A stretch of DNA of 64,000 bases from Rhodospirillaceae bacterium (GCA_002709075.1 PAPV01000022.1:1-64000), one strand, 5' to 3'. Shown: positions 1 through 64,000, counted from the first letter of the stretch. A program made the numbers and translations. The notes: generated by a model from the sequence alone, not told the origin.

Positions 1-46
1 CAGCGAGGGCACACACCCAAAAAGATTTCTTTTCTTCTCCAGTCAT
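1..46 (-). CDS. 5' end of an unidentified gene, cut by the window edge
   Basis: Seen: an ATG at 46 on the minus strand is preceded by a good Shine-Dalgarno AGGAG (complement of 54-58) at a spacing of 7 bases, and the frame stays open to the window edge (about 15 codons, starting MTGEEKKSFWVCALA). The hydrophobic turn after the charged start might begin a membrane segment, but too little is present to assign a family. The call rests only on the ribosome binding site and open frame. Confidence 0.4.
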   Translation of the reverse strand, partial: MTGEEKKSFWVCALA

Positions 47-318
47 TACAGCTCTCCTATTTATCCAGATGCATAGAATAGATCCGATTGTCGGACGGGA
101 CTAATGGCTCGCAGCGCTTAAATTTTGCTTGTTTTGAATCAAGTAAAACTAATGAATAGGAAAAAAAAGACTAAATGCACACTCAAACACCAGTAAATCC
201 GTGATCCTTGACCCGAAAAAGTGCCACTTTGTGTCAATATTGTAAGAGGTCGAATTAAAATTCGTTGTCAATTTAGTTGTCGCGAAACAACAAAATCGTT
301 ATATATCAACAACTTAGG

Positions 319-395
319 TGGCGGGAGTGACGGGACTCGAACCCGCGACCTCTGGCGTGACAGGCCAGCGCTCTAACCAGCTGAGCTACACCCCC
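319..395 (-). tRNA. tRNA-Asp (GTC)
   Basis: Read on the minus strand, a full cloverleaf of 77 bases: acceptor GGGGGTG pairs with CACTCCC (one G-T pair), D-arm TAGCTCAG, anticodon stem-loop with GTC, T-arm GGTTCGAGTCC, discriminator G and an encoded CCA at 319-321. GTC reads aspartate codons. It stands alone between the left-edge gene and the GtrA-like gene. Confidence 0.97.
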
Positions 396-659
396 CTTAA
401 CTTAAGGTATTGCAGGTGTTATCTACCAAATCCCTACAAGTCAACAGAATCATTCACCTTTTTGCTATTACAAATTTCATTCACAGAACTTATTAATGAT
501 ATTATTTTAATTTAGTATTCTTATTTTATTTTTATACCAATGAAAATTAGCGCTTCGTATCTTTGATACTCGTCTGAGTTATTGAGCTATTTTTATCTCA
601 TAATTTTATTTTATCTTTTTAATATATTTGAATTCCAACACGTAATCAGAGCTTCGTGC

Positions 660-1151
660 CTATGTAAAAATTCGTTTGACCCATTCTATCGCATGTTTAC
701 AATTTAGACTAATTTTAACAGGCATCATTCCTAAAATCCTATTTTGAGCAACATCGAATGTTACTGGTTTCTTCGAGTAAATAATAAATTGTCTTATTAC
801 ATAATTGAAACTAAAAGCTACTCCAGTACCTACAATTTTAGCCGAGAAAATATCGGTCAGCCCACTTTCAATTAATGCAGTCATAGTGATAAGATTTACA
901 ATCATTGCTATGCTACTAGCTACAAATATTTGTACTAAATCGTAGGGCGACCCTTCAGAATTTGGAAAAAACGCAACCGTCCTGCAAAGAAACCAATTAG
1001 AGAGGGTGGCAACAAAAAAACCGGGCAGAGCTGCAAAGAAATAAGGTATTTCTGCGTAAACAAAAATTAAGTAGAAAATTCCCCATTCAATAATTGCTGC
1101 AATACCGCCGACTCCGGCATATAATAAAATGCTCTGCAAATAGGTTCGCAT
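660..1151 (-). CDS. GtrA-like small multi-pass membrane protein
   Basis: About 163 residues with four predicted membrane segments (near residues 6-28, 32-52, 72-92 and 97-120) and the GtrA-family pattern of a glycine-rich first helix (YAGVGGIAA) and an SNWFLCR motif after the second. Proteins of this family are thought to help flip lipid-linked sugars or take part in cell-surface polysaccharide synthesis; the substrate cannot be told. The frame is open to a TTG at 1187, but the ATG at 1151 puts the first helix at the N-terminus as usual in the family. Neither start has a strong ribosome binding site. The C-terminal 40 residues are basic and less typical. It stands between two tRNA genes with no partner glycosyltransferase nearby. 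Confidence 0.7.
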   Translation of the reverse strand: MRTYLQSILLYAGVGGIAAIIEWGIFYLIFVYAEIPYFFAALPGFFVATLSNWFLCRTVAFFPNSEGSPYDLVQIFVASSIAMIVNLITMTALIESGLTDIFSAKIVGTGVAFSFNYVIRQFIIYSKKPVTFDVAQNRILGMMPVKISLNCKHAIEWVKRIFT

Positions 1152-1263
1152 TAAAAACAACACAAGTTTTTCAGCCAGATTAATCAATAAAGAGAGGGGA
1201 TTTTAATCCAAAGAAGAAAACAGATTACACTCCTCTGAAAACAACACCAAAATAAGCGATAGG

Positions 1264-1339
1264 TGGTGGGCGGTGACGGGCTCGAACCGCCGACATCCAC
1301 GGTGTAAACGTGGCGCTCTCCCAACTGAGCTAACCGCCC
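1264..1339 (-). tRNA. tRNA-Val (TAC)
   Basis: Minus-strand cloverleaf of 76 bases: acceptor GGGCGGT pairs fully with ACCGCCC, anticodon stem CCACG/CGTGG encloses a loop with TAC, T-arm GGTTCGAGCCC, discriminator A and an encoded CCA at 1264-1266. TAC reads valine codons. It lies downstream of hupB, after the hupB terminator. Confidence 0.97.
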
Positions 1340-1370
1340 TAGAAGTTATTTACCACAAGGACAAAGTAAC

Positions 1371-1402
1371 AAAAAAATCGGCCGCATTGAGCAGCCGACT
1401 TT
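1371..1402 (-). terminator. Intrinsic terminator after hupB
   Basis: On the minus strand, starting 14 bases after the hupB stop, AGTCGGC and GCCGATT form a 7-bp stem (one G-T pair), followed by seven T residues (A-run at 1371-1377 on the plus strand). This is a classic rho-independent terminator closing the hupB transcript. Confidence 0.8.
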
Positions 1403-1415
1403 TATGCCTAACATA

Positions 1416-1688
1416 TTAATTCACTGCGTCCTTAAGTCCTTTGCCAGCCTTAAATTTGGGTTGGTTTGACGCCGCAATCTGAATAGTTTCGCCGGTTCTT
1501 GGATTTCTTCCCGTTGTAGCCTGTCGACGACTAACACTAAAAGTTCCAAAACCAACCAACCTAACTTCGGTTCCATTTTTCAGCGATGAGGTTATAGCAT
1601 CAAAGACCGCATCGACGGCTTTGGCTGAATCTGCCTTGGACAGGCCTGAACCGCTCGCCACATCGGCCACAAGATCGTTTTTATTCAT
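1416..1688 (-). CDS. hupB: DNA-binding protein HU
   Basis: A 90-residue histone-like protein that binds and bends DNA as a dimer and compacts the nucleoid. The full HU fold is present: helical half (MNKNDLVADVA...), the VGFGTFSV strand turn, and the DNA-gripping arm with the GRNPRTGE signature near residues 60-68; the end is the usual lysine-rich tail. Length equals the family norm. The ATG has a good ribosome binding site (AAGAGGAACC). It follows lon on the same strand with a 222-base gap, so it probably has its own promoter; the order clpX-lon-hupB is common in proteobacteria. A terminator follows at 1371-1402. Confidence 0.96.
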   Translation of the reverse strand: MNKNDLVADVASGSGLSKADSAKAVDAVFDAITSSLKNGTEVRLVGFGTFSVSRRQATTGRNPRTGETIQIAASNQPKFKAGKGLKDAVN

Positions 1689-1910
1689 TGTTTGGTTCCT
1701 CTTACTGTGGAAGAATTTAAAATATGCCCTACTCAGGCCCTAAATGCCGTCATATTTACACTTAACTGCGGCACACTTGATTCTAGACAGCAGAAAAAAA
1801 ACGTCAATTATTAAAACAACAAAAATCCCCAAAAAACCGCCGATTTCGCTACCTTTTTGCGAATCACCTGAAGCTTTTCCGTATCGTCAGATAAATAACA
1901 GCGTTTCTTT

Positions 1911-4316
1911 CTAGTGTTTCACTACATTTGAAACTGCTTTTTTATCAGTGTCGGCCGGCGGCACTGTATCTACGTCCTCTTGCCAATCAATAGGTACCAA
2001 CTTTGTTGTAAGTGCATGGTCAAGAACTTCATCAACCGTTGAAACTGGGACAATTTCAAGCCCTTCTTTAACGTTGTCAGGAATATCAGCAAGATCTTTC
2101 TCATTGTCCTTGGGGATTAGAACAAGCTCTATCCCACCTCGTACCGCTGCGAGTAATTTTTCCTTTAACCCTCCGATCGGCAGTACCCTGCCTCGCAAGG
2201 TAATTTCTCCGGTCATTGCAACGTCTTTCCGAATTGATATTCCTGTTAGAGCAGATACCATTGTCGTGCACATTGCAACACCCGCAGATGGACCGTCCTT
2301 TGGAGTTGCCCCTTCCGGAACGTGTACGTGGATATCTCTTTTTTCAAATACAGTGGGAACAATTCCAAACTCAACGGATCGAGACCGAATATAAGCCCGT
2401 GCTGCCTGAACAGACTCCTTCATAACATCGCCAAGTGTACCTGTATGCGCAACATTACCCTTACCGGGCATAACAACAGACTCTACAGAGAGCAACTCCC
2501 CCCCTACCTCAGTCCAAGCCAAACCTGTGCAAACTCCAACTAGGTCTTCTTCCTCGATAACACCATATCGAAATTTTTTGACCCCGGCGAAATCCTCAAG
2601 GTTATCTGGCGTAACTTCAATACTAACAGCCTCCTCGGAGACAATTTTCTTGACAGCCTTACGTACCAAGTTAGCCAACTCCCGCTCAAGATTTCTTACA
2701 CCGGCTTCACGTGTGTAATACCGTATCAAATCTCGCAATCCTGACTCGGTTATCTTCCACTCCTCTACGCTAAGTCCGTGCGCTTTTAATTGTTTTTCGA
2801 TAAGATGCTCTTTAGCGATTTCAACTTTCTCATCCTCTGTGTATCCGGAAAGCCTAATTATCTCCATCCTATCCATAAGAGGTCCAGGTATACGCAATGT
2901 GTTCGCAGTGGTCACGAACATAACATCTGATAAATCGTAATCGACTTCTAGATAATGATCATTAAATGAGTTATTCTGTTCAGGATCAAGGACTTCAAGA
3001 AGTGCCGATGAAGGATCCCCTCTCCAATCCGCTCCTAACTTATCAATTTCATCAAGTAAAAATAATGGATTAGAGGCGCCGGCCTTCTTCATACCCTGTA
3101 TTATTTTTCCTGGCATCGATCCAATATATGTGCGTCTATGTCCCCGTACTTCTGCCTCATCCCTAACCCCGCCAAGCGACATTCTGACAAATTTTCTGCC
3201 AGTTGCCTTTGCTATGGACTTTCCTAAAGATGTTTTACCGACGCCAGGTGGACCGACAAGACATAGAATAGGCCCCTTGAGTTTCCTTACACGTTTCTGG
3301 ACAGCAAGATACTCTAAAATACGTTCTTTAACCTTTTCAAGACCGTAATGATCACTGTTCAAGACTTTCTCAGCGTGTGTTAAATCTTGTTTAACTTTAC
3401 TACGTTTTTTCCATGGTATACCCAATAACCAGTCCAGATAATTTCGCACTACAGTCGCCTCAGCAGACATTGGACTCATCGAACGCATTTTTTTTAATTC
3501 GGATGTCGCTTTTTCTCTTGCCTCTTTTGACAGCCGCAATTTTTTTATCTTTTCTTCAAGTTCAGAAGCCTCATCTCGGCCATCCTCGCCTTCTCCCAAT
3601 TCTTTTTGAATTGCCTTCATTTGTTCGTTTAGATAATATTCACGCTGCGTCTTCTCCATCTGTCGTTTAACACGATTGCGTATCCTTTTTTCAACCTGCA
3701 AAACCCCTATCTCTGCTTCCATAAGCGAATAGGCTTTTTCAAGCCTTGCCGTGATTGTATCTAGTTCAAGCAACTCTTGTTTTTCCACGATTTTTAGAGC
3801 CAAATGGGAAACAACGGTGTCTGCAAGCTTACTTGGTTCGTCAATTTGATTAAGTGAAACTAAAACTTCCGGAGGAATTTTCTTATTTAACTTGATATAT
3901 TGTTCAAATTGTCCAATTACTGACCGAGAAAGCGCATCATGTTCCTCAGCACTTTCTTCACCATCTTCAAGAAGCTTTACATTAGCTTCAAAATACTCAT
4001 CATTTGGACTGAAACTAGCTATCGATGCTCTTTGAGTACCTTCCACGAGAACTTTAACGGTTCCGTCCGGTAGTTTTAATAATTGTAGAACTGTACCAAC
4101 TGTTCCCACAGTATATAAATCATCCGACCGAGGATCATCGTCGGCAGCATTTCTCTGAGTGACGAGCAGAATTTGTTTGTCACTACCCATAACGTTTTCT
4201 AACGCACGCACAGATTTTTCTCGACCAACGAATAATGGGACTATCATGTGAGGGAACACTACAATATCACGCAAGGGCAATACGGGTAGTAAATCGACCT
4301 GTTCTACTTCCGACAT
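1911..4316 (-). CDS. lon: ATP-dependent protease Lon
   Basis: Cytoplasmic AAA+ serine protease of 801 residues that degrades misfolded and some regulatory proteins. Seen in order: N-terminal substrate domain beginning [14 protein letters not shown], coiled-coil linker, AAA+ module with Walker A GPPGVGKT and Walker B FLLDEIDK, and C-terminal protease with catalytic serine in PKDGPSAG and catalytic lysine in [10 protein letters not shown]. The frame opens 14 codons earlier, but the ATG at 4316 is preceded by AAAGGTG and begins the usual MSEVE... N-terminus. It follows clpX with a 96-base gap that holds a heat-shock-type promoter candidate. Confidence 0.98.
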
Positions 4317-4375
4317 TTGATACACCTTTAATTTATTACATTCGTACCCTGAGGGCAAAATACTTGATAGTGTTT

Positions 4376-4404
4376 AAATGGATCGACTTATCGGATAATT
4401 CAAG
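4376..4404 (-). promoter_or_regulatory. Candidate sigma-32 (heat-shock) promoter of lon
   Basis: Between clpX and lon the minus strand reads CCCTTGAA, then 17 bases, then CCATTTAA. This fits the RpoH consensus (CTTGAA, then a CC-AT-T -10 element) known for heat-shock genes. It sits about 60-90 bases before the lon start. Inference from motif match only. Confidence 0.45.
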
Positions 4405-4412
4405 GGCTCAAC

Positions 4413-5678
4413 TCATGCGCTAGATTCGACTTCATCCTGCCGCTTAGAATATATGTACAAAGGATCACTATGCCGATCAACAACCTCTCCATTTACAGCA
4501 ACCTCTTCTACACCCTGAAAACCCGGCAACTCATACATTGTGTCTAGCAAAATACTCTCCAAAATCGAACGTAATCCGCGCGCCCCTGTTTTTCTCTCTA
4601 TTGCTTTTTTTGCAATAGCATTAAGAGCATCATCGGTAAAATTAAGTTTTACATCTTCCATTTCAAAAAGTGTACTATACTGTTTTATCAACGCGTTTCT
4701 TGGTTTAACTAAAATTTCGACAAGAGCCTCTTCATCAAGGTTTTCAAGTGTAGCAATAACTGGCAATCTTCCAACAAATTCAGGGATTAGACCAAATTTC
4801 AAAAGATCTTCTGGTTCAATACCGCGTAAAATTTCTCCAGTATCTCGATCATCCGGCCCCTGAACATCTGCTCCAATACCAATGGAACTTCCTTGACCTC
4901 GATCAGCTATTATTTTTTCCAATCCAGCAAATGCACCACCAACAATGAACAAAATATTAGTGGTATCAACCTGAAGAAATTCCTGTTGGGGATGTTTCCG
5001 TCCACCCTGGGGTGGAACACTGGCGACGGTTCCCTCCATAATTTTTAGTAATGCCTGTTGCACACCCTCACCGGATACATCTCTAGTTATCGATGGGTTA
5101 TCTGACTTACGGGAAATTTTATCTACTTCGTCAATGTAAACGATTCCTCTTTGAGCACGTTCAACGTTGTAGTCCGCAGCTTGAAGTAATTTTAATATGA
5201 TGTTTTCAACGTCTTCACCGACATATCCAGCTTCGGTCAGGGTTGTGGCATCTGCCATCGTGAAGGGAACATCTAGAATTCTCGCTAACGTTTGCGCCAA
5301 CAAGGTCTTACCACAGCCGGTTGGCCCAATTAAAATTATATTTGATTTTGCTAACTCAATATCGGCATTCTGTGAACCATGAGCCAGCCGTTTATAGTGA
5401 TTATGAACAGCAACCGAAAGAACCCTCTTTGCGTACAATTGGCCAATGACATAATCATTTAGAACAGAGCAAATATCCGCCGGGGTAGGAACCCCATCGT
5501 TGGATTTCACGAGAGTAGTTTTGTGTTCTTCGCGAATAATATCCATGCAAAGTTCCACACACTCGTCGCAAATGAACACTGTTGGCCCAGCAATGAGCTT
5601 TCTCACCTCATGTTGGCTCTTTCCGCAGAAAGAACAATAAAGGACGCTTTTCTCGTCGCCACCTCCGGACTTACTCAT
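4413..5678 (-). CDS. clpX: ClpX, ATPase subunit of the ClpXP protease
   Basis: A 421-residue AAA+ unfoldase that feeds tagged proteins into the ClpP chamber. The N-terminal zinc-binding domain shows four cysteines (C15, C18, C37, C40); then come Walker A GPTGCGKT, Walker [10 protein letters not shown], the pore loop GYVGEDVE, and sensor-2 region [10 protein letters not shown]. Length matches the family. It follows clpP on the same strand after 163 bases; a TTGACA hexamer at 5728-5723 may belong to its own promoter, but no clear -10 box follows. ClpP, ClpX and Lon lying together make this the main ATP-dependent proteolysis locus. Confidence 0.98.
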
Positions 5679-5841
5679 ATAATACCTCTAAAACCATGTT
5701 CTGACAGTATGTTAGCGAAGCATGTCAAATGCGTCTATCTGCAAAACTAGCAAATTTACTTCGCTTTTTTTTAAATTCCTTTAACGATTCAGTACCACTT
5801 GTTAATACAACCACAATTCACACTTTATTTAGTAGTTTTGA

Positions 5842-6486
5842 TCAATCCGCTGATTTTGATTCTTTTTCATCTTCTATGCTAAGATCCGGCCTAACAGATA
5901 CTACTTCATCAATCAAACCAAACTCTTTAGCGACCTCTGGAGACATAAATTTATCTCGTTCCATGTTCTCCTCTAACACTGAAATCTGTTGTCCTGTATG
6001 TTTAACATATATTTTATTGAGTCTTGCCCTCAAATCTAGTATCTCACGTGCATGAATTTCTATATCAGTTGCCTGACCCTGAAATCCTCCGGAGGGTTGG
6101 TGTATCATTATACGGGCATTGGGAAGAGAAAAGCGCTTTCCCTCAGCTCCAGCCGTCATTAACAATGATCCCATCGAAGCCGCCTGCCCAAAACAAACAG
6201 TCGAAATGTCCGGCCTAATGTACTGCATTGTATCATAAATTGCGAGGCCAGCAGTTACTGCCCCTCCGGGAGAATTGATGTAAAATGAAATATCCTTACC
6301 GGGATTCTCTGCCTCTAAAAATAAAAGCTGGGCACAAATAACACTAGAAACTTCGTCATGCACAGGACCAGTCAAAAATATTATTCTTTCTTTTAATAGT
6401 CGGGAATAAATATCATAAGACCGCTCTCCCCGGTTAGTCTGCTCGACAACCATGGGAATTAATGAATTCATTTTTATCTCACTCAT
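5842..6486 (-). CDS. clpP: ClpP, proteolytic subunit of Clp proteases
   Basis: A 214-residue serine peptidase that forms the two-ring chamber of ClpXP and ClpAP. The catalytic triad can be seen: Ser104 in QAASMGSLL, His129 in MIHQPSGG and Asp178 in ERDKFMS. NSPGG near residue 71 is the oxyanion-hole region. A short N-terminal stretch, [20 protein letters not shown], is the usual processed and axial-loop region. It lies between tig and clpX, on the same strand, 63 bases after tig, as in most proteobacteria. Confidence 0.98.
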
Positions 6487-6549
6487 ATTTCTTTCACTTT
6501 TTCAAAGTAATTAATAAAAAAACTTGCTCTAAAATTAAAACAATCGGGT

Positions 6550-7887
6550 TCAATTCGTTTCTTCGACGTTATCCGGCTTCATCAACTCTTCAAGAGATAC
6601 CTCCAGATCATTAATATCAGCCATTTCTAATATAAAATCGACAACTTTTTCCTCAAAAATTGGCGCTTGTATTTCCTGTTTTGCAGTGTCATTTTTCTGA
6701 AAGTACTCGAGGACGGCAGCTTCCTGTCCAGGAAAACGAGCAGCCTCAGTGTGCATCGCTCGGTTTAAATCATCCTGCGTGACAGTTATATTATTATTTT
6801 GCCCTATATCAGAAAGAAGAAGACCTAGGCGGACCCGACGTTCTGCGATTTCTCTATAATGGTTTTTTAATTCATCCTCGGACTTATTTTTATCATCAAC
6901 ATCAAGTGTATCCTTTTCTTTTGCTTCTTCGATTTGCTTCCAAATCATATTATATTCGCCCTCGAGGATAGATTCCGGAAGCTCGAAATTTACCTGCTCG
7001 GCAAGTTTATCCAGTAGTTCCTTTTTAAGGCCGGCCCGGGAGAGTTGGCTGTATTCCCTCTCCAACTGTTCACTAACACCGGTTTTTAATGCTTTTAAAT
7101 CTTCAAAACCAGACGCCTTTGCAAGCTCATCGTTAACTGCAGATGGTTTAGGCACCCTTACGTCATGTGCTGTGACATCGAATGTTACCTCTTTACCTTG
7201 AAGCTCTTTATTGCCGAAGTCGTCAGGCATTGTGATTTTTATTATCTTGGTATCTCCGTCTTTCATTCCAATAATCTCTTCTTCAAACCCTGGGAAAAAC
7301 GCCTTTTGACCAAGAACCAATTCTATGCCATCCATCGAACTACCAGGGAATTCATTCCCATCTATTGTACCCTTAAAATCAATCACCACCTGATCACCTT
7401 CTTGTGCCGATCGACCCGCAGTTACTTCAAACTCTTTCCGGTTTTCGGCTAATTTTTCAAGTGATTTTTTAACATCATCATCTGATGCCGAAACAATTTT
7501 CCGCGTCAGTTTCAGCGTCGAAAAGTCGATACCCTCTATAACCGGCAATAGTTCGACTGCTAGTTTGTATTCTAAATCTGCTCCCTCTTCGAAAGAAATT
7601 ATTTCTACTTTTGGTTCACTTGCGGGGCGAATATCTTTTTCTTCTAGAGCCTGTTGCCAACTCTCCTGAATTGTTCGTTCCAACACTTCACTGCGAACAT
7701 TTTTACCAAAACGTTTCCGAATCAAACTCACAGGCACCTTACCCGGTCTAAAACCTGGCAAATTAGCTTTCAATGCCATTTCTTGAAGACGTCCGCTCAT
7801 AGCTTTATCAATATCCGCGGCCGGCACATGCACCGTAAACTCTCGTTTTAAACCATCGGCACTAGTTTCAGTCACCTGCTTTGTCAT
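6550..7887 (-). CDS. tig: Trigger factor, ribosome-bound chaperone
   Basis: About 445 residues. Trigger factor binds the ribosome exit tunnel through the loop that here reads GFRPGKVP (near residues 43-50), shields new chains and has a central FKBP-type prolyl isomerase domain (from about residue 155, VIDFKGTIDG...) and a long helical C-terminal chaperone domain. The frame opens six codons earlier at an ATG at 7905; the ATG at 7887 (MTKQVTET) has a GAGAG ribosome binding site and is preferred. It heads the tig-clpP-clpX-lon series. The acidic tail is usual. Confidence 0.96.
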   Translation of the reverse strand: MTKQVTETSADGLKREFTVHVPAADIDKAMSGRLQEMALKANLPGFRPGKVPVSLIRKRFGKNVRSEVLERTIQESWQQALEEKDIRPASEPKVEIISFEEGADLEYKLAVELLPVIEGIDFSTLKLTRKIVSASDDDVKKSLEKLAENRKEFEVTAGRSAQEGDQVVIDFKGTIDGNEFPGSSMDGIELVLGQKAFFPGFEEEIIGMKDGDTKIIKITMPDDFGNKELQGKEVTFDVTAHDVRVPKPSAVNDELAKASGFEDLKALKTGVSEQLEREYSQLSRAGLKKELLDKLAEQVNFELPESILEGEYNMIWKQIEEAKEKDTLDVDDKNKSEDELKNHYREIAERRVRLGLLLSDIGQNNNITVTQDDLNRAMHTEAARFPGQEAAVLEYFQKNDTAKQEIQAPIFEEKVVDFILEMADINDLEVSLEELMKPDNVEETN

Positions 7888-7938
7888 TTTATTCTCTCGT
7901 TTCAAAAATTTACCAGCGCTAAGGCTGCAAATTTATGG

Positions 7939-8023
7939 TGGTGCGGGCGAAGGGACTTGAACCCCCACGGCTTTCGCCACCAGATCCTAAATCTGGCGTG
8001 TCTACCAATTCCACCACGCCCGC
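7939..8023 (-). tRNA. tRNA-Leu (TAG)
   Basis: Minus-strand tRNA of 85 bases with the long variable arm of a class II tRNA. Acceptor GCGGGCG pairs fully with CGCCCGC; anticodon stem CCAGA/TCTGG holds a loop with TAG (leucine CTA/CTG); T-arm GGGTTCAAGTCCC; discriminator A and encoded CCA at 7939-7941. It lies 51 bases upstream of tig on the same strand. Confidence 0.97.
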
Positions 8024-8123
8024 TTTAAAAATTGTCCCTGTGTGGACCGATAATGGAATGCTGTATAACACAGAAGCTGGATTGGAAACAAAAAGTTATC
8101 GTGTTTGCAGACTTAATCAAAGA

Positions 8124-8444
8124 TTAGATTACAATTCTTTCTCGATAGCGATCCGCAAATGAACTAAGAGCTAACATGCGGGTGCCTTTATCAAAGTCAA
8201 GGAACTTCTTATCGCGGGTGAGAGAAATTTGAAACCGAACATGAGGAATACCATACAAATCGGTACCGAGCGACTCCACACATGCAATCTCTATTAAATT
8301 GTCGTCGCGCAAATGTTGAAAGGTGGAACCTGGTCGCATATATTCGAGCTTTTCACCACGCTTAAAAAAAACACTCGGAAGTATCTGCCCGTTTCCGCGC
8401 GCCAAAATATCATGTTGGACATTCAAACCATCGCCTTGTTCCAT
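8124..8444 (-). CDS. Small conserved-looking protein of unknown function
   Basis: A 106-residue protein with no signal peptide or membrane segment. The core alternates strands and charged turns (GSTFQHLRDDNLIEIACVES, then GIPHVRFQISL, and the end FADRYRERI). Short alphaproteobacterial proteins with a similar GIPHVR...F...FADRYRERI layout exist in my memory as uncharacterised; I cannot name a domain. The ATG at 8444 has GGATTG upstream as a weak ribosome binding site. It stands alone between nnr and tRNA-Leu. Confidence 0.6.
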   Translation of the reverse strand: MEQGDGLNVQHDILARGNGQILPSVFFKRGEKLEYMRPGSTFQHLRDDNLIEIACVESLGTDLYGIPHVRFQISLTRDKKFLDFDKGTRMLALSSFADRYRERIVI

Positions 8445-8550
8445 AAAAACAATCCTAAGCCGCTAAATTCTATTTAACCTTATTATTACTTTAAGAGTTT
8501 TTAAGCAAGCCATTGTTTTATAGTAGTTGTTGTGCATTGACCATGGAGGA

Positions 8551-10056
8551 TTAAATAACTGTTTCAAATTTTTTTCTATTTGTGTCTAACCTTGACAAAA
8601 TGGTAGGGATCATCTTTGGGATATCACTTGCAACTAAACCAAGACCAAATTCTTCTGCCGCGGCCCCATGCACCCAAGCCCCCATACAAGCAGCTTCGAA
8701 AGCTGGCACTCCCTGTCCCATTAAACTGGCAATAATTCCGGAGAGAACATCACCCGATCCAGCTGTCGCAAGTGTTGGAGGCGCATTTGCATTGATTACA
8801 ATACGCCCATCCGGAGCACTTATTACGGTATCAGATCCTTTTAAAAGGATAACAGCACCACTACTTTGCGCAGCACATCTTACCTGTTTCAATTTATCCC
8901 CAGCTATGTCAAACAAATGGGAGAATTCACCAGTATGGGGGGTTAATACAACATTTGTTCTTTTTATTGCGGAAAATAATAGATCTTTCTCGTGAGCAAA
9001 TACACTCAATGCATCTGCATCTATTACGATGGGAAGTTCTTGCTGTAACAAAAACAAAACCATGTCACGGACATGCAGAGACACACCACAACCAGGGCCA
9101 ATTAGAGCTGAGTCCATTGGCCTCTCTTGCAGCAAACTTTTAAAATCATGTAATTTCTGTATGCCAAATATAAGGCACACTGATAAATCAAGAGAATAAA
9201 TTGGAACAGCTGACGGCGGCGAGGCAACTGATACCAAGCCGGATCCTGAACGCATGGCAGCGCGAGCAGCTAACCGAGCAGCCCCGGTCATCTTTTCTCC
9301 ACCCACAACTAAAAGATGACCGCGATTATACTTATGCTCAGCAGCACTAGGAGTGGGATATGAGATTCCCCAACCGCCAGGAGTGTTTAAATATAAATTG
9401 GTTTTAACATTCTTTAATACCCTATCTGAAATTCCAATATCTGCTATCTTCAGTTCTCCAACGTAACTTTTACCTGGAAGGAGATAATGAGCGGGCTTCG
9501 GCCGACAAAATGTCACTGTCGAGTGACATTTGACTGCAAAACCAAGAATATTGCCAGTATTTCCATCGATACCGCTGGGTAAATCGACTGCAACCACCGG
9601 AATAGACCTTGCTGCTATAAACTGGAAGATTTTTAGGGAGTTTCCAATTAATGGCCTATTGAGGCCGGTACCGAAAACTGCATCTACGAGCAAGGCCATA
9701 CCTTCAAGCAGTTCAGGCGATAAAGTTTTAATCTCACCTTTCCACTTTGCAGCCATAACCTTTGGTGCACCCACCAGTTTCTTTTTTTCTCCTAATAAAC
9801 CCACTTCAACAGGCCAACCTGCTTGCCTAAGCAGCCGGGCGACCACAAACCCATCGCCGCCATTATTACCCGTTCCACATAAAACAAGTGTGCTACATTT
9901 CGTCCACCCGCTGGTGATATGTTTGACTACAGCTGCACCAGCATTTTCCATAAGCCTCAAATTACTGATGCCGTTAGCGTTTGCGATATTTTCTGCCCTT
10001 GTCATATCGTCTGTTGTCAAGATTTGATTCTGACTATGAAACTTGTCACCGACCAT
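8551..10056 (-). CDS. nnr: Bifunctional NAD(P)H-hydrate epimerase / dehydratase
   Basis: A 501-residue fusion that repairs hydrated, inactive NADH and NADPH. The N-terminal YjeF-N epimerase domain (about residues 15-215) shows GTGNNGGDGFVVAR; the C-terminal ribokinase-like dehydratase (about 230-490) shows GPGCG, the HTGEF turn and the nucleotide-binding TLATAGSGDVLSG. The fusion is the usual bacterial form. Start ATG 10056. In many alphaproteobacteria nnr is next to glnB-glnA; here about 6 kb of other genes separates them, on both strands. Confidence 0.95.
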   Translation of the reverse strand: MVGDKFHSQNQILTTDDMTRAENIANANGISNLRLMENAGAAVVKHITSGWTKCSTLVLCGTGNNGGDGFVVARLLRQAGWPVEVGLLGEKKKLVGAPKVMAAKWKGEIKTLSPELLEGMALLVDAVFGTGLNRPLIGNSLKIFQFIAARSIPVVAVDLPSGIDGNTGNILGFAVKCHSTVTFCRPKPAHYLLPGKSYVGELKIADIGISDRVLKNVKTNLYLNTPGGWGISYPTPSAAEHKYNRGHLLVVGGEKMTGAARLAARAAMRSGSGLVSVASPPSAVPIYSLDLSVCLIFGIQKLHDFKSLLQERPMDSALIGPGCGVSLHVRDMVLFLLQQELPIVIDADALSVFAHEKDLLFSAIKRTNVVLTPHTGEFSHLFDIAGDKLKQVRCAAQSSGAVILLKGSDTVISAPDGRIVINANAPPTLATAGSGDVLSGIIASLMGQGVPAFEAACMGAWVHGAAAEEFGLGLVASDIPKMIPTILSRLDTNRKKFETVI

Positions 10057-10169
10057 TAATACATATCCGCGCGGGAGTACTTAACACTGAATGGCGTCAA
10101 CTTGACGCGACTAAATCATATCAGCAGTATGCCGAATAACTCAAGGAAACGGCATTAAAGGATACACCA

Positions 10170-10982
10170 ATGAATAGTCCTGATTACCAAAACATCAAGT
10201 TTTCAATCAAAAATGGAATAGCACACCTCATACTGGCAAGACATGATATTCGCAACGCATTTTCGGACACCAAATTTACTGATGAAATTTTAGAGGGGCT
10301 ATCGGTAGCACAGCATTCAAAAGATGTTCGAGTTTTGGTTCTATCAGCAGAGGGTTCCGCGTTTTCTGCAGGAGGTAACATCAAAGATATGCGTGATAAA
10401 AAGGGTATTTTTGGAGGTGGAACAGCGGGAACCCGTCGCGGCTACATGGAGGGTATACAGCGTATACCAAAAGCTTTGTTTGGAATGGATATACCAACGA
10501 TTTCTGCTGTCCAAGGTCCAGCTATAGGAGCAGGATGTGACCTTGCACTTTTCTGTGACATTACCATTTGCTCAACTTTGGCTAAATTTGGCGAAACATT
10601 TATTAACGTTGGAATTATTCCAGGTGATGGTGGTTCATGGATTCTTCCCCGCCGCGTTGGGTTGCAACGCGCAGCAGAACTCTCATTTACAGGAAGGATA
10701 GTGGAGGGCCCAGAAGCTGCAGAAATTGGTTTAGCATTAGAATGCGTCGAACCTGAGTCATTGATGGAAAAAGTAATGGATCTCGCAAAGACTATTGCAG
10801 AACGTCCACCAATTACAGCACGTATGATGAAAACTCTGTTCCGGCAATCACTCTCCTCCCATCTTCACGACTTTTTAGATAATTGCGCTTCTATTCAAGC
10901 AATATGCCATTCAACTGAGGACCATCTTGAAGCAGTGGAGAGTATTTTAAATAAACGCGCCCCGAAATATAGGGGTTTGTGA
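10170..10982 (+). CDS. Enoyl-CoA hydratase/isomerase (crotonase family)
   Basis: A 270-residue crotonase-fold enzyme for CoA thioesters. Oxyanion-hole residues lie in SAFSAGGNIKDM (near 66-78) and PAIGAGCDLALFCD (near 117-130). At the usual first catalytic acid position, GETFINVGIIPGDGG carries the acidic residues expected of hydratases, so activity is likely; substrate unknown. Start supported by AAAGGATA ahead of the ATG. It is divergent from nnr and has no fatty-acid oxidation partner beside it. Confidence 0.88.
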   Translation: MNSPDYQNIKFSIKNGIAHLILARHDIRNAFSDTKFTDEILEGLSVAQHSKDVRVLVLSAEGSAFSAGGNIKDMRDKKGIFGGGTAGTRRGYMEGIQRIPKALFGMDIPTISAVQGPAIGAGCDLALFCDITICSTLAKFGETFINVGIIPGDGGSWILPRRVGLQRAAELSFTGRIVEGPEAAEIGLALECVEPESLMEKVMDLAKTIAERPPITARMMKTLFRQSLSSHLHDFLDNCASIQAICHSTEDHLEAVESILNKRAPKYRGL

Positions 10983-11082
10983 ATAAGTTTATAGTGAAAT
11001 AAATATTTTCAGTTCTTGATTTCTAAAAGCTTCGGTGAACTCAAAAAAACTTCGTTGCAAAAATTGTTATTATTTACAATTA

Positions 11083-11769
11083 TCAGAAGTGATTTCTATT
11101 CAGTTGATTTTTTACATCTTCAAGTTTCATCACATCAGCATATTTATGATGCATATCAAAAAGGTTAATTTTGTGGATGATTTCACTTCGATCAAAAACA
11201 CATTCTTCGACAACAGATATGTGCTTTCCTAGCATATGCCCCTCTAATACTGATGCTCGAACGCAGCCCGACGTGCTCTCTCCACAAACTATAAGACTAT
11301 CAACTTTGCGTTCATTAAGATGAGCGATTAATGGTGTCCCGAAAAATGAACTTGGCCTCTCTTTTCGTAACACCAGATCTTCCGGCTGGGGCGCAAAAGC
11401 ATCGTGTATTTCACAGTCGTGCTCTTCCAATTCTATACCACGCCTTTTTGTTGAATGCACCCGATGCGGTGAAAACTGAGCTGTAACATAGAATATTGGA
11501 ACTTCTAGTCGTCGACAGGATGCAATTAAATCTTGTGTTGGCTCGATGGCATCATGGGCATAAATTCCGCAACTGTTAGGGTGCTCGGACTCTAATTCAT
11601 GCGGCATTCTTGAACCACCTTTGTAAACGAGGTTATATAAATCAATCACAAGTAGACCAGGGTTTGAACCTACGTAAGTGTCGCGTGCATAGGGAGAATA
11701 GGTCCGGATGTCACGTTCTGGTATCACATCTCTCCAACAATGATCTTCAAATTGGTCTTTTGTTGCCAT
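11083..11769 (-). CDS. Isochorismatase-family cysteine hydrolase
   Basis: A 228-residue hydrolase. The catalytic triad of the family is visible: Asp in LLVIDLYN (near 43), Lys in LVLRKERPSSF (near 138) and Cys in ESTSGCVRASV (near 168). The long N-terminal lead before the Asp and the overall layout resemble N-carbamoylsarcosine or maleamate amidohydrolases, which cleave C-N bonds in amine and nicotinate breakdown. The exact substrate is not shown. Strong ribosome binding site (AAGGAAAGG) before ATG 11769. It is convergent with the crotonase gene and divergent from the CoxL-type gene. Confidence 0.82.
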   Translation of the reverse strand: MATKDQFEDHCWRDVIPERDIRTYSPYARDTYVGSNPGLLVIDLYNLVYKGGSRMPHELESEHPNSCGIYAHDAIEPTQDLIASCRRLEVPIFYVTAQFSPHRVHSTKRRGIELEEHDCEIHDAFAPQPEDLVLRKERPSSFFGTPLIAHLNERKVDSLIVCGESTSGCVRASVLEGHMLGKHISVVEECVFDRSEIIHKINLFDMHHKYADVMKLEDVKNQLNRNHF

Positions 11770-12079
11770 AAATAACCTTTCCTTTTTACAATTAAAATAT
11801 AACTTCTAACGATATTCGTTAATAAACAACACTGTAACTAAAATAAAATCGATCAGAATTTTTTTCAGTTTAACAATCGTAGTCATAGAAACAAGTGTTA
11901 TTACTGAATAAGATAAATTCTATTTGAAACCTAGTCCATAGATTTTCAAACTGCCTAATTCTTTTCGAAGATAGCCGATTTCGGGTTTGGAAAGAAAAAT
12001 TACCAAAACTATTTAATTGGTAATGCCAAATATTTGATCTAAGTATTATTAGTAACTTTGCACTATAAAGAGGAATTCG
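11770..12079. promoter_or_regulatory. Divergent intergenic region with inverted repeats
   Basis: About 310 bases between the isochorismatase-like gene and the CoxL-type gene, very AT-rich, no ORF of note. It holds ATTACCAA at 11999-12006 and its inverse TTGGTAAT at 12017-12024 (10-base spacer), followed at 12027-12036 by the palindrome CAAATATTTG. Both lie 45-80 bases before the start at 12080, where an operator would be expected. The binding protein is unknown. Confidence 0.4.
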
Positions 12080-14422
12080 ATGGGAGAATATGCGTTAGGC
12101 CAAGCTGTACCAAGGTCGGAAGACCCTCGTCTTCTCTCCGGAGGAGGCAGATATGTCGATGATATCAAACTCCCAGGAATGGCATACGGATGGGTTGTAC
12201 GTTCTCCTTATGCAGCAGCAAATATAATTTCTATCGATACCAAAATTGCAAAGAATGCTAGTGGTGTACTCGCTGTTCTAACGGGCGATGATTGGAAAGC
12301 TTCCGGTCTTGGAGACATGCCCATAGCTTCAGGGCGGAAACGTGCCGATGGTGCAGCGATGTTCTGTCCACCCATGCCTGCTTTAATTAGGAAAAGAGCT
12401 CGCAGAGTTGGAGATTATGTAGCGTTTGTAGTGGCAGAAACACTGGCAGAAGCTAAGGATGCCGCCGAATTAATTGATATAAAATATGATATTTTGCCCG
12501 CCGTGACGGATGCAGAGGCTGCAATTTCTAACGGTTCCCCAGCAGTTTGGGATGAATGCCCAGACAACATATGTTTTGTCCACACAGGAGGAGACGCGGC
12601 TGCGGTAGAACAAGCTTTTGAAACTGCAAAGCATGTCATCACCCAAAAGTGCCGTATTAATAGGGTTATGGCAATGCCCATGGAACCTCGCGGCTGCACT
12701 GGAGATTACAACCACTCTGATGAACATTACACACTATACACCACTCTTCAGGGTGTTCACCCTTATAGAACGACTTTAGCAGATAAAATATTAAAAGTAC
12801 CTGAAAACAAAGTGCGTGTTGTAGCGCTGGATGTCGGCGGCAGTTTCGGGATGAAGTCCCCTGTGTACAACGAGGGGCCGCTCTGCCTGTGGGCTTCTAA
12901 AATATTGCACCGTCCAGTAAAGTGGATGGGTGACAGGTCAGAATCTTTTTTGTCTGACTATGCTGGTCGAGATAACATTACAACTGCCTCTCTTGCTCTG
13001 ACTGCTCAAGGGAAATTCCTCGGGTTTAAGGTTGAAACCCTTGCGGGCCTAGGGGCTTATATTGGATCTGCTACTCCCAACCCGGCAATTAATAACCTTG
13101 GCACACTTGCTGGAGTTTATATGATACCAGCAATTTCAGTTAAAGTTACAGGAGTAATCACCAACAACAATCCAGTTACTCCCTACAGGGGGGCCGGTCG
13201 GCCAGAGGCAGCCTTAATTATTGAACGCACTATTGATCTTGCAGCCGATAAGCTTAACTTCGACCCAGCAGAACTGCGAAGATTAAATACCATTCCTCCA
13301 GAAGCAATGCCCTATAAAACTGCATTATACTTTACTTACGACTGCGGTGAATTCGAAAAAAACATGGATATCACCATGGATATGGCTGACTGGCATGGTT
13401 TTGAAAAGAGAAGAAAAGAGTCACTTGCCTTGGGAAAACTTCGAGGTATAGGTATGTCAAATACGATTGAGCGTGCTGCATCTCCAGGATTTGAGGCTGC
13501 AGAAATCCGTGTTGGAAGATCAGGGACAGTTACACTTCAAAGTGGATCTTGCACTCAAGGACAGGGTCATGAAACTGTTTTTAAACAGATAGTCGCCGAT
13601 AAACTTGGTATCGGCTTTAATGATATTAATTACGTGTGGGGTGACACAGACAAGGTAGCCTTTGGCCATGGAACAGGCGGCTCACGCTCATCTGCCTTAG
13701 GTGGATCTGCCGTTAACATGGCAACAGATAAGGTTATTGAAAAAGCAATTAAAATCGCGGCACACAACCTAGAGGCAGCACCTGAGGATATTGAACTTTC
13801 TGAGGGCCTATTCACGGTAGTTGGAACCGATAAAGCGTTATCATTTATTGAGGTGGCAAAGGCAGCCGTAAATCCGAACAGCATACCCAAAGATATGGAG
13901 CCGGGGATAAATGAACAGGCTACATACACGGCGGACATGATGAATTACCCTAATGGATGTCACATTTGCGAATTAGAAATCGATCCCGATACCGGAATTA
14001 TTGAAATACTAAAATACAGCGTAGTTGATGATGTTGGCACAGTGATGAACCCCCTGCTTTTAAAGGGACAGATAATGGGTGGTATTGTGCAAGGAGTCGG
14101 ACAAGCACTCATGGAGGATGTGGCTTATGATGAAAATGGCCAGCTTATCACGGGAAGTTTCATGGATTATGGCATGCCCCGTGCCGACAATATGAGTTAT
14201 ATGGATATTAAATCTAACCCAGTGCCCACAAAAACAAATCCGCTTGGTGTAAAAGGTGCTGGCGAAGCAGGAAATGTAGGAGGCCTACCCGCAGTTATGA
14301 ATGCTATAATTGATGCGCTCTCCCCTCTAGGAATTCTCCATTTGGATATGCCCTGCACACCGGAAAAAATTTGGAGGGCGATTCAGTCTTGCAATAACAA
14401 AAATAGAAAAACAGCGATTTAA
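12080..14422 (+). CDS. Molybdenum hydroxylase large subunit, CoxL/xanthine dehydrogenase family (copy 1)
   Basis: A 780-residue molybdopterin-cytosine-dinucleotide-binding subunit. Seen: N-terminal a/b hammerhead domain (from GQAVPRSEDPRLLSGGGRY), molybdopterin regions with DVGGSFGMK and GSCTQGQGHET, an active-site loop PYRGAGRPEA (form-II-like, not the form-I CO dehydrogenase loop), and the catalytic glutamate in GVKGAGEAGNVGG. The partner FeS and FAD subunits (CoxS, CoxM) are not next to it, nor anywhere in the window. A clear paralog lies at 60620-62956 on the other strand. Good ribosome binding site (GAGGAATTCG). Oxidises an unknown aldehyde, purine or N-heterocycle. Confidence 0.88.
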   Translation: MGEYALGQAVPRSEDPRLLSGGGRYVDDIKLPGMAYGWVVRSPYAAANIISIDTKIAKNASGVLAVLTGDDWKASGLGDMPIASGRKRADGAAMFCPPMPALIRKRARRVGDYVAFVVAETLAEAKDAAELIDIKYDILPAVTDAEAAISNGSPAVWDECPDNICFVHTGGDAAAVEQAFETAKHVITQKCRINRVMAMPMEPRGCTGDYNHSDEHYTLYTTLQGVHPYRTTLADKILKVPENKVRVVALDVGGSFGMKSPVYNEGPLCLWASKILHRPVKWMGDRSESFLSDYAGRDNITTASLALTAQGKFLGFKVETLAGLGAYIGSATPNPAINNLGTLAGVYMIPAISVKVTGVITNNNPVTPYRGAGRPEAALIIERTIDLAADKLNFDPAELRRLNTIPPEAMPYKTALYFTYDCGEFEKNMDITMDMADWHGFEKRRKESLALGKLRGIGMSNTIERAASPGFEAAEIRVGRSGTVTLQSGSCTQGQGHETVFKQIVADKLGIGFNDINYVWGDTDKVAFGHGTGGSRSSALGGSAVNMATDKVIEKAIKIAAHNLEAAPEDIELSEGLFTVVGTDKALSFIEVAKAAVNPNSIPKDMEPGINEQATYTADMMNYPNGCHICELEIDPDTGIIEILKYSVVDDVGTVMNPLLLKGQIMGGIVQGVGQALMEDVAYDENGQLITGSFMDYGMPRADNMSYMDIKSNPVPTKTNPLGVKGAGEAGNVGGLPAVMNAIIDALSPLGILHLDMPCTPEKIWRAIQSCNNKNRKTAI

Positions 14423-14682
14423 TATGACATACGTTACTTATCGATTGAGGTAGGTAGAAAAGCTTTTCAAGGAGCGGCTTCTTTAGGCGGAATAGGAACT
14501 TTTTTTCACAAATCACAGCACATCTTAATTGTAAAAACTATCTAACCAAAAAATAAGCTAAAAAGCATTATTTGGCTCAAAAACTCGGAAATCAATTACT
14601 TTCTTTTTTCTTTTGTTAGAAAATACAAAAACTCAAAAGAAAGCTATTTTTTTATAATTCCTAATAATACCAAAATATGCAA

Positions 14683-14760
<78 letters not shown>

Positions 14761-14801
14761 ATTCGGAAGTTCAAGCTTCTTAAACCTGCCCTCGCCGCTC
14801 G

Positions 14802-15962
14802 TCAACAACCGAAGTGCCGCTTAAGACGCAATATTGCTGTAGCAATTGTTTCCTCATCTTTACAGAAACAGAAACGAATGTGCTTCGTAATTTCTTCGTC
14901 ACAATAAAACGCACTCAATGGAATAGCAGAGACACGTGCTTTTTCAGTTATATACCTGCAAAATTCTTTGTCATTTCCACCAAAACCTGTTGCTTCATAA
15001 TCGGCTATAATAAAATAGGTTCCTTCACACCTTAGCACCTCCATACCACAGGCCTCCAACCCGAGGGCAAGCTGATCCCGGCGACACTGCAGTTCAGACG
15101 CTAGAGAACAAAAATAGTCATTTGATTTTTTAAGGCCAAAGGCTACCCCCGCCTGCAAATTTGGCGGTGTGGTAAAAGTTAGAAATTGATGTGCTCTTTT
15201 GATGCACGAGAGCAAATGCGAACTAGCTGTAACATATCCCACTTTCCACCCGGTCAATGAAAATGTTTTTCCAGCTGATCCGATCCTGATACAACGATCC
15301 CGCATATTAGGGAGTGTGATAAGGGGTACATGTTCAGCTGAACCGAAAACTAAATGTTCATATACTTCATCACAAATCGCAAAAACATTATGCTTTTGTA
15401 AAAGTCTTGAAATGGTCTGTAATTCTTTAAGAGAAAAAACTTTGGCGCATGGATTCATCGGTGTATTTAGCAGAAAAATTTTAGTCCTATTATTAAAGGC
15501 ATTATTTAATTCTTCGACAGGCAGTTTCCAGTTTGGAGGTTTCAAGCGCACACACTTTGGAACTCCTCCTGCCCTGAGAACAATCGGCAAATAAGAGTCG
15601 TAGAGAGGTTCTAATAAAATTACTTCATCACCCGGTTCTATCAGACCAAACAAGCATGCTGCTAATGCCTCTGTTGCACCGGAAGTAATAAGAACTTCAG
15701 TTTGCCAATCAGTTTGCAAATCATAAAAACGAGCATTGCACGATGCTACCGCCTTTCGAAGGGCTGGAAGCCCTAACATTGGTGGATATTGATTTATTCC
15801 ATTTTTGATATAGTCAACAGCTACATTTACAACGTCAGGAGGCCCATTTCCGTCTGGAAAACCCTGCCCTAAGTTTATGGCTTCGTTAGCATCCGAAAGA
15901 CGAGACATTACTTCAAAAATTGTGGTACCAAAACTTGATAAAACGCTGTTACCAGTCTCCAT
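14802..15962 (-). CDS. Class I/II PLP-dependent aminotransferase
   Basis: A 386-residue fold-type I aminotransferase. The PLP lysine lies in SAGKTFSLTGWKVGY (near residue 235), the cofactor-binding NTPMNP (near 170) and the C-terminal substrate arginine in HIRFCFCK. The pattern INLGQGFPDGNGP near the start is typical of the methionine/kynurenine/N-succinyl-diaminopimelate-type subgroup; the exact substrates are uncertain. The frame can be extended five codons to a TTG, but ATG 15962 has GAAGG at proper distance. Divergent from glnB, 211 bases away. Confidence 0.88.
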   Translation of the reverse strand: METGNSVLSSFGTTIFEVMSRLSDANEAINLGQGFPDGNGPPDVVNVAVDYIKNGINQYPPMLGLPALRKAVASCNARFYDLQTDWQTEVLITSGATEALAACLFGLIEPGDEVILLEPLYDSYLPIVLRAGGVPKCVRLKPPNWKLPVEELNNAFNNRTKIFLLNTPMNPCAKVFSLKELQTISRLLQKHNVFAICDEVYEHLVFGSAEHVPLITLPNMRDRCIRIGSAGKTFSLTGWKVGYVTASSHLLSCIKRAHQFLTFTTPPNLQAGVAFGLKKSNDYFCSLASELQCRRDQLALGLEACGMEVLRCEGTYFIIADYEATGFGGNDKEFCRYITEKARVSAIPLSAFYCDEEITKHIRFCFCKDEETIATAILRLKRHFGC

Positions 15963-16096
15963 AAGCGTGACCTTCAAAAAAAATTATAAAACTGCAAAAA
16001 TGTCTATGATAATTTAACTGCCTGCACAATAATCGTTCTGCCTATTTTTAATGCAACTTTTTTTAAAAAGGTAAACTAAATTTAATGTTTATACAG

Positions 16097-16116
16097 GGTT
16101 TCTAAGAAACCTTTTT
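16097..16116 (+). terminator. Terminator-like hairpin ahead of the glnB promoter
   Basis: GGTTTC, loop TAA, GAAACC, then TTTTT on the plus strand: a short but perfect intrinsic-terminator form. No plus-strand gene lies directly upstream (the aminotransferase is divergent), so it either stops stray transcription into glnB or acts as an attenuator for a transcript that starts in 15970-16095. Confidence 0.5.
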
Positions 16117-16127
16117 GTCATTAATGT

Positions 16128-16144
16128 TTGGCATGGCGTATGCA
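16128..16144 (+). promoter_or_regulatory. Sigma-54 promoter of glnB-glnA
   Basis: TTGGCATGGCGTATGCA has the -24 GG (16130-16131) and -12 GC (16142-16143) dinucleotides exactly 10 bases apart and fits the RpoN consensus YTGGCAC-N5-TTGC. It ends 29 bases before the glnB ATG. NtrC-driven transcription of glnBA is well established in proteobacteria; I see no clear NtrC site. Confidence 0.72.
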
Positions 16145-16158
16145 TACTTAAAAATTAG

Positions 16159-16512
<354 letters not shown>

Positions 16513-16566
16513 TTTCTGATTCTTATGAGGTATTAGGGTCAACAATGTAAAGTAAAAGGCTTATAA

Positions 16567-17976
16567 ATGACTGATAATAAAACAATCATGAAGATAATCG
16601 AAGATAATGATGTGGAATATGTTGATCTTAGATTCACCGATCCAAGGGGCAAATGGCAACATACCGCTCAGCATGTTACAACTATTGATGACGATTTCTT
16701 TGAAAATGGAATAATGTTTGATGGGTCTTCAATTGCAGGATGGAAAGCAATTAATGAGTCAGATATGACTTTAATGCCAAACCCTGACACGGCTGTTATG
16801 GATCCATTCACCGCACAACCGCAATTGATATTGTTTTGCGATGTATTAGAGCCATCCACTGGGCAACCATATGAGCGCTGTCCAAGGGGCATTGCAAAAA
16901 AAGCATTAGCCTACATGGGATCAGCTGGAATTGGCGATACAGCTTATTTCGGACCGGAAGCAGAGTTTTTCATTTTCGATGATGTACGTTTTGAATGTAC
17001 AATGAACAGTTCTTCATATGAAATTGACAGCTCAGAAGGGCCATACAACTCTGGAGCAATTATTGATGGAGGGAATACAGGACATCGACCAGGTATAAAA
17101 GGAGGTTACTTTCCTGTCCCGCCAGTGGACTCAGGTACTGATATCCGGGCGGAAATGGTTTCTATTATGACGCAAATGGGTCTGCCGATGGAAAAACATC
17201 ACCATGAGGTGGCACCCAGTCAACATGAACTCGGTATCAAATTCAACACATTATTGAAAGCGGCAGACAACCAACAAATATACAAATATGTTGTACATAT
17301 GGTTGCTCATCAATATGGGAAAACCGCAACGTTTATGCCAAAACCTGTAGCCGGTGACAACGGTTCTGGTATGCACACACATCAGTCGATTTGGAAAAAT
17401 AATAAACCACTTTTCGCAGGTTCCGGATATGCGGATTTGTCAGAAAGCGCATTATATTACATCGGTGGAATAATTCGACATGCCAGAGCTATCAACGCCT
17501 TCTCTAATCCTTCCACCAACAGTTACAAAAGATTGATACCTGGATTTGAAGCACCTGTACTTCTTGCGTATTCTGCGCGTAACCGTTCTGCTTCTTGCCG
17601 CATTCCTTACTCGGCTAGCCCGAATGGTAAGCGCGTGGAAGTAAGATTTCCAGATTCCACTGCTAACCCATACCTTGCATTTTCAGCGATGCTTATGGCA
17701 GGACTCGATGGGATAGAAAATAAAATCCATCCAGGCGACCCAATGGATAAAGATCTTTATGATTTGCCACCTGAAGAGCTAGAGGGTGTTCCAACTGTGA
17801 GTTCATCTTTACGCCAATCAGTTGAAGCGTTGAACGATGATCGGGACTTTTTAAAAAAAGGTGATGTGTTTAGTGATGATGCGATAGACGCTTACATTGG
17901 TCTAAAAATTGAGGAATGTCTGGAATTTGAGGAATCTCCTCATCCTATAGAATATAAAATGTATTACAGCGCATAG
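16567..17976 (+). CDS. glnA: Glutamine synthetase type I
   Basis: A 469-residue cytoplasmic dodecameric enzyme that makes glutamine from glutamate, ammonia and ATP. Motifs: [10 protein letters not shown] (near 52), metal-binding GPEAEFF (near 130), ATP-binding [16 protein letters not shown] (near 260), NRSASCRIP (near 340) and the adenylylation Tyr398 in [10 protein letters not shown], so it is of the GlnE-regulated GSI-beta kind. Ribosome binding site AAAAGG. Co-transcribed with glnB. An 8-bp hairpin follows the stop at once. Confidence 0.98.
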
Positions 17977-17997
17977 CAAAACTTGTGGAAAGTTTTG
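17977..17997 (+). other. Hairpin directly after glnA
   Basis: CAAAACTT (17977-17984) and AAGTTTTG (17990-17997) form a perfect 8-bp stem with a GTGGA loop right after the glnA TAG. It has no T-run behind it (GGGG follows), so it is a possible 3'-end stabilising or rho-type stop structure rather than an intrinsic terminator. Confidence 0.4.
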
Positions 17998-18026
17998 GGG
18001 CAGGTTTGCCAACAATAATTTGTTAC

Positions 18027-18419
18027 TCATTTAGCTATCTTACGTTTACGGCCATTTTTATCTAAAGCGACATATGTGAACTCACCCTCTGTCACTTTAA
18101 TCTCTTTTGACCCTGGACTTCGACTCCCAACATACACTTCCACGTTAGTAACTAGTGAAGTTGTACCGACATAGGAGACAGAGGCATAACAACTCACCAC
18201 GTCACCTACAGCAACGGGGCGATGAAACTCGATTTTATCGACAGCAACAGTGGTAACACGCCCACGCGCACGCTGAAATGCAACATTTGCTCCAGCTAAG
18301 TCCATAAGAGACATTAACCAACCACCAAAAATATCTCCGCTTGGATTGGTGTCAGCCGGCATTGCCAGCATTCGTATGGATGGTTCTTTTTTTATTTCGC
18401 TATTTTGATTACCCCGCAT
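18027..18419 (-). CDS. yciA: Acyl-CoA thioesterase, YciA-type hotdog fold
   Basis: A 130-residue single hotdog domain that hydrolyses acyl-CoA. The family signature is clear: MPADTNPSGDIFGGWLMSLMDLAG (catalytic Asn and Asp regions, near residues 20-43), then VAVDKIEFHRPVAVGDVVSCYA. Length fits YciA, not the two-domain forms. ATG 18419 has CAGGAAT upstream. It converges on glnA and is divergent from parE. Confidence 0.88.
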   Translation of the reverse strand: MRGNQNSEIKKEPSIRMLAMPADTNPSGDIFGGWLMSLMDLAGANVAFQRARGRVTTVAVDKIEFHRPVAVGDVVSCYASVSYVGTTSLVTNVEVYVGSRSPGSKEIKVTEGEFTYVALDKNGRKRKIAK

Positions 18420-18512
18420 ATTCCTGATTCCTAAACTCTCGCGATATACTACATGTCTTATTACTTTACATTTTATATGATTTTTGAATGCCTATAAATA
18501 CGCAGTAAAAAC

Positions 18513-20486
18513 ATGGGTTCTGTACATAATAATAAATCTAATTACTCCGCTGATGCTATTGAAGTTTTGGAAGGACTTGAGCCGGTCCGGATGAGGCCGG
18601 CAATGTATATTGGTGGATCGGATGAAAGGGCCATGCATCATCTAGCTGCAGAATTACTTGATAATGCGATGGATGAGGCCGTCGCTGGGCATGCAAGTTG
18701 GATAGAATTCAAATTAAAAGAAAATGGAACCTTAATGGTTCAAGACAATGGACGAGGCATTCCGATCGACGCCCATCCAAAGTTTAAAAATAAAACTGCG
18801 CTTGAAGTAGTAATGACCACACTTCACTCGGGTGGGAAATTTGATAACAAGGTTTATAATACATCTGGTGGACTGCATGGTGTTGGGCTTTCAGTGGTGA
18901 ATGCCCTTTCCGACACACTCACAGTTGAAGTAACACGCAAAAATATAAGATGGAAACAAAAATACTCACGCGGAAAGCCTACCAGCAAATTAGAACAGGT
19001 TGGACCAGCAAAAATAACTAGTGGAACAGCAGTCACTTTTCATCCAGATACAGATATTTTCGGCAAAAATTCAAAATTCCAACCAAAAGATTTATATGCA
19101 ATGGCCAAAGCCAAGGCATATCTTTTTAAAGGTGTTCGAATACGATGGAAATGTGAGAGTAAGACGCTAGATGAGAACTCTGGTATTCCAAAAGCAGAAC
19201 TGCTCCATTTTCCGTCGGGACTTACTCAATATCTTGAACATAGAATAGCAAATCGTAATGAAGTTATAAAAAAAGCATTTCACGGTGAAGGCAAATTCAA
19301 CGGTAAAGCGGGAAAAATTGAATGGGCGGTCTCCTGGACAAGTGATGGAGATGCCTCGCTTTTATCTTACTGCAACACAATTCATACACCAGAAGGTGGG
19401 ACACATGAAGCTGGTCTGAGGAATGCTTTGGTTAAGGGCCTTCGGGCTTATGCTGAACTTATTGGAAGTAAACGTGCTTCAATCATAACTGGAGAGGATG
19501 TAATGGGCTGCCTTTGGGGAGTGCTCTCCGCCTTCATCCCTAATCCTGAATTTCAAGGTCAAACAAAAGAAAAATTAACTACACGAAACTTAACTCGTAA
19601 TATTGAGTCAATTATTAAAGATAACTTCGATCATTTTTTAACCGATGATCCGAAATCGGCAACTATACTTTTAGACACAGTATTGGGACGCGCAGAAGAT
19701 CGTCTTAACAGAAAAAAAGCAAAAGAAACTTCACGTAAATCAGCGACAAGGACGCTTCGCCTTCCAGGAAAACTGTCAGATTGCAGTAATAAAACCGCTG
19801 AAGGTACAGAATTATTCTTAGTGGAAGGGGACTCCGCTGGCGGCTCAGCAAAACAAGCAAGAGACAGGGCCACACAAGCAGTATTACCTTTAAGAGGTAA
19901 AATTTTAAACGTTGCAAGTGCTTCAGCTGAAAAAATACATTCAAATCAGGAATTAAATGATTTAATGCTTGCACTTGGGTGCGGAATCAGATCAACATTT
20001 GATTTAAAAAAATTGCGATATGAAAAAATAATTATAATGACTGATGCAGATGTAGATGGGGCACATATCGCTTCTCTAATAATGACCTTTTTCTGGAAGG
20101 AAATGCCAGAATTAATAACAAACGGACACCTGTATCTGGCACTTCCCCCACTTTACCGCTTAGTTCAAGGTTCTAGGACCGAATACGCAATGAATGATCA
20201 AGAAAAAGATCAGCTTTTAAGAACTGTATTTTCACAAAAAGAAAAAATTGAAATTAGCCGTTTTAAAGGATTAGGTGAAATGCCTTCATCTCAATTAAAA
20301 GAGACAACAATGTCCTCAGACAAACGCGTTTTGTTAAAAATAATTGTACCAGATCCTATTTTGAATACAGAAGATTTCAAAGCTATGGATACTTTAATAG
20401 ATGACTTAATGGGCCGCAGGGCCGACCGACGTCTTGCTTTTATTCAAAAAAATGCACATCAAAGCAGTAACGCGTTAGACCTTTAG
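18513..20486 (+). CDS. parE: DNA topoisomerase IV subunit B
   Basis: The 657-residue ATPase subunit of topoisomerase IV, which unlinks daughter chromosomes with ParC. GHKL ATPase motifs: ELLDNAMDEAVAG (near 45-57), DNGRGIP (near 77) and the GGLHGVGLSVVNAL lid (near 113-127). The transducer domain follows, then TOPRIM with EGDSAGGSAKQARDR (near 440) and TDADVDGAHI. Length and lack of the extra GyrB insert point to ParE rather than GyrB. The ribosome binding site before ATG 18513 is weak. ParC is not in the window. Confidence 0.94.
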   Translation: MGSVHNNKSNYSADAIEVLEGLEPVRMRPAMYIGGSDERAMHHLAAELLDNAMDEAVAGHASWIEFKLKENGTLMVQDNGRGIPIDAHPKFKNKTALEVVMTTLHSGGKFDNKVYNTSGGLHGVGLSVVNALSDTLTVEVTRKNIRWKQKYSRGKPTSKLEQVGPAKITSGTAVTFHPDTDIFGKNSKFQPKDLYAMAKAKAYLFKGVRIRWKCESKTLDENSGIPKAELLHFPSGLTQYLEHRIANRNEVIKKAFHGEGKFNGKAGKIEWAVSWTSDGDASLLSYCNTIHTPEGGTHEAGLRNALVKGLRAYAELIGSKRASIITGEDVMGCLWGVLSAFIPNPEFQGQTKEKLTTRNLTRNIESIIKDNFDHFLTDDPKSATILLDTVLGRAEDRLNRKKAKETSRKSATRTLRLPGKLSDCSNKTAEGTELFLVEGDSAGGSAKQARDRATQAVLPLRGKILNVASASAEKIHSNQELNDLMLALGCGIRSTFDLKKLRYEKIIIMTDADVDGAHIASLIMTFFWKEMPELITNGHLYLALPPLYRLVQGSRTEYAMNDQEKDQLLRTVFSQKEKIEISRFKGLGEMPSSQLKETTMSSDKRVLLKIIVPDPILNTEDFKAMDTLIDDLMGRRADRRLAFIQKNAHQSSNALDL

Positions 20487-20492
20487 GTTTTC

Positions 20493-21341
20493 TCAGCCAA
20501 GGCGCCAGACAGTATCATTGCCACATTCTTTTGCTTTCTCACGATAGAGAGAAACCGCAGTTTCATGTCGTTTAATAGTTTCAGGATCATCCGCACCTAT
20601 AGGCGGAACCTCGTCTAATAAAAAGTTACCATACAGGTCTTCCCCACGCATAAGCATCGCACTTGCTTTTAACTTTGTGGTTTGACGAACATTAGTTGGA
20701 AAATATCCGATGGATATTCCCATACGGCGATCACTACTATGATTTGGCCGAGATGAATGCACCAATGCCACATGGTGTAGTGAAATTTCCCCAGGTGCTA
20801 AAGGCATCAACACAGCGTCATCTTTATTAAACTCGAACAGAGTATTCTGGCCCGAAGCAAGTAGATTCTGCTCGCTTACCTCCGTATACTGGACCGGAAA
20901 TTGGCCATTTGTATGTGATCCCGGAATAACCTGCATGCATCCCGACTCAGATGTAGCTGGAGACAATGCGACCCATGCAGATACCAGATCCAACGGGTCC
21001 ATTCCATAATAGCTGCTGTCTTGGTGCCAACTAACGTAGGAACCAGTCTCCGGCTCTTTAAACCACATCGCAGTCTGATACAAAAGAATATTTGAGCCAA
21101 TAAGATCCTCAACTGCATCAAGTATGTTGTTATTCATTACTAATTCGTACAAAAATGGAAAGCGTAGACTACACTTAGTCCTTTGCAAACCATGCATTTT
21201 AGACCCCTGCTCTGCTTCAAATTTTTCTATTTTATTTCTCAAATCCAAAGCTTCAGCTTCACTCATCACTCTTACGGGCGATATAAAGCCATCTTCTTTG
21301 TACTGTTTTACCTGCAAATCAGAGAGAAATTTCGGCATCAT
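20493..21341 (-). CDS. Phytanoyl-CoA dioxygenase-family Fe(II)/2-oxoglutarate oxygenase
   Basis: About 282 residues with the double-stranded beta-helix oxygenase pattern: the first iron ligands His and Asp in SWHQDSSYYGMDP and the distal His in SLHHVALVHSSRPNHSSDRR, whose arginine binds 2-oxoglutarate. Family members hydroxylate small molecules or CoA esters; the substrate here is unknown. The frame extends 25 codons further, but two ATGs at 21341 and 21338 after AAGG begin the usual PKFLSDLQVKQYKEDGFI start. It converges on parE with a 6-base gap. Confidence 0.85.
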   Translation of the reverse strand: MMPKFLSDLQVKQYKEDGFISPVRVMSEAEALDLRNKIEKFEAEQGSKMHGLQRTKCSLRFPFLYELVMNNNILDAVEDLIGSNILLYQTAMWFKEPETGSYVSWHQDSSYYGMDPLDLVSAWVALSPATSESGCMQVIPGSHTNGQFPVQYTEVSEQNLLASGQNTLFEFNKDDAVLMPLAPGEISLHHVALVHSSRPNHSSDRRMGISIGYFPTNVRQTTKLKASAMLMRGEDLYGNFLLDEVPPIGADDPETIKRHETAVSLYREKAKECGNDTVWRLG

Positions 21342-21471
21342 GTAAACCTTAAAAAAAACATATATAGTCTCCAGCAAAAAATAAAAATGATCAACCCGTA
21401 TAGAATTGATTGACATTTGCGCTAAGAAGCCTCATGAACACGGAATTCGTTTTTAGATCTTAAAAATAAAT

Positions 21472-22842
21472 ATGACTTTTAATAAACTCGGGCTGAGCCC
21501 GGAAGTGCTTCAAGCAATTTCAGAGGCTGGATATACCAAACCGACACCTATCCAGCAACAAGCAATTCCATTTGTGCTTATGGGAAGAGACGTTTTGGGC
21601 TGCGCACAAACTGGTACTGGTAAAACAGCATCTTTTGCATTACCAATGATTGATATTTTGGCATCGGGAAGAGTAAAAGCAAGAATGCCTCGATCTTTAA
21701 TTCTCACACCAACTAGAGAATTAGCTATTCAAATTTCAGAAAATTTTGAGTTGTACGGTAAATATAACAAGCTGAGTATGGCTCTGCTAATTGGAGGAGT
21801 CTCATTTGATGACCAGTTATCAAAGCTCGATCGAGGGGTAGATATCCTTATTGCAACTCCAGGACGACTATTAGATCACTTTGAGCGCGGTGGACTTCTT
21901 CTTAATAATATAAAGATCCTGGTGATTGATGAAGCTGACCGCATGATGGATATGGGCTTTATTCCAGACGTTGAGAAAATTGTTGCACTACTTTCACCCA
22001 TCCGAATGACGTTATTTTTTTCCGCAACGATGCCAAAAGAAATTCGCCGTTTGGCCGATAAATTTTTAATTAATCCAAAAGAAATTACTGTGACACCATC
22101 CACAACGACTGCGGAAACAGTCGCTCAGTTTTTAGCGATAGTAGAGGGAATACCAAGAATAAAACGGGAGGCACTTCGGCAAATTATAAAAACAGAGAAT
22201 GTTGAAAATGCAATTATTTTTTGTAACAGAAAACGTGATGCAGATATTCTAGCAAAGTCGTTGTGCAAATATAAATTCCGTGCAGCAGCTCTCCATGGCA
22301 ACATGTCTCAACCAGCCCGATTAGAAACCCTTGAAAATTTTAAAACGGGTAATACTCAGTTTCTTGTTGCCAGTGATGTTGCAGCTCGTGGACTCGATAT
22401 ACCAAAGGTGAGTCATGTATTTAACTTCGATGTGCCAACCCACGCTGAAGATTATGTCCATAGGATTGGACGAACAGGGCGAGCCGGGCGTGAGGGAAGA
22501 GCATTTACTATCTCCACCCCTGACGACTCAAAATATCTCGATGCAGTGTATAATTTTATTGGAAAATCAATTAATATAATACAAATCACTGGTTTAAACG
22601 AACCAAACATGTCGTCATCAATAAAAACCAGGATTGCTAAAAATAAAAAGTCACTGAATAAAAAATTAGATACGCAAAGAAAGATTAAAAAGGAAAAAAA
22701 AGACACAGTACATGAAAATAGAAAAAGTACTTTAGGTGAAAAAGAAAAAAATAAGCCAGTTATTGGCATGGGAAAACACACACCGGCCTTTTTGTTACGA
22801 CCAGTAGCACTAGATGGAACCTTCAAAAAAAGGGGAAACTAA
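21472..22842 (+). CDS. DEAD-box ATP-dependent RNA helicase (RhlE-like)
   Basis: A 456-residue RNA helicase. All motifs in order: Q motif (PTPIQQQAIP), I (AQTGTGKT), Ia (PTRELAIQ), GG, II (DEAD), III (SAT), IV (IIFCNRK), V (ATP...ARGLDIP) and VI (HRIGRTGRAGR). The last 80 residues are a lysine-rich, disordered tail, as in RhlE-type enzymes acting in ribosome assembly and RNA decay. It is closely followed by the RAM-domain gene (3-base gap), so they form an operon. Confidence 0.92.
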   Translation: MTFNKLGLSPEVLQAISEAGYTKPTPIQQQAIPFVLMGRDVLGCAQTGTGKTASFALPMIDILASGRVKARMPRSLILTPTRELAIQISENFELYGKYNKLSMALLIGGVSFDDQLSKLDRGVDILIATPGRLLDHFERGGLLLNNIKILVIDEADRMMDMGFIPDVEKIVALLSPIRMTLFFSATMPKEIRRLADKFLINPKEITVTPSTTTAETVAQFLAIVEGIPRIKREALRQIIKTENVENAIIFCNRKRDADILAKSLCKYKFRAAALHGNMSQPARLETLENFKTGNTQFLVASDVAARGLDIPKVSHVFNFDVPTHAEDYVHRIGRTGRAGREGRAFTISTPDDSKYLDAVYNFIGKSINIIQITGLNEPNMSSSIKTRIAKNKKSLNKKLDTQRKIKKEKKDTVHENRKSTLGEKEKNKPVIGMGKHTPAFLLRPVALDGTFKKRGN

Positions 22843-22845
22843 TTT

Positions 22846-23088
22846 ATGCAGACAATTTTTGTTTTTGTTAAATGCGAACTAGGCAAAGCTTACGACGTTG
22901 CCGGTGAAGCTATTGAGTCTCTTGAGCAAGTATCTGAAGTACATTCAATTTCAGGTGAACATGATTTGCTGATGAAATGCTATCTTTCAACGGAATCAGA
23001 TATTGGGCATTTTGTAATTGAAAACTTACAAACTTTAGCTGGAGTTAAAGATACATTTACCTTAATTGGTTTTAAAGCATTTAACTAA
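22846..23088 (+). CDS. Stand-alone Lrp/AsnC ligand-binding (RAM) domain protein
   Basis: An 80-residue protein equal to the C-terminal effector domain of Lrp/AsnC regulators (FVFVKCELGKAYDVAGEAI, then SISGEHDLLMKCYL, then TFTLIGFKAFN) with no DNA-binding half. Such proteins form oligomers that bind amino acids or similar small ligands; the role is mostly unknown. Good ribosome binding site AGGGGAAAC. Its pairing with the helicase gene suggests co-expression only. Confidence 0.85.
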   Translation: MQTIFVFVKCELGKAYDVAGEAIESLEQVSEVHSISGEHDLLMKCYLSTESDIGHFVIENLQTLAGVKDTFTLIGFKAFN

Positions 23089-23117
23089 TACAGCCCAACA
23101 TATTCGTTTAAAGTAAG

Positions 23118-23468
23118 TTAAACACTGAAGCTCTCACCGCAACCGCATCTGCCTGTTTCGTTTGGATTTCGAAATACAAAGTTAGCTCCTAACTTTTCTT
23201 CAACAAAATCCATTTCAGTACCGACTAGATACATTGTTGACATAGGATCAATTAAAATATTTATGCCTTCTAGTTCTAACACCTGGTCTTCCGGTTCTTT
23301 GCTCTCTGCGAAATCCATTGTATAAGTCATCCCACTACAACCTCCTGATCGTACCCCCAACCTAATCCCGGCCGCAGTTGGACTGTGCTCTGCCAACAAC
23401 TTTTTAAGTTGTGATAAAGCTGATTTCGTTACAACAAGAATTTCTTTGTTTTCCCGGAAACTACTCAT
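23118..23468 (-). CDS. Iron-sulfur cluster carrier, SufA/ErpA/IscA family
   Basis: A 116-residue A-type carrier that takes Fe-S clusters from the scaffold to target enzymes. The three conserved cysteines are present: one in GGCSGMTYTMDF (near 44) and the CGCG pair near the C-terminus (GRCGCGESF). Ribosome binding site AGAGG. Last gene of the suf series; sufA is the likely name by position, but sequence alone does not separate it from erpA. Confidence 0.9.
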   Translation of the reverse strand: MSSFRENKEILVVTKSALSQLKKLLAEHSPTAAGIRLGVRSGGCSGMTYTMDFAESKEPEDQVLELEGINILIDPMSTMYLVGTEMDFVEEKLGANFVFRNPNETGRCGCGESFSV

Positions 23469-23489
23469 GACCTCTAAATGATTTATTTT

Positions 23490-23897
23490 CTATATGAAAC
23501 CTAATTCAAGCTTCGCAGCCTCTGACATTCGATCTGGGCCCCAGGGAGGTTCCCATGTAAGATCTACACAAACATCTGTTACTCCCTCTAATTGCCTTGT
23601 TTGATTTTTTACATCATTAGGAAGGGACTCAGCCACAGGGCAATGCGGTGAAGTCAAGGTCATTTGAATATATACCTTGTCCATAGAATCAACTTCAATT
23701 TTGTATATTAACCCTAATTCATAAATATTAACTGGAATTTCTGGATCGAATATATTACTCAACACTTCAATTACATCCTGTTTCAACTTTCCATGCAAAT
23801 CTTCTTGAGAATCCTGATGCTGGCAGCCATCAACTGGATTATTGTCCTGTATGGTTTCCTCTGGCAAAGGGGATGCAATTTCTGGTTTAGTGGTCAC
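23490..23897 (-). CDS. sufT: SUF assembly protein SufT (MIP18/DUF59 family)
   Basis: A 135-residue protein with the DUF59 core (SNIFDPEIPVNIYELGLIY near residues 45-65, then TLTSPHCPVAESLP with the conserved cysteine). SufT helps Fe-S cluster maturation under high demand. The first 35 residues are an acidic, low-complexity extension. Start is a GTG at 23897 with GAAGG 8 bases ahead; no ATG fits. It sits between sufU and the A-type carrier. Confidence 0.88.
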   Translation of the reverse strand: MTTKPEIASPLPEETIQDNNPVDGCQHQDSQEDLHGKLKQDVIEVLSNIFDPEIPVNIYELGLIYKIEVDSMDKVYIQMTLTSPHCPVAESLPNDVKNQTRQLEGVTDVCVDLTWEPPWGPDRMSEAAKLELGFI

Positions 23898-23922
23898 TGA
23901 GTTACCTTCTTTAATTTTGCCT

Positions 23923-24357
23923 TCAATATCCTATCTCTTCAACAGCTTTTTCCATAGCTTTCCAGGACAATGTTGCACATTCTACACGCGTGGGAAAATT
24001 TTTTACCCCCGAGAGAGCCTTTAAATCCCCCAGTCCATCGTTATGGACATTTTGTTCTGTAGTAATCAAAATATAAAATTTTCTAAATAGTGCAATGGCC
24101 TCATTTATTTTCTTTCCTTTGATCATCTCACTCATCATCGACGCAGATGCTAATGAAATAGCGCACCCTCTTGCCTCAAATGTAGCGTCCAAAATATATT
24201 TGCCTTCAATTTTCAAATATACCGTGACTTTATCACCACAAAGCGGATTGTTAACACGAGCGTAATGAGTAGTCGATTTTAACTTGCCAAAATTACGTGG
24301 CTTTTTGGAGTGATCAAGGATGACGTCTTGGTATAAATTACTGACACTCTCTGACAT
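23923..24357 (-). CDS. sufU: SufU/IscU-like Fe-S scaffold or sulfur acceptor
   Basis: A 144-residue NifU-N-fold protein. Three ligand cysteines are seen, in NNPLCGDKVTV, EARGCAISLASASMM and ECATLSWKAM. The spacing with an insert before the last cysteine is the SufU pattern, which takes sulfur from SufS. Its ATG at 24357 overlaps the sufS stop by one base (TGATG), showing translational coupling. Confidence 0.92.
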   Translation of the reverse strand: MSESVSNLYQDVILDHSKKPRNFGKLKSTTHYARVNNPLCGDKVTVYLKIEGKYILDATFEARGCAISLASASMMSEMIKGKKINEAIALFRKFYILITTEQNVHNDGLGDLKALSGVKNFPTRVECATLSWKAMEKAVEEIGY

Positions 24358-25601
24358 CAACTAAAAATCTCTTGCACTTTCTGAAGCCCCTTCACAAAGA
24401 GGTCAATCTCCTCAAATGTGTTGTACATTGCAAATGAAGCCCTTACGGTTGCTGGAACGTCATAACGTTCCATAACCGGTTGAGCACAATGATGACCGGT
24501 GCGAACAGCTATTCCATCTCTGTCTAGAATTGTACCTACATCGTGAGGATGAACATCCTCAATTACAAATGATATTATTGCTGCCTTATTGCTTGCATTA
24601 CCAATGATTTTAACTGATTCAATTTGATTGAGCCTCTCAGTGGCGTAAGATAGAAGGCTAGCTTCGTGCGCTCCGATTGCATCAAAGCCAATTGAAGAAA
24701 CATAGTTAACAGCTTCACCCAAGCCAATTGCATCCGCTATGTTGGGCGTTCCAGCTTCAAATTTAAAAGGCAAGTCTGCCCAAGTGGATCCTTTAAAACT
24801 AACAGTGTCAATCATTTCTCCACCCCCCTGGTAAGGAGGCATAGACTCTAAAATTGACTCCTTTCCATAAAGAATGCCGATGCCACTTGGGCCATAAAGC
24901 TTATGCCCAGAAAACGTGTAAAAATCAGCGTCTAATTCTTGTAGATCAACAGGGAGATGCGGAACGGCCTGACATCCGTCTACAAGAACCAGGGCACCTG
25001 CATCATGACTGTATCGAATAATTTCTGACAGTGGAACAATGGTTCCAAGTGCATTTGAAACATGAGTAATGGCAACAAGTTTAGTTCGATCCGATAATAA
25101 TTTTTGAAATTCGGACATTTCCAACTCACCGGAGTCTGAAATTGGTATTACTTTGATGGTTGCACCCGTTTGTTCAGAAACCAACTGCCATGGGACTATA
25201 TTGGCATGATGCTCCATTTCAGACAAAATAATTTCATCTCCACTTTTTAAATTCTCTCGACCCCAACTAGATGCAACCAAATTTATCCCTTCCGTTGCAC
25301 CACGAACGAAGATTATCTCCGAGTCAGATCGAGCATTTACAAAACCACGAACTGTCCCACGCGCAAGCTCCATCGCATCAGTAGAGATTTGACTTAGATA
25401 ATGTACACCACGGTGAACATTAGCATAGGATCTCTCATAAGTTGCTGTAATATTGTTAATAACCTGTTTTGGCTTCTGTGTGCTGGCGCCATTATCTAGA
25501 TAAACCAAACTTTTTCCATATACCTTTTGGGAAAGTATAGGAAAATCCGCACGGATAGAGGCAAAATGCATTTTATCTGAGTATTCAATATTTAAACTCA
25601 T
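24357..25601 (-). CDS. sufS: Cysteine desulfurase SufS
   Basis: A 414-residue group II PLP cysteine desulfurase that releases sulfur from cysteine for Fe-S assembly. The PLP lysine is in TFSGHKLYGPSGIG (near 230) and the persulfide-forming cysteine in RTGHHCAQPVM (near 370). The frame is open 12 codons further up into sufD, but ATG 25601 overlaps the sufD TGA as ATGA, so that start is preferred; a later ATG at 25571 is possible. Confidence 0.95.
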   Translation of the reverse strand: MSLNIEYSDKMHFASIRADFPILSQKVYGKSLVYLDNGASTQKPKQVINNITATYERSYANVHRGVHYLSQISTDAMELARGTVRGFVNARSDSEIIFVRGATEGINLVASSWGRENLKSGDEIILSEMEHHANIVPWQLVSEQTGATIKVIPISDSGELEMSEFQKLLSDRTKLVAITHVSNALGTIVPLSEIIRYSHDAGALVLVDGCQAVPHLPVDLQELDADFYTFSGHKLYGPSGIGILYGKESILESMPPYQGGGEMIDTVSFKGSTWADLPFKFEAGTPNIADAIGLGEAVNYVSSIGFDAIGAHEASLLSYATERLNQIESVKIIGNASNKAAIISFVIEDVHPHDVGTILDRDGIAVRTGHHCAQPVMERYDVPATVRASFAMYNTFEEIDLFVKGLQKVQEIFS

Positions 25602-26905
25602 GCTGCTACACGTTCCTTCCAGCCTTTTATCAGCCATTTTTTTAAAGTTTCTTCCATAAGCGAAGCCAAATCCGGATTTGCAATTTCTTCAAATAGTTCA
25701 GACGCAAACCCTTTAATCAATAAACTACGAGCTTCATCGGCAGGGATTCCTCTGCTCTTTAAATAAAACAAAGCCTCCTCGTCGAGATCTCCAACCGTCG
25801 CACCGTGACTGCATTTCACATCATCAGCATGTATTATAAGTTCTGGCTTTGCATCAGCTCTTGCCTGCCGCGAAAGTAATAGATTGCGGTTTAGTTGATT
25901 TGCTTCTGTCGATTGCGCATCACGGGCAACATATACACGACCTTGAAATACAGACCGCGCCCGTTCTGCAACAACATTCTTAAATACCTGACTAGAGTGG
26001 CAGTTAGGGGCGTCATGTGAAATGTCAGTGGTAAAATCGCAATGTTGCCGATCACGCATAAGAGCAATTCCAGAAAACTTTGCACGACCGCCTTCGCAAG
26101 CAAGAGAGACCACTGTTTCTGCTCGTGACAGAGCTGACCCTGTCACCATTTGAAACCCTCTCACCTTTGCATTCCTACTCAGGCACCCAAAACGCGAAGA
26201 AATGTGGTGTAAATCTGTTCCCGCCTGCTGAAGCACAATGTGCTGAAGAGATGCGTCAGCACCAACGGAAAACTCAATTACGTTGTTTATTAATCCTTTA
26301 GCTCGCCCCAAAGAAATATGTCGCTCAAACAAAAAGGCGTCACATTCATTTTCGACAGTCAGAACAATTCGTGTATGACATTCTCCTTCAAAATCATCGG
26401 TTGTGAAATAGAGGATTTGGATAGGGATATTGGTACACTTCCCTCCGTTTACATTTATTGAAACACCGTCGGTCATAACTGCGGTGTTAAGCGCCGTAAG
26501 ACCTGGACGTTCCATGTTAGCTACGATGCCAACAACTTTTTCGTCTACAGGAGATATGCTCAACCCTTCGACAACTGATAACTCCGGAAAAAAAAAACCA
26601 TCTAAAAAAACCACACAGGGTGAATCTGCAATCATGAAGGGTTTTATTTTTTCTTTGGACACAGGCGACGGCCGACAAACAAGTTGGAAAGGTGATCGAA
26701 AGTATTTACGGAGATCTGTGTACTTCCAATTTTCAACTTTCCCAATTGGCAACGTTTGTCTTAGAAGATTTAGTGCCCTACCACGTAAATTAGGAAAATC
26801 CAATACAGACGTACTATCAGTTCCTAACTGTGATCGGTAATGTTCCACAATTGGGGATGTTAGATTTTGGATATTAGACACTTCATGCAGCCTGTGTCTC
26901 GTCAT
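25598..26905 (-). CDS. sufD: SufD subunit of the SufBCD scaffold complex
   Basis: About 435 residues of the SufB/SufD beta-helix family. SufD pairs with SufB and SufC to build Fe-S clusters. The C-terminal SufBD signature is clear ([23 protein letters not shown], with its histidine, near residue 370; split here as [12 protein letters not shown] and [11 protein letters not shown]). Start is unsure: ATG 26905 overlaps sufC by 23 bases; a GTG at 26881, right after the sufC stop, is the other choice. Downstream it is coupled to sufS by ATGA. Confidence 0.88.
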
Positions 26906-27647
26906 CAGACAAGCCCAAAACAGAATATCCCTTCTCCTCAAGCCTAAGGGCAAGATCTTTTCCACCAGTTTCCACGATTTTTCCCTTGGCTAGTACGTGT
27001 ATCTTATCAGGAACTATATAATTCAATAAACGCTGATAGTGCGTAATGACAAGAGCAGACCGTTGTGGGCTCCGAAGAGCATTTACACCCTTTGAAACAA
27101 GTTTCAATGCATCAATATCAAGTCCAGAGTCAGTTTCATCTAATAGTGCCAAAGAGGGTTCCAATAGAGCCATTTGTAAAACCTCATTTCGTTTTTTTTC
27201 GCCACCCGAAAAACCTACGTTAACAAAACGTTTCAGCATAGCCTGATCCATTTTTAACCCTTCTGCTTTTTCACGTGCTAATTTTAAAAACTCAGTAGCA
27301 GGAACTTCTTTTTCCCCCCGATACCTTTTCACCGCATTTAAAGCTGTGCGCAAAAAACTCAAACCCGTAACACCCGGAATTTCGACTGGATATTGAAAAG
27401 CAAGAAAGATTCCTTCCCCAGCTCTCTCCTCAACCGTAAGTTTGAGAAGATCTTTTCCTTTGTAAAGAATTTCCCCTTTAGTTACTGCGTACCCCTCGCG
27501 GCCAGAAAGAACGTAACTTAGTGTACTTTTTCCAGAACCGTTTGGCCCCATGATGGCATGTATCTCGCCGGTATCAATTTCCAAGTTCAAGCCTCTCAAG
27601 ATCTCTTTCCCATCTATTTCGGCATGTAAATCTTTTATTGACAGCAT
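26883..27647 (-). CDS. sufC: SufC ATPase of the SufBCD complex
   Basis: A 254-residue ABC-type ATPase, soluble, that drives SufBCD. Walker [10 protein letters not shown] (near 38), signature [10 protein letters not shown] (near 149), Walker [12 protein letters not shown] (near 168) and switch His in VITHYQRLL. The frame extends to a TTG four codons up, but ATG 27647 lies 4 bases after the sufB stop with TAGGAAA ahead. Length is standard. Confidence 0.96.
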
Positions 27648-27651
27648 TTTC

Positions 27652-29109
27652 CTACCCAACGCTACCCTCTAAACTCACAGACAGAAGTTTCTGTGCTTCA
27701 ACTGCAAATTCCATAGGCAGCTCTTTCAACACTTCCTTGCAATACCCGTTTACTATCAATCCAACTGCATCTTCTCCACTCAATCCACGCTGCATCACAT
27801 AAAACAATTGGTCGTCACTGATCCGTGATGTTGTCGCTTCATGTTCAACACGAGCAGTTGGTTGATTGGTTTCAATGTAAGGAACCGTATGCGCACCGCA
27901 TTTATCACCTATTAGAAGCGAATCACATTGAGTATAATTCCTTGCCATTTTTGCGCTGCCCAAAACCTTTACTAATCCTCGGTAAGTGTTTTGTGCTTGT
28001 CCAGCAGATATTCCTTTGGAAATGATAGTGCTTGAGGTGTTTTTTCCGATATGAATCATTTTTGTACCTGTATCGGCCTGCTGAAAGTTATTAGTTAATG
28101 CAACTGAATAAAATTCTCCAACAGAATTATCACCTTCCAAAATGCATGAAGGATATTTCCAGGTAACCGCCGACCCGGTTTCAACCTGTGTCCAAGAAAT
28201 CTTGGAGTTACGCCCCTTACAAATTCCACGTTTAGTAACGAAGTTAAAGATTCCTCCCTTACCGTTTTCATCTCCCGGGTACCAATTTTGGACTGTTGAA
28301 TATTTAATTTCAGCATTGTCGTGTGCTATAAGCTCAACAACAGCAGCGTGCAGCTGATTTTCATCTCGCATCGGAGCTGTACACCCCTCCAAATAACTAA
28401 CGTAAGACCCTTCATCAGCGATGATTAGAGTTCGTTCAAACTGCCCAGTGTTTGCTGCATTAATCCGGAAGTAAGTTGAGAGTTCCATAGGGCATCTGAC
28501 TCCCTTGGGCACATAAACAAAAGTTCCATCGCTAAAAACTGCAGAGTTCAATGTTGCGAAGTAATTATCTGAAATGGGAACAACACTTCCCAGATATTCT
28601 TTCACTAAGGTTGGGTGTTGTTGAATTGCCTCACTGATTGAGCAAAAAATTACACCAGCTTCGTGTAGCTTTTCGCGAAAAGTTGTGGCTACAGAAACAC
28701 TGTCAAACACCGCATCAACCGCAATACCGGCGAGAGCTGCCCGCTCCTGAAGTGGGATACCTAGTTTTTCGTAGGTTTCAAGAAGTTTTGGGTCAACCTC
28801 GTCCAATGATTTAGGGGCAGTCTCATCTGACTTTGGAGCAGCGTAGTAGAATGCATCTTGATAATCAATTGGTTCGTAATTAACAAAAGCCCAATTTGGT
28901 TCATTCATTTCCAACCAAATTCGATACCCTTCTAACCGCCATTGTAACATCCATTCCGGTTCATTTTTTTTTGCAGAAATAAACCTAACTATATCCTCGT
29001 TCAGACCTTTAGGAGCAAACTCGGAATCTATGGACGTAACAAAACCATACTCGTACTCCCTTTGGGTCGCCTCGCGCAATGCATCTTCAGTTTCAGCTAC
29101 CTCCACCAT
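27652..29109 (-). CDS. sufB: SufB subunit of the SufBCD scaffold complex
   Basis: A 485-residue scaffold protein on which the cluster is built. Seen: the N-terminal region ending [14 protein letters not shown], the long beta-helix with [18 protein letters not shown], and the C-terminal cysteine in [11 protein letters not shown] (near 410) equivalent to the SufB cysteine needed for assembly. ATG 29109 is preceded by GGGGGATTAATC, overlapping the tail of the Rrf2 gene region by position (2-base gap). No SufE gene is present; SufU likely replaces it. Confidence 0.96.
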
Positions 29110-29111
29110 GA

Positions 29112-29573
29112 TTAATCCCCCGGCCTCATAGCAACAGGATCAAAGGGCCTATGTGGAATGAAGGGTGCATTTTCGGGAGCCATATCTGCGAGGCTAATAG
29201 TGTTTAAAACGTTTATGACCGCTTTATTAACTCTATGCCATTTGGCGCGAATTGAACAACAGGACTCAATTTCACAATCGCTACCTGCATCAACTGTGCA
29301 TTCAGTAAGTGCAATAGGGCCGTCAATTGCAGCTATTATCTCTGTTACTGGAATGTTTGCCGCATCTCGAACTAGGGCATATCCACCCTTAGCCCCACGC
29401 CTGGATTCCACTAACCCTGCTTGCGATAATTTTTTTAATGTTTTCGCAACGGTCGGGACCGATAGTCCAGTGACAAGCGCAAGATCTGGCGTTTGCATCA
29501 GAGAAGAGGGATGCGCAGCCAATTGCGTTAACAACATGACACTGTAATCTGCAAATCTACTTACTTTCAGCAT
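29112..29573 (-). CDS. Rrf2-family regulator of the suf operon
   Basis: A 153-residue winged-helix regulator. HTH near residues 24-60 ([19 protein letters not shown], wing RGAKGGY) and three to four cysteines at [17 protein letters not shown] (near 92-108), the place of the Fe-S ligands in IscR/SufR-type sensors. It is the first gene of the suf operon and very likely senses cluster or iron status and acts on its own promoter. The frame opens 15 codons earlier at 29618; ATG 29573 ([10 protein letters not shown]) is the usual family start and has GGAAAAA ahead. Confidence 0.9.
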
Positions 29574-29630
29574 AGTAGTTTTTCCCCAATCAAGACAGAA
29601 ATTGCTACCTTTGTTCACTCCATTTGGATA

Positions 29631-29663
29631 TTTAGTACCAATTTAGTACCAATTAGTAAATAG
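29631..29663. promoter_or_regulatory. Three-fold 11-bp repeat ahead of the suf operon
   Basis: TTTAGTACCAA occurs twice back to back (29631-29641 and 29642-29652) and is followed by a third, degenerate copy, TTAGTAAATAG (29653-29663). An 11-base period puts all copies on one face of the helix. It lies 58-90 bases before the Rrf2 start, so it may be the operator of that protein, overlapping the suf promoter. It does not match the IscR consensus I know. Confidence 0.5.
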
Positions 29664-29695
29664 GCCGTTTATAATTGGAACAGGTGTAAAATAAT

Positions 29696-30718
29696 CTAAC
29701 TTGGCAGAAACTTCTCTGCGTATACGAACTTTTTGTCAAATTGGTTTTCGGTTAACCAAATATCCACGGCGTCGATCATTGGTGGTGGTCCGCAAACATA
29801 CACATCAGTACTTTCTTTAATTAACTCCGGTCTGAGTAAATCGGTAACGTACCCAGTGGCGCCAGACCATTCTTCATCAGGCACTAAGCATGTTGTTTCA
29901 TAAACAAGCTTCAGATTATTTGAAAATTTGTCCTTTATTTCATCCAGGCCAAAAATTTCAGATGTCTTATTAACCCCATACAGTAGGTGAACAGATTGTT
30001 GGACCATCCCCAAATCAACCATCTGACTAAGCATCGAGAACATTGGCGCTAGTCCGGTACCACCTGCTATCATTAAAATAGGTCGCTCAGGTTCCCTCAA
30101 GTAAAACCTTCCGTACGGGCCAGTAATGTAAATGGGATCTCCCTCTGTCGCGCGTTCGCGCAGGTAATCACTCATTACTCCCTTATCCAACAATTTAATG
30201 TAAAAACTAAGCGTTCCATTGGAAGAGGGAGCATTAGCAAAGGAGTAGGATCGTGTTTCATCCGAGCCAGGGACAGATATATTTACATACTGACCCGGCA
30301 TAAACACTGGGGGGCTCTTCTCGTTTTCATCCAGGGAAATAACAAGTTTTACGACATTGGATGAAACTTTTTCGATGAATTTAACACAGCAACCCCAAGT
30401 TTTCGCACCGACACGAAATGCTACTTTAGACATATAAGGAAATTCAATAACGCAATCAGACTGAGCTCGCATTTTACAAGTCAATACCTCGCCATCCGCC
30501 GCTTCCTCATCACTTAATGCTTCATCAGAGTAATCATCCATTGTATAAATGCCGTTGACAGCTTGCCCTTTACAAGTGGCACAAGCGCCCTCTAAACAAT
30601 CTGTCATCAATCGGATCTTATTACGGAGAGCAGCCATATATATGGTATCATTTTCGTCAGCCTCTATCATTTCCGATCGGCCATCCTCAAAAATCATAGT
30701 AATTTTGTGTTTAGGCAT
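29696..30718 (-). CDS. Oxygenase reductase: 2Fe-2S ferredoxin plus FAD/NAD domains
   Basis: A 340-residue electron-transfer protein of the BenC type. N-terminal plant-type ferredoxin (about 1-95) has the ligand pattern DCLEGACATCKG and a fourth cysteine in VLTCKM; then FAD domain with ETRSYSFANAP (near 160) and NAD domain with MIAGGTGLAPM (near 225) and VCGPPPM. It passes electrons from NADH to a Rieske oxygenase, surely the one encoded just upstream (32268-33599). Starts 6 bases after the alcohol dehydrogenase stop. Confidence 0.92.
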   Translation of the reverse strand: MPKHKITMIFEDGRSEMIEADENDTIYMAALRNKIRLMTDCLEGACATCKGQAVNGIYTMDDYSDEALSDEEAADGEVLTCKMRAQSDCVIEFPYMSKVAFRVGAKTWGCCVKFIEKVSSNVVKLVISLDENEKSPPVFMPGQYVNISVPGSDETRSYSFANAPSSNGTLSFYIKLLDKGVMSDYLRERATEGDPIYITGPYGRFYLREPERPILMIAGGTGLAPMFSMLSQMVDLGMVQQSVHLLYGVNKTSEIFGLDEIKDKFSNNLKLVYETTCLVPDEEWSGATGYVTDLLRPELIKESTDVYVCGPPPMIDAVDIWLTENQFDKKFVYAEKFLPS

Positions 30719-30724
30719 AATATT

Positions 30725-31756
30725 TCATGGAATAATAAGTGGTTTAACCGCCTTACCGGCTAAAATTAATTCAAACCCTTTTTTGCCTTCCGAAAGGGGA
30801 ATACTATGGCTATGAATTGGTCCTAAGTCGACCTTTTTAGCAGATATAAGCTCAAGTGCGAATTGCCAACTATCCCAAATCCGGCGACCATGAATATTTT
30901 GCATCTTGGGACACTTGAGCAACCATTGAGTAAAATCTACACTAATAGGTTTCGGTGGCGCTCCAACCAACCTAAAATCACCTCCCTTCGAGAGGCTTTG
31001 AAAACAAGTGTTGAACCCGTCTTCAGATCCAGTGTACTCGATAGCAACATCAACGCCAGCGTGAGCAGTCATGTCTGCGATTACAGAACACAAATCTTCT
31101 ACTGCTGCATTTACTACCCTATCCGCTCCCATTTCTGTAGCCGTCTTGAGGCGTATTGGATTTAAATCACAAGCAATAACTTTTGTAGCACCCATTGCCC
31201 GTGCGGTTGCGATATTCATTAATCCAATTGGACCACAGCCGTTAATCAACACACTTTTTCCAGCGACACCGGATCCCTCTCGTGTAGCGTGAACTGATAT
31301 ACCAAACGGTTCCATCATAGCAGCGACTTCCAAAGAGAGCCCTGGTGGATTAACCCAACAAATCTGTGATGGAACAGTAACATATTCGGCGAAACCGCCA
31401 TCAAAATTTATACCAGGGTATGTAGTTTTTTCACACAAATGTGCTCGACCAAGACGACATTGACGGCATTCCCGGCAAAAGACATGGCTTTCGAGGCTTA
31501 CAAAATCTCCAACTTTTGGCGACCGAACTTCCGGCCCAACTGCTTCTATAATTCCACATACCTCATGCCCTAGAATTCTGGGCAACTGCATCCTGCGTGC
31601 CATTCGGGGCGCCCAGTTATAAATCTGCATATCAGTTCCACAGATCCCAGCTGCAGAAACCTTAATTCGCACTTCACCCGCTTTTGGTTCAATGGGGTCG
31701 CAATTTCTTACTTCTATACCCCCCTTGCATTCTGCAACCTTACATACAGCCAGCAT
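30725..31756 (-). CDS. Zinc-dependent medium-chain alcohol dehydrogenase
   Basis: A 343-residue MDR enzyme of the sorbitol/threonine dehydrogenase type. Catalytic zinc residues: Cys in GICGTDMQIY (near 38), His-Glu in LGHEVCGIIE (near 63); structural zinc cysteines in CRECRQCRLGRAHLC (near 93-107). NAD site: GCGPIGLMNIATA. Sits inside the ring-hydroxylating dioxygenase operon where a cis-diol or alcohol dehydrogenase would be expected; the product it oxidises is not known. Ribosome binding site AGGAAA. Confidence 0.9.
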   Translation of the reverse strand: MLAVCKVAECKGGIEVRNCDPIEPKAGEVRIKVSAAGICGTDMQIYNWAPRMARRMQLPRILGHEVCGIIEAVGPEVRSPKVGDFVSLESHVFCRECRQCRLGRAHLCEKTTYPGINFDGGFAEYVTVPSQICWVNPPGLSLEVAAMMEPFGISVHATREGSGVAGKSVLINGCGPIGLMNIATARAMGATKVIACDLNPIRLKTATEMGADRVVNAAVEDLCSVIADMTAHAGVDVAIEYTGSEDGFNTCFQSLSKGGDFRLVGAPPKPISVDFTQWLLKCPKMQNIHGRRIWDSWQFALELISAKKVDLGPIHSHSIPLSEGKKGFELILAGKAVKPLIIP

Positions 31757-31770
31757 TTTCGTTTCCTACT

Positions 31771-32268
31771 TTAGAAATGATATATATCTATCGGCCCTGC
31801 CACCGCATCATCAATCATAATTATCTTCTTCCGCACTATCTTCAATTCATCAAAACTACGATTTAAAATATACTCGTACATATTTCCACTAGTTTTACAC
31901 CCGTGTCGCCCATAAGAATGCACTATAGCATTTCCCGACGCTTCAATATTCTCGCCTTGCACACGGTCAACTGTTATATTACCAACGACGTGCACGGTTC
32001 TGTCCTGAGGCATTGATGCATAGGAATCACCGGTCTCTATACGAAAAACTCGGTCTTCCAATTTGCCACGCCCTTCAAGAAACACCAAGTTAAGTTGTGT
32101 CTGTGGCTCTTCTATTATATTTTCTTCATCTGACCAACTCGGAGCCCAAAACACTGCATCTTCAGTGTAGAGTTCTAGCCATTTTTCCCAGTCTCGTCGA
32201 TCTAGGAACTTAGCCTCGTTATTTATCAGGTTTGTTACCTCTGCCAACAACACTGAGTCCACTATCAT
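31771..32268 (-). CDS. Ring-hydroxylating dioxygenase beta subunit
   Basis: A 165-residue NTF2-like (cone-fold) subunit with the family pattern FLDRRDWEKWLELYTEDAVFWAPSW (residue ~22 on; given as FLDRRDWEKWLELY and TEDAVFWAPSW) and a C-terminal VRKKIIMIDD. It holds the alpha3beta3 assembly together. Its ATG overlaps the alpha-subunit stop by one base (TGATG), so the two are made in equal amounts. Confidence 0.92.
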   Translation of the reverse strand: MIVDSVLLAEVTNLINNEAKFLDRRDWEKWLELYTEDAVFWAPSWSDEENIIEEPQTQLNLVFLEGRGKLEDRVFRIETGDSYASMPQDRTVHVVGNITVDRVQGENIEASGNAIVHSYGRHGCKTSGNMYEYILNRSFDELKIVRKKIIMIDDAVAGPIDIYHF

Positions 32269-33599
32269 CAGATTTCTTTCACCGTCATCATATCACGCCA
32301 ACGGCGATAAAAACCGAGATAAAGATTTTCATTTTCCCAGCTATTACAACTTGTAACCGCTTTTATGCCGCCCTCTTTCGCAATATCATCGGACCCATCT
32401 ATCATGCTATGCAACCCACGATTAAAATCATTCCAACGAGTAACCCGAGACTGACTACCTAGAAAGGTATCTTCCAAAGCAGACATATCATCAGAGGTAG
32501 CCATTCCAGCAGTTAGATAAAAATCTTCAAATTTTCTTAAGCGTGCGGCACGAGAAACGGGGTCCTCACCAACATGCGCAATACAATAAACTGTTACCTC
32601 CGTACGATCCGGCGAAATTGGGCGAACGCGACGAATCTGCGTGGATGGATTATCCATGAGTGCAACGTTAGGAAATACTGAAAGATTACGCCCTCGGTTA
32701 AGAATCCAATTAACCTTGCCGGGAGTAAAGTTTTGCTCCAGCCACTCTTTTCGTTTATATACAGGACGTCTTTCGGGTGTTGTATGCTGCGCCCAAATTG
32801 ACATATGACCATTACCAAGGTCGTAGGCACCTGATGGCACTTTTTCAACTATTCGACCACCCTCTGTTTTATCCATATCTGTTAAGCCATCCCGCTCCTC
32901 ACGATTCCGTATGGTACTGGCAAACACCCGATGAACCGTCGACACATGGTGGCCGTCAACGCTATTTTCCATTTGCATCTTCCAATTACCGTAGATGGTG
33001 TATGTGGAGGAACCTGTAACAACTTCCAAACCTTCGGGTGATTGATCTACCATCAAGTCTATCCATCCAGCAGCGCCCGCAAGCGACTCTTTAATCGGAG
33101 GAACATCCTTAACTAGTGATCCAAAAATAAAACCCCTGTAGCTCTCTGTTCTTGCTACTTCTCTTAAATTATATTGAGATCTTTCGAAGCCATCGCTACC
33201 ATATCCCTCTTCCTCTTGTTTGATACGTATACAGCGCCCATCACTACTGTATGCCCAACCATGAAAACGACACGTTAAAACTCTTGCTTTGCCCTGCTTT
33301 CTTGGTGTGAGAATTGCTGCTCGATGAGAACAAGCATTTATAAAACTCAACAGACTTCCATCTTTCTGCCTAATAACGACAACAGGAGTGCGCCCTATTT
33401 CAGTTGCAAAATAACTGCCAACATCCGGGATCTGACTTTCGTGGCATAAAAACACCCATCCCCTTTCGAACACACGTTCCATTTCTAAGTCAAAAATCAG
33501 TTGATCCGTGTAAACAGAACGATCAACACGAAACACTCCCTCTGAAACCCGATCATCAACTAGAGAAACGGGATCATTGTCCAAAGTAGCGCCGTCCAT
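32268..33599 (-). CDS. Ring-hydroxylating dioxygenase alpha subunit (Rieske oxygenase)
   Basis: A 443-residue catalytic subunit. The Rieske motif C-x-H-x17-C-x2-H is seen from ACSHRAA to LTCRFHGW (near 85-110); the mononuclear-iron histidines are in DGHHVSTVH (near 215). Closest in style to benzoate/anthranilate-type (BenA/AntA) enzymes, which add O2 to aromatic acids. First gene of a four-gene operon (alpha, beta, dehydrogenase, reductase). Ribosome binding site GGAGAGGTG is strong. Substrate is not proven; the aminobenzoate-type CoA ligase 8 kb away is only suggestive. Confidence 0.93.
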   Translation of the reverse strand: MDGATLDNDPVSLVDDRVSEGVFRVDRSVYTDQLIFDLEMERVFERGWVFLCHESQIPDVGSYFATEIGRTPVVVIRQKDGSLLSFINACSHRAAILTPRKQGKARVLTCRFHGWAYSSDGRCIRIKQEEEGYGSDGFERSQYNLREVARTESYRGFIFGSLVKDVPPIKESLAGAAGWIDLMVDQSPEGLEVVTGSSTYTIYGNWKMQMENSVDGHHVSTVHRVFASTIRNREERDGLTDMDKTEGGRIVEKVPSGAYDLGNGHMSIWAQHTTPERRPVYKRKEWLEQNFTPGKVNWILNRGRNLSVFPNVALMDNPSTQIRRVRPISPDRTEVTVYCIAHVGEDPVSRAARLRKFEDFYLTAGMATSDDMSALEDTFLGSQSRVTRWNDFNRGLHSMIDGSDDIAKEGGIKAVTSCNSWENENLYLGFYRRWRDMMTVKEI

Positions 33600-33800
33600 C
33601 TACACCTCTCCTCTCAGTCAAATATACACCACTTTTGCCATTAACGAAAAAACCAAAAAGTATACAACATTTAATACACATGCCGCGCTATAACTGCAAT
33701 GCGATATGGTTAGTAATTTTGATTACAAACAGGACTTTTATTTGCTGAGAATATAGGGCATCCTTACAAAAAGTTAATAACTACGAATAGGAGTAGAGCG

Positions 33801-34469
33801 CTGAGATACGCCAGTATTTTATTATCGATCCTCTCACCAGATCCTGACTGGGAAGATGATTTCAATCGGTGGTATGATAAACACCAAATACCGATGCGCC
33901 TCAAATGCGATGGTTTTTTCGGGGCTGAGCGTTTTCGGGATATGGATAGGCCAATATATCTTGGACTTTACGACATAGATAATCTTGATCGTTTGGAAAG
34001 CATTGAATATCAAAAGCTAAAATCACAGCCAAATGCGCAATCTGCATGGATGTTATCTAATACCCTCGAATATGAGAGGTACACCGCAAATTTGATCAGC
34101 ACAGCTCTGGCTGAAGATGTGGAGGAGCATGACGCGATGAAAGCTTCCGTGTTGCGAGTAATTTTCTTCAGTGTACCCGATGAACGCGAAGAAGATTTTA
34201 ACCACTGGTATGATAGAGAGCATATACCTGCAATTTTGAAAACACCAGGATGGATGATGGTACGTCGCTTTTACATAGAAGAATTCACCCCTTCTCCATG
34301 GTCGCATTTAACACTTCAATATATTAAAGATTATGATGCGGTTCATAATACGAAACGAGATAATGCGAGGGAATCAAATACTTACAACAGATTGTCTAAA
34401 GAACCATGGTTCCGACCAAGTATAAGTCTTTACGAGAGGTTTGGTGACCCCATCTATGCTTCTAAATAA
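33801..34469 (+). CDS. Duplicated EthD-like (dimeric alpha+beta barrel) protein, copy A
   Basis: 222 residues made of two related halves, each with a W-Y-D...H motif: FNRWYDKHQIP (near 19) and FNHWYDREHIP (near 131). The second half and overall length match the protein at 35841-36539. The first ATG in frame (33894) would remove the first motif, yet the frame runs upstream to a CTG at 33801 with AGGAG 7 bases before it; no ATG, GTG or TTG lies between. I therefore place the start at CTG 33801. Family members bind or convert small hydrophobic compounds. Divergent from the Rieske oxygenase operon. Confidence 0.7.
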   Translation: MRYASILLSILSPDPDWEDDFNRWYDKHQIPMRLKCDGFFGAERFRDMDRPIYLGLYDIDNLDRLESIEYQKLKSQPNAQSAWMLSNTLEYERYTANLISTALAEDVEEHDAMKASVLRVIFFSVPDEREEDFNHWYDREHIPAILKTPGWMMVRRFYIEEFTPSPWSHLTLQYIKDYDAVHNTKRDNARESNTYNRLSKEPWFRPSISLYERFGDPIYASK

Positions 34470-34594
34470 TACACTTTATTGTGCAGTTTCTGCCTTAAAA
34501 TCTGTGAAACAAAATTGTATTATTTCTTTTTTCTCTGGTAACCTGTTGGAATAGAAATAGGACAAGTGCAAGTGGAAGATTGTTTGAAAGGTAT

Positions 34595-35434
34595 ATGCTA
34601 ACTTTTTATTAAGTTTGAGCATTTTCACCGTCTTGTTTACAACATTTGGTCTTGCGCAACCGACTATGCTTCCCAACAATCAAAGAACTGAACTAGCAAG
34701 GGTTAATGGTGAAAAAATCACAGAGTCCGATGTGATTTTTCTACCAATCTCTCCCTCCCCAAATAAAACAGCAGCCTATATCTGAACTGCAAACCCAGAT
34801 TCTAGAGAAACTCGTGGAACGAAAATTAATTGCACAACACGCAAGGAAGCTCGGAATACATAAACGCGAATCATATGTTAAACGACTAACATATAAAAAA
34901 TCCAGTTTACTAAATGACCTTTTTATAGAACAAGAACTAAAAAAACCTCAATAGCAAAACAATAAGGAATTAATATAATAAAGTAATAGCGTTGGGTGAT
35001 AAACACGAGGAAATAAAGGCCCGCTTCATACTAGTTAAAACTAGACCTGAAGCCGAAGCGATTATTTGGCTTTAAAGAAAGGGAAAAGCTTCATTACACT
35101 CGCCAAAGAGAAGTCACTTGGTCCTTCAGGAAAAAATGGAGGAAACCTACGTTTTTTTTCTAAGAGCCAGATGGTCTCACCCTTTTCTAAAGCAGCCTTC
35201 TCACTGCGTGAGGGCACGTACACAGAAAAACCTGTCAAAACGCAATTTGGCTGGCATATAATAAAAGTCGAGGATAGCCGTTTTGCCGAAAACCGCTCTT
35301 TTGAGGAAATGGAAAACGAAATTAAGCGGAGGCTTCTGTCAAAAATGTACGAAAATATTGTGCAATCATTGAGGGTTAAAGCCAAAATAACACTGGGTGT
35401 TAACACAAAAGCAAAACGCAAGAACGCGCAATAA
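34595..35434 (+). pseudogene. Broken peptidyl-prolyl isomerase (PpiC/parvulin) gene
   Basis: Reading through changing frames gives a secreted parvulin: signal peptide (start ATG 34595, ...FTVLFTTFGLAQP), ARVNGEKITESDV, QSLPPQIKQQPISELQTQ, LEKLVERKLIAQHARKLG, EEIKARFILVKTRPEAEAII, then LAKEKSLGPSGKNGG and KTQFGWHIIKVEDSR. The frame breaks at a T5 run (34603-34607), a T5 run (34736-34740), an A7 run (34939-34945), a TAA stop (34971-34973) and near 35061-35075. Three breaks are in homopolymers, so read errors could explain some, but the internal stop and the last shift argue for true decay. Residues are well kept, so loss is recent. Confidence 0.8.
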
Positions 35435-35439
35435 AATTT

Positions 35440-35844
35440 CTATGTCTTTTTGTCTTCCCACAAGTCAATAGCTTCTTTGGCATTACGAAATGCATCAACT
35501 CCAGCTGGTATTCCACAGTATACAGTAGCGTGAATTAAAACCTCCTTTATTTCTTCTACTGACACACCATTTCTCAACGCTCCACGGGTGTGCGCTTTAA
35601 GCTCTGCGGGTTTTCCTAGCGCAGTAAGTATCGCAATTGTCAACATCGAACGCTGCTTTTTATTAAGAACGCCCTCACGCCCCCAACCCATACCCCAGCA
35701 ATATTCCGTAACTACGTCTTGTATGGCGCCATGAAACGGGTCTTCTTTTCCCTTATCAATATTTGGCTTTACATATTCTGAGCCCAATACATCCGTTCTT
35801 ATTTGCAGACCCTTTTCATATGTTTTTTTATCTGAAATTGTCAT
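35440..35844 (-). CDS. Carboxymuconolactone decarboxylase-family protein
   Basis: A 134-residue all-helical CMD/AhpD-fold protein. The layout (RTDVLGSEYV..., WGREGVLNKKQRSMLTIAILTALG, HTRGALRNGVSVEEIKEVLIH, YCGIPAGVDAFRNAKEA; the second given as WGREGVLNKKQRS and MLTIAILTALG) is that of PcaC-like 4-carboxymuconolactone decarboxylases rather than CxxC peroxidases, as only one cysteine is in the active-site helix. The true substrate is unknown. Last gene of the hyuB-hyuA operon; its ATG overlaps the stop of the EthD-like gene (ATGA). Confidence 0.85.
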   Translation of the reverse strand: MTISDKKTYEKGLQIRTDVLGSEYVKPNIDKGKEDPFHGAIQDVVTEYCWGMGWGREGVLNKKQRSMLTIAILTALGKPAELKAHTRGALRNGVSVEEIKEVLIHATVYCGIPAGVDAFRNAKEAIDLWEDKKT

Positions 35845-36539
35845 TTTTCACCCTTACATGACACTTTTAAAAACCGACTACGTCGACGGCGATAGAGTAC
35901 ACAATGCGGTTCAAACCATGTCTTTTTTGCAAACTCTTGTCCCCAATCAGTTTTTTGGGCGGCGGAATACTCTTCCGATTCCAATAACGAGTCATCGCTC
36001 AAATAATGCAAAATCATATCAGTGTACGGTTCTGGGTCGTAATTTACTATTTCCATTCTACGACTTAACAGCCAGTTAGAATCGCGTTGCAACATAGCGG
36101 CATGTTCTTCATCAAACCACTTCCCAAAATCGAGACGCTGTTCAGCAGGGACAGAAAAAAAGATACAGTAAATGAACTCTGCATCTAATGAAGACTGATT
36201 ATTAAGATCTCGAGCTAAGAAAAATTTTTCCCGAGCAACATAACGGGTAAATCCGGAGACACTCTTGAGCATCTTGTAAGTGGGATTGTCAGGGGTAAGC
36301 TTTCTTTTTTTATATTCTTCATGCTGAAGTGTCTCCGGATTTTCAAGCTCATATACAGCCAAATAATGTGGCCCCGAATCAGACTTATATCGCATTGCAC
36401 TTATAAATCCGGGAACTCCCTTTACGTGGCTGGGAGAATGATGACCATCATACCAATCATTAAATGCGTTTTCTCTATGGGCCGGCGGAGTCATTTCTGA
36501 GAATAACACTGCTCCCCCCTGTATCATATTATTTTCCAT
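35841..36539 (-). CDS. Duplicated EthD-like (dimeric alpha+beta barrel) protein, copy B
   Basis: About 232 residues of two similar halves, each with a W-(Y/F)-D...H motif: FNDWYDGHHSP (near 27) and FGKWFDEEHAA (near 143). Relative of the 33801-34469 protein and of EthD-type proteins. It lies between the class-III aminotransferase and the CMD protein with an ATGA overlap to the latter. The frame can be read from a GTG at 36560 within the aminotransferase gene; ATG 36539 lies 6 bases past that stop. Function not known; the site suggests a role on an intermediate of this pathway. Confidence 0.78.
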   Translation of the reverse strand: MENNMIQGGAVLFSEMTPPAHRENAFNDWYDGHHSPSHVKGVPGFISAMRYKSDSGPHYLAVYELENPETLQHEEYKKRKLTPDNPTYKMLKSVSGFTRYVAREKFFLARDLNNQSSLDAEFIYCIFFSVPAEQRLDFGKWFDEEHAAMLQRDSNWLLSRRMEIVNYDPEPYTDMILHYLSDDSLLESEEYSAAQKTDWGQEFAKKTWFEPHCVLYRRRRSRFLKVSCKGEK

Positions 36540-36544
36540 TTTAA

Positions 36545-37834
36545 TTACAGTGCATCGCACGCCCGTTCTAGCGCCTCTACTGTAAGATTCAAATCATCAT
36601 CCGAATGAACACCAGAAACAAAACGCCTTACGTTTGGAAGTACGTACAGACCCTCATGCATCTGAAGAGTATCAAAGAAGCGACTACGAGTCATATCTGC
36701 GTTTACAAAATCCCCGAAATCGCTCGGTTCATTTTCCATAAACACAATCTGCCAAAATGATTGGCGCCCAATCACTCTCGCCGGAACGCCTTTCTGGTTC
36801 AACACATCTTGACAGGCATTCCTTGTTTTCTCCGCATGGGCATCCAAGTTCGAGTAAAAATTGGGATTTCTAAGTTCTTCAAGCGTGGCCCTTCCAGCGG
36901 CACACCCAACTGGGTTTCCATGCAACGTTCCATTAATATAGGCGTAATTTTCTCGACCTCTGTTACCCGGATTACATTGTTCCATAAGATCTTCTTTACC
37001 AGCCACGCAGCCAACCGGTCCCCCGCCTCCCGCAATCTTACCGTAGGCCGCAAGATCGGGAAGTATACCAAAATACTCCTGTGCTCCACCAAAAGCGAGC
37101 CGAAAGCCAGTTACCACCTCATCAAAAATCAAAAGAATTCCATACTCGTCACATAATTCCCGCACTCCTTCCAGGAACCCATCCACGGGAAATATTATTC
37201 TTTGCACAGGCTCTAGTATTATTGCTGCTAGATCATCTTTGTTAGCCTCTAAGATGGAACGAAGTGTAGAAAGATCGTTATAAGGGCCTATTAATACTGT
37301 TTCATTAAGAACATCAGGCATCCCGGCTGTATCAGGCTGGCCAACTGGATAGTTAGAAAGACCAGGGGGCGTTACAGAATAACAAGAATAATCGTGATTT
37401 CCGTGATAACCACCCTCCAGTTTTAAAATTTTATCCTTTCCGGTATAGGCACGTGCTATTCGCATAGCGTAGAAGGTAGCTTCAGAACCTGTAGTACAAT
37501 AAGCTATCTTTTCTGCACATGGGATTGCATCCACAAGCTCTTCCGCCAGAAGAATACACTGTTCGTTTAATGTGCCAAAAAAATGTATTCCCTTAGCTGA
37601 TTGCTCCTGAACAGCCGCTACCACGCTAGGAAAAGCATGCCCGAGTATTAAGACACCCGCACCCCCGACGTAATCAATATATTCTCTACCCCTAACATCG
37701 TAGAGCCTAGAACCTTTACCCCGTTCTATTACGAAACGAATATCCTCATCCAAAGAATACCCGCCAAGCCCTGCTCCAGGCAAAATATTTCCTGCAGTTT
37801 CATACCACTTATTATGTGATCTCGACGCCGACAT
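36545..37834 (-). CDS. Class III aminotransferase, glutamate-1-semialdehyde aminomutase-like
   Basis: A 429-residue PLP enzyme. PLP lysine in LAAYGKIAGGGGPVG (near 270), pyridine-binding Asp in LLIFDEVVTGFR, and the phosphate-binding TTGSEATFYAMRIARA. The fold and GGG turn resemble glutamate-1-semialdehyde 2,1-aminomutase, but the operon (hyuBA, EthD-like, CMD) and absence of heme genes argue for a catabolic amine or amino-acid transaminase. Ribosome binding site GAGCGGA. 63 bases after hyuA. Confidence 0.85.
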   Translation of the reverse strand: MSASRSHNKWYETAGNILPGAGLGGYSLDEDIRFVIERGKGSRLYDVRGREYIDYVGGAGVLILGHAFPSVVAAVQEQSAKGIHFFGTLNEQCILLAEELVDAIPCAEKIAYCTTGSEATFYAMRIARAYTGKDKILKLEGGYHGNHDYSCYSVTPPGLSNYPVGQPDTAGMPDVLNETVLIGPYNDLSTLRSILEANKDDLAAIILEPVQRIIFPVDGFLEGVRELCDEYGILLIFDEVVTGFRLAFGGAQEYFGILPDLAAYGKIAGGGGPVGCVAGKEDLMEQCNPGNRGRENYAYINGTLHGNPVGCAAGRATLEELRNPNFYSNLDAHAEKTRNACQDVLNQKGVPARVIGRQSFWQIVFMENEPSDFGDFVNADMTRSRFFDTLQMHEGLYVLPNVRRFVSGVHSDDDLNLTVEALERACDAL

Positions 37835-37897
37835 CGCTTATCCGCTCAATTAACCCAATGAAACAAACTTAATCTTCTATTAGGCTGCGTACAAGTT

Positions 37898-39937
37898 TTA
37901 TATTTTTTTAAATGGATTTTCGCAAAAAAGTGTTCCTGACAAATGTACAGAAACCTTCCATTTAGGCGGTACCACAGTTGTTCCACCAGCTTCCTCTATT
38001 ATAGCTGGACCAACAAATGTGCTCTCTGCAGCCATCAACTCACGATCTAGAATTGAACATTCCACCCAAGCGCCATCAAACCATATTTTTCTACTCTCGA
38101 TGATTGGATTTTTATCATTTTTTTCCGAAAATGTTAATACTGGCTTGTCAACCAACCCACGTGACACAAGACGTAAATTAACTATTTCACACTCGTTAGA
38201 AGAGTCCTGATGCCCAAAGGTTTGCTCATGTCGTTCACCAAATCCGCGCCTCAGAGAATCCCAAGTCATTTTCTTTTTCTCTATCGGAACAGCCAATGTA
38301 AAACTTTGACCAGTATATCGCATGTCCACTGAAAACTCGTGCCTTTGTCTATCTAAAGCAAATCCATTGCCGGAGAGCAAAGCTTCAGACTCTTTTTCCA
38401 TCACCTCTATACGGGAAAGCAAGTCTCCCCCAGACAGATTTTCGAGCCTTCCGCCCCATGATAAAACCATGTCTTGACGCTGATCAGCTAACAGTTGTCC
38501 CATAGCTGACAAATGGCCAGGATAGCGGGGGACAATAACTGTCGGCACGGCCAATTCTTCAGCAACAAGAAAGACATGCATCGGGCCAGCACCACCAAAG
38601 CCAAGCAGTGCGAAGTCTCGCGGGTCAAAACCTCGGTGGACAGAGACTTCTCTGACCGCGCCAGCCATTTTTGCAACTGCAATTCGAAGCACTCCATCTG
38701 CAAGGCTAGTAATGTCTGCCCCTTGTAATTTTTTGGAAAGTTGAGCGAATGCAGCTTCTGATGCACCCTTATTAAGTTCCAAGCCACCAGAAAGTTTCCG
38801 CTTTATTGGTAATCTACCGAGAATCAGATTTGCATCAGAAATTGTGGGTTGAATACCACCTCTTCCATAACAAGCCGGACCAGGAAGTGCACCAGCACTA
38901 TGTGGTCCGACCTCTAATGTTCCATCCTCCTGTACCCAGGCAATAGAACCACCTCCTGCACCAATCGTGTGAATATCTAGTTGCGGAACCTGCAGTGGAA
39001 ATGCATCTATTTGGTTGTCGTAAGAAATTCGAGGCCTCCGGTTGTGAATCAGGGCAACATCAGTACTTGTCCCTCCCATATCAAAAGTTATACTATCCTT
39101 AACGTCGGTCATTTCACAAACACGCACTGCCCCGCCGACACCGCCGACCGGGCCAGAGAGAAAAGTCCCAACTGCAAAATCTCCGGCTTGTTCAAGCGTC
39201 ATAGCGCCGCCGTTTGAACCCATAATATTTACTGGAGAATCAACTCCTCTGCCCTGGAGCTCTATTTTCAGCGTCGACAGGTATTTTCTTACTACCGGAG
39301 TGAGATAGGCATTTAAAACGCAAGAAGAAAACCGATGAAATTCTCCCTGCTCGGGGACTATTCCTGCCGAATAACATACCGGCAACTCCAATTCCTTTTT
39401 CAATGAGGAAACCGCTTTTTTTTCGTTTTGAGCATTTGCATATGAGTTTACAAAGCAGACTGCAACGGACTCCACTCCACTTCGTTCCAAGAGAGAACCA
39501 AGTTTTACAAAATCATAATCCTCAATTTCATTCAAAATGGTTCCATATGCTGAAGTACGTTCTGGCACCTCAATACGCAAATTTCGTTCCACCAACGGAC
39601 TGGGTCTTACGAATTTAATGTCAAATAATCCACCAGTAAGTCGCCGAGTTCGTCCAATCTCAAGTGTATCACGAAAGCCCTTCGTAGTTATTAATGCTGT
39701 CTTTGCACCCTTTTTCTCTAAAAGAGCATTTGTGGCGATCGTTGTGCCATGAACAAACGCGCTAATTTCCTCTGCATTTATTCCAAGCTCTATTAATGCA
39801 TTAAGCACACCCTCCCATTGGCGTCCTGGCAAGGAGGGAACTTTAGCCTCCAATAACTTTTGACTATTTACTTCCAAACATAATATGTCCGTGAAAGTTC
39901 CTCCAACATCAATCCCAACTAGATATTCTTTAGGCAA
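37898..39937 (-). CDS. hyuA: Hydantoinase/oxoprolinase subunit A
   Basis: About 679 residues of the HyuA family: ATP-grasping actin-like fold with GIDVGGTFTDIL at the N-terminus, FDMGGTSTDVALI (near 260), GAGGGSIAWV (near 290) and PGPACYGRGG. With HyuB it opens cyclic amides (5-oxoproline, N-methylhydantoin) or carboxylates ketones, using ATP. The frame runs on to 39997 inside hyuB, but a TTG at 39937, 4 bases after the hyuB stop and behind GGGGTAG, gives the standard N-terminus. Substrate unknown. Confidence 0.9.
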   Translation of the reverse strand: MPKEYLVGIDVGGTFTDILCLEVNSQKLLEAKVPSLPGRQWEGVLNALIELGINAEEISAFVHGTTIATNALLEKKGAKTALITTKGFRDTLEIGRTRRLTGGLFDIKFVRPSPLVERNLRIEVPERTSAYGTILNEIEDYDFVKLGSLLERSGVESVAVCFVNSYANAQNEKKAVSSLKKELELPVCYSAGIVPEQGEFHRFSSCVLNAYLTPVVRKYLSTLKIELQGRGVDSPVNIMGSNGGAMTLEQAGDFAVGTFLSGPVGGVGGAVRVCEMTDVKDSITFDMGGTSTDVALIHNRRPRISYDNQIDAFPLQVPQLDIHTIGAGGGSIAWVQEDGTLEVGPHSAGALPGPACYGRGGIQPTISDANLILGRLPIKRKLSGGLELNKGASEAAFAQLSKKLQGADITSLADGVLRIAVAKMAGAVREVSVHRGFDPRDFALLGFGGAGPMHVFLVAEELAVPTVIVPRYPGHLSAMGQLLADQRQDMVLSWGGRLENLSGGDLLSRIEVMEKESEALLSGNGFALDRQRHEFSVDMRYTGQSFTLAVPIEKKKMTWDSLRRGFGERHEQTFGHQDSSNECEIVNLRLVSRGLVDKPVLTFSEKNDKNPIIESRKIWFDGAWVECSILDRELMAAESTFVGPAIIEEAGGTTVVPPKWKVSVHLSGTLFCENPFKKI

Positions 39938-39941
39938 AACT

Positions 39942-41957
39942 CTACCCCACGGTTTCTGGCAATGACACAACAGGCCGGATCTCAACAAGATCACCATTCA
40001 CCAAGTTCAATAATGAGCCACCGTCAGTTCCAACCACTATATATTCAGCATTTTCATCAAACTTTATCCAACCACGCAAAGGTGCGCAGGATACACCAAT
40101 AATTTCAATCAAACCGCCTTCAGATACACCCAGCATTTTCGCATTTTCTCTATTTATAAGAAAAACTCGACGAGCCCCGTCGTGTATTTGATTATTGTCC
40201 ATCTGAATTTTTAAAATTACTCTTTGTTCTTTGATTTTTGAGCGTTTGTGGATGGTTGCATCTTGGTTAACACTGCCAGTTTCATTGAAAATAACGCCGT
40301 AGCGTTTTTCAGCTTGATTTTTGTTTAGATATTCATGTTTGACATCTAGATGAACCAATTCAGTCGCGCGATCTAGTGGATCTCCGTAACCACCACCTCC
40401 TGCTGTCTCTTCCCTAACTACATCGTCTTTTAAAAGCTGAAATCCAGAGACCTTTCCTGGAACATCGGATGGTAGAGTAGTCTTTCCTTTTCGGAGTACA
40501 ATAAACCTATTTGCCGCACCATTACCACCTCCAAAAACCCCGTATGGTGGGATTACATTTTTTTCTGATAGAACCGAAAGCATTGCAGATTGATTCAAAA
40601 TACGGATATCACGCCTTAACCCAAAGCCACCACGATATTCACCATCTCCGCATGAACCTTCCCGAATTTCACATGCCTCAACGCGAAGGGGGTATTGTTT
40701 TTCTACTGTTTCGACAGACTGAATAGAATTAAAATCGCCTTCATTGTAACTACGAACAGCGTTGCCTCCATCAATTCCCTTAGATGCTCCCGTTCCGCCC
40801 GCTGGCCATTCGTAATGAATGTAAGTAGAGCCATTCAATCGAGGGCCAGCGATATGAACATGATTAGCTCCGCCTTTAAGATCCCCAACGGCCATTTCTG
40901 GAACGATCTGGCCCATGGCAGATGCAACCACAGAGTCAATGAGAAATTTTACTTCCGCCATGCCGCCACAAGGAGCCGGCTCTCGAGCATTGATAAAGCT
41001 ACCCTCTGGAGCGTTTACGGTTATTGGATTAAAAGAACCATGATTGATAGGAGTATATGGGTCTAAGAACGCCTTTACGATTGTACCAACCGCATTGAAA
41101 GCCATTGCAGGGCCGCAATTTGTAGGGCCATTTGTTTGCTTGGATGTCCCGGAAAAATCAGCAGTAATTGAGTCTCCTTTTAACATTAATTTAAGTTTAA
41201 CTATCAAAGGCTCCGGGTTTGAACCGTCACTCTCGCAATATCCCTCAGCAAAATACTCTCCATCAGGACAAGACTTGATTTTGGAGCGCATCAACTTTTC
41301 AGAACGAAAAATCAATTCCTCGATGCCATCCAGTAGGGATTGTCCGCCAAAACGGTTGAAAAGCCGACCAATATGCTCCTCAGCTTTGCGACCCGTTCCG
41401 AGCATCGCGTTGAAATCTCCCAAACGTTCCTCTCGCCCTCTCATATTGTTAAATAAAAGTTCAACCATACCCTCATTCAAAGTTCCTCTTTGACTAATTT
41501 TTGTAGGAGCAATACGGATGCCCTCTTGGTAAATTTCTTTCACACGACCGGATAGACTGCCGGGAGTCATCCCCCCAACGTCATTCCAGTGACATCGCAT
41601 TGCAGCAAACATTGAAAGTTTGTCATCATAAAAAATTGGTTGAAGCAGCAAAACATCGTTTAAGTGTGTACCACCCGTGTAAGGATCATTATGAAGAAAT
41701 AAATCACCCTCATGTATATCTTCACCAAACACCTCAACAACCTTCCTTGTGGAATAAGGAACCGCAAAAATATGTATTGGGTGATCTGCTAACCCCTGAG
41801 CAATCTGACGACCGTCTGCAGACATCAAAGCACACGAAAAATCATGCCCCTCATAAATGATCGCGGCATATGAGGAATGTATAATATTTGCCCGCATTTC
41901 GTTTACGACGGCAACCAAAGATTCGCGTATTAATTCAAGTTGAACAATATTTTTCAT
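39942..41957 (-). CDS. hyuB: Hydantoinase/oxoprolinase subunit B
   Basis: A 671-residue HyuB-family partner of HyuA. Marks: YEGHDFSCALMSADGR (near 35), FLHNDPYTGGTHLNDV (near 87) with the metal-binding His and Asp, and the C-terminal GGGGYGDPLDR. The tail after about residue 575 is longer than in minimal HyuB. Heads the five-gene operon hyuB-hyuA-aminotransferase-EthD-CMD. A 14-bp palindrome lies 8 bases upstream of its ATG. Confidence 0.9.
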   Translation of the reverse strand: MKNIVQLELIRESLVAVVNEMRANIIHSSYAAIIYEGHDFSCALMSADGRQIAQGLADHPIHIFAVPYSTRKVVEVFGEDIHEGDLFLHNDPYTGGTHLNDVLLLQPIFYDDKLSMFAAMRCHWNDVGGMTPGSLSGRVKEIYQEGIRIAPTKISQRGTLNEGMVELLFNNMRGREERLGDFNAMLGTGRKAEEHIGRLFNRFGGQSLLDGIEELIFRSEKLMRSKIKSCPDGEYFAEGYCESDGSNPEPLIVKLKLMLKGDSITADFSGTSKQTNGPTNCGPAMAFNAVGTIVKAFLDPYTPINHGSFNPITVNAPEGSFINAREPAPCGGMAEVKFLIDSVVASAMGQIVPEMAVGDLKGGANHVHIAGPRLNGSTYIHYEWPAGGTGASKGIDGGNAVRSYNEGDFNSIQSVETVEKQYPLRVEACEIREGSCGDGEYRGGFGLRRDIRILNQSAMLSVLSEKNVIPPYGVFGGGNGAANRFIVLRKGKTTLPSDVPGKVSGFQLLKDDVVREETAGGGGYGDPLDRATELVHLDVKHEYLNKNQAEKRYGVIFNETGSVNQDATIHKRSKIKEQRVILKIQMDNNQIHDGARRVFLINRENAKMLGVSEGGLIEIIGVSCAPLRGWIKFDENAEYIVVGTDGGSLLNLVNGDLVEIRPVVSLPETVG

Positions 41958-41964
41958 GAGTTCA

Positions 41965-41978
41965 AATGTTTAAACATT
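41965..41978. promoter_or_regulatory. Perfect 14-bp palindrome between hyuB and the CoA ligase
   Basis: AATGTTTAAACATT is its own reverse complement. It lies in the 84-base divergent gap, 8 bases before the hyuB start and 64 bases before the CoA ligase start, a good place for one regulator to control both transcripts. No regulator gene is nearby. Confidence 0.45.
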
Positions 41979-42041
41979 CATTTTAAAGCGACCAACTGAG
42001 AGGTCCTTGTCGCAGAGCCTTACAACACCTATAAGTTTGAC

Positions 42042-43691
42042 ATGACTGAAAAATCTTCTCACACAGATACTTTTATTCTTGATAACTTGCCTCATAGTAA
42101 CCTATGGCCAGAAATGAACTATTCTGTACTACCTGAGCTTGCACGGTACCCCGCAAGGATGAATGTTGCAAGTGAGCTTCTCGACAAGGCTATTTTGCGC
42201 GGGTGGGGAAATCTTCCTGCAGTTCGATACAACGATATGGTCTGGAGTTATTCTGACCTTCTTGCAGAGTCAAACCGAATTTCAAACGTTTTAGTTAGTG
42301 ATTATGATCTGGTTCCGGGTGAGCGCGTAATCCTCCGTTCAGGAAATCATCCGATGCTTATTGCCGCATGGTATGCAACTCTTAAGGCCGGGGGTATTGC
42401 TATTTCCTCAATGCCGGTGCTCCGGGAACGCGAACTAACTTACATGATTAACAAAGCTAAGGTTCAGCTAGCCATTTCAGATTTTAGTCTTGAAAGAGAT
42501 TTAGAGTTAGCAAACGACAATTGCCCTAGTCTTCGAAACATAATTTACTTTGGCGGCGGAGAAACACCGTTAGAAAGTCAGGTAAAAACACAATCGTCTA
42601 AATTCAATAACGTAGATACAGCCGCAGATGACCCTGCAATTATTGGATTTACTTCAGGATCAACGGGCAAGCCAAAAGGAACTATACATTTTCATCGCGA
42701 TATTCTCGCCGCCTCGGATACTTTCATAGGTCACGTGGTAAAGATTAATTCAAAAGATATTGTATGTGGTAGTCCACAAATAGCATTTTTATATGGCCTA
42801 TGCGCTTTTATCCCTGATACTATGCGGTTTGGCGCTTCATCTGTTTTAGTAGAAAGAGCAACACCGGAAGTTCTTCTCCAAACAATTGAAAAACACAAGG
42901 CCACAGTCTGCTTTTCTACCCCGTCAGGATACAAGCTCATGTTAGATCATTTAGACAAATATGACCTAACATCGCTTCGAATATGCGTTGCCGGCGGCGA
43001 ACCGCTAGCCTCAGCTGTTTACAGAGAGTGGAAAACCAGAACCGGAGTGCAAATTATAAATGGACTTGGAATATCAGAACTTTTGCATATTTTTATCTCC
43101 TCAGGTGTTGACGAAATAAAACCAGGTACAATAGGAAAAGCGGTGCCGGGATTTAAAGTACGAGTGGTTGACGAACATTTTAAGGATACCGAACCCGGTG
43201 AAATTGGACAAATGATAGTAAAGGGACCTAACGGGTGTCGTTATCTAGATGATCAAGAACGACAAAAAAATTATATAAAGGATGGTTGGAATATTTCCGG
43301 CGATTTATGTATTCGTGATGAAGAAGGATATTTTATTTACGAGGCTCGAACAGATGACATGATATTGACAGGGGGATACAATGTTTCCGGGCTTGAAGTG
43401 GAAGCGGTCTTGCTAGAACACAACTTAGTGCGAGAAGTTGCGGTAATTGGTTCTCCTGATGCCAAACGAGGTCAGATAGTTAAGGCGTTTATTGAATTAA
43501 AGGATAAGAGAAAAGCCTCAGATATTTTAGCTGTGGAGCTTCAGAATTTTGTAAAGGAACAAATCTCAGCGTTTAAATACCCCAGAGCTATAGAGTTTGT
43601 TGATGAGCTTCCTCATACGGCGACTGGCAAGATCCAGCGGGGTTTACTCAGAAAATTAGAGGCCGAGAGGGCAGACCAAGATGCTGTTTAA
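42042..43691 (+). CDS. Acyl-CoA synthetase, benzoate/2-aminobenzoate-CoA ligase-like
   Basis: A 549-residue AMP-forming ligase (ANL family). A3 motif TSGSTGKPKGTIHFHRD (near 205), A5 GLGISELLHIF, A8 YFIYEARTDDMILTGGYNVSG (given as YEARTDDMILTGG and YNVSG) and the catalytic A10 lysine in PHTATGKIQRG. The N-terminal part (LPELARYPARMNVASELLD) follows the benzoate/aminobenzoate-CoA ligase pattern, so an aromatic acid is the likely substrate. The ribosome binding site is weak. A nitroreductase-like gene follows 59 bases later. Divergent from hyuB. Confidence 0.85.
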   Translation: MTEKSSHTDTFILDNLPHSNLWPEMNYSVLPELARYPARMNVASELLDKAILRGWGNLPAVRYNDMVWSYSDLLAESNRISNVLVSDYDLVPGERVILRSGNHPMLIAAWYATLKAGGIAISSMPVLRERELTYMINKAKVQLAISDFSLERDLELANDNCPSLRNIIYFGGGETPLESQVKTQSSKFNNVDTAADDPAIIGFTSGSTGKPKGTIHFHRDILAASDTFIGHVVKINSKDIVCGSPQIAFLYGLCAFIPDTMRFGASSVLVERATPEVLLQTIEKHKATVCFSTPSGYKLMLDHLDKYDLTSLRICVAGGEPLASAVYREWKTRTGVQIINGLGISELLHIFISSGVDEIKPGTIGKAVPGFKVRVVDEHFKDTEPGEIGQMIVKGPNGCRYLDDQERQKNYIKDGWNISGDLCIRDEEGYFIYEARTDDMILTGGYNVSGLEVEAVLLEHNLVREVAVIGSPDAKRGQIVKAFIELKDKRKASDILAVELQNFVKEQISAFKYPRAIEFVDELPHTATGKIQRGLLRKLEAERADQDAV

Positions 43692-43750
43692 CAAAAGAAG
43701 CGGAAAAAGATTGGTAATGGGAATTATTGTGTTGTAAAAAGGAGTTCATA

Positions 43751-44329
43751 ATGCCTGAATTATCAGATTTTCTTTTGTCCCGAAGATCAGTTGTTGTTCG
43801 AAATATGATTGAACCAGGCCCCACTGAGAAAGATCTAACAAAAATTCTTTCCGCAGGCATGCGAGTGCCAGACCATGGAAGATTGGCTCCATGGCGTTTT
43901 AAGATAATACGCGGAAAATTCAGAAATGAGTTAGGTAGTATACTAGTGAATGCATACAAGAATAACAATCCAAATTATATCGAAGAACAACTCGAAATAG
44001 AACGGGAACGTTTCAACCGTGCTCCTATTGTAATATTGGTAATATCAGTAACCAATCCGGAACATAAAATTCCTGAGTGGGAACAAATTTTATCTTCTGG
44101 TGCTGCATGTCAAAATATTCTTACCTCTGCTCTATCTATGGGCTATGCAGCACAGTGGATTACTGAATGGTACGCCTATGACAAAAATGTTACTGCACCC
44201 CTTGGGCTAAAGAACAAAGATCGGGTGGCTGGATTTATTTATTTAGGGACGCGTGCGGAAGAACCTCAAGATAGAACACGCCCTGAATATAATGACGTGG
44301 TTTCCGAATGGATTGGATCAGAAATCTAA
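43751..44329 (+). CDS. Nitroreductase-family flavoprotein
   Basis: A 192-residue FMN-dependent NAD(P)H oxidoreductase. FMN-binding RRSVVVRN near residue 10 and LAPWRFKII near 45; the C-terminal GFIYLGT is typical. Members reduce nitroaromatics, enones or quinones. The start at ATG 43751 has AAGGAG; the frame upstream to 43727 begins at TTG. Probably in one operon with the CoA ligase; convergent with the quinone-oxidoreductase-like gene. Confidence 0.88.
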   Translation: MPELSDFLLSRRSVVVRNMIEPGPTEKDLTKILSAGMRVPDHGRLAPWRFKIIRGKFRNELGSILVNAYKNNNPNYIEEQLEIERERFNRAPIVILVISVTNPEHKIPEWEQILSSGAACQNILTSALSMGYAAQWITEWYAYDKNVTAPLGLKNKDRVAGFIYLGTRAEEPQDRTRPEYNDVVSEWIGSEI

Positions 44330-45325
44330 TCATTCATCCTTTATTTTCAAAATGACTTTACCCTCTACTTTACGATTTCGAATTATATCAAAAGCTGAAA
44401 GAAAATCTTTTATGGGAAAAATTTCTTGGATCGGCATTGAGATACGCTCGTCTCTTATATAATCGAAAATTTGTGTTTGGGCTTCATCCATCCACTCTGG
44501 TAGGTAGTCACGATAATATGTCCGGTCTATTCCAGTTACTGATATATTTTTTATGAGCACATAATTGGTTTTCATCTCCGCAATAACGCCACTAGTAAAA
44601 CCAACCACGACCATACGTCCACGAAATTTTAAACACCGAAGGGCGCCGCTAAAAACTTCACCGCCAACGATATCTATTACTATGTCCACTCCATCACCAT
44701 TTGTAAGCTCCATAACCCTTCTTCGTATTTCTTCTTTTGGATTATTCGAGGACAAATCAACTACCAGATCAGCACCTGCTTCTCGGGCAATGCCTGCTTT
44801 AGAATGTGTTGTAAGACCAGCCAGAACTCTGCAACCCCATGTATGTGCTAACTGCACAGCTGCAAGCCCAACGCTTCCGCTAGCACCTGTAACCATGACA
44901 GTTTCCCCCTTCCGAACCTGAGCCCTATCTGTTAGGGCAAACCAAGCAGTCTGAAAGGCTACACCGATAGCAGCCGCTTGATTCAAATCGATATAATCAG
45001 GTATCAGATAAGTCTCATGTTCTTTCGCTATTGCCTTTTCAGCAAAGGCTCCGAAATTTGTTTGAACCATTACCCTGTCCCCGGGTTTAAACCGTGTAAC
45101 GTCTGCACCTACTTCCGAGACTATTCCAGCTCCCTCACGGCCAGGGACAAAAGGTAAGTCGGGTTTTAGTTGATACTTTCCTGCTATACTTAAAATGTCT
45201 GGAAAGTTGACTGCAGCTGCATGCATGTCGACAACCAATTCTCCCGTGCCAGCTTTAGGGTTGGGTAAAGTCGTAAAAATCAGGTCTTCTGGTTTGCCAA
45301 GTTCATTTAATAATAGGCAACGCAT
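44330..45325 (-). CDS. NADPH:quinone oxidoreductase-like MDR enzyme
   Basis: A 331-residue medium-chain dehydrogenase without zinc ligands. N-terminal GroES fold with FPDILSIAGKYQ and FVPGREGAGIV; NADPH-binding VTGASGSVGLAAVQLA (near 145). Members reduce quinones, enones or act as crotonyl/acryloyl-CoA reductases; the substrate is not visible. Start at ATG 45325 behind TGAGGGAA (a TTG five codons up is less likely). Shares its downstream end with the nitroreductase gene (no gap). Confidence 0.88.
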   Translation of the reverse strand: MRCLLLNELGKPEDLIFTTLPNPKAGTGELVVDMHAAAVNFPDILSIAGKYQLKPDLPFVPGREGAGIVSEVGADVTRFKPGDRVMVQTNFGAFAEKAIAKEHETYLIPDYIDLNQAAAIGVAFQTAWFALTDRAQVRKGETVMVTGASGSVGLAAVQLAHTWGCRVLAGLTTHSKAGIAREAGADLVVDLSSNNPKEEIRRRVMELTNGDGVDIVIDIVGGEVFSGALRCLKFRGRMVVVGFTSGVIAEMKTNYVLIKNISVTGIDRTYYRDYLPEWMDEAQTQIFDYIRDERISMPIQEIFPIKDFLSAFDIIRNRKVEGKVILKIKDE

Positions 45326-45395
45326 TAGATATTCCCTCAATTAAAAAATCATTTTAAAATAAGATAATATTGGCTGATAAAAAAAGGAGCAACCC

Positions 45396-46514
45396 ATGCT
45401 CGTTGGGGTACCAAAGGAAATCAAAAATCATGAGTGCCGTGTTGGGATGACACCTCCTGGTGTAAGAGAGCTAATTCAATTGGGACATGAGGTAATCATT
45501 GAAAGAAGCGCTGGCAGTGGAATAGGAATAGAGGACAGTCAATACGAAAGCGCAGGAGCGAAGATTGTTACAGATGCTGATGAAATTTTTAAGTCTGCGG
45601 AACTGGTGGTGAAGGTAAAGGAACCCCAACCCGAAGAAATTGTAATGCTCCGTAAAAATCAAACTTTGTTTACCTACCTTCACCTCGCGCCAGATGAAGA
45701 ACAAACAGAGGGATTGCTGCAATCCGGGGCAACCGCGATTGCTTACGAAACAGTGACTGATGACAAAGGTGGATTACCTCTACTCGCACCGATGAGTGAG
45801 GTAGCTGGCCGCATGTCAGTTCAGGCAGGTGCAATTGGGCTTGAAATAAAAAATGGTGGCCGAGGTGTGTTGTTAGGTGGAGTGCCAGGAGTAGCATCTG
45901 GTAAGGTAGTGGTTATCGGTGGTGGAGTGGTTGGAACTAACGCAGCATTTATAGCTACAGGGATGGGGGCAAGTGTTACAATTTTAGATAAATCACAATC
46001 TAGAATGGCTGAACTAGACTTTCAGTTTCAAAGTCTAATCACAACGCTCTATTCTACATCGCAGACAATTGAAGAAACAGTTTTGGATGCAGATCTAGTG
46101 ATTGGTGCAGTGCTAGTGCCCGGAGCGGAAGCGCCTAAATTGGTTACTCGCAACTTGGTAAAAAAAATGAAACGGGGATCTGTTATTGTTGACGTGGCTA
46201 TTGATCAAGGGGGCTGTATAGCGACAAGCAGACCAACAACCCATGAAAATGCATATTACTCGGACGAGGGTGTGGTTCACTATTGTGTTACAAACATGCC
46301 GGGAGGTGTGGCTAGAACATCAACCTTTGCTTTAAATAACGCCACCCTTCCCTACATAATTACACTGGCTCAAAACAATATTGTTGATGCGCTGAGAGAT
46401 AATAAGCATCTAGCAAATGGTTTGAATATTCATCAGGGGCTTCTTACCCAAAGGGCTGTAGCGCACGCTCAAAATCGTACCTACACATCACCCCAGAATG
46501 CACTGGCAAATTAA
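45396..46514 (+). CDS. ald: Alanine dehydrogenase
   Basis: A 372-residue NAD-dependent enzyme converting L-alanine to pyruvate and ammonia. Catalytic lysine in LVVKVKEPQPEE (near 74), His in TYLHLAPD (near 95) and NAD-binding GGGVVGTNAAFIATGMGA (near 175-190). Standard length, ribosome binding site AAAGGAG. It may feed amino nitrogen into GlnA. The gene ends 2 bases before the stop of the NIPSNAP gene on the other strand, inside a 20-bp palindrome. Confidence 0.96.
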   Translation: MLVGVPKEIKNHECRVGMTPPGVRELIQLGHEVIIERSAGSGIGIEDSQYESAGAKIVTDADEIFKSAELVVKVKEPQPEEIVMLRKNQTLFTYLHLAPDEEQTEGLLQSGATAIAYETVTDDKGGLPLLAPMSEVAGRMSVQAGAIGLEIKNGGRGVLLGGVPGVASGKVVVIGGGVVGTNAAFIATGMGASVTILDKSQSRMAELDFQFQSLITTLYSTSQTIEETVLDADLVIGAVLVPGAEAPKLVTRNLVKKMKRGSVIVDVAIDQGGCIATSRPTTHENAYYSDEGVVHYCVTNMPGGVARTSTFALNNATLPYIITLAQNNIVDALRDNKHLANGLNIHQGLLTQRAVAHAQNRTYTSPQNALAN

Positions 46515-46525
46515 ATTTAATTTGC
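46506..46525. other. 20-bp perfect palindrome joining two convergent stop codons
   Basis: GCAAATTAAATTTAATTTGC is its own reverse complement. It is built from the last codons of ald (GCA AAT TAA) and the last codons of the NIPSNAP gene on the other strand (also GCA AAT TAA) with a 2-base gap. As RNA it could fold into an 8-bp stem at both 3' ends; no T-run follows. Confidence 0.6.
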
Positions 46526-46831
46526 TGGCGAAAAACTTGCAGGGGTAAGCAACCTATTTTCTTGATCAATAATTAATGGCAGTGCGGCATTGAGATACTT
46601 TGGCCAATCTGGGTGTTCTGCCAGTGCTTTTCGTTTCTCCATCCGTTCATCAAGATCATTATAGCCCCAGATGTGTACCACTTTATTCAGTCCTCCAATC
46701 TCGGTAGTCCAAAAACCTATCAAATGGCCAAGAACCTGTTTTTGAACTGGAAAGCCTAGAATTTGATAGTTTTGCAAATATTCAGCCATTGCACCAATTT
46801 TTATTGTATATATACGCTCCTCATAAATCAT
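46517..46831 (-). CDS. NIPSNAP-family protein, copy 1
   Basis: A 104-residue dimeric alpha+beta barrel protein, with the NIPSNAP opening YEERIYTIKIGAMAEYLQNY and the GFWTTEIGGLNKVVHIWGYNDLDER core (given as GFWTTEIGG and HIWGYNDLDER). Role unknown; such genes often sit in catabolic clusters. Paralog of 51211-51525 (same opening ERIYT, same HIWGY/HMWGY). The gene is convergent with ald. Confidence 0.88.
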   Translation of the reverse strand: MIYEERIYTIKIGAMAEYLQNYQILGFPVQKQVLGHLIGFWTTEIGGLNKVVHIWGYNDLDERMEKRKALAEHPDWPKYLNAALPLIIDQENRLLTPASFSPAN

Positions 46832-46851
46832 ATTTCAAACCCGTTAAAAAA

Positions 46852-46888
46852 AACGTACGTTCGCCTAAATTTTAAGCAGTTGCAACTG
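46852..46888. promoter_or_regulatory. Two palindromes in the NIPSNAP/transporter divergent gap
   Basis: AACGTACGTT (46852-46861) and CAGTTGCAACTG (46877-46888) are both perfect palindromes within the 125-base gap between the divergent NIPSNAP and EamA genes. One or both may be operators. No regulator is encoded nearby. Confidence 0.35.
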
Positions 46889-46956
46889 GTGTTATGTGTT
46901 AAGTGATATAAAAGGCATTTTATCTTGATAAAAATTGGAATCACGAACGATGACAA

Positions 46957-47856
46957 ATGCTAAATAAAAATTCTGTGCAACAATTTTGGAGCTTATTAAC
47001 ACCAAATATTATTGGCGTCTTTTGGATGTTAATAGCCGTGATACTTCTTACTGGGATGTTCGCGATTGCCAAATATTTAACAAAAACTCTGCCAATAATA
47101 GAGGTGGCAAGTTTCCGTTTTTCTATGAGCTTATTATTTTACATTCCATGGCTTTGTAAAGCAGGATTTGGAGCACTAAAAACTTCCAGACATTTCGCAC
47201 ACTTCTGGAGATCTGCCTTTGGATGTACTTCTTTAGCCTGCGGGGTATATGCTGTCCATCATTTATTGCTTGCGGATGCGCAGGTTCTTACGTTTACCAT
47301 CCCGCTTTGGTCAATCTTATTAGCTGCGTTTGTTTTACGAGAACGCATACGTATAGATCGGACACTTGCAACCATTGTTGGTTTTGTTGGTGTAATAATT
47401 GTTGTCCAGCCACAGGCTGGTATTGATGTGGCTTCTTTAGTTGCTCTGCTCGCTGCTATTCTTGCATCGTGTGCCATAACAACTATGAAACATCTAACCC
47501 GCACTGAACCATCAAATCGAATTGTCTTTTACTTCCTTTTATGGGGCACAATAATCATAGGAATTCCTGCTATTTTTGATTGGGTTTGGCCGAATTGGAA
47601 GGAATGGTTATGGCTCATAGCTCTTGGTTTCTTTGGATCAGTGGGTCAATACTGCTTAACACGAGCCTATGCTGCGGGAGATATGACATTGATTGCCCCA
47701 TTGGATTTTACAAGAATAATTGTTGCTGCCTTCTACGGTTATTTAATGTTCAATGAAATACCAGGTGCTACAAGCCTTATCGGTGCAACGGTAATTGTGA
47801 TTTCTTGCGGTTATATCGTCCGACAAGAAGCATTCACAAAGAAAAAAAAAACCTGA
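46957..47856 (+). CDS. DMT-superfamily transporter (EamA)
   Basis: A 299-residue inner-membrane protein with about ten hydrophobic helices in two EamA repeats (first near 18-145, second near 160-290). The pattern LTGMFAIAKYLTKTLPIIEVASFRF is the usual first-repeat start (given in part: MFAIAKYLTKTLP). Likely an exporter or importer of small metabolites or amino acids; direction and substrate unknown. It ends 5 bases before the stop of the convergent alpha/beta hydrolase gene. Confidence 0.87.
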   Translation: MLNKNSVQQFWSLLTPNIIGVFWMLIAVILLTGMFAIAKYLTKTLPIIEVASFRFSMSLLFYIPWLCKAGFGALKTSRHFAHFWRSAFGCTSLACGVYAVHHLLLADAQVLTFTIPLWSILLAAFVLRERIRIDRTLATIVGFVGVIIVVQPQAGIDVASLVALLAAILASCAITTMKHLTRTEPSNRIVFYFLLWGTIIIGIPAIFDWVWPNWKEWLWLIALGFFGSVGQYCLTRAYAAGDMTLIAPLDFTRIIVAAFYGYLMFNEIPGATSLIGATVIVISCGYIVRQEAFTKKKKT

Positions 47857-47860
47857 ACTG

Positions 47861-49183
47861 TCATTTTAAAATTTCTGTTAGTCTAAGAAGTGGTGATGTA
47901 TCTTTATAAAGTGCAAGAGGCACCGAAAAATGTCCTCGATGTTGAACAAAACGATTTTTTAATGGCACATTCCACATATCTGCTAAGGAAATTCCCCCAG
48001 CATATGGGGTTACTGTATCCTCAGTACCCAAGAGCATCACAATTTTCTCTGGCGGGATAACTGGAGTATTTGAGGGCTCAATAAGACGCTTCCATTGCAA
48101 TAATTGCTCCCTGTTCCATCCCGCATTGTAGAGAGCTGTTTCAAGCCCAAGACGTTGCGAGAGACTTCCTTTCAACGAAGCATCAATTATGTTGTTGGTT
48201 GTAGTGACTAAGAAACATGCATCAGCTCTCATTTTCTCTGGCCAATTACCGGAAGAGGATATCAATAATTGAGACGTTAATGCACCAATACTAATTCCGC
48301 CTACAGCTATCTTGCCTCCAATAGCTTCCCTAACCCAAACACACCAATGAGCAGCTTCAATTACCCAGGCACGAAAGAATTCAACAAAACCTGATACACC
48401 GCGTGCAAACACCGGCTCTCCGCCGAAATAACCCTCTTTGCGACGCCTGCCATGCCAGGGACCTTCAGGTTGAACAACACAGAACCCTCTCGTCACTAAC
48501 TGATTAATTGGATCAACCAGTGATGACCACATCTCGGGTTCTAGACCAACGCCATGCAGCCATAAAATTGTTCCCTTAATTTTTTCTTTGGGACGAAAAA
48601 CCTTAGCTGTAGCAATATCGTTAATAACAGGAGATTTCATTTTTATCCATGATATTGGCCCATGCAAACCCTCCGCCCGCTTTGACTCAGATATTTTCGG
48701 TGCCAAAAATGGAAGAAATGCTTTCGAAGAATCTCCCAGTAATTTTCCAAATTGATTTTCAACCTCCTCGGGCGTCTGGATAGACCATTTTATTTTTGGT
48801 GAGGTCTTTCTCAAAGGTAAGAAAAATATGCGGGAACGGCTTAATTTATTGGCAGTTGACAAACGAAACATTTCCGTTTGTGACAATATTTCAACTGCCA
48901 ATTCACGATCACCGAAAAAGATTTCATCCCATTTACATGCGGCTTCTGCATATTCGGAATTCAATTCATTAACCGTCTTTAATGATTTTTTAAGGTTGAT
49001 AATATTACAAATTCCTGTGTCAAATTCTTTACTAAACACTCGGTAATCACCATTACACGACAAAGCCACAGCCCAAATACGAGATAATGGTGCATACCAA
49101 TCAGCAACAATCCTTACGGCCACAGAGTCAAACCATGGCCGTAGAAAAAAATTACTCAAAGGACTTTTCAGAATATTGTACAT
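47861..49183 (-). CDS. Alpha/beta hydrolase of the ABHD18-like type
   Basis: A 440-residue protein. The oxyanion region TILWLHGVGLEPEMW (near 205), the loop PEGPWHGRRRKEGYFGGE and the nucleophile elbow GGISIGALTSQ (Ser near 310) show an alpha/beta hydrolase; the HGRRR loop with a GGE turn is the DUF2048/ABHD18 style. A late histidine in QHRGHFSVPLAL completes the triad. No signal peptide; the substrate is unknown. The first 150 residues are a less conserved lead. Ribosome binding site before ATG 49183 is weak. Confidence 0.75.
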   Translation of the reverse strand: MYNILKSPLSNFFLRPWFDSVAVRIVADWYAPLSRIWAVALSCNGDYRVFSKEFDTGICNIINLKKSLKTVNELNSEYAEAACKWDEIFFGDRELAVEILSQTEMFRLSTANKLSRSRIFFLPLRKTSPKIKWSIQTPEEVENQFGKLLGDSSKAFLPFLAPKISESKRAEGLHGPISWIKMKSPVINDIATAKVFRPKEKIKGTILWLHGVGLEPEMWSSLVDPINQLVTRGFCVVQPEGPWHGRRRKEGYFGGEPVFARGVSGFVEFFRAWVIEAAHWCVWVREAIGGKIAVGGISIGALTSQLLISSSGNWPEKMRADACFLVTTTNNIIDASLKGSLSQRLGLETALYNAGWNREQLLQWKRLIEPSNTPVIPPEKIVMLLGTEDTVTPYAGGISLADMWNVPLKNRFVQHRGHFSVPLALYKDTSPLLRLTEILK

Positions 49184-49986
49184 TAATTAATCAGTTGCGT
49201 CCGCCGATACCTATAAAAACAAGCTCTTTACATGGATTGGAACTAAATTTGTTTACTAAGAGGCTTGATATTTCATTTTCTTCTTAACCAACACATTAAC
49301 ACAAGCCTAATTAGGCGATTGGAACTTTCTTGCCGAACGGTCGTCCGAATGATCGCATAAATTTGTATTAACATACTTATTGGAAATCGAATTAGGTAAG
49401 AAAAAGACCCGGCCGTTGAATGCAAATTTGAATACATGTGTTTTTTTAATATTACTTTCTCAAAAGTATCTAAAGTTCAATCCAAAACGTGTTTATTCAA
49501 GTTCAGCAGTTCATTCAACAAAAATTAATGATTGTCACTAGAAAATCATCATTTTTATGTGCGCAAGGCCCATACTCGTTATCATTTTCTTTATATTAAA
49601 GTAATCACGCAACCGTTTTTATTATGTTCAGTTTTTAGCAACAATTACCATTTTCATAACAGTTTTGCTTGGCTCTCATTGCAATAGACCATTAAAAGGC
49701 GCTAACCCTCCAACTACAAAAGCGACATTTTTTCAATTGTAAAGGAAATCAATTTCGAAGCAAAAATTAATGCATTAAAATTTTGTTTTGGCGATCGCCG
49801 TGTCATAAAGATAAACACTTCTTCAAAGCTGGACCGTTAACATAACTACCAAACTAATTTACATTGAAAATCGAGGAGTCGGTCTCGGAAAATATCTATA
49901 ATATTATTGTTCCTTCAACTAGGATCCTTTTACACATTTGAAGGATTTCTGGCATATTTTCAACTAATAAATGTCATTCAAGATTC
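49184..49986. other. AT-rich intergenic region without a recognised gene
   Basis: About 800 bases between two minus-strand genes. All frames are cut by stops and I see no remnant I can name. It holds the hairpin at 49912-49944, and near 49525-49557 a weak dyad (AATGATT ... AATCATCATTTTT). An sRNA or decayed gene is possible but I cannot support one. Confidence 0.5.
49912..49944 (-). other. Nested inverted repeat downstream of the methylisocitrate-lyase gene
   Basis: CCTTCAA (49912-49918) and TTGAAGG (49938-49944) pair over a 19-base loop that itself holds the palindrome AGGATCCT (49921-49928). It is about 45 bases past the prpB stop; no T-run follows on the minus strand, so it may mark the transcript's 3' end rather than terminate on its own. 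Confidence 0.35.
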
Positions 49987-50880
49987 CTAAATTTTAAAAT
50001 TGTAAATATTTTTATCAAATCTATCATAATCCTGATACCTTATAAGTTCGTACAACTCAGATCGTGTATGCATTTGCTCAACTAATTCTGACTGAGTTCC
50101 ACTTTCAGCTATTGTTTGCAGTCCGCGCCGAATTGCCCCCATAGCTAGCCGTAAAGTAGTTGCTGGATATATCACAAGGTTATAACCCAATTCTTCCAAT
50201 TCAGAAGCAGAAAGAAGTGGAGATTTTCCGAACTCTGTCATATTTGCCATCAAGGGTGCATCAATTGCTTTACGAAATAATTTAAACTCTTTTATGTTCT
50301 GCATTGCCTCCGGAAATACTGCATCCACGCCAGCGTCAACGTATGCTTTTGCGCGATCAATTGCCTTACTTATTCCTTCAGAAGCGAGCGCATCAGTGCG
50401 AGCAAATATTATAAAATTTGGATCCGACTTTGCATCCGCAGCTGCACGAATTTTACATATCATTTCTTCTATTGGCACGATTAATTTATTATCTAAGTGA
50501 CCGCATCGTTTTGGGTTAACCTGATCTTCCAAATGACATCCAGAGATCCCAAGTTGTTCTAATTCTTGTATTGTTCTAGCAACACTCATTGCCTCGCCAA
50601 ACCCTGTATCTATATCTATAATTGTCGGCAAATTAGTAACACGTGCTATTTGATGTCCTCGTTGAGAAACTTCTGTCAAAGTCGTTAATCCAATATCTGG
50701 TAAACCCAAATCAGCCGACAATGCTGCACCGGAAATATAAACGCCTTCGAATGCATGGCGTTCAATTTCCATTGCTACCAGAGGGGAATGGGCTCCTGGA
50801 AATCGAAGTATCTTTTCTCCTTCTAATCCGTTCCGAAAGGCTGCACGTTTCTCGGTAACAGATGCTTTATTGAATAGCAT
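49987..50880 (-). CDS. prpB: 2-methylisocitrate lyase
   Basis: A 297-residue member of the isocitrate lyase/PEP mutase superfamily. The catalytic loop PKRCGHLDNK (Cys near 122) and the metal site TIIDIDTGFGE, plus the C-terminal tail TRSELYELIRYQDYDRFD typical of PrpB, point to cleavage of methylisocitrate to pyruvate and succinate in propionate use. PrpC is not in the window; a MmgE/PrpD protein lies 2 kb away. Strong ribosome binding site (AAAGGAAA). Confidence 0.85.
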   Translation of the reverse strand: MLFNKASVTEKRAAFRNGLEGEKILRFPGAHSPLVAMEIERHAFEGVYISGAALSADLGLPDIGLTTLTEVSQRGHQIARVTNLPTIIDIDTGFGEAMSVARTIQELEQLGISGCHLEDQVNPKRCGHLDNKLIVPIEEMICKIRAAADAKSDPNFIIFARTDALASEGISKAIDRAKAYVDAGVDAVFPEAMQNIKEFKLFRKAIDAPLMANMTEFGKSPLLSASELEELGYNLVIYPATTLRLAMGAIRRGLQTIAESGTQSELVEQMHTRSELYELIRYQDYDRFDKNIYNFKI

Positions 50881-51210
50881 AATAAATTTTCCTTTGTTTT
50901 ATTTAATTTGCGATTTGCAATTAAATATGGCCCAGGCCGCGGTAGAAAAATAATTGCTATCGTGTGTTTAAGTTATCAAAGTTCAGGTAGTCGTATCCTA
51001 TAAATGTTTTATCTTTTTTCAGTTGCCAAGGTGTTGAGCACTTGCAAATCATCATAAGACTTAATAAATGCCAAAAAACTGACTTTTCATTAAAACCCTG
51101 AATTTTTACATTTTGGCTGAGGTTGATCATGGCAGATTGTTTTATGAGAGTGTATAACTAAGTTGTAGCGAAACCTTCACTTTGATCATCTGAAAAAAGG
51201 AAATTTTGCC
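50881..51210. promoter_or_regulatory. Divergent control region of prpB and a NIPSNAP gene
   Basis: 330 bases without a gene. At 50901-50926 ATTTAATT and AATTAAAT flank a core TGCGATTTGC; on the prpB strand the core reads TTGCAAATCGCAAA. Tandem TTTGCAAA-like boxes are the known target of ScfR/PccR-type propionyl-CoA regulators of alphaproteobacteria, so this is a reasonable prpB operator. The rest shows nothing I can name. Confidence 0.45.
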
Positions 51211-51525
51211 ATGATAGTCGAGCAGCGAATTTATACATTACATCCGGGTAAAATACCAGAGTACATGAACCATTACCGGATTGAGGGACGCGCAATACAG
51301 GAGGAGATACTTGGTAGAATGATTGGATGCTACTACACCGATTTTGGTCCACAAAATCAAATTATTCATATGTGGGGATATCAATCCTATAAAGAGAGAG
51401 ATGAACGTCGAACTCGTTTGTTTGCAAATCAAGCGTGGAAAAATTTTCAGCCAAAAGTTCGCCCTCTTATCTTACGTCAAGAAAACAAAACTTTGATCCC
51501 TGCCCCATGGTCACCAGATCAATAG
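51211..51525 (+). CDS. NIPSNAP-family protein, copy 2
   Basis: A 104-residue dimeric alpha+beta barrel protein, same length as the copy at 46517-46831 and alike throughout (EQRIYTLHPGKIPEYMNHY; HMWGYQSYKERDERR; ends PAPWSPDQ against PASFSPAN). Role unknown. Good ribosome binding site AAGGAAA. It is followed by the remnant of a thiamine-diphosphate enzyme. Confidence 0.88.
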   Translation: MIVEQRIYTLHPGKIPEYMNHYRIEGRAIQEEILGRMIGCYYTDFGPQNQIIHMWGYQSYKERDERRTRLFANQAWKNFQPKVRPLILRQENKTLIPAPWSPDQ

Positions 51526-51557
51526 TCCACCAATAATTCTTTTTACCGGCCGAGTAA

Positions 51558-51866
51558 GTAGGTATCTGGTTAATCATTTCTTTCTCAGGCGATGGTAATT
51601 TTTATATGAGTGGGCAGAAGATTGCCATAGGCAGACGCTATGAATTTACGATTACGTTTGTAGTTACTAATAATAGTACCTCAGGAACTATTCTTGTGCA
51701 TCAAATACTTTCTTATCCTGATCGCGTTATCGGCAATGATTTAATTAACCCTAATTTTCGTGCATTAGCACACGCCTGCAGATTGCACGGTGAGTTTGTT
51801 AACAAAACCGATGAATTCATGCTAGCTTACGATCGTTGTCGTTCCCTCACTCAATACCTTAATTGA
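51558..51866 (+). pseudogene. C-terminal remnant of a thiamine-diphosphate-dependent enzyme
   Basis: The frame from 51558 reads ISFSGDGNFYMSGQKIA, then FVVTNNSTSGTILVHQ, then YPDRVIGNDLINPNFRAL and CRLHGEFVNKTDEF. This is the TPP-binding GDG...NN motif (25 residues between) and the following conserved segment of acetolactate-synthase-like enzymes. A TAA at 51555 cuts it off upstream, no N-terminal or middle domain precedes it, and the last 20-odd residues are missing. An ATG at 51606 gives an 86-codon ORF, but it would lack the GDG and cannot fold into an enzyme. Best seen as a relic. Confidence 0.75.
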
Positions 51867-51938
51867 TCGAATTCTGAACTACTGAAGAACAAAAACCCCT
51901 CGAAACACGTTGAAACTGTTGAGTATAAATAAAGGAGA

Positions 51939-52763
51939 CTAACTCTGACCTAACAATTTTTTGATATCAGATTGGCTCAGTAATCCTTGATTCCAATCGC
52001 AGGTTCCACTCTCACGCAAGTATCGAAGGCTTCTGCGTACTTCAGAAATAGCGACTTTGGCAAAACCACTGCCAAATGACACCCTTTGTACTCCGAGAGA
52101 TTGAAGTTGTATGACTGATGGGCTTTCTGGTCCGGCAAGTATGTTTAATGGTCCATCGATTTGATTAGCTAATTCTTTAATAATATCAATATCGGATACC
52201 CCAATAACAAATGTACAATCAGCGCCAACTTCTAGATAGGCGTTTGCACGTTTAATAGCTTCTTCAATTGGATTGTTTCCACGCGTCGAAAAGACATCGG
52301 TCCTAGCATTTAAAACTGCTGGAATGCCAAACTCATCTATCGCATATCGCGCAGCTTGTATCCGGGCTACAGATATATCGTAATCAAACAAAACTCTGTC
52401 TCCATTCTTTCGGCTGTCCTCAATATTTAGTCCTACGGCCCCCACCTCTAATGTTCTTTTTACGGTATTTGAGACTTCATCCGGCTCAACACCATAACCT
52501 GCCTCCATATCAGCACTAACTGGGATAGAAACAGCATTGCAAATGGTTTTAACAATTCCAGTCATCTCACTAAGTGTAATATTTTCACCATCACAATACC
52601 CCGCTGAAATCGCACATCCACCGCTGGTTGTAGCGACGGCTTCAAAACCCTCAGCAGCAATAACTGCGGCACTAATTGCGTCGTATGCATTTGGAATAAC
52701 CAAAATTTCTTTTGTATTATGCAAATATTTTAATTTTTCTGCTTTTTCATATTGACTGTTCAT
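51939..52763 (-). CDS. Isocitrate lyase/PEP mutase superfamily protein
   Basis: A 274-residue (beta/alpha)8 enzyme. Metal-binding VSADMEAGYG (near 80), GLNIEDSRKNGD where PrpB has the KRCGH loop, and VLNARTDVFST. It lacks the catalytic cysteine loop of lyases for isocitrate or methylisocitrate and looks like the oxaloacetate-decarboxylase/PEP-mutase-like branch; the substrate is uncertain. ATG 52763 lies just after an in-frame GTG. Below the MmgE gene on the same strand. Confidence 0.83.
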   Translation of the reverse strand: MNSQYEKAEKLKYLHNTKEILVIPNAYDAISAAVIAAEGFEAVATTSGGCAISAGYCDGENITLSEMTGIVKTICNAVSIPVSADMEAGYGVEPDEVSNTVKRTLEVGAVGLNIEDSRKNGDRVLFDYDISVARIQAARYAIDEFGIPAVLNARTDVFSTRGNNPIEEAIKRANAYLEVGADCTFVIGVSDIDIIKELANQIDGPLNILAGPESPSVIQLQSLGVQRVSFGSGFAKVAISEVRRSLRYLRESGTCDWNQGLLSQSDIKKLLGQS

Positions 52764-52809
52764 CACATTTTCCAGAACGTTTTCTTAATATTTCTTTTGA
52801 ACTGTTGTT

Positions 52810-52871
52810 TGTTCTATAATTTATTAAGTTAACAACTTTAACAAAGTTAAAATAATTCTTATTTAGAACAA
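52810..52871. promoter_or_regulatory. Nested inverted repeats ahead of the PEP-mutase-like gene
   Basis: TGTTCTA (52810-52816) and TAGAACA (52864-52870) flank an inner dyad AACTTT-AAC-AAAGTT (52834-52848) in the gap between the MmgE gene and the downstream gene. Could be an operator or a transcript hairpin; there is no T-run of terminator quality. Confidence 0.35.
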
Positions 52872-52898
52872 TGTTGGGTTTTTTGAGCAAGTTACAAT

Positions 52899-54194
52899 TT
52901 AACCTTTTGAGAGTATGAGGGCCGGATGAGGTGCAGTTTTTCCGGATGAAATACCCAGCACTTGATCGATAATACCAGTGGGTTTTTCAATTCCTCCGAA
53001 ACGCATTAACTGATAAGCTTTTTCAATTATTTCTTCTTCTGAGAGAAAAGCCTCTGGGTCTCCTTTACACAATGGTGCTGTAGCAGAAATTTCTTGACCG
53101 TTAATGTTTTTTACCGTCACCTCTGCGCCCCAGGCAGCTGGATATTCGCGGTTGTAACTGTCGTCGCAAACAATTTTAATTTTTAATGCACATTCTGATA
53201 CATTCCTTCGAGCTGTATCATCGAATGATGAAAACTCTATCCTTCCAAAATGCAGAGCTGCTGCCACACAATGTTGGATAGAAAACTTTGCTCCGTAAGC
53301 TGAATTAACAATAGGTCGGTCACACACATCCAGCGCTGCCCAATATGTTTTTACCAAAACGTAAGCTATATTTTGTATATCAACTTTGCCTGCAATACGA
53401 AGAGCAGCGTCAATTGCAGGATGGGTATGACGGCAAGACGGCCAAGGCTTAAGTGATGTATCATGTATTTGCCATATAGAGTCTGATTTCTGTAACACTG
53501 CTGCAGGATTTGGATTTAAGCAAGTAGCGGAGAAAAAACCCTTAGGACCCTCAAGAATTTCAGGTGGTCCAGTGAAATCAAGTTTAGCTAATTCAGCTGC
53601 TAGTATGCCAGCTTCTGCCGCACGACCTGCGTGTAGATGCTTGCTCATAGCTCCTGTACGCAGAAATTCCCAGAATCCACTTGATTGAGTTCCTGCATTT
53701 CCCAGCGCGTGCATTGTGGCAGTATTACCTAATTCTAATAAAGTAGCTGCTGCCATTGCTGAACCATAAGGACCGCATGTAGCGGTGTTATGCCATACTT
53801 TGTAGTGGTCCGGACCAACTGCCATACCTACACGACTCGCAGCTTCCACTCCAAATATCAAGGATTTAAGTAATAACTTTCCAGAAATCCCATGGCTGGC
53901 TGCGAGAGAAAGTATTACCGGAACAGTTACACACCCAGTATGAACAACGGAAGCTCTATGGATGTCATCGACTTCAAGTATATGCGCTAGAGCACCCATC
54001 ACGAAGGCCTCTCGCCCCGCATCCATCGGCCGATCATGTCCCCAATCTAGCAATTTTCTACCTGCTTCACTATTGCGACCGGCAAAGGAATTCGCAACTG
54101 CATCCAACATAAGAAGTGAAGCCTTATCTATATCCGTGGATTCAATAGTTTGTCCACGAATTAATTTTACAAGGCCCTGTGAAAGCGTTTGCAT
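52899..54194 (-). CDS. MmgE/PrpD-family protein
   Basis: A 431-residue all-helical dehydratase/decarboxylase-fold protein of the 2-methylcitrate dehydratase and cis-aconitate decarboxylase family. Marks: DAVANSFAGR (near 31), EVDDIHRASVVHTGCVTVP (near 75-93), YGSAMAAATLLEL and the mid-protein KPWPSCRHTHPAIDAAL (near 258). The distance to prpB and the amidohydrolase operon in front suggest a dehydratase for a carboxylic acid; it may not be true PrpD. Start ATG 54194 has GAAGGG. 11 bases after the amidohydrolase stop, so in the same operon. Confidence 0.87.
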   Translation of the reverse strand: MQTLSQGLVKLIRGQTIESTDIDKASLLMLDAVANSFAGRNSEAGRKLLDWGHDRPMDAGREAFVMGALAHILEVDDIHRASVVHTGCVTVPVILSLAASHGISGKLLLKSLIFGVEAASRVGMAVGPDHYKVWHNTATCGPYGSAMAAATLLELGNTATMHALGNAGTQSSGFWEFLRTGAMSKHLHAGRAAEAGILAAELAKLDFTGPPEILEGPKGFFSATCLNPNPAAVLQKSDSIWQIHDTSLKPWPSCRHTHPAIDAALRIAGKVDIQNIAYVLVKTYWAALDVCDRPIVNSAYGAKFSIQHCVAAALHFGRIEFSSFDDTARRNVSECALKIKIVCDDSYNREYPAAWGAEVTVKNINGQEISATAPLCKGDPEAFLSEEEIIEKAYQLMRFGGIEKPTGIIDQVLGISSGKTAPHPALILSKG

Positions 54195-54204
54195 AGGAAG
54201 CCCT

Positions 54205-55449
54205 TCAGGATTCTACTCCTAACTGCGAATTTTCGTATCCCGGAAAACGGTCAGAGACATCTAAGCCAAAAAGTTCTATTGCATTTCCACCCAAAATTCT
54301 ATGTTTTTGAATTTCAGTGAGAAACGGCAGATCATATATAACACTGGGCACATCCATATCCCAGTGAGGATAATCTGAAGACCACAATAGTTGCTCTTTT
54401 GCGTTGATCAAGCTAAAGGTCATTTCAAGTACATCCAAACGATTCGGAACTTCCATAGGCTGGCTGGTATAAAACATTTGTCTCATGTAATCACTTGGCA
54501 AACCCTTAAGTGAAGGGGCCTCGGACCAACGCATTTTATAATCATTGTCCAACCGTTGCATTACCCAAGGAATCCATGCGAGACCCGACTCTATCCAAAT
54601 TGTTTTAAGATTTGGAAAGCGTTCTGGTAGTCCATTTATTACCCAATTGCAAAGGTGGACAGCGTTATATACAGTAAATCCTAGTGCATGCGTAACAAGG
54701 AATCGGTTGCTATTCCCAACAAGTCTATCATTCCAATTATAATTACCATGAAAACCGAGCGGTTTACCGAGTTCCTCCATTAAAGAGTATGTTTTCATGT
54801 AGGCATTATTGTGAACCGAGTTATATTGTACGGAACATATCATGAAACCAATAACGTCGCGATGGTGGCCAAATTCTTTAACAGTTTCATAAGCAGCATC
54901 TGGATCCCCGAAAGGAACGTACATCATCGTCTTAATACGTTTTTCCTTGGCAGTAATATTTTCAAGAAGCCAGCGATTATAAGCCTTGGCCAACGCACCC
55001 TCGACCTCTGGTTGGGGGTGCAGTCCTAAACTGAGCATTGGTGTGGGAAACAGACAAACATAATCAACCCCCATGGCATCCATCCATTTTAAAGAAAGGT
55101 GGATATCCCTATGTTGTTCATCAGCAGGTGTTGTTTCCGTTTTCCGAAGTGGATAACGAGTGACCCTTCCTGCTATGTCCTGGTAGCCAACTCCAGCAAC
55201 TCCAAAAGGGGCTTGACCACCTGTACCGCCAGAAGTATACAGCTGGCCCATCTGACTCAAAACTTCATCGTCAATATACCTCACTATCTCCTGTATTGAC
55301 TCATTTTCATAATGATGGCAGTCAACATCGATGATAGGAAATTGATTGTAACCCCTTGCATCTCTTTGACGAGCAGCATTACGCAATAGCGTAGAAGTGT
55401 CAAAAGATGCGATTGCTTGTTTGTGAATATTGCTGGTAGGTAATTCCAT
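54205..55449 (-). CDS. Metal-dependent amidohydrolase (amidohydrolase_2), copy 2
   Basis: A 414-residue TIM-barrel enzyme of the ACMSD/resorcylate-decarboxylase superfamily. Metal site DVDCHHYE (near 43), a histidine in GFHGNYNW (near 232), HALGFTVYNAVH and the late Asp in SSDYPHWDMDVP. Clear paralog of 56264-57475 along the entire length. The frame runs further to 55494, but the paralog's start (MDLPTSD) shows MELPTSN at ATG 55449 to be right, 7 bases after the stop of the 116-residue protein. These enzymes hydrolyse or decarboxylate aromatic or unsaturated acids. Confidence 0.88.
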   Translation of the reverse strand: MELPTSNIHKQAIASFDTSTLLRNAARQRDARGYNQFPIIDVDCHHYENESIQEIVRYIDDEVLSQMGQLYTSGGTGGQAPFGVAGVGYQDIAGRVTRYPLRKTETTPADEQHRDIHLSLKWMDAMGVDYVCLFPTPMLSLGLHPQPEVEGALAKAYNRWLLENITAKEKRIKTMMYVPFGDPDAAYETVKEFGHHRDVIGFMICSVQYNSVHNNAYMKTYSLMEELGKPLGFHGNYNWNDRLVGNSNRFLVTHALGFTVYNAVHLCNWVINGLPERFPNLKTIWIESGLAWIPWVMQRLDNDYKMRWSEAPSLKGLPSDYMRQMFYTSQPMEVPNRLDVLEMTFSLINAKEQLLWSSDYPHWDMDVPSVIYDLPFLTEIQKHRILGGNAIELFGLDVSDRFPGYENSQLGVES

Positions 55450-55456
55450 CTTTTTA

Positions 55457-55807
55457 CTATGCCCCCGACCATGATTGCCACATGCCCAATTCAAATACTT
55501 CTACATTGACTTGACGCATCATCGCTGTGCACATGATCATGGCGGCTGTAGCTGGAACAATATTATTTTCAGAAAAAGGCTCCCACCTCTCACCGAGCTG
55601 GAACTTTGTTGAATATAATCGGGTTAACACAGTAATACCCTCCTGTATAAGGCTATTTGGGATCGTTTGATTTGCATCTAACTGATTGAGCTTTTTTGCC
55701 CAATCCTTCAACAATTGTTCTTCGTCAGGTATATTCGCTATGGCTTTTCCTCCTTCAGGAAGATCTGCTTCTCTGGGGTCCGGGACTGTACTTTTACGCG
55801 AGGACAT
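55457..55807 (-). CDS. Unrecognised 116-residue protein between Rieske ferredoxin and amidohydrolase
   Basis: No domain known to me. Residues 1-30 are charged and probably unstructured (SSRKSTVPDPREADLPEGGK); the rest is helical (EEQLLKDWAKKLNQLD, SLIQEGITVLTRLYS) ending in ATAAMIMCTAMMRQVNVEVF and MWQSWSGA. No signal peptide. The start ATG 55807 has GAGGAG and overlaps the Rieske gene stop by 14 bases; the frame itself opens to 56053, which is only a shadow of the Rieske gene. Tight coupling on both sides suggests a subunit or helper of the complex made by its neighbours. Confidence 0.72.
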   Translation of the reverse strand: MSSRKSTVPDPREADLPEGGKAIANIPDEEQLLKDWAKKLNQLDANQTIPNSLIQEGITVLTRLYSTKFQLGERWEPFSENNIVPATAAMIMCTAMMRQVNVEVFELGMWQSWSGA

Positions 55808-56165
55808 ATACTTTTTCTCCTCTAATATTAACATCATACTTTCGAAGTTTCCATGCTGAGTCACCACATGCAACACCATCTTCCATACGAAACTCCCAAC
55901 CATGCCAGGGACAAACGATATGCATTTCATCATGATTAAAACGCATTCCGTGATAAGTTTTCTTTTCTGGGTGAATGATTTCTTCAACCTTTGCCATAAG
56001 AAGCCCCTCGCAGGCTGGCCCTCCCTGGTGGGGACATAAATTCTGATATGCAAACCATTCGCCCTTTATTAAATAAACACCGATTTCACTTTTACCGTTT
56101 GGTACAATCTTCTTTCCCCCTTCTTCAAAATCAGAGGTGTTCCCGACGAGAATTTCTTTGGCCAT
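55794..56165 (-). CDS. Rieske-type 2Fe-2S ferredoxin
   Basis: A 123-residue soluble Rieske protein. The ligands are seen as CPHQGGPACEG (near 43) and CPWHGWEF (near 86), one Cys and one His in each. The spacing between the two boxes is long because of a loop with HPEKKTYHGMRFNHDE. Ribosome binding site GGGAGAAAAG. It lies between two amidohydrolase genes and has no own oxygenase in the operon; the TauD-type gene upstream does not need it. Could serve the ring-hydroxylating oxygenase elsewhere. Confidence 0.9.
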   Translation of the reverse strand: MAKEILVGNTSDFEEGGKKIVPNGKSEIGVYLIKGEWFAYQNLCPHQGGPACEGLLMAKVEEIIHPEKKTYHGMRFNHDEMHIVCPWHGWEFRMEDGVACGDSAWKLRKYDVNIRGEKVYVLA

Positions 56166-56263
56166 ACTTTTCTCCCTTTGCCTCAGGATTATGCTCCTGA
56201 TATTTATTAATTGAGTCGCAGATCAGTGGTTTTTAAGAACATAAAAATTAACTGATACTAAAT

Positions 56264-57475
56264 TTATGCTGCGACGCTGTAGTCTGGATATCGATCGGAT
56301 ACATCAATATTAAACAACTTCACTGCATTGCCTCCCAAAATTTTTCGTTTTGCTGTCTCATCAAGAAATGGCAAATCATATATCGTGCACGGAAGATCCA
56401 TATCCCAATGCGGATAATCTGAAGCGTAAAGTAACCGTTCCTCCGCATTTATAAATTTAAAAGTTGCCTCCAGCAGAGTATGATCATTTGGCACTTCCAT
56501 AGGCTGCGAAGTGTAATACATATCTCGCATGTAATCCGAGGGCAATTTCTTTAAGGAAGGACACTCACTGGTCCGCATTTTATAATCGTTATCGAGACGC
56601 TGCCCGAGCCATGGCACCCATGCAATTCCGGACTCTGTCCAGATAACATCAAGATTTGGGAACCGTTCATTTAAACCGTTTGTAATCCAGTTGCACATGT
56701 GGATTACATTATATAACGTGAAACCCAGGGCATGAGCAGAAATGAACCTGTTTGTTACTGACATCAAGGGATCATTCCAATTTAAACCTGAGTGGAATGT
56801 CAGCGGAATTCCCATTTCTTCGATTAAAGCATACGTCTTCATGTAAGCATTGTCATGAATGGGAGCATATCTTGGACTTGTGACTAACGCACCAATAATT
56901 CCAGGTTTATTCCCGAAATCAACAAGCATTTTATATGCCTCATCAGGTGAATTAAATGGTAAATAAACATAGCCTTTTACCCTTGGGTCATGAGGTAAAA
57001 TTTTCTCTGTAAGCCAGCGCATGTAGGCCCGGGCGTATTGAACCTCAATTTCTTTTTGTGGCAAAAGTCCAACCGATAGCATGCCTGTTGGGAAGAGCCC
57101 TATATAATCGATGCCTATTGCATCCATAAAACGACGAGATAAATGAATATCCCGATGAATACCATCAGCCGGAGTTTGTTCTATTGACCGAAGTGGATAG
57201 CGAGTAACTCGACCGCCGACAGGTTGATAGCCCCCCCTCCCACGTGACATAATTCCTGGGGCAGAAGACACTATTTGATGCAACACATCATCTTCAATGT
57301 ATTCAATAATTTCGTTGATAGACTCACTTTCATATTGATGTGAGTCAGCACAAATAATCGGAAAATCATGATAATTTCTTAGCTTAGCCTGTCTTCTAGC
57401 ATTTTTCAGAAGTTGCTCAGTATCGAAATTATCAATACTCATTTTGTGATAGCGATCACTTGTGGGTAAGTCCAT
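56264..57475 (-). CDS. Metal-dependent amidohydrolase (amidohydrolase_2), copy 1
   Basis: A 403-residue TIM-barrel enzyme, paralog of 54205-55449. Metal site CADSHQYESES (near 41), histidine in TFHSGLNW, HALGFTLYNVIH, and Asp in ASDYPHWDMDLP. Compared with copy 2 the first box has DSHQYE in place of DCHHYE, and several positions around the pocket differ, so different substrates are likely. Very good ribosome binding site GGAGGCAAGCA. First gene of the tight block with Rieske ferredoxin, unknown protein and copy 2. Confidence 0.88.
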   Translation of the reverse strand: MDLPTSDRYHKMSIDNFDTEQLLKNARRQAKLRNYHDFPIICADSHQYESESINEIIEYIEDDVLHQIVSSAPGIMSRGRGGYQPVGGRVTRYPLRSIEQTPADGIHRDIHLSRRFMDAIGIDYIGLFPTGMLSVGLLPQKEIEVQYARAYMRWLTEKILPHDPRVKGYVYLPFNSPDEAYKMLVDFGNKPGIIGALVTSPRYAPIHDNAYMKTYALIEEMGIPLTFHSGLNWNDPLMSVTNRFISAHALGFTLYNVIHMCNWITNGLNERFPNLDVIWTESGIAWVPWLGQRLDNDYKMRTSECPSLKKLPSDYMRDMYYTSQPMEVPNDHTLLEATFKFINAEERLLYASDYPHWDMDLPCTIYDLPFLDETAKRKILGGNAVKLFNIDVSDRYPDYSVAA

Positions 57476-57543
57476 TGCTTGCCTCCATGTGTTTTTTTGG
57501 CGGTTATACTCCGCCTTGTTATAATGTTAGTATCTTTTTTTCA

Positions 57544-58629
57544 CTAAGGAAACAGCGGTGTTGAAAATTTTTTATTCGATACAACCACACCGCCAGAAGG
57601 TCTACTCCCCTTTTCTAAATGACCATACCGGTTAAAATATGACTTGGAAAGCGGCCTGCCGTCTGGCGTAGACAGCCACAAACGCAATAGATTTCGGCGA
57701 CGGTAAATTTCTGGATAATCCTCAAATTCTGTTCTTGAATGAACAGTGACATGATTATGTAAGAATTGAATATCGCCACGCCGAAAGTCCATCGCATAAG
57801 ATAATTCATGGGCCAGTTTGTTAAATAGTTTTATTGCAGCAATTAGTTTAGGCGAATGGCGCGGTAAAGATGGGAATCGTTGCGCAGATAAAATATAGCC
57901 ACCCTGCCAGCTAACACTCAAAAAACCATCCCGAAAGTTAAAGACCGGAAGCAAAAACCATGGATCTTTTCCTTTCGGAATTTCATTTCTGCGGTCTCTA
58001 TAAATTGGTTTTGAAAGTTCTGCCGCTAACTCTGGAGCACGATTAAGTATTTCGTTATAAATACTGAGAGAACTAGCAACCAGAGACTCTCCGCCACTTT
58101 TTGAGGGATGAAGACACAGCAAACTAACAATGTCGCAACTGTCGCAATGATAAGGAAGGGACTCACGTGTCTGGTAGCCTCGGTGGGAGGGGTTTTCCAA
58201 TGTTTTTCCTCCAAGATCTGCCACATGACCAAGAAGATGCCCTTTTGCATTTTGTGAAACTGGAACTCCGATATGCTGACCTATAACCCAAAAGGCAATC
58301 GCGGCTTCAGCCCTATCAAAATCTTGTACGGGAACTCCTCTAATAAGAGCAATACCTCGACCTTCCAGAATTTCCTCTTTGATTTGCCACAGATAGGGAG
58401 ATAATGTAGACATCTTATATAAGCTGGGTGTTATCGAAATGAGATCTATGTCAGCAGCCTTCAAGCGCGCGACGGTTCGCACAAGCTCATGAACGTGATC
58501 CTTTGAAATTGGATATATCCAACTTCTATCGCTATCTAGGTCGTTTGCAGACCATACAGCTGGATCCACAACAGGTAGATTTGGGACTGCTGGTGTTCGG
58601 GAAGAAATATTTGAGATTAAAACCATCAT
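57544..58629 (-). CDS. TauD/TfdA-family Fe(II)/2-oxoglutarate dioxygenase
   Basis: A 361-residue oxygenase. Iron ligands His and Asp in LPYHCDSCDIV (near 155) and His in VTVHSRTEFED, followed by RRRNLLRLW whose arginine binds 2-oxoglutarate. The pattern (EEILEGRGIALIRGVPV, HVADLGGK) is that of a TauD subgroup rather than a sulfonate enzyme; substrate unknown. Starts ATG 58629 with GGAATTTT. Lies 68 bases before the amidohydrolase operon on the same strand. Confidence 0.87.
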   Translation of the reverse strand: MMVLISNISSRTPAVPNLPVVDPAVWSANDLDSDRSWIYPISKDHVHELVRTVARLKAADIDLISITPSLYKMSTLSPYLWQIKEEILEGRGIALIRGVPVQDFDRAEAAIAFWVIGQHIGVPVSQNAKGHLLGHVADLGGKTLENPSHRGYQTRESLPYHCDSCDIVSLLCLHPSKSGGESLVASSLSIYNEILNRAPELAAELSKPIYRDRRNEIPKGKDPWFLLPVFNFRDGFLSVSWQGGYILSAQRFPSLPRHSPKLIAAIKLFNKLAHELSYAMDFRRGDIQFLHNHVTVHSRTEFEDYPEIYRRRNLLRLWLSTPDGRPLSKSYFNRYGHLEKGSRPSGGVVVSNKKFSTPLFP

Positions 58630-58797
58630 AAAATTCCAACTAATGCGACTAAATTACGACCTGGCAATTTAAAAAATTCTGTAAAAAATGTATTGAATTG
58701 CGGAATATTGAGAAAATACCAAATTTCAAGAATATAGAATAGCTATATTGTCTGTTCTTACCACTCTAATACCCAATCAGTGTGCGGAGGTGACAAC

Positions 58798-58812
58798 TTG
58801 CGAGCTTCGCAA
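58798..58812. promoter_or_regulatory. Inverted repeat in the gap upstream of the hydroxyacid-dehydrogenase relic
   Basis: TTGCGA and TCGCAA, 3 bases apart. It follows a very good Shine-Dalgarno-like GGAGGTG (58786-58792) with no proper ORF behind it (only five codons from the TTG at 58798). Possibly a leftover start region or a small leader. Confidence 0.3.
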
Positions 58813-58852
58813 TAAACTTTATCACTTGAGCCAACTATAGGCGATTAAAACC

Positions 58853-59368
58853 ATGAATTGGAAGTTTAGAACCAATAACGAAGTGATAGCTCGGGCTAAC
58901 TGCAATGAAAACGAATCTGTAAGGAATCATATCACAGGTGGATGTGAGAATGAGACTTTAATACGTTTCAATCGACAGGCCTCAAATTCGTCAGTATTTT
59001 TATCAAGGGTTTTACGCGCTCCTATATACCCATTAAAACGAAGTATCCGAACATTAGATTATAAGAGAATAATAATTGGTATTTCACCAAAAATAATTTG
59101 CGGATTAAAAAGGGGAATTAGAGTGTATATTAAAGTTGGCTACATACGCGCCCTAAACATTGGGAAAGCATTTCCTCTAAGCATGCAACCGGTTGGAATA
59201 AAAAAATTTCAGAGGTTGCTGCTTGCTGCTGATGAACAAAGCGTGTCAGAAAACAGTTTAAATAAGATTAAGAAAGAAATTACTATTAATATAAGGTTGC
59301 TAATCTTTATATTAGTACATCAACTTAATTTATCGTATGAAACAAAAGCGATGCCTGTAAGGGCTTGA
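58853..59368 (+). pseudogene. Gutted, still-open copy of the FMN 2-hydroxyacid dehydrogenase
   Basis: An open frame of 171 codons. The N-terminal part aligns with residues 13-95 of the intact protein downstream: ARANCNENE with ARRNMDQDN, GGCENETLIRFNRQAS with GAAESETSLRRNRMAL, FLSRVLR with FRPRVCR, LSMQPVGIKKF with LSTVTQPSLEEV. The C-terminal part aligns with its end: HQLNLSYETKAMPVRA against NELNPEYVTHAMPVRL. About 200 central residues are gone, with the catalytic NHGGRQLD and the FMN-phosphate loop. So it is a deleted, much changed paralog that cannot work as this enzyme. That no stop has arisen is odd. Confidence 0.6.
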
Positions 59369-59441
59369 AACGAGGTGAACGCTTTTCCGCGTCTCCCAAT
59401 TCGAAATTTTATTTAATCGCCCAATGCTAAAAATGGAGACT

Positions 59442-60521
59442 AAAATGTCCACTTATAGTGAATTTTTAACGATACATGACATGATTTTGATGGCCCGTCG
59501 AAATATGGATCAGGATAATTGGGACTACGTCTGCGGAGCTGCAGAAAGCGAAACCTCACTGCGACGAAATCGGATGGCATTAGATTCAATTGCCTTTCGA
59601 CCGAGAGTTTGCCGAGATGTAAGTAAAATTGATACTAGGTGTGACTTTTTTGGGCACAAATTACGTTTACCAGTTCTGATGGCCCCCATGGGAAGCATTC
59701 ATCGATTTACACCGAAGGGAGCAATCGATGTTGATGATGCGGCGGAACAATTCGGTACAGTAAATTTTCTTTCAACAGTTACTCAACCTAGCCTAGAAGA
59801 AGTCGCAAATAACAGTCCACACCCCAAAAATTTTCAGATTTATGTGAGAGGTGATGACGAATGGATAAAGAAGTTAGTGAAACGCATAGTAAAGGCTAAT
59901 TATCACTCAGTGACATTAACCGTCGACAGTTCGTTTTATGGCAATCGCGAACGGCTTAGCCCTTCACAACTCGCATTAAAACGAGTGCCAAATCGCGACT
60001 GGCAAAAAAAAATTACTTGGGACACCGTAAAAATGATTCAAGATGAAATCGGCAACCGCCCATTTTTTCTGAAAGGAATCATGACGGCTGAGGACGCTAA
60101 ACTGGCCGTACAACATGAAGTAGATGCTATATACATCTCAAATCACGGTGGGAGACAACTAGACCATGTTCTAGGCAACATTCAAACTTTACCAGAAATT
60201 GTGAAAGCCGTTAATGGACAAACAAAAATTATAATCGACGGAGGATTTACACGTGGAACCGATATTGTCAAAGCGATAGCTTTAGGCGCAGACTATGTGG
60301 CAATTGGCCGCCTCCAAGCCTGGGCACTTGGGGCAGCTGCTTCAACGGGATTAATCAAATGTTTAGAACTTATAGAGCAAGAAATAATTACAACTATGGG
60401 CCTTTTGGGAGTTACATCCTTAAACGAATTAAATCCAGAGTACGTGACACATGCGATGCCAGTGAGGTTGCCTCATGAGCATTCTGCCTTTCCACATCTC
60501 GGGCCAAATCCAATCGCGTAA
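59442..60521 (+). CDS. FMN-dependent 2-hydroxyacid dehydrogenase (lactate/glycolate oxidase family)
   Basis: A 359-residue TIM-barrel flavoenzyme. LPVLMAPMG (FMN pocket, near 77), STVTQPSLEEVA, a QIY strand, catalytic His and Arg in ISNHGGRQLDHVLG (near 233) and FMN-phosphate loop IIDGGFTRGTD then AIGR. It oxidises an L-2-hydroxy acid (lactate, glycolate or mandelate-like) to the oxo acid; membrane anchor absent. ATG 59442 has AATGGAG ahead; an ATG at 59424 is possible. The remnant just upstream is its decayed relative. Confidence 0.9.
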   Translation, partial: KMSTYSEFLTIHDMILMARRNMDQDNWDYVCGAAESETSLRRNRMALDSIAFRPRVCRDVSKIDTRCDFFGHKLRLPVLMAPMGSIHRFTPKGAIDVDDAAEQFGTVNFLSTVTQPSLEEVANNSPHPKNFQIYVRGDDEWIKKLVKRIVKANYHSVTLTVDSSFYGNRERLSPSQLALKRVPNRDWQKKITWDTVKMIQDEIGNRPFFLKGIMTAEDAKLAVQHEVDAIYISNHGGRQLDHVLGNIQTLPEIVKAVNGQTKIIIDGGFTRGTDIVKAIALGADYVAIGRLQAWALGAAASTGLIKCLELIEQEIITTMGLLGVTSLNELNPEYVTHAMPVRLPHEHSAFPHLGPNPIA

Positions 60522-60619
60522 CATTTTGAACTCTAGATAAACTTGTTATGGCAATTTGTGCAATTAATAAAAAAGAAAAATCAAATGACGTTGAAGACCA
60601 ATAAAAAGAAACCCGTACG

Positions 60620-62956
60620 TTACGCAGCGCTCTCTTTCGCCTCCTGTATTGCCTGCCAGACTTTTGCCGGTGTAGCCGGCATATCTATGTGTCTTATACC
60701 ATAATTTGATAAAGCATCTACAACTGCATTCATTACGGCTGGAACAGCTCCGACTGTTCCAGCCTCTCCTGCTCCTTTTACCCCAAGCGGATTTGTCGCT
60801 GTTGGACATGGGTTTGATTTAACCTCGATAAAAGAGAGATTGTCTGCACGAGGCATCGCGTAGTCCATGAAGGACCCTGATATCAATTGTCCACTGCCTT
60901 CATCAAATACAATTTCTTCTAATAGCGCCTGACCCACCCCATGAACAACTCCTCCTTGAATTTGACCTTTAAGAGTTAACGGATTTAGCACTGTACCTAC
61001 ATCATCTACGACATTGTATTTCACAATTTCAATTACACCGGTATCTTCATCTAATTCTATTTCACAGACATGGCAGCCGTTTGGAAAGTTTTCAGCGGTT
61101 GCTTCATACGTAAATACAGCATCCAATCCCGGTTCTATATCTGAAGGCAATGTCCCAGGTCGGTAGGATGCTTTTGCTACCTCAATTAAACTGATCTGCC
61201 GATCCGTACCAACAACAGTGAAGATTGAGTCAGAAAATTCTATATCTGTCTCGGCAGACTCTAGCAAATGAGCGGCAATGGTCTTGGCTTTGTCCACAAT
61301 CTTTTCAGAACATTTTAAAACTGTGCTACCTCCAATTGATGCTGAACGTGAACCACCTGTGCCTCCCCCAAAAGCTAAAATTGCTGTATCACCTTCAGCA
61401 AAACTTATTAGGTCTGGGTCAATTCCTAGAGTTTCATTCATTATTTGCTTATAGATAGTTTCATGGCCCTGCCCCTGTTGACTAGTCCCGGCATTAAGTT
61501 GGACTGAACCAGACGAATCAAAACGAATATGAACCTGTTCAAGGCTTGGTCCAGCTGCACGTTCTATGGAATTGGAAATCCCAATACCCCGTAGTTTACC
61601 ATTTTTTTCCGACAATTTTTTTCTGTCTTCGAATCCGTCATAGTCAGACATCTCCAGCGCCTTTTCTAAATTGTCTCCGAAGTCTCCACTATCGTAAGTA
61701 AAAACAAGAGCAGTCTTATATGGAATAGCCTCTGGTGTTATTTGGTTGCGCCGACGCAACTCCGCTGGATCCACATAAAGTTCATCCGCGGCCAAATCAA
61801 TTAATCTTTCAATGACATAGGATGCTTCCGGACGCCCATTCCCACGAAAAGGACAAATCGGATTTGTATTTGTATACACACCAGAGACGTCACAGTGCAT
61901 GGCAGGAATATTATAAGTTCCAGCCATTGTTCCAAGATTAGCGACCGGTGGTAGCGTACCCTTAGAGGCCAAGTATGCGCCTACATTGGTCCAACTTTTT
62001 GCGCGAACACCAAGAAATTTGAAGTTCTCATCTAACGCAATCTCGCCTTCCCAATAAACATCACGACCGTGGTGATCACTCATAAATCCTTCAGAGCGCT
62101 CACAAACCCACTTCACTGGCCTTCCAACCTTTCTGGAAGCCCAAAGAACCAAAACCACTTCCTGATAAGTTCCGCCTCGTAGTCCGAAACTTCCTCCCAT
62201 ATCACCACAAACAACTCGCATTTTAGATTCTGGGATGTTGAATATTTTATTGCATAATTCTTCGCGGACCTGCCAAGGATAATGAACTGCAGTATATAGG
62301 GTCCAGAAATCGCGAGAAGCATCATAATCACCAATGGCCCCTCGAGGTTCCATCGTAGCATGTGCACTTCGGTTCACTGGCAACTGACCCCTTACCACAT
62401 ATTTTGCATTCGAAATTGCAGCATCCGTGGCATCCTTGTCACCAACTAAGTGAACGAAACAAATGTTATCCTTTGCTTCCGACCAAACTTTGGGTGCCCC
62501 AGGTCGCGCTGCTTCGTATGGGGTTGAAACCGCCGGCAATGGATCATAATCAACTTCTATCAGCTCTGCGGCATCTTTTGCTTGATCCAATGTTTCGGCA
62601 ATTACCATAGCGACATAGTCGCCAACCATCTTCACTTCGTCTAGAACTAAGACACGTCGGGCTGGTTCAAACATCGGTGTACCATCGCGACGTTTGCGTT
62701 TTGGTGTGCATTCAAGTATCCCAAAACCATCATTGACGTAATCTTGCCCGGTAAGGACGTCAATAACACCCGGCGCATTTATTGCTGCCGAGATCTCCAT
62801 CGAAAGAATCTTTGCATGCGCGAATGGTGATCGCAAAATATAAGCACGAGCCTGTCGCGGAAGCGTGTTATCATCCATATATCGGCCTCCACCCGTTAAC
62901 AAACGAGGATCTTCATACCGAGGGACGGGTTGTCCAATACCAAATTTTTGAACCAT
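60620..62956 (-). CDS. Molybdenum hydroxylase large subunit, CoxL/xanthine dehydrogenase family (copy 2)
   Basis: A 778-residue molybdopterin-binding subunit, like the 12080-14422 protein along its full length. Conserved marks: GQPVPRYEDPRLLTGGGRY, DMGGSFGLRGG, GTSQQGQGHET and the catalytic Glu in GVKGAGEAGTVG. The active-site loop is PFRGNGRPEA where copy 1 has PYRGAGRPEA, so substrates likely differ. No FeS or FAD subunit is near. Good ribosome binding site (GGAGAAA). Divergent from the thiamine-diphosphate enzyme with a 24-bp tandem repeat between. Confidence 0.88.
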   Translation of the reverse strand: MVQKFGIGQPVPRYEDPRLLTGGGRYMDDNTLPRQARAYILRSPFAHAKILSMEISAAINAPGVIDVLTGQDYVNDGFGILECTPKRKRRDGTPMFEPARRVLVLDEVKMVGDYVAMVIAETLDQAKDAAELIEVDYDPLPAVSTPYEAARPGAPKVWSEAKDNICFVHLVGDKDATDAAISNAKYVVRGQLPVNRSAHATMEPRGAIGDYDASRDFWTLYTAVHYPWQVREELCNKIFNIPESKMRVVCGDMGGSFGLRGGTYQEVVLVLWASRKVGRPVKWVCERSEGFMSDHHGRDVYWEGEIALDENFKFLGVRAKSWTNVGAYLASKGTLPPVANLGTMAGTYNIPAMHCDVSGVYTNTNPICPFRGNGRPEASYVIERLIDLAADELYVDPAELRRRNQITPEAIPYKTALVFTYDSGDFGDNLEKALEMSDYDGFEDRKKLSEKNGKLRGIGISNSIERAAGPSLEQVHIRFDSSGSVQLNAGTSQQGQGHETIYKQIMNETLGIDPDLISFAEGDTAILAFGGGTGGSRSASIGGSTVLKCSEKIVDKAKTIAAHLLESAETDIEFSDSIFTVVGTDRQISLIEVAKASYRPGTLPSDIEPGLDAVFTYEATAENFPNGCHVCEIELDEDTGVIEIVKYNVVDDVGTVLNPLTLKGQIQGGVVHGVGQALLEEIVFDEGSGQLISGSFMDYAMPRADNLSFIEVKSNPCPTATNPLGVKGAGEAGTVGAVPAVMNAVVDALSNYGIRHIDMPATPAKVWQAIQEAKESAA

Positions 62957-62991
62957 ATCGAAATTTTCTCCAAAACAAGTGTCGACACCTT

Positions 62992-63039
62992 TTGATTATC
63001 TACCTTGTATATAACTTGATTACCTACCTTGTATATAAC
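62992..63039. repeat. Tandem 24-bp repeat in a divergent promoter region
   Basis: Two adjacent copies, 62992-63015 and 63016-63039, identical but for one base (T/C at the 8th position of the unit). Each ends with ACCTTGTATATAAC, which contains a TATA-type -10-like element on both strands. It lies 36 bases before the CoxL-type gene and 92 before the TPP enzyme gene, so it is likely an operator pair or duplicated promoter. Confidence 0.65.
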
Positions 63040-63130
63040 GTCAGGCTCACCAATAAGGAAAGGGTGGTTGTGCATTGAGTTTTGATTGATAGACTTGAGA
63101 CCAGAAACATACAGACTCACAGGAAGCCTA

Positions 63131-64000
63131 ATGACCGAAGAAAAATTTATTCGCAAGGCAAATACACGTTACCAATCAGATGTAATCGTTGACCTTATAA
63201 AGGCATTCGATTTTCCTGCAATACCACTTAACCCTGGTGCCAGTTACAGAGGTTTGCACGATAGTTTGGTAAATTACGGAGAAGATGATCCGCCAATGAT
63301 TTTATGTAATCATGAAAAGTTGGCAGTCCAAATTGCTCATGGCTATGCAAAAGCGACTGGAAAACCAATGCCAGCGATTGTCCACAATGTCGTTGGACTA
63401 CTGCATGCTCCGTTGGCCGTTTATTATGCATATATTGACCGTTGCCCGGTTTTTCTTATTGGTGCAACTGGTCCCATGAACGAACAACTACGTCGTCCTT
63501 TTATTGATTGGATTCACACAGCCTTCGCTCAAGGTTCCGCAATACGGGATTACACAAAATGGGACTATCAGCCAGGATCCATTCATGGTGTTTCAGATAG
63601 CTTTGCTCGCGCCTACTCAATCATGATGACTGAGCCGCAGGGGCCGATCTACATGGTTTACGACGCTGGAATACAAGAGGCAGAGTTGAAAGAAGAAATA
63701 GAAATTCCTCCATCTAGCGCTGTAAAAGTTCCTTCTAGATTGTGGGCTGATCCTGATTTAATAGACAAAGCAGCGGACATGCTGCTCAAAGCAGATTATC
63801 CAATTTTGTTAACTGAATATGCTGCGCGCGCACCACTTGGCTTCGATGATACGGTGGAGTTGGCAGAAACACTGGGCTGTGGTGTCTTTGACATCAATAA
63901 AAGGCTTGGTTTTCCGAATAAACATTCTCTTAATTTGTCAATGCATAAAGACGCATTCGAAGGAACTGACTTAGTTTGCGCACTTGATGTCATTGATTGG
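63131..64000 (+). CDS. Thiamine-diphosphate-dependent enzyme, acetolactate-synthase-like (partial)
   Basis: The first 290 codons of a TPP enzyme; the gene runs past the right edge. The N-terminal Pyr domain carries the catalytic glutamate in LCNHEKLAVQIAHGYAKATG (near 61-80), then PAIVHNVVGLLHAPLAVYYAY and EPQGPIYMVYD, followed by the start of the middle domain. Such enzymes decarboxylate 2-oxo acids (acetolactate synthase, benzoylformate decarboxylase, sulfopyruvate decarboxylase); the type cannot be told from half the protein. Start ATG 63131 has AGGAAGCC. Divergent from the CoxL-type gene. Confidence 0.88.
   Translation, partial: MTEEKFIRKANTRYQSDVIVDLIKAFDFPAIPLNPGASYRGLHDSLVNYGEDDPPMILCNHEKLAVQIAHGYAKATGKPMPAIVHNVVGLLHAPLAVYYAYIDRCPVFLIGATGPMNEQLRRPFIDWIHTAFAQGSAIRDYTKWDYQPGSIHGVSDSFARAYSIMMTEPQGPIYMVYDAGIQEAELKEEIEIPPSSAVKVPSRLWADPDLIDKAADMLLKADYPILLTEYAARAPLGFDDTVELAETLGCGVFDINKRLGFPNKHSLNLSMHKDAFEGTDLVCALDVIDW

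Follow-up and report, generated by a model that had tools for sequence, protein, structure and literature searches.

U116, a 116-residue helical protein, is apparently a near-obligate and undescribed partner of one branch of the amidohydrolase-related dinuclear oxygenases (AROs); it is encoded with a Rieske [2Fe-2S] ferredoxin and two putative AROs, AH1 and AH2, in the 64,000-nucleotide stretch of Rhodospirillaceae bacterium DNA analyzed here (the window). ARO systems with a Rieske protein are already known, and the undescribed near-obligate extra gene product is what is new. Whatever the exact step at which U116 acts, it is likely that the locus encodes an ARO system with an obligate accessory protein.

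The genome containing the window is a 2.5 Mb draft in 26 contigs; its nearest named relatives are alphaproteobacterial MAGs, several of them labelled Rhodospirillaceae. The features of the locus are as follows.

51939..52766, minus strand: PEP-mutase/isocitrate-lyase-type lyase, 275 aa, a recurrent downstream neighbor (profile, neighborhood)
52899..54194, minus strand: MmgE/PrpD-family protein, 431 aa, conserved in the block (Pfam, neighborhood)
54205..55449, minus strand: AH1, second putative dinuclear oxygenase, 414 aa, called copy 2 in an earlier note on this DNA (Pfam, metal-site residues)
55457..55807, minus strand: U116, 116-aa helical protein outside known families (ORF, profile and fold searches, co-occurrence)
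55794..56165, minus strand: Rieske [2Fe-2S] ferredoxin, 123 aa, with intact CxH...CxxH (Pfam, motif)
56264..57475, minus strand: AH2, putative amidohydrolase-related dinuclear oxygenase (PF04909), 403 aa (Pfam, PDB relatives, metal-site residues, model)
57544..58629, minus strand: TauD/TfdA-family 2-oxoglutarate dioxygenase, 361 aa, the conserved upstream gene of the block (Pfam, neighborhood)
59424..60521, plus strand: FMN-dependent alpha-hydroxy-acid dehydrogenase, 365 aa, a divergent recurrent neighbor (profile, neighborhood)
60620-62956, minus strand: CoxL/xanthine-dehydrogenase-type molybdenum subunit (profile, neighborhood)

The four central genes are real ORFs, all on the minus strand and at the coordinates given in the earlier note, and the Pfam domains at the locus are Amidohydro_2 (in two genes), Rieske, TauD and MmgE_PrpD. 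From 58629 down to 52899 the minus-strand order is TauD, AH2, Rieske, U116, AH1 and MmgE/PrpD, with successive gaps of 68, 98, -14, 7 and 10 bases; the tight packing described earlier holds for the 14-base overlap of the Rieske and U116 genes and the 7-base gap to AH1, but not for AH2 and the Rieske gene, which lie 98 bases apart. AH1 and AH2 are 60% identical. The search for this gene order in other genomes, proposed in the same note, recovered the block TauD-ARO-Rieske-U116-ARO-MmgE/PrpD from ten further genomes; because of this recurrence the arrangement is not a matter of chance. A promoter and terminator scan of the locus returned about as many sites as shuffled sequence. The CoxL-like gene at 60620-62956 has no adjacent FAD or Fe-S subunit genes and recurs near the block in relatives. 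Beside the FMN dehydrogenase gene, a 171-aa ORF at 58853-59450 (plus strand) is a decayed second FMN alpha-hydroxy-acid dehydrogenase; its two homologous pieces are 48% and 37% identical to a protein of relative L007, the middle is gone and a stop lies inside, while the intact counterpart is found in relatives L007 and L013.

AH1 and AH2 are very probably AROs, as judged from sequence comparison and a structure model, and by the same comparison would act as oxygenases. The top PDB relatives of AH2 by sequence are 8sm7, 8sm6, AibH2 (6m1w chain B), 8sm9, 8sm8 and PtmU3; AH1 returns the same set, as does a profile of 27 relatives. The AlphaFold model of AH2 has a pTM of 0.82 and a mean pLDDT of 76, with low confidence at residues 1-15, 78-102 and 242-249; in a fold search its first 20 matches are all ARO structures (8sm7, SfbO, 8sm8, 8sm9 and AibH1H2 chains), ACMSD and decarboxylases ranking below them. 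Identity to any characterized ARO is about 22-26% by structural alignment. The ARO ligand set comprises three His, three carboxylates and a second-sphere acid, published for AibH2 as Asp25, His27, His211, Glu265, Asp337 and His340 with second-sphere Asp342, an acidic residue reported in dinuclear members only (PMC7782822). Alignment to these published residues places the site at D44, H46, H228, E281, D353 and H356 with second-sphere D358 in AH2, and at D43, H45, H234, E287, D359 and H362 with second-sphere D364 in AH1 (7/7 in each); 101 of 102 relatives likewise have all seven, and the remaining one is a gene with a broken frame. A PF04909 gene with an adjoining small Rieske gene is the signature used for finding AROs (PMC10811679), and 90% of 555 AibH2-like proteins are encoded next to a Rieske gene (PMC10401708). 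The locus thus combines a PF04909 fold nearer to solved AROs than to hydrolases or decarboxylases, the full residue set and a Rieske neighbor. The earlier note had described a Rieske ferredoxin lacking its own oxygenase; this puzzle is solved because AH1 and AH2 match AROs and the PF04909-Rieske pairing is their published signature, so that the amidohydrolases themselves, with their dinuclear metal-site residues, fall in the ARO group. The layout, considered unfamiliar in that note, had also been described, as a Rieske gene beside PF04909 (PMC7782822, PMC10401708, PMC10811679).

The CxH...CxxH motif is kept in the Rieske protein of the window and in all 59 relatives checked. The operon has no PF00848 catalytic alpha subunit; the sole one seen lies at 32268-33599, and with more than 20 kb between them a role of the Rieske protein in serving a classical ring-hydroxylating oxygenase was rejected. 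That alpha subunit belongs to a separate Rieske ring-hydroxylating oxygenase region at 29696-33599 (minus strand), which also holds an NAD/FAD/2Fe-2S reductase gene. No ferredoxin reductase gene is found among the annotated neighbors at 49987-62956; the reductase at 29696-30718, in the pair just described, could be what supplies the ARO Rieske protein with electrons.

U116 has zero matches in Pfam, NCBIfam and PHROGs profiles, a 26-member profile is negative against PDB sequences, and the AlphaFold model (four helices, mean pLDDT 82) has no match among PDB folds by Foldseek, the best E being 1.9; its placement outside known families in the earlier note is borne out by each of these searches. 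A 32-sequence alignment has five invariant residues, T87, F105, L107, W110 and Q111, four of which lie within the C-terminal FELGMWQSW motif. On plasmids, single-sequence tblastn with U116 found none, whereas the profile search did find loci L086-L089; U116 relatives in plasmid records are annotated 'hypothetical protein'. A search of open-access literature found no report of an extra small protein in ARO systems, and the novelty of U116 holds for the profile libraries, PDB and open-access papers searched.

The distribution of U116 agrees with its description in the earlier note as a dedicated partner. The U116 profile alone found 25 copies in 17 of 385 genomes of the alphaproteobacterial class (13 related genera, so that counts are not independent events), and a search with AH2 found exactly the same 17 genomes; its threshold of E <= 1e-50 is not critical because among the matches listed none is weaker than 3e-100. 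A Rieske gene adjoins 25/25 of these copies and an ARO gene lies within 1.5 kb of 24/25; a second set of U116 copies, overlapping the first in part, gives 33/33 and 32/33, respectively, and the four copies in a phylum-wide sample give 4/4 for both. The ARO, Rieske and U116 genes stand together at 49 of 79 close loci, and 6 have the Rieske gene without a local U116. Where the fetched ARO locus had no U116, 14 of the 16 genomes carry it elsewhere, and the other two are Acidobacteria. Within the window's own family, 13 of 13 genomes carry U116; its wider spread is uneven, at 4% of genomes in the class sample and 3/398 in the phylum sample (by a profile search that a diverged U116 could escape), as expected of a catabolic accessory system. 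Distant ARO loci have the Rieske gene, and U116 was not found in them: L117 is a Rhodococcus AH-AH-Rieske-reductase cluster of Aib type, and L118-L121 are AH-Rieske pairs in Pseudomonas, Sinorhizobium, Halobellus and Mesorhizobium. U116 marks one branch of AROs. AROs of the U116-linked branch also occur outside Proteobacteria, in Acidobacteria MAGs (L021, L030, L045 and L079); in L021, L030 and L079 a Rieske gene adjoins the ARO with no local U116, and in the genomes of L045 and L079 the ARO is present while U116 is undetectable genome-wide.

The number of oxygenases per Rieske-U116 pair varies. Many genomes have a single ARO match with one Rieske and one U116 gene, whereas two loci from uncultured Rhodospirillales MAGs (L070 and L075) have 4 and 5 tandem AROs, respectively, and one gene each for Rieske and U116; these arrays adjoin several consecutive genes for substrate-binding proteins, all from one family. 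Defluviicoccus encodes AH1-like and AH2-like genes at different places, and AH1 and AH2 fall into two distinct clades, both well supported, each with eleven rows drawn from the same ten loci and the window. The window's own genome has a second ARO-Rieske-U116 module (L091, G000:C14:29000-46000, at 7823-9712), whose neighbors are two UbiD-type decarboxylase genes, an acyl-CoA dehydrogenase and a CoA-transferase; in the assembly the reading frame of its ARO gene is broken, while in the same-genus genome G401 (L152) the frame is open over the corresponding stretch. A third ARO-type gene of this genome (L090, G000:C6:7000-25000, at 7837-9081) has no Rieske or U116 gene beside it; rhodopsin-like and carotenoid-type genes, named by eye and not by profile, lie in its vicinity.

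Three other readings of the locus were considered. A reading of AH1 and AH2 as ordinary hydrolases or decarboxylases of PF04909, with the Rieske protein serving another oxygenase of the genome, is highly improbable: the two proteins do share the Pfam family, PF04909 decarboxylases occur lower down the PDB lists, and a ring-hydroxylating oxygenase and a reductase are present elsewhere in the window; however, the sequence and fold rankings point to AROs, the dinuclear residue set is complete in both proteins, and the Rieske gene stays beside the ARO branch in dozens of genomes. A hydrolase or decarboxylase identity was rejected on the PDB ranking, the fold ranking and the metal-site residues. 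An arrangement as in AibH1H2, a heterotetramer (PMC7782822), with AH1 and AH2 as one alpha/alpha' complex in which one copy is catalytic and the other mainly structural, and with U116 as an extra structural subunit and not a coupling protein, is improbable as well; co-inheritance of AH1 and AH2 in eleven genomes as two separate clades would suit it, but no dinuclear-site residue is missing from either copy, the Asp absent from AibH1 included, and neither the many genomes with one ARO match, one Rieske and one U116 nor the separated genes of Defluviicoccus conform to it. A module of Rieske protein and U116 that is shared, with AROs as its exchangeable catalytic parts, is favored over a complex with a non-catalytic partner because of the single-ARO genomes, the tandem arrays, the Defluviicoccus split and the separate clades; both ARO copies of the window would then share one Rieske protein and one U116.

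In the mechanism proposed for such a shared module, AH1 and AH2 would be two catalytic AROs (Fe/Fe or Mn/Fe) that hydroxylate C-H bonds of small organic acids with O2, and the Rieske protein would supply both with electrons that it takes from a reductase encoded outside the operon. After AibH2 and SfbO, the Rieske protein is predicted to reduce the dinuclear site, upon which O2 would bind; a high-valent intermediate would then abstract H from the substrate and OH would be returned. U116 may be a coupling protein that binds the Rieske protein, the oxygenase or both, a tentative assignment; serving both copies, it would couple electron delivery to turnover, and its binding would couple reduction to the presence of substrate. 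The strict pairing of U116 with Rieske and ARO, and the single U116 gene for several ARO genes, fit equally well a maturation factor that loads or protects the oxygenase metal site or the Rieske cluster and has no part in turnover; this is nonetheless considered unlikely, as the invariant residues T87, F105, L107, W110 and Q111 include no Cys/His metal-binding motif, and related AROs and their Rieske proteins elsewhere manage without U116.

The neighboring genes fit catabolism of some organic acid, without fixing the substrate. Homologues of the neighbors are found at many loci: FMN alpha-hydroxy-acid dehydrogenase at 22, CoxL-like subunit at 21, TPP enzyme at 18, TctA transporter at 18, PEP-mutase/ICL lyase at 17, TauD at 15 and a citrate-synthase-like protein at 11; at L049, L053, L058, L062 and L073 an FMN alpha-hydroxy-acid dehydrogenase-type gene lies directly upstream of the ARO gene. 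TauD, the alpha-hydroxy-acid dehydrogenase, MmgE/PrpD and the lyase may provide further steps of one catabolic route. A coherent candidate for it would begin with C-H hydroxylation, giving an alpha-hydroxy acid, and continue with oxidation of this to the alpha-keto acid, TPP-dependent decarboxylation and aldehyde oxidation; its end phase would resemble the methylcitrate cycle. The aromatic or unsaturated acid suggested in the earlier note is a possible substrate, and the context of L091 (UbiD, acyl-CoA dehydrogenase, CoA-transferase) would suit aromatic acids.

The ARO class is young, and native substrates are known for few of its members; in the published assay of SfbO, ascorbate served as the reductant and the KM for the surrogate substrate was 83 mM (PMC10811679). 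U116 is a concrete missing component for ARO assays as well as a genome marker of its ARO branch, and its absence might explain weak activity of such enzymes assayed alone. With two AROs here and up to five elsewhere per Rieske and U116, specificity could be compared on one electron-delivery system.

Among known systems, the 2-aminoisobutyrate monooxygenase AibH1H2-AibG-AibF of Rhodococcus wratislaviensis (PMC7782822, PMC10401708) likewise has two PF04909 paralogues and a Rieske protein in one cluster, and all dinuclear-site residues of AibH2 are conserved in AH1 and AH2. AibH1 and AibH2 share 28% identity, and the dinuclear site is confined to AibH2, its paralogue being mononuclear and lacking an equivalent of Asp342; the copies in the window share 60% identity, and the residue set is complete in each, with D358 (AH2) and D364 (AH1) present. 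U116 is not reported for the Aib system and none was found in the Aib-type Rhodococcus cluster L117; a ferredoxin reductase is encoded in the Aib-type cluster, whereas the window operon has no reductase gene. PtmU3, the platensimycin biosynthesis hydroxylase (PDB 6omp), is a dinuclear PF04909 hydroxylase matched by both sequence and fold, however more weakly than SfbO and AibH2; it is a biosynthetic enzyme acting on CoA-linked substrates (PMC7782822). A riboflavin catabolism system (PMC12746152) was set aside since it concerns an unrelated Rieske dioxygenase. SfbO from Litorilinea aerophila and the candidate AROs 8SM7, 8SM8 and 8SM9 (PMC10811679) share with the window the family, fold, metal-site residues and Rieske neighbor, at about 24-26% identity by structural alignment; 8sm7 is the nearest solved structure to the window AROs. 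The latter are longer (403-414 residues versus 351-388 for the SfbO/8SM set) and have an N-terminal extension and the U116 partner.

MmoB-type effector or coupling proteins of bacterial multicomponent monooxygenases are small, non-redox proteins encoded beside a dinuclear oxygenase and an electron carrier. Their likeness to U116 is a functional analogy only; U116 is predicted to be all-helical with no PDB fold match. U116 may be the first known regulatory or coupling protein of the amidohydrolase-fold oxygenases, a functional counterpart, with an unrelated fold, of MmoB in methane monooxygenase; together with the Rieske protein it would form a shared module driving a set of interchangeable oxygenases, of which as many as five stand in tandem.
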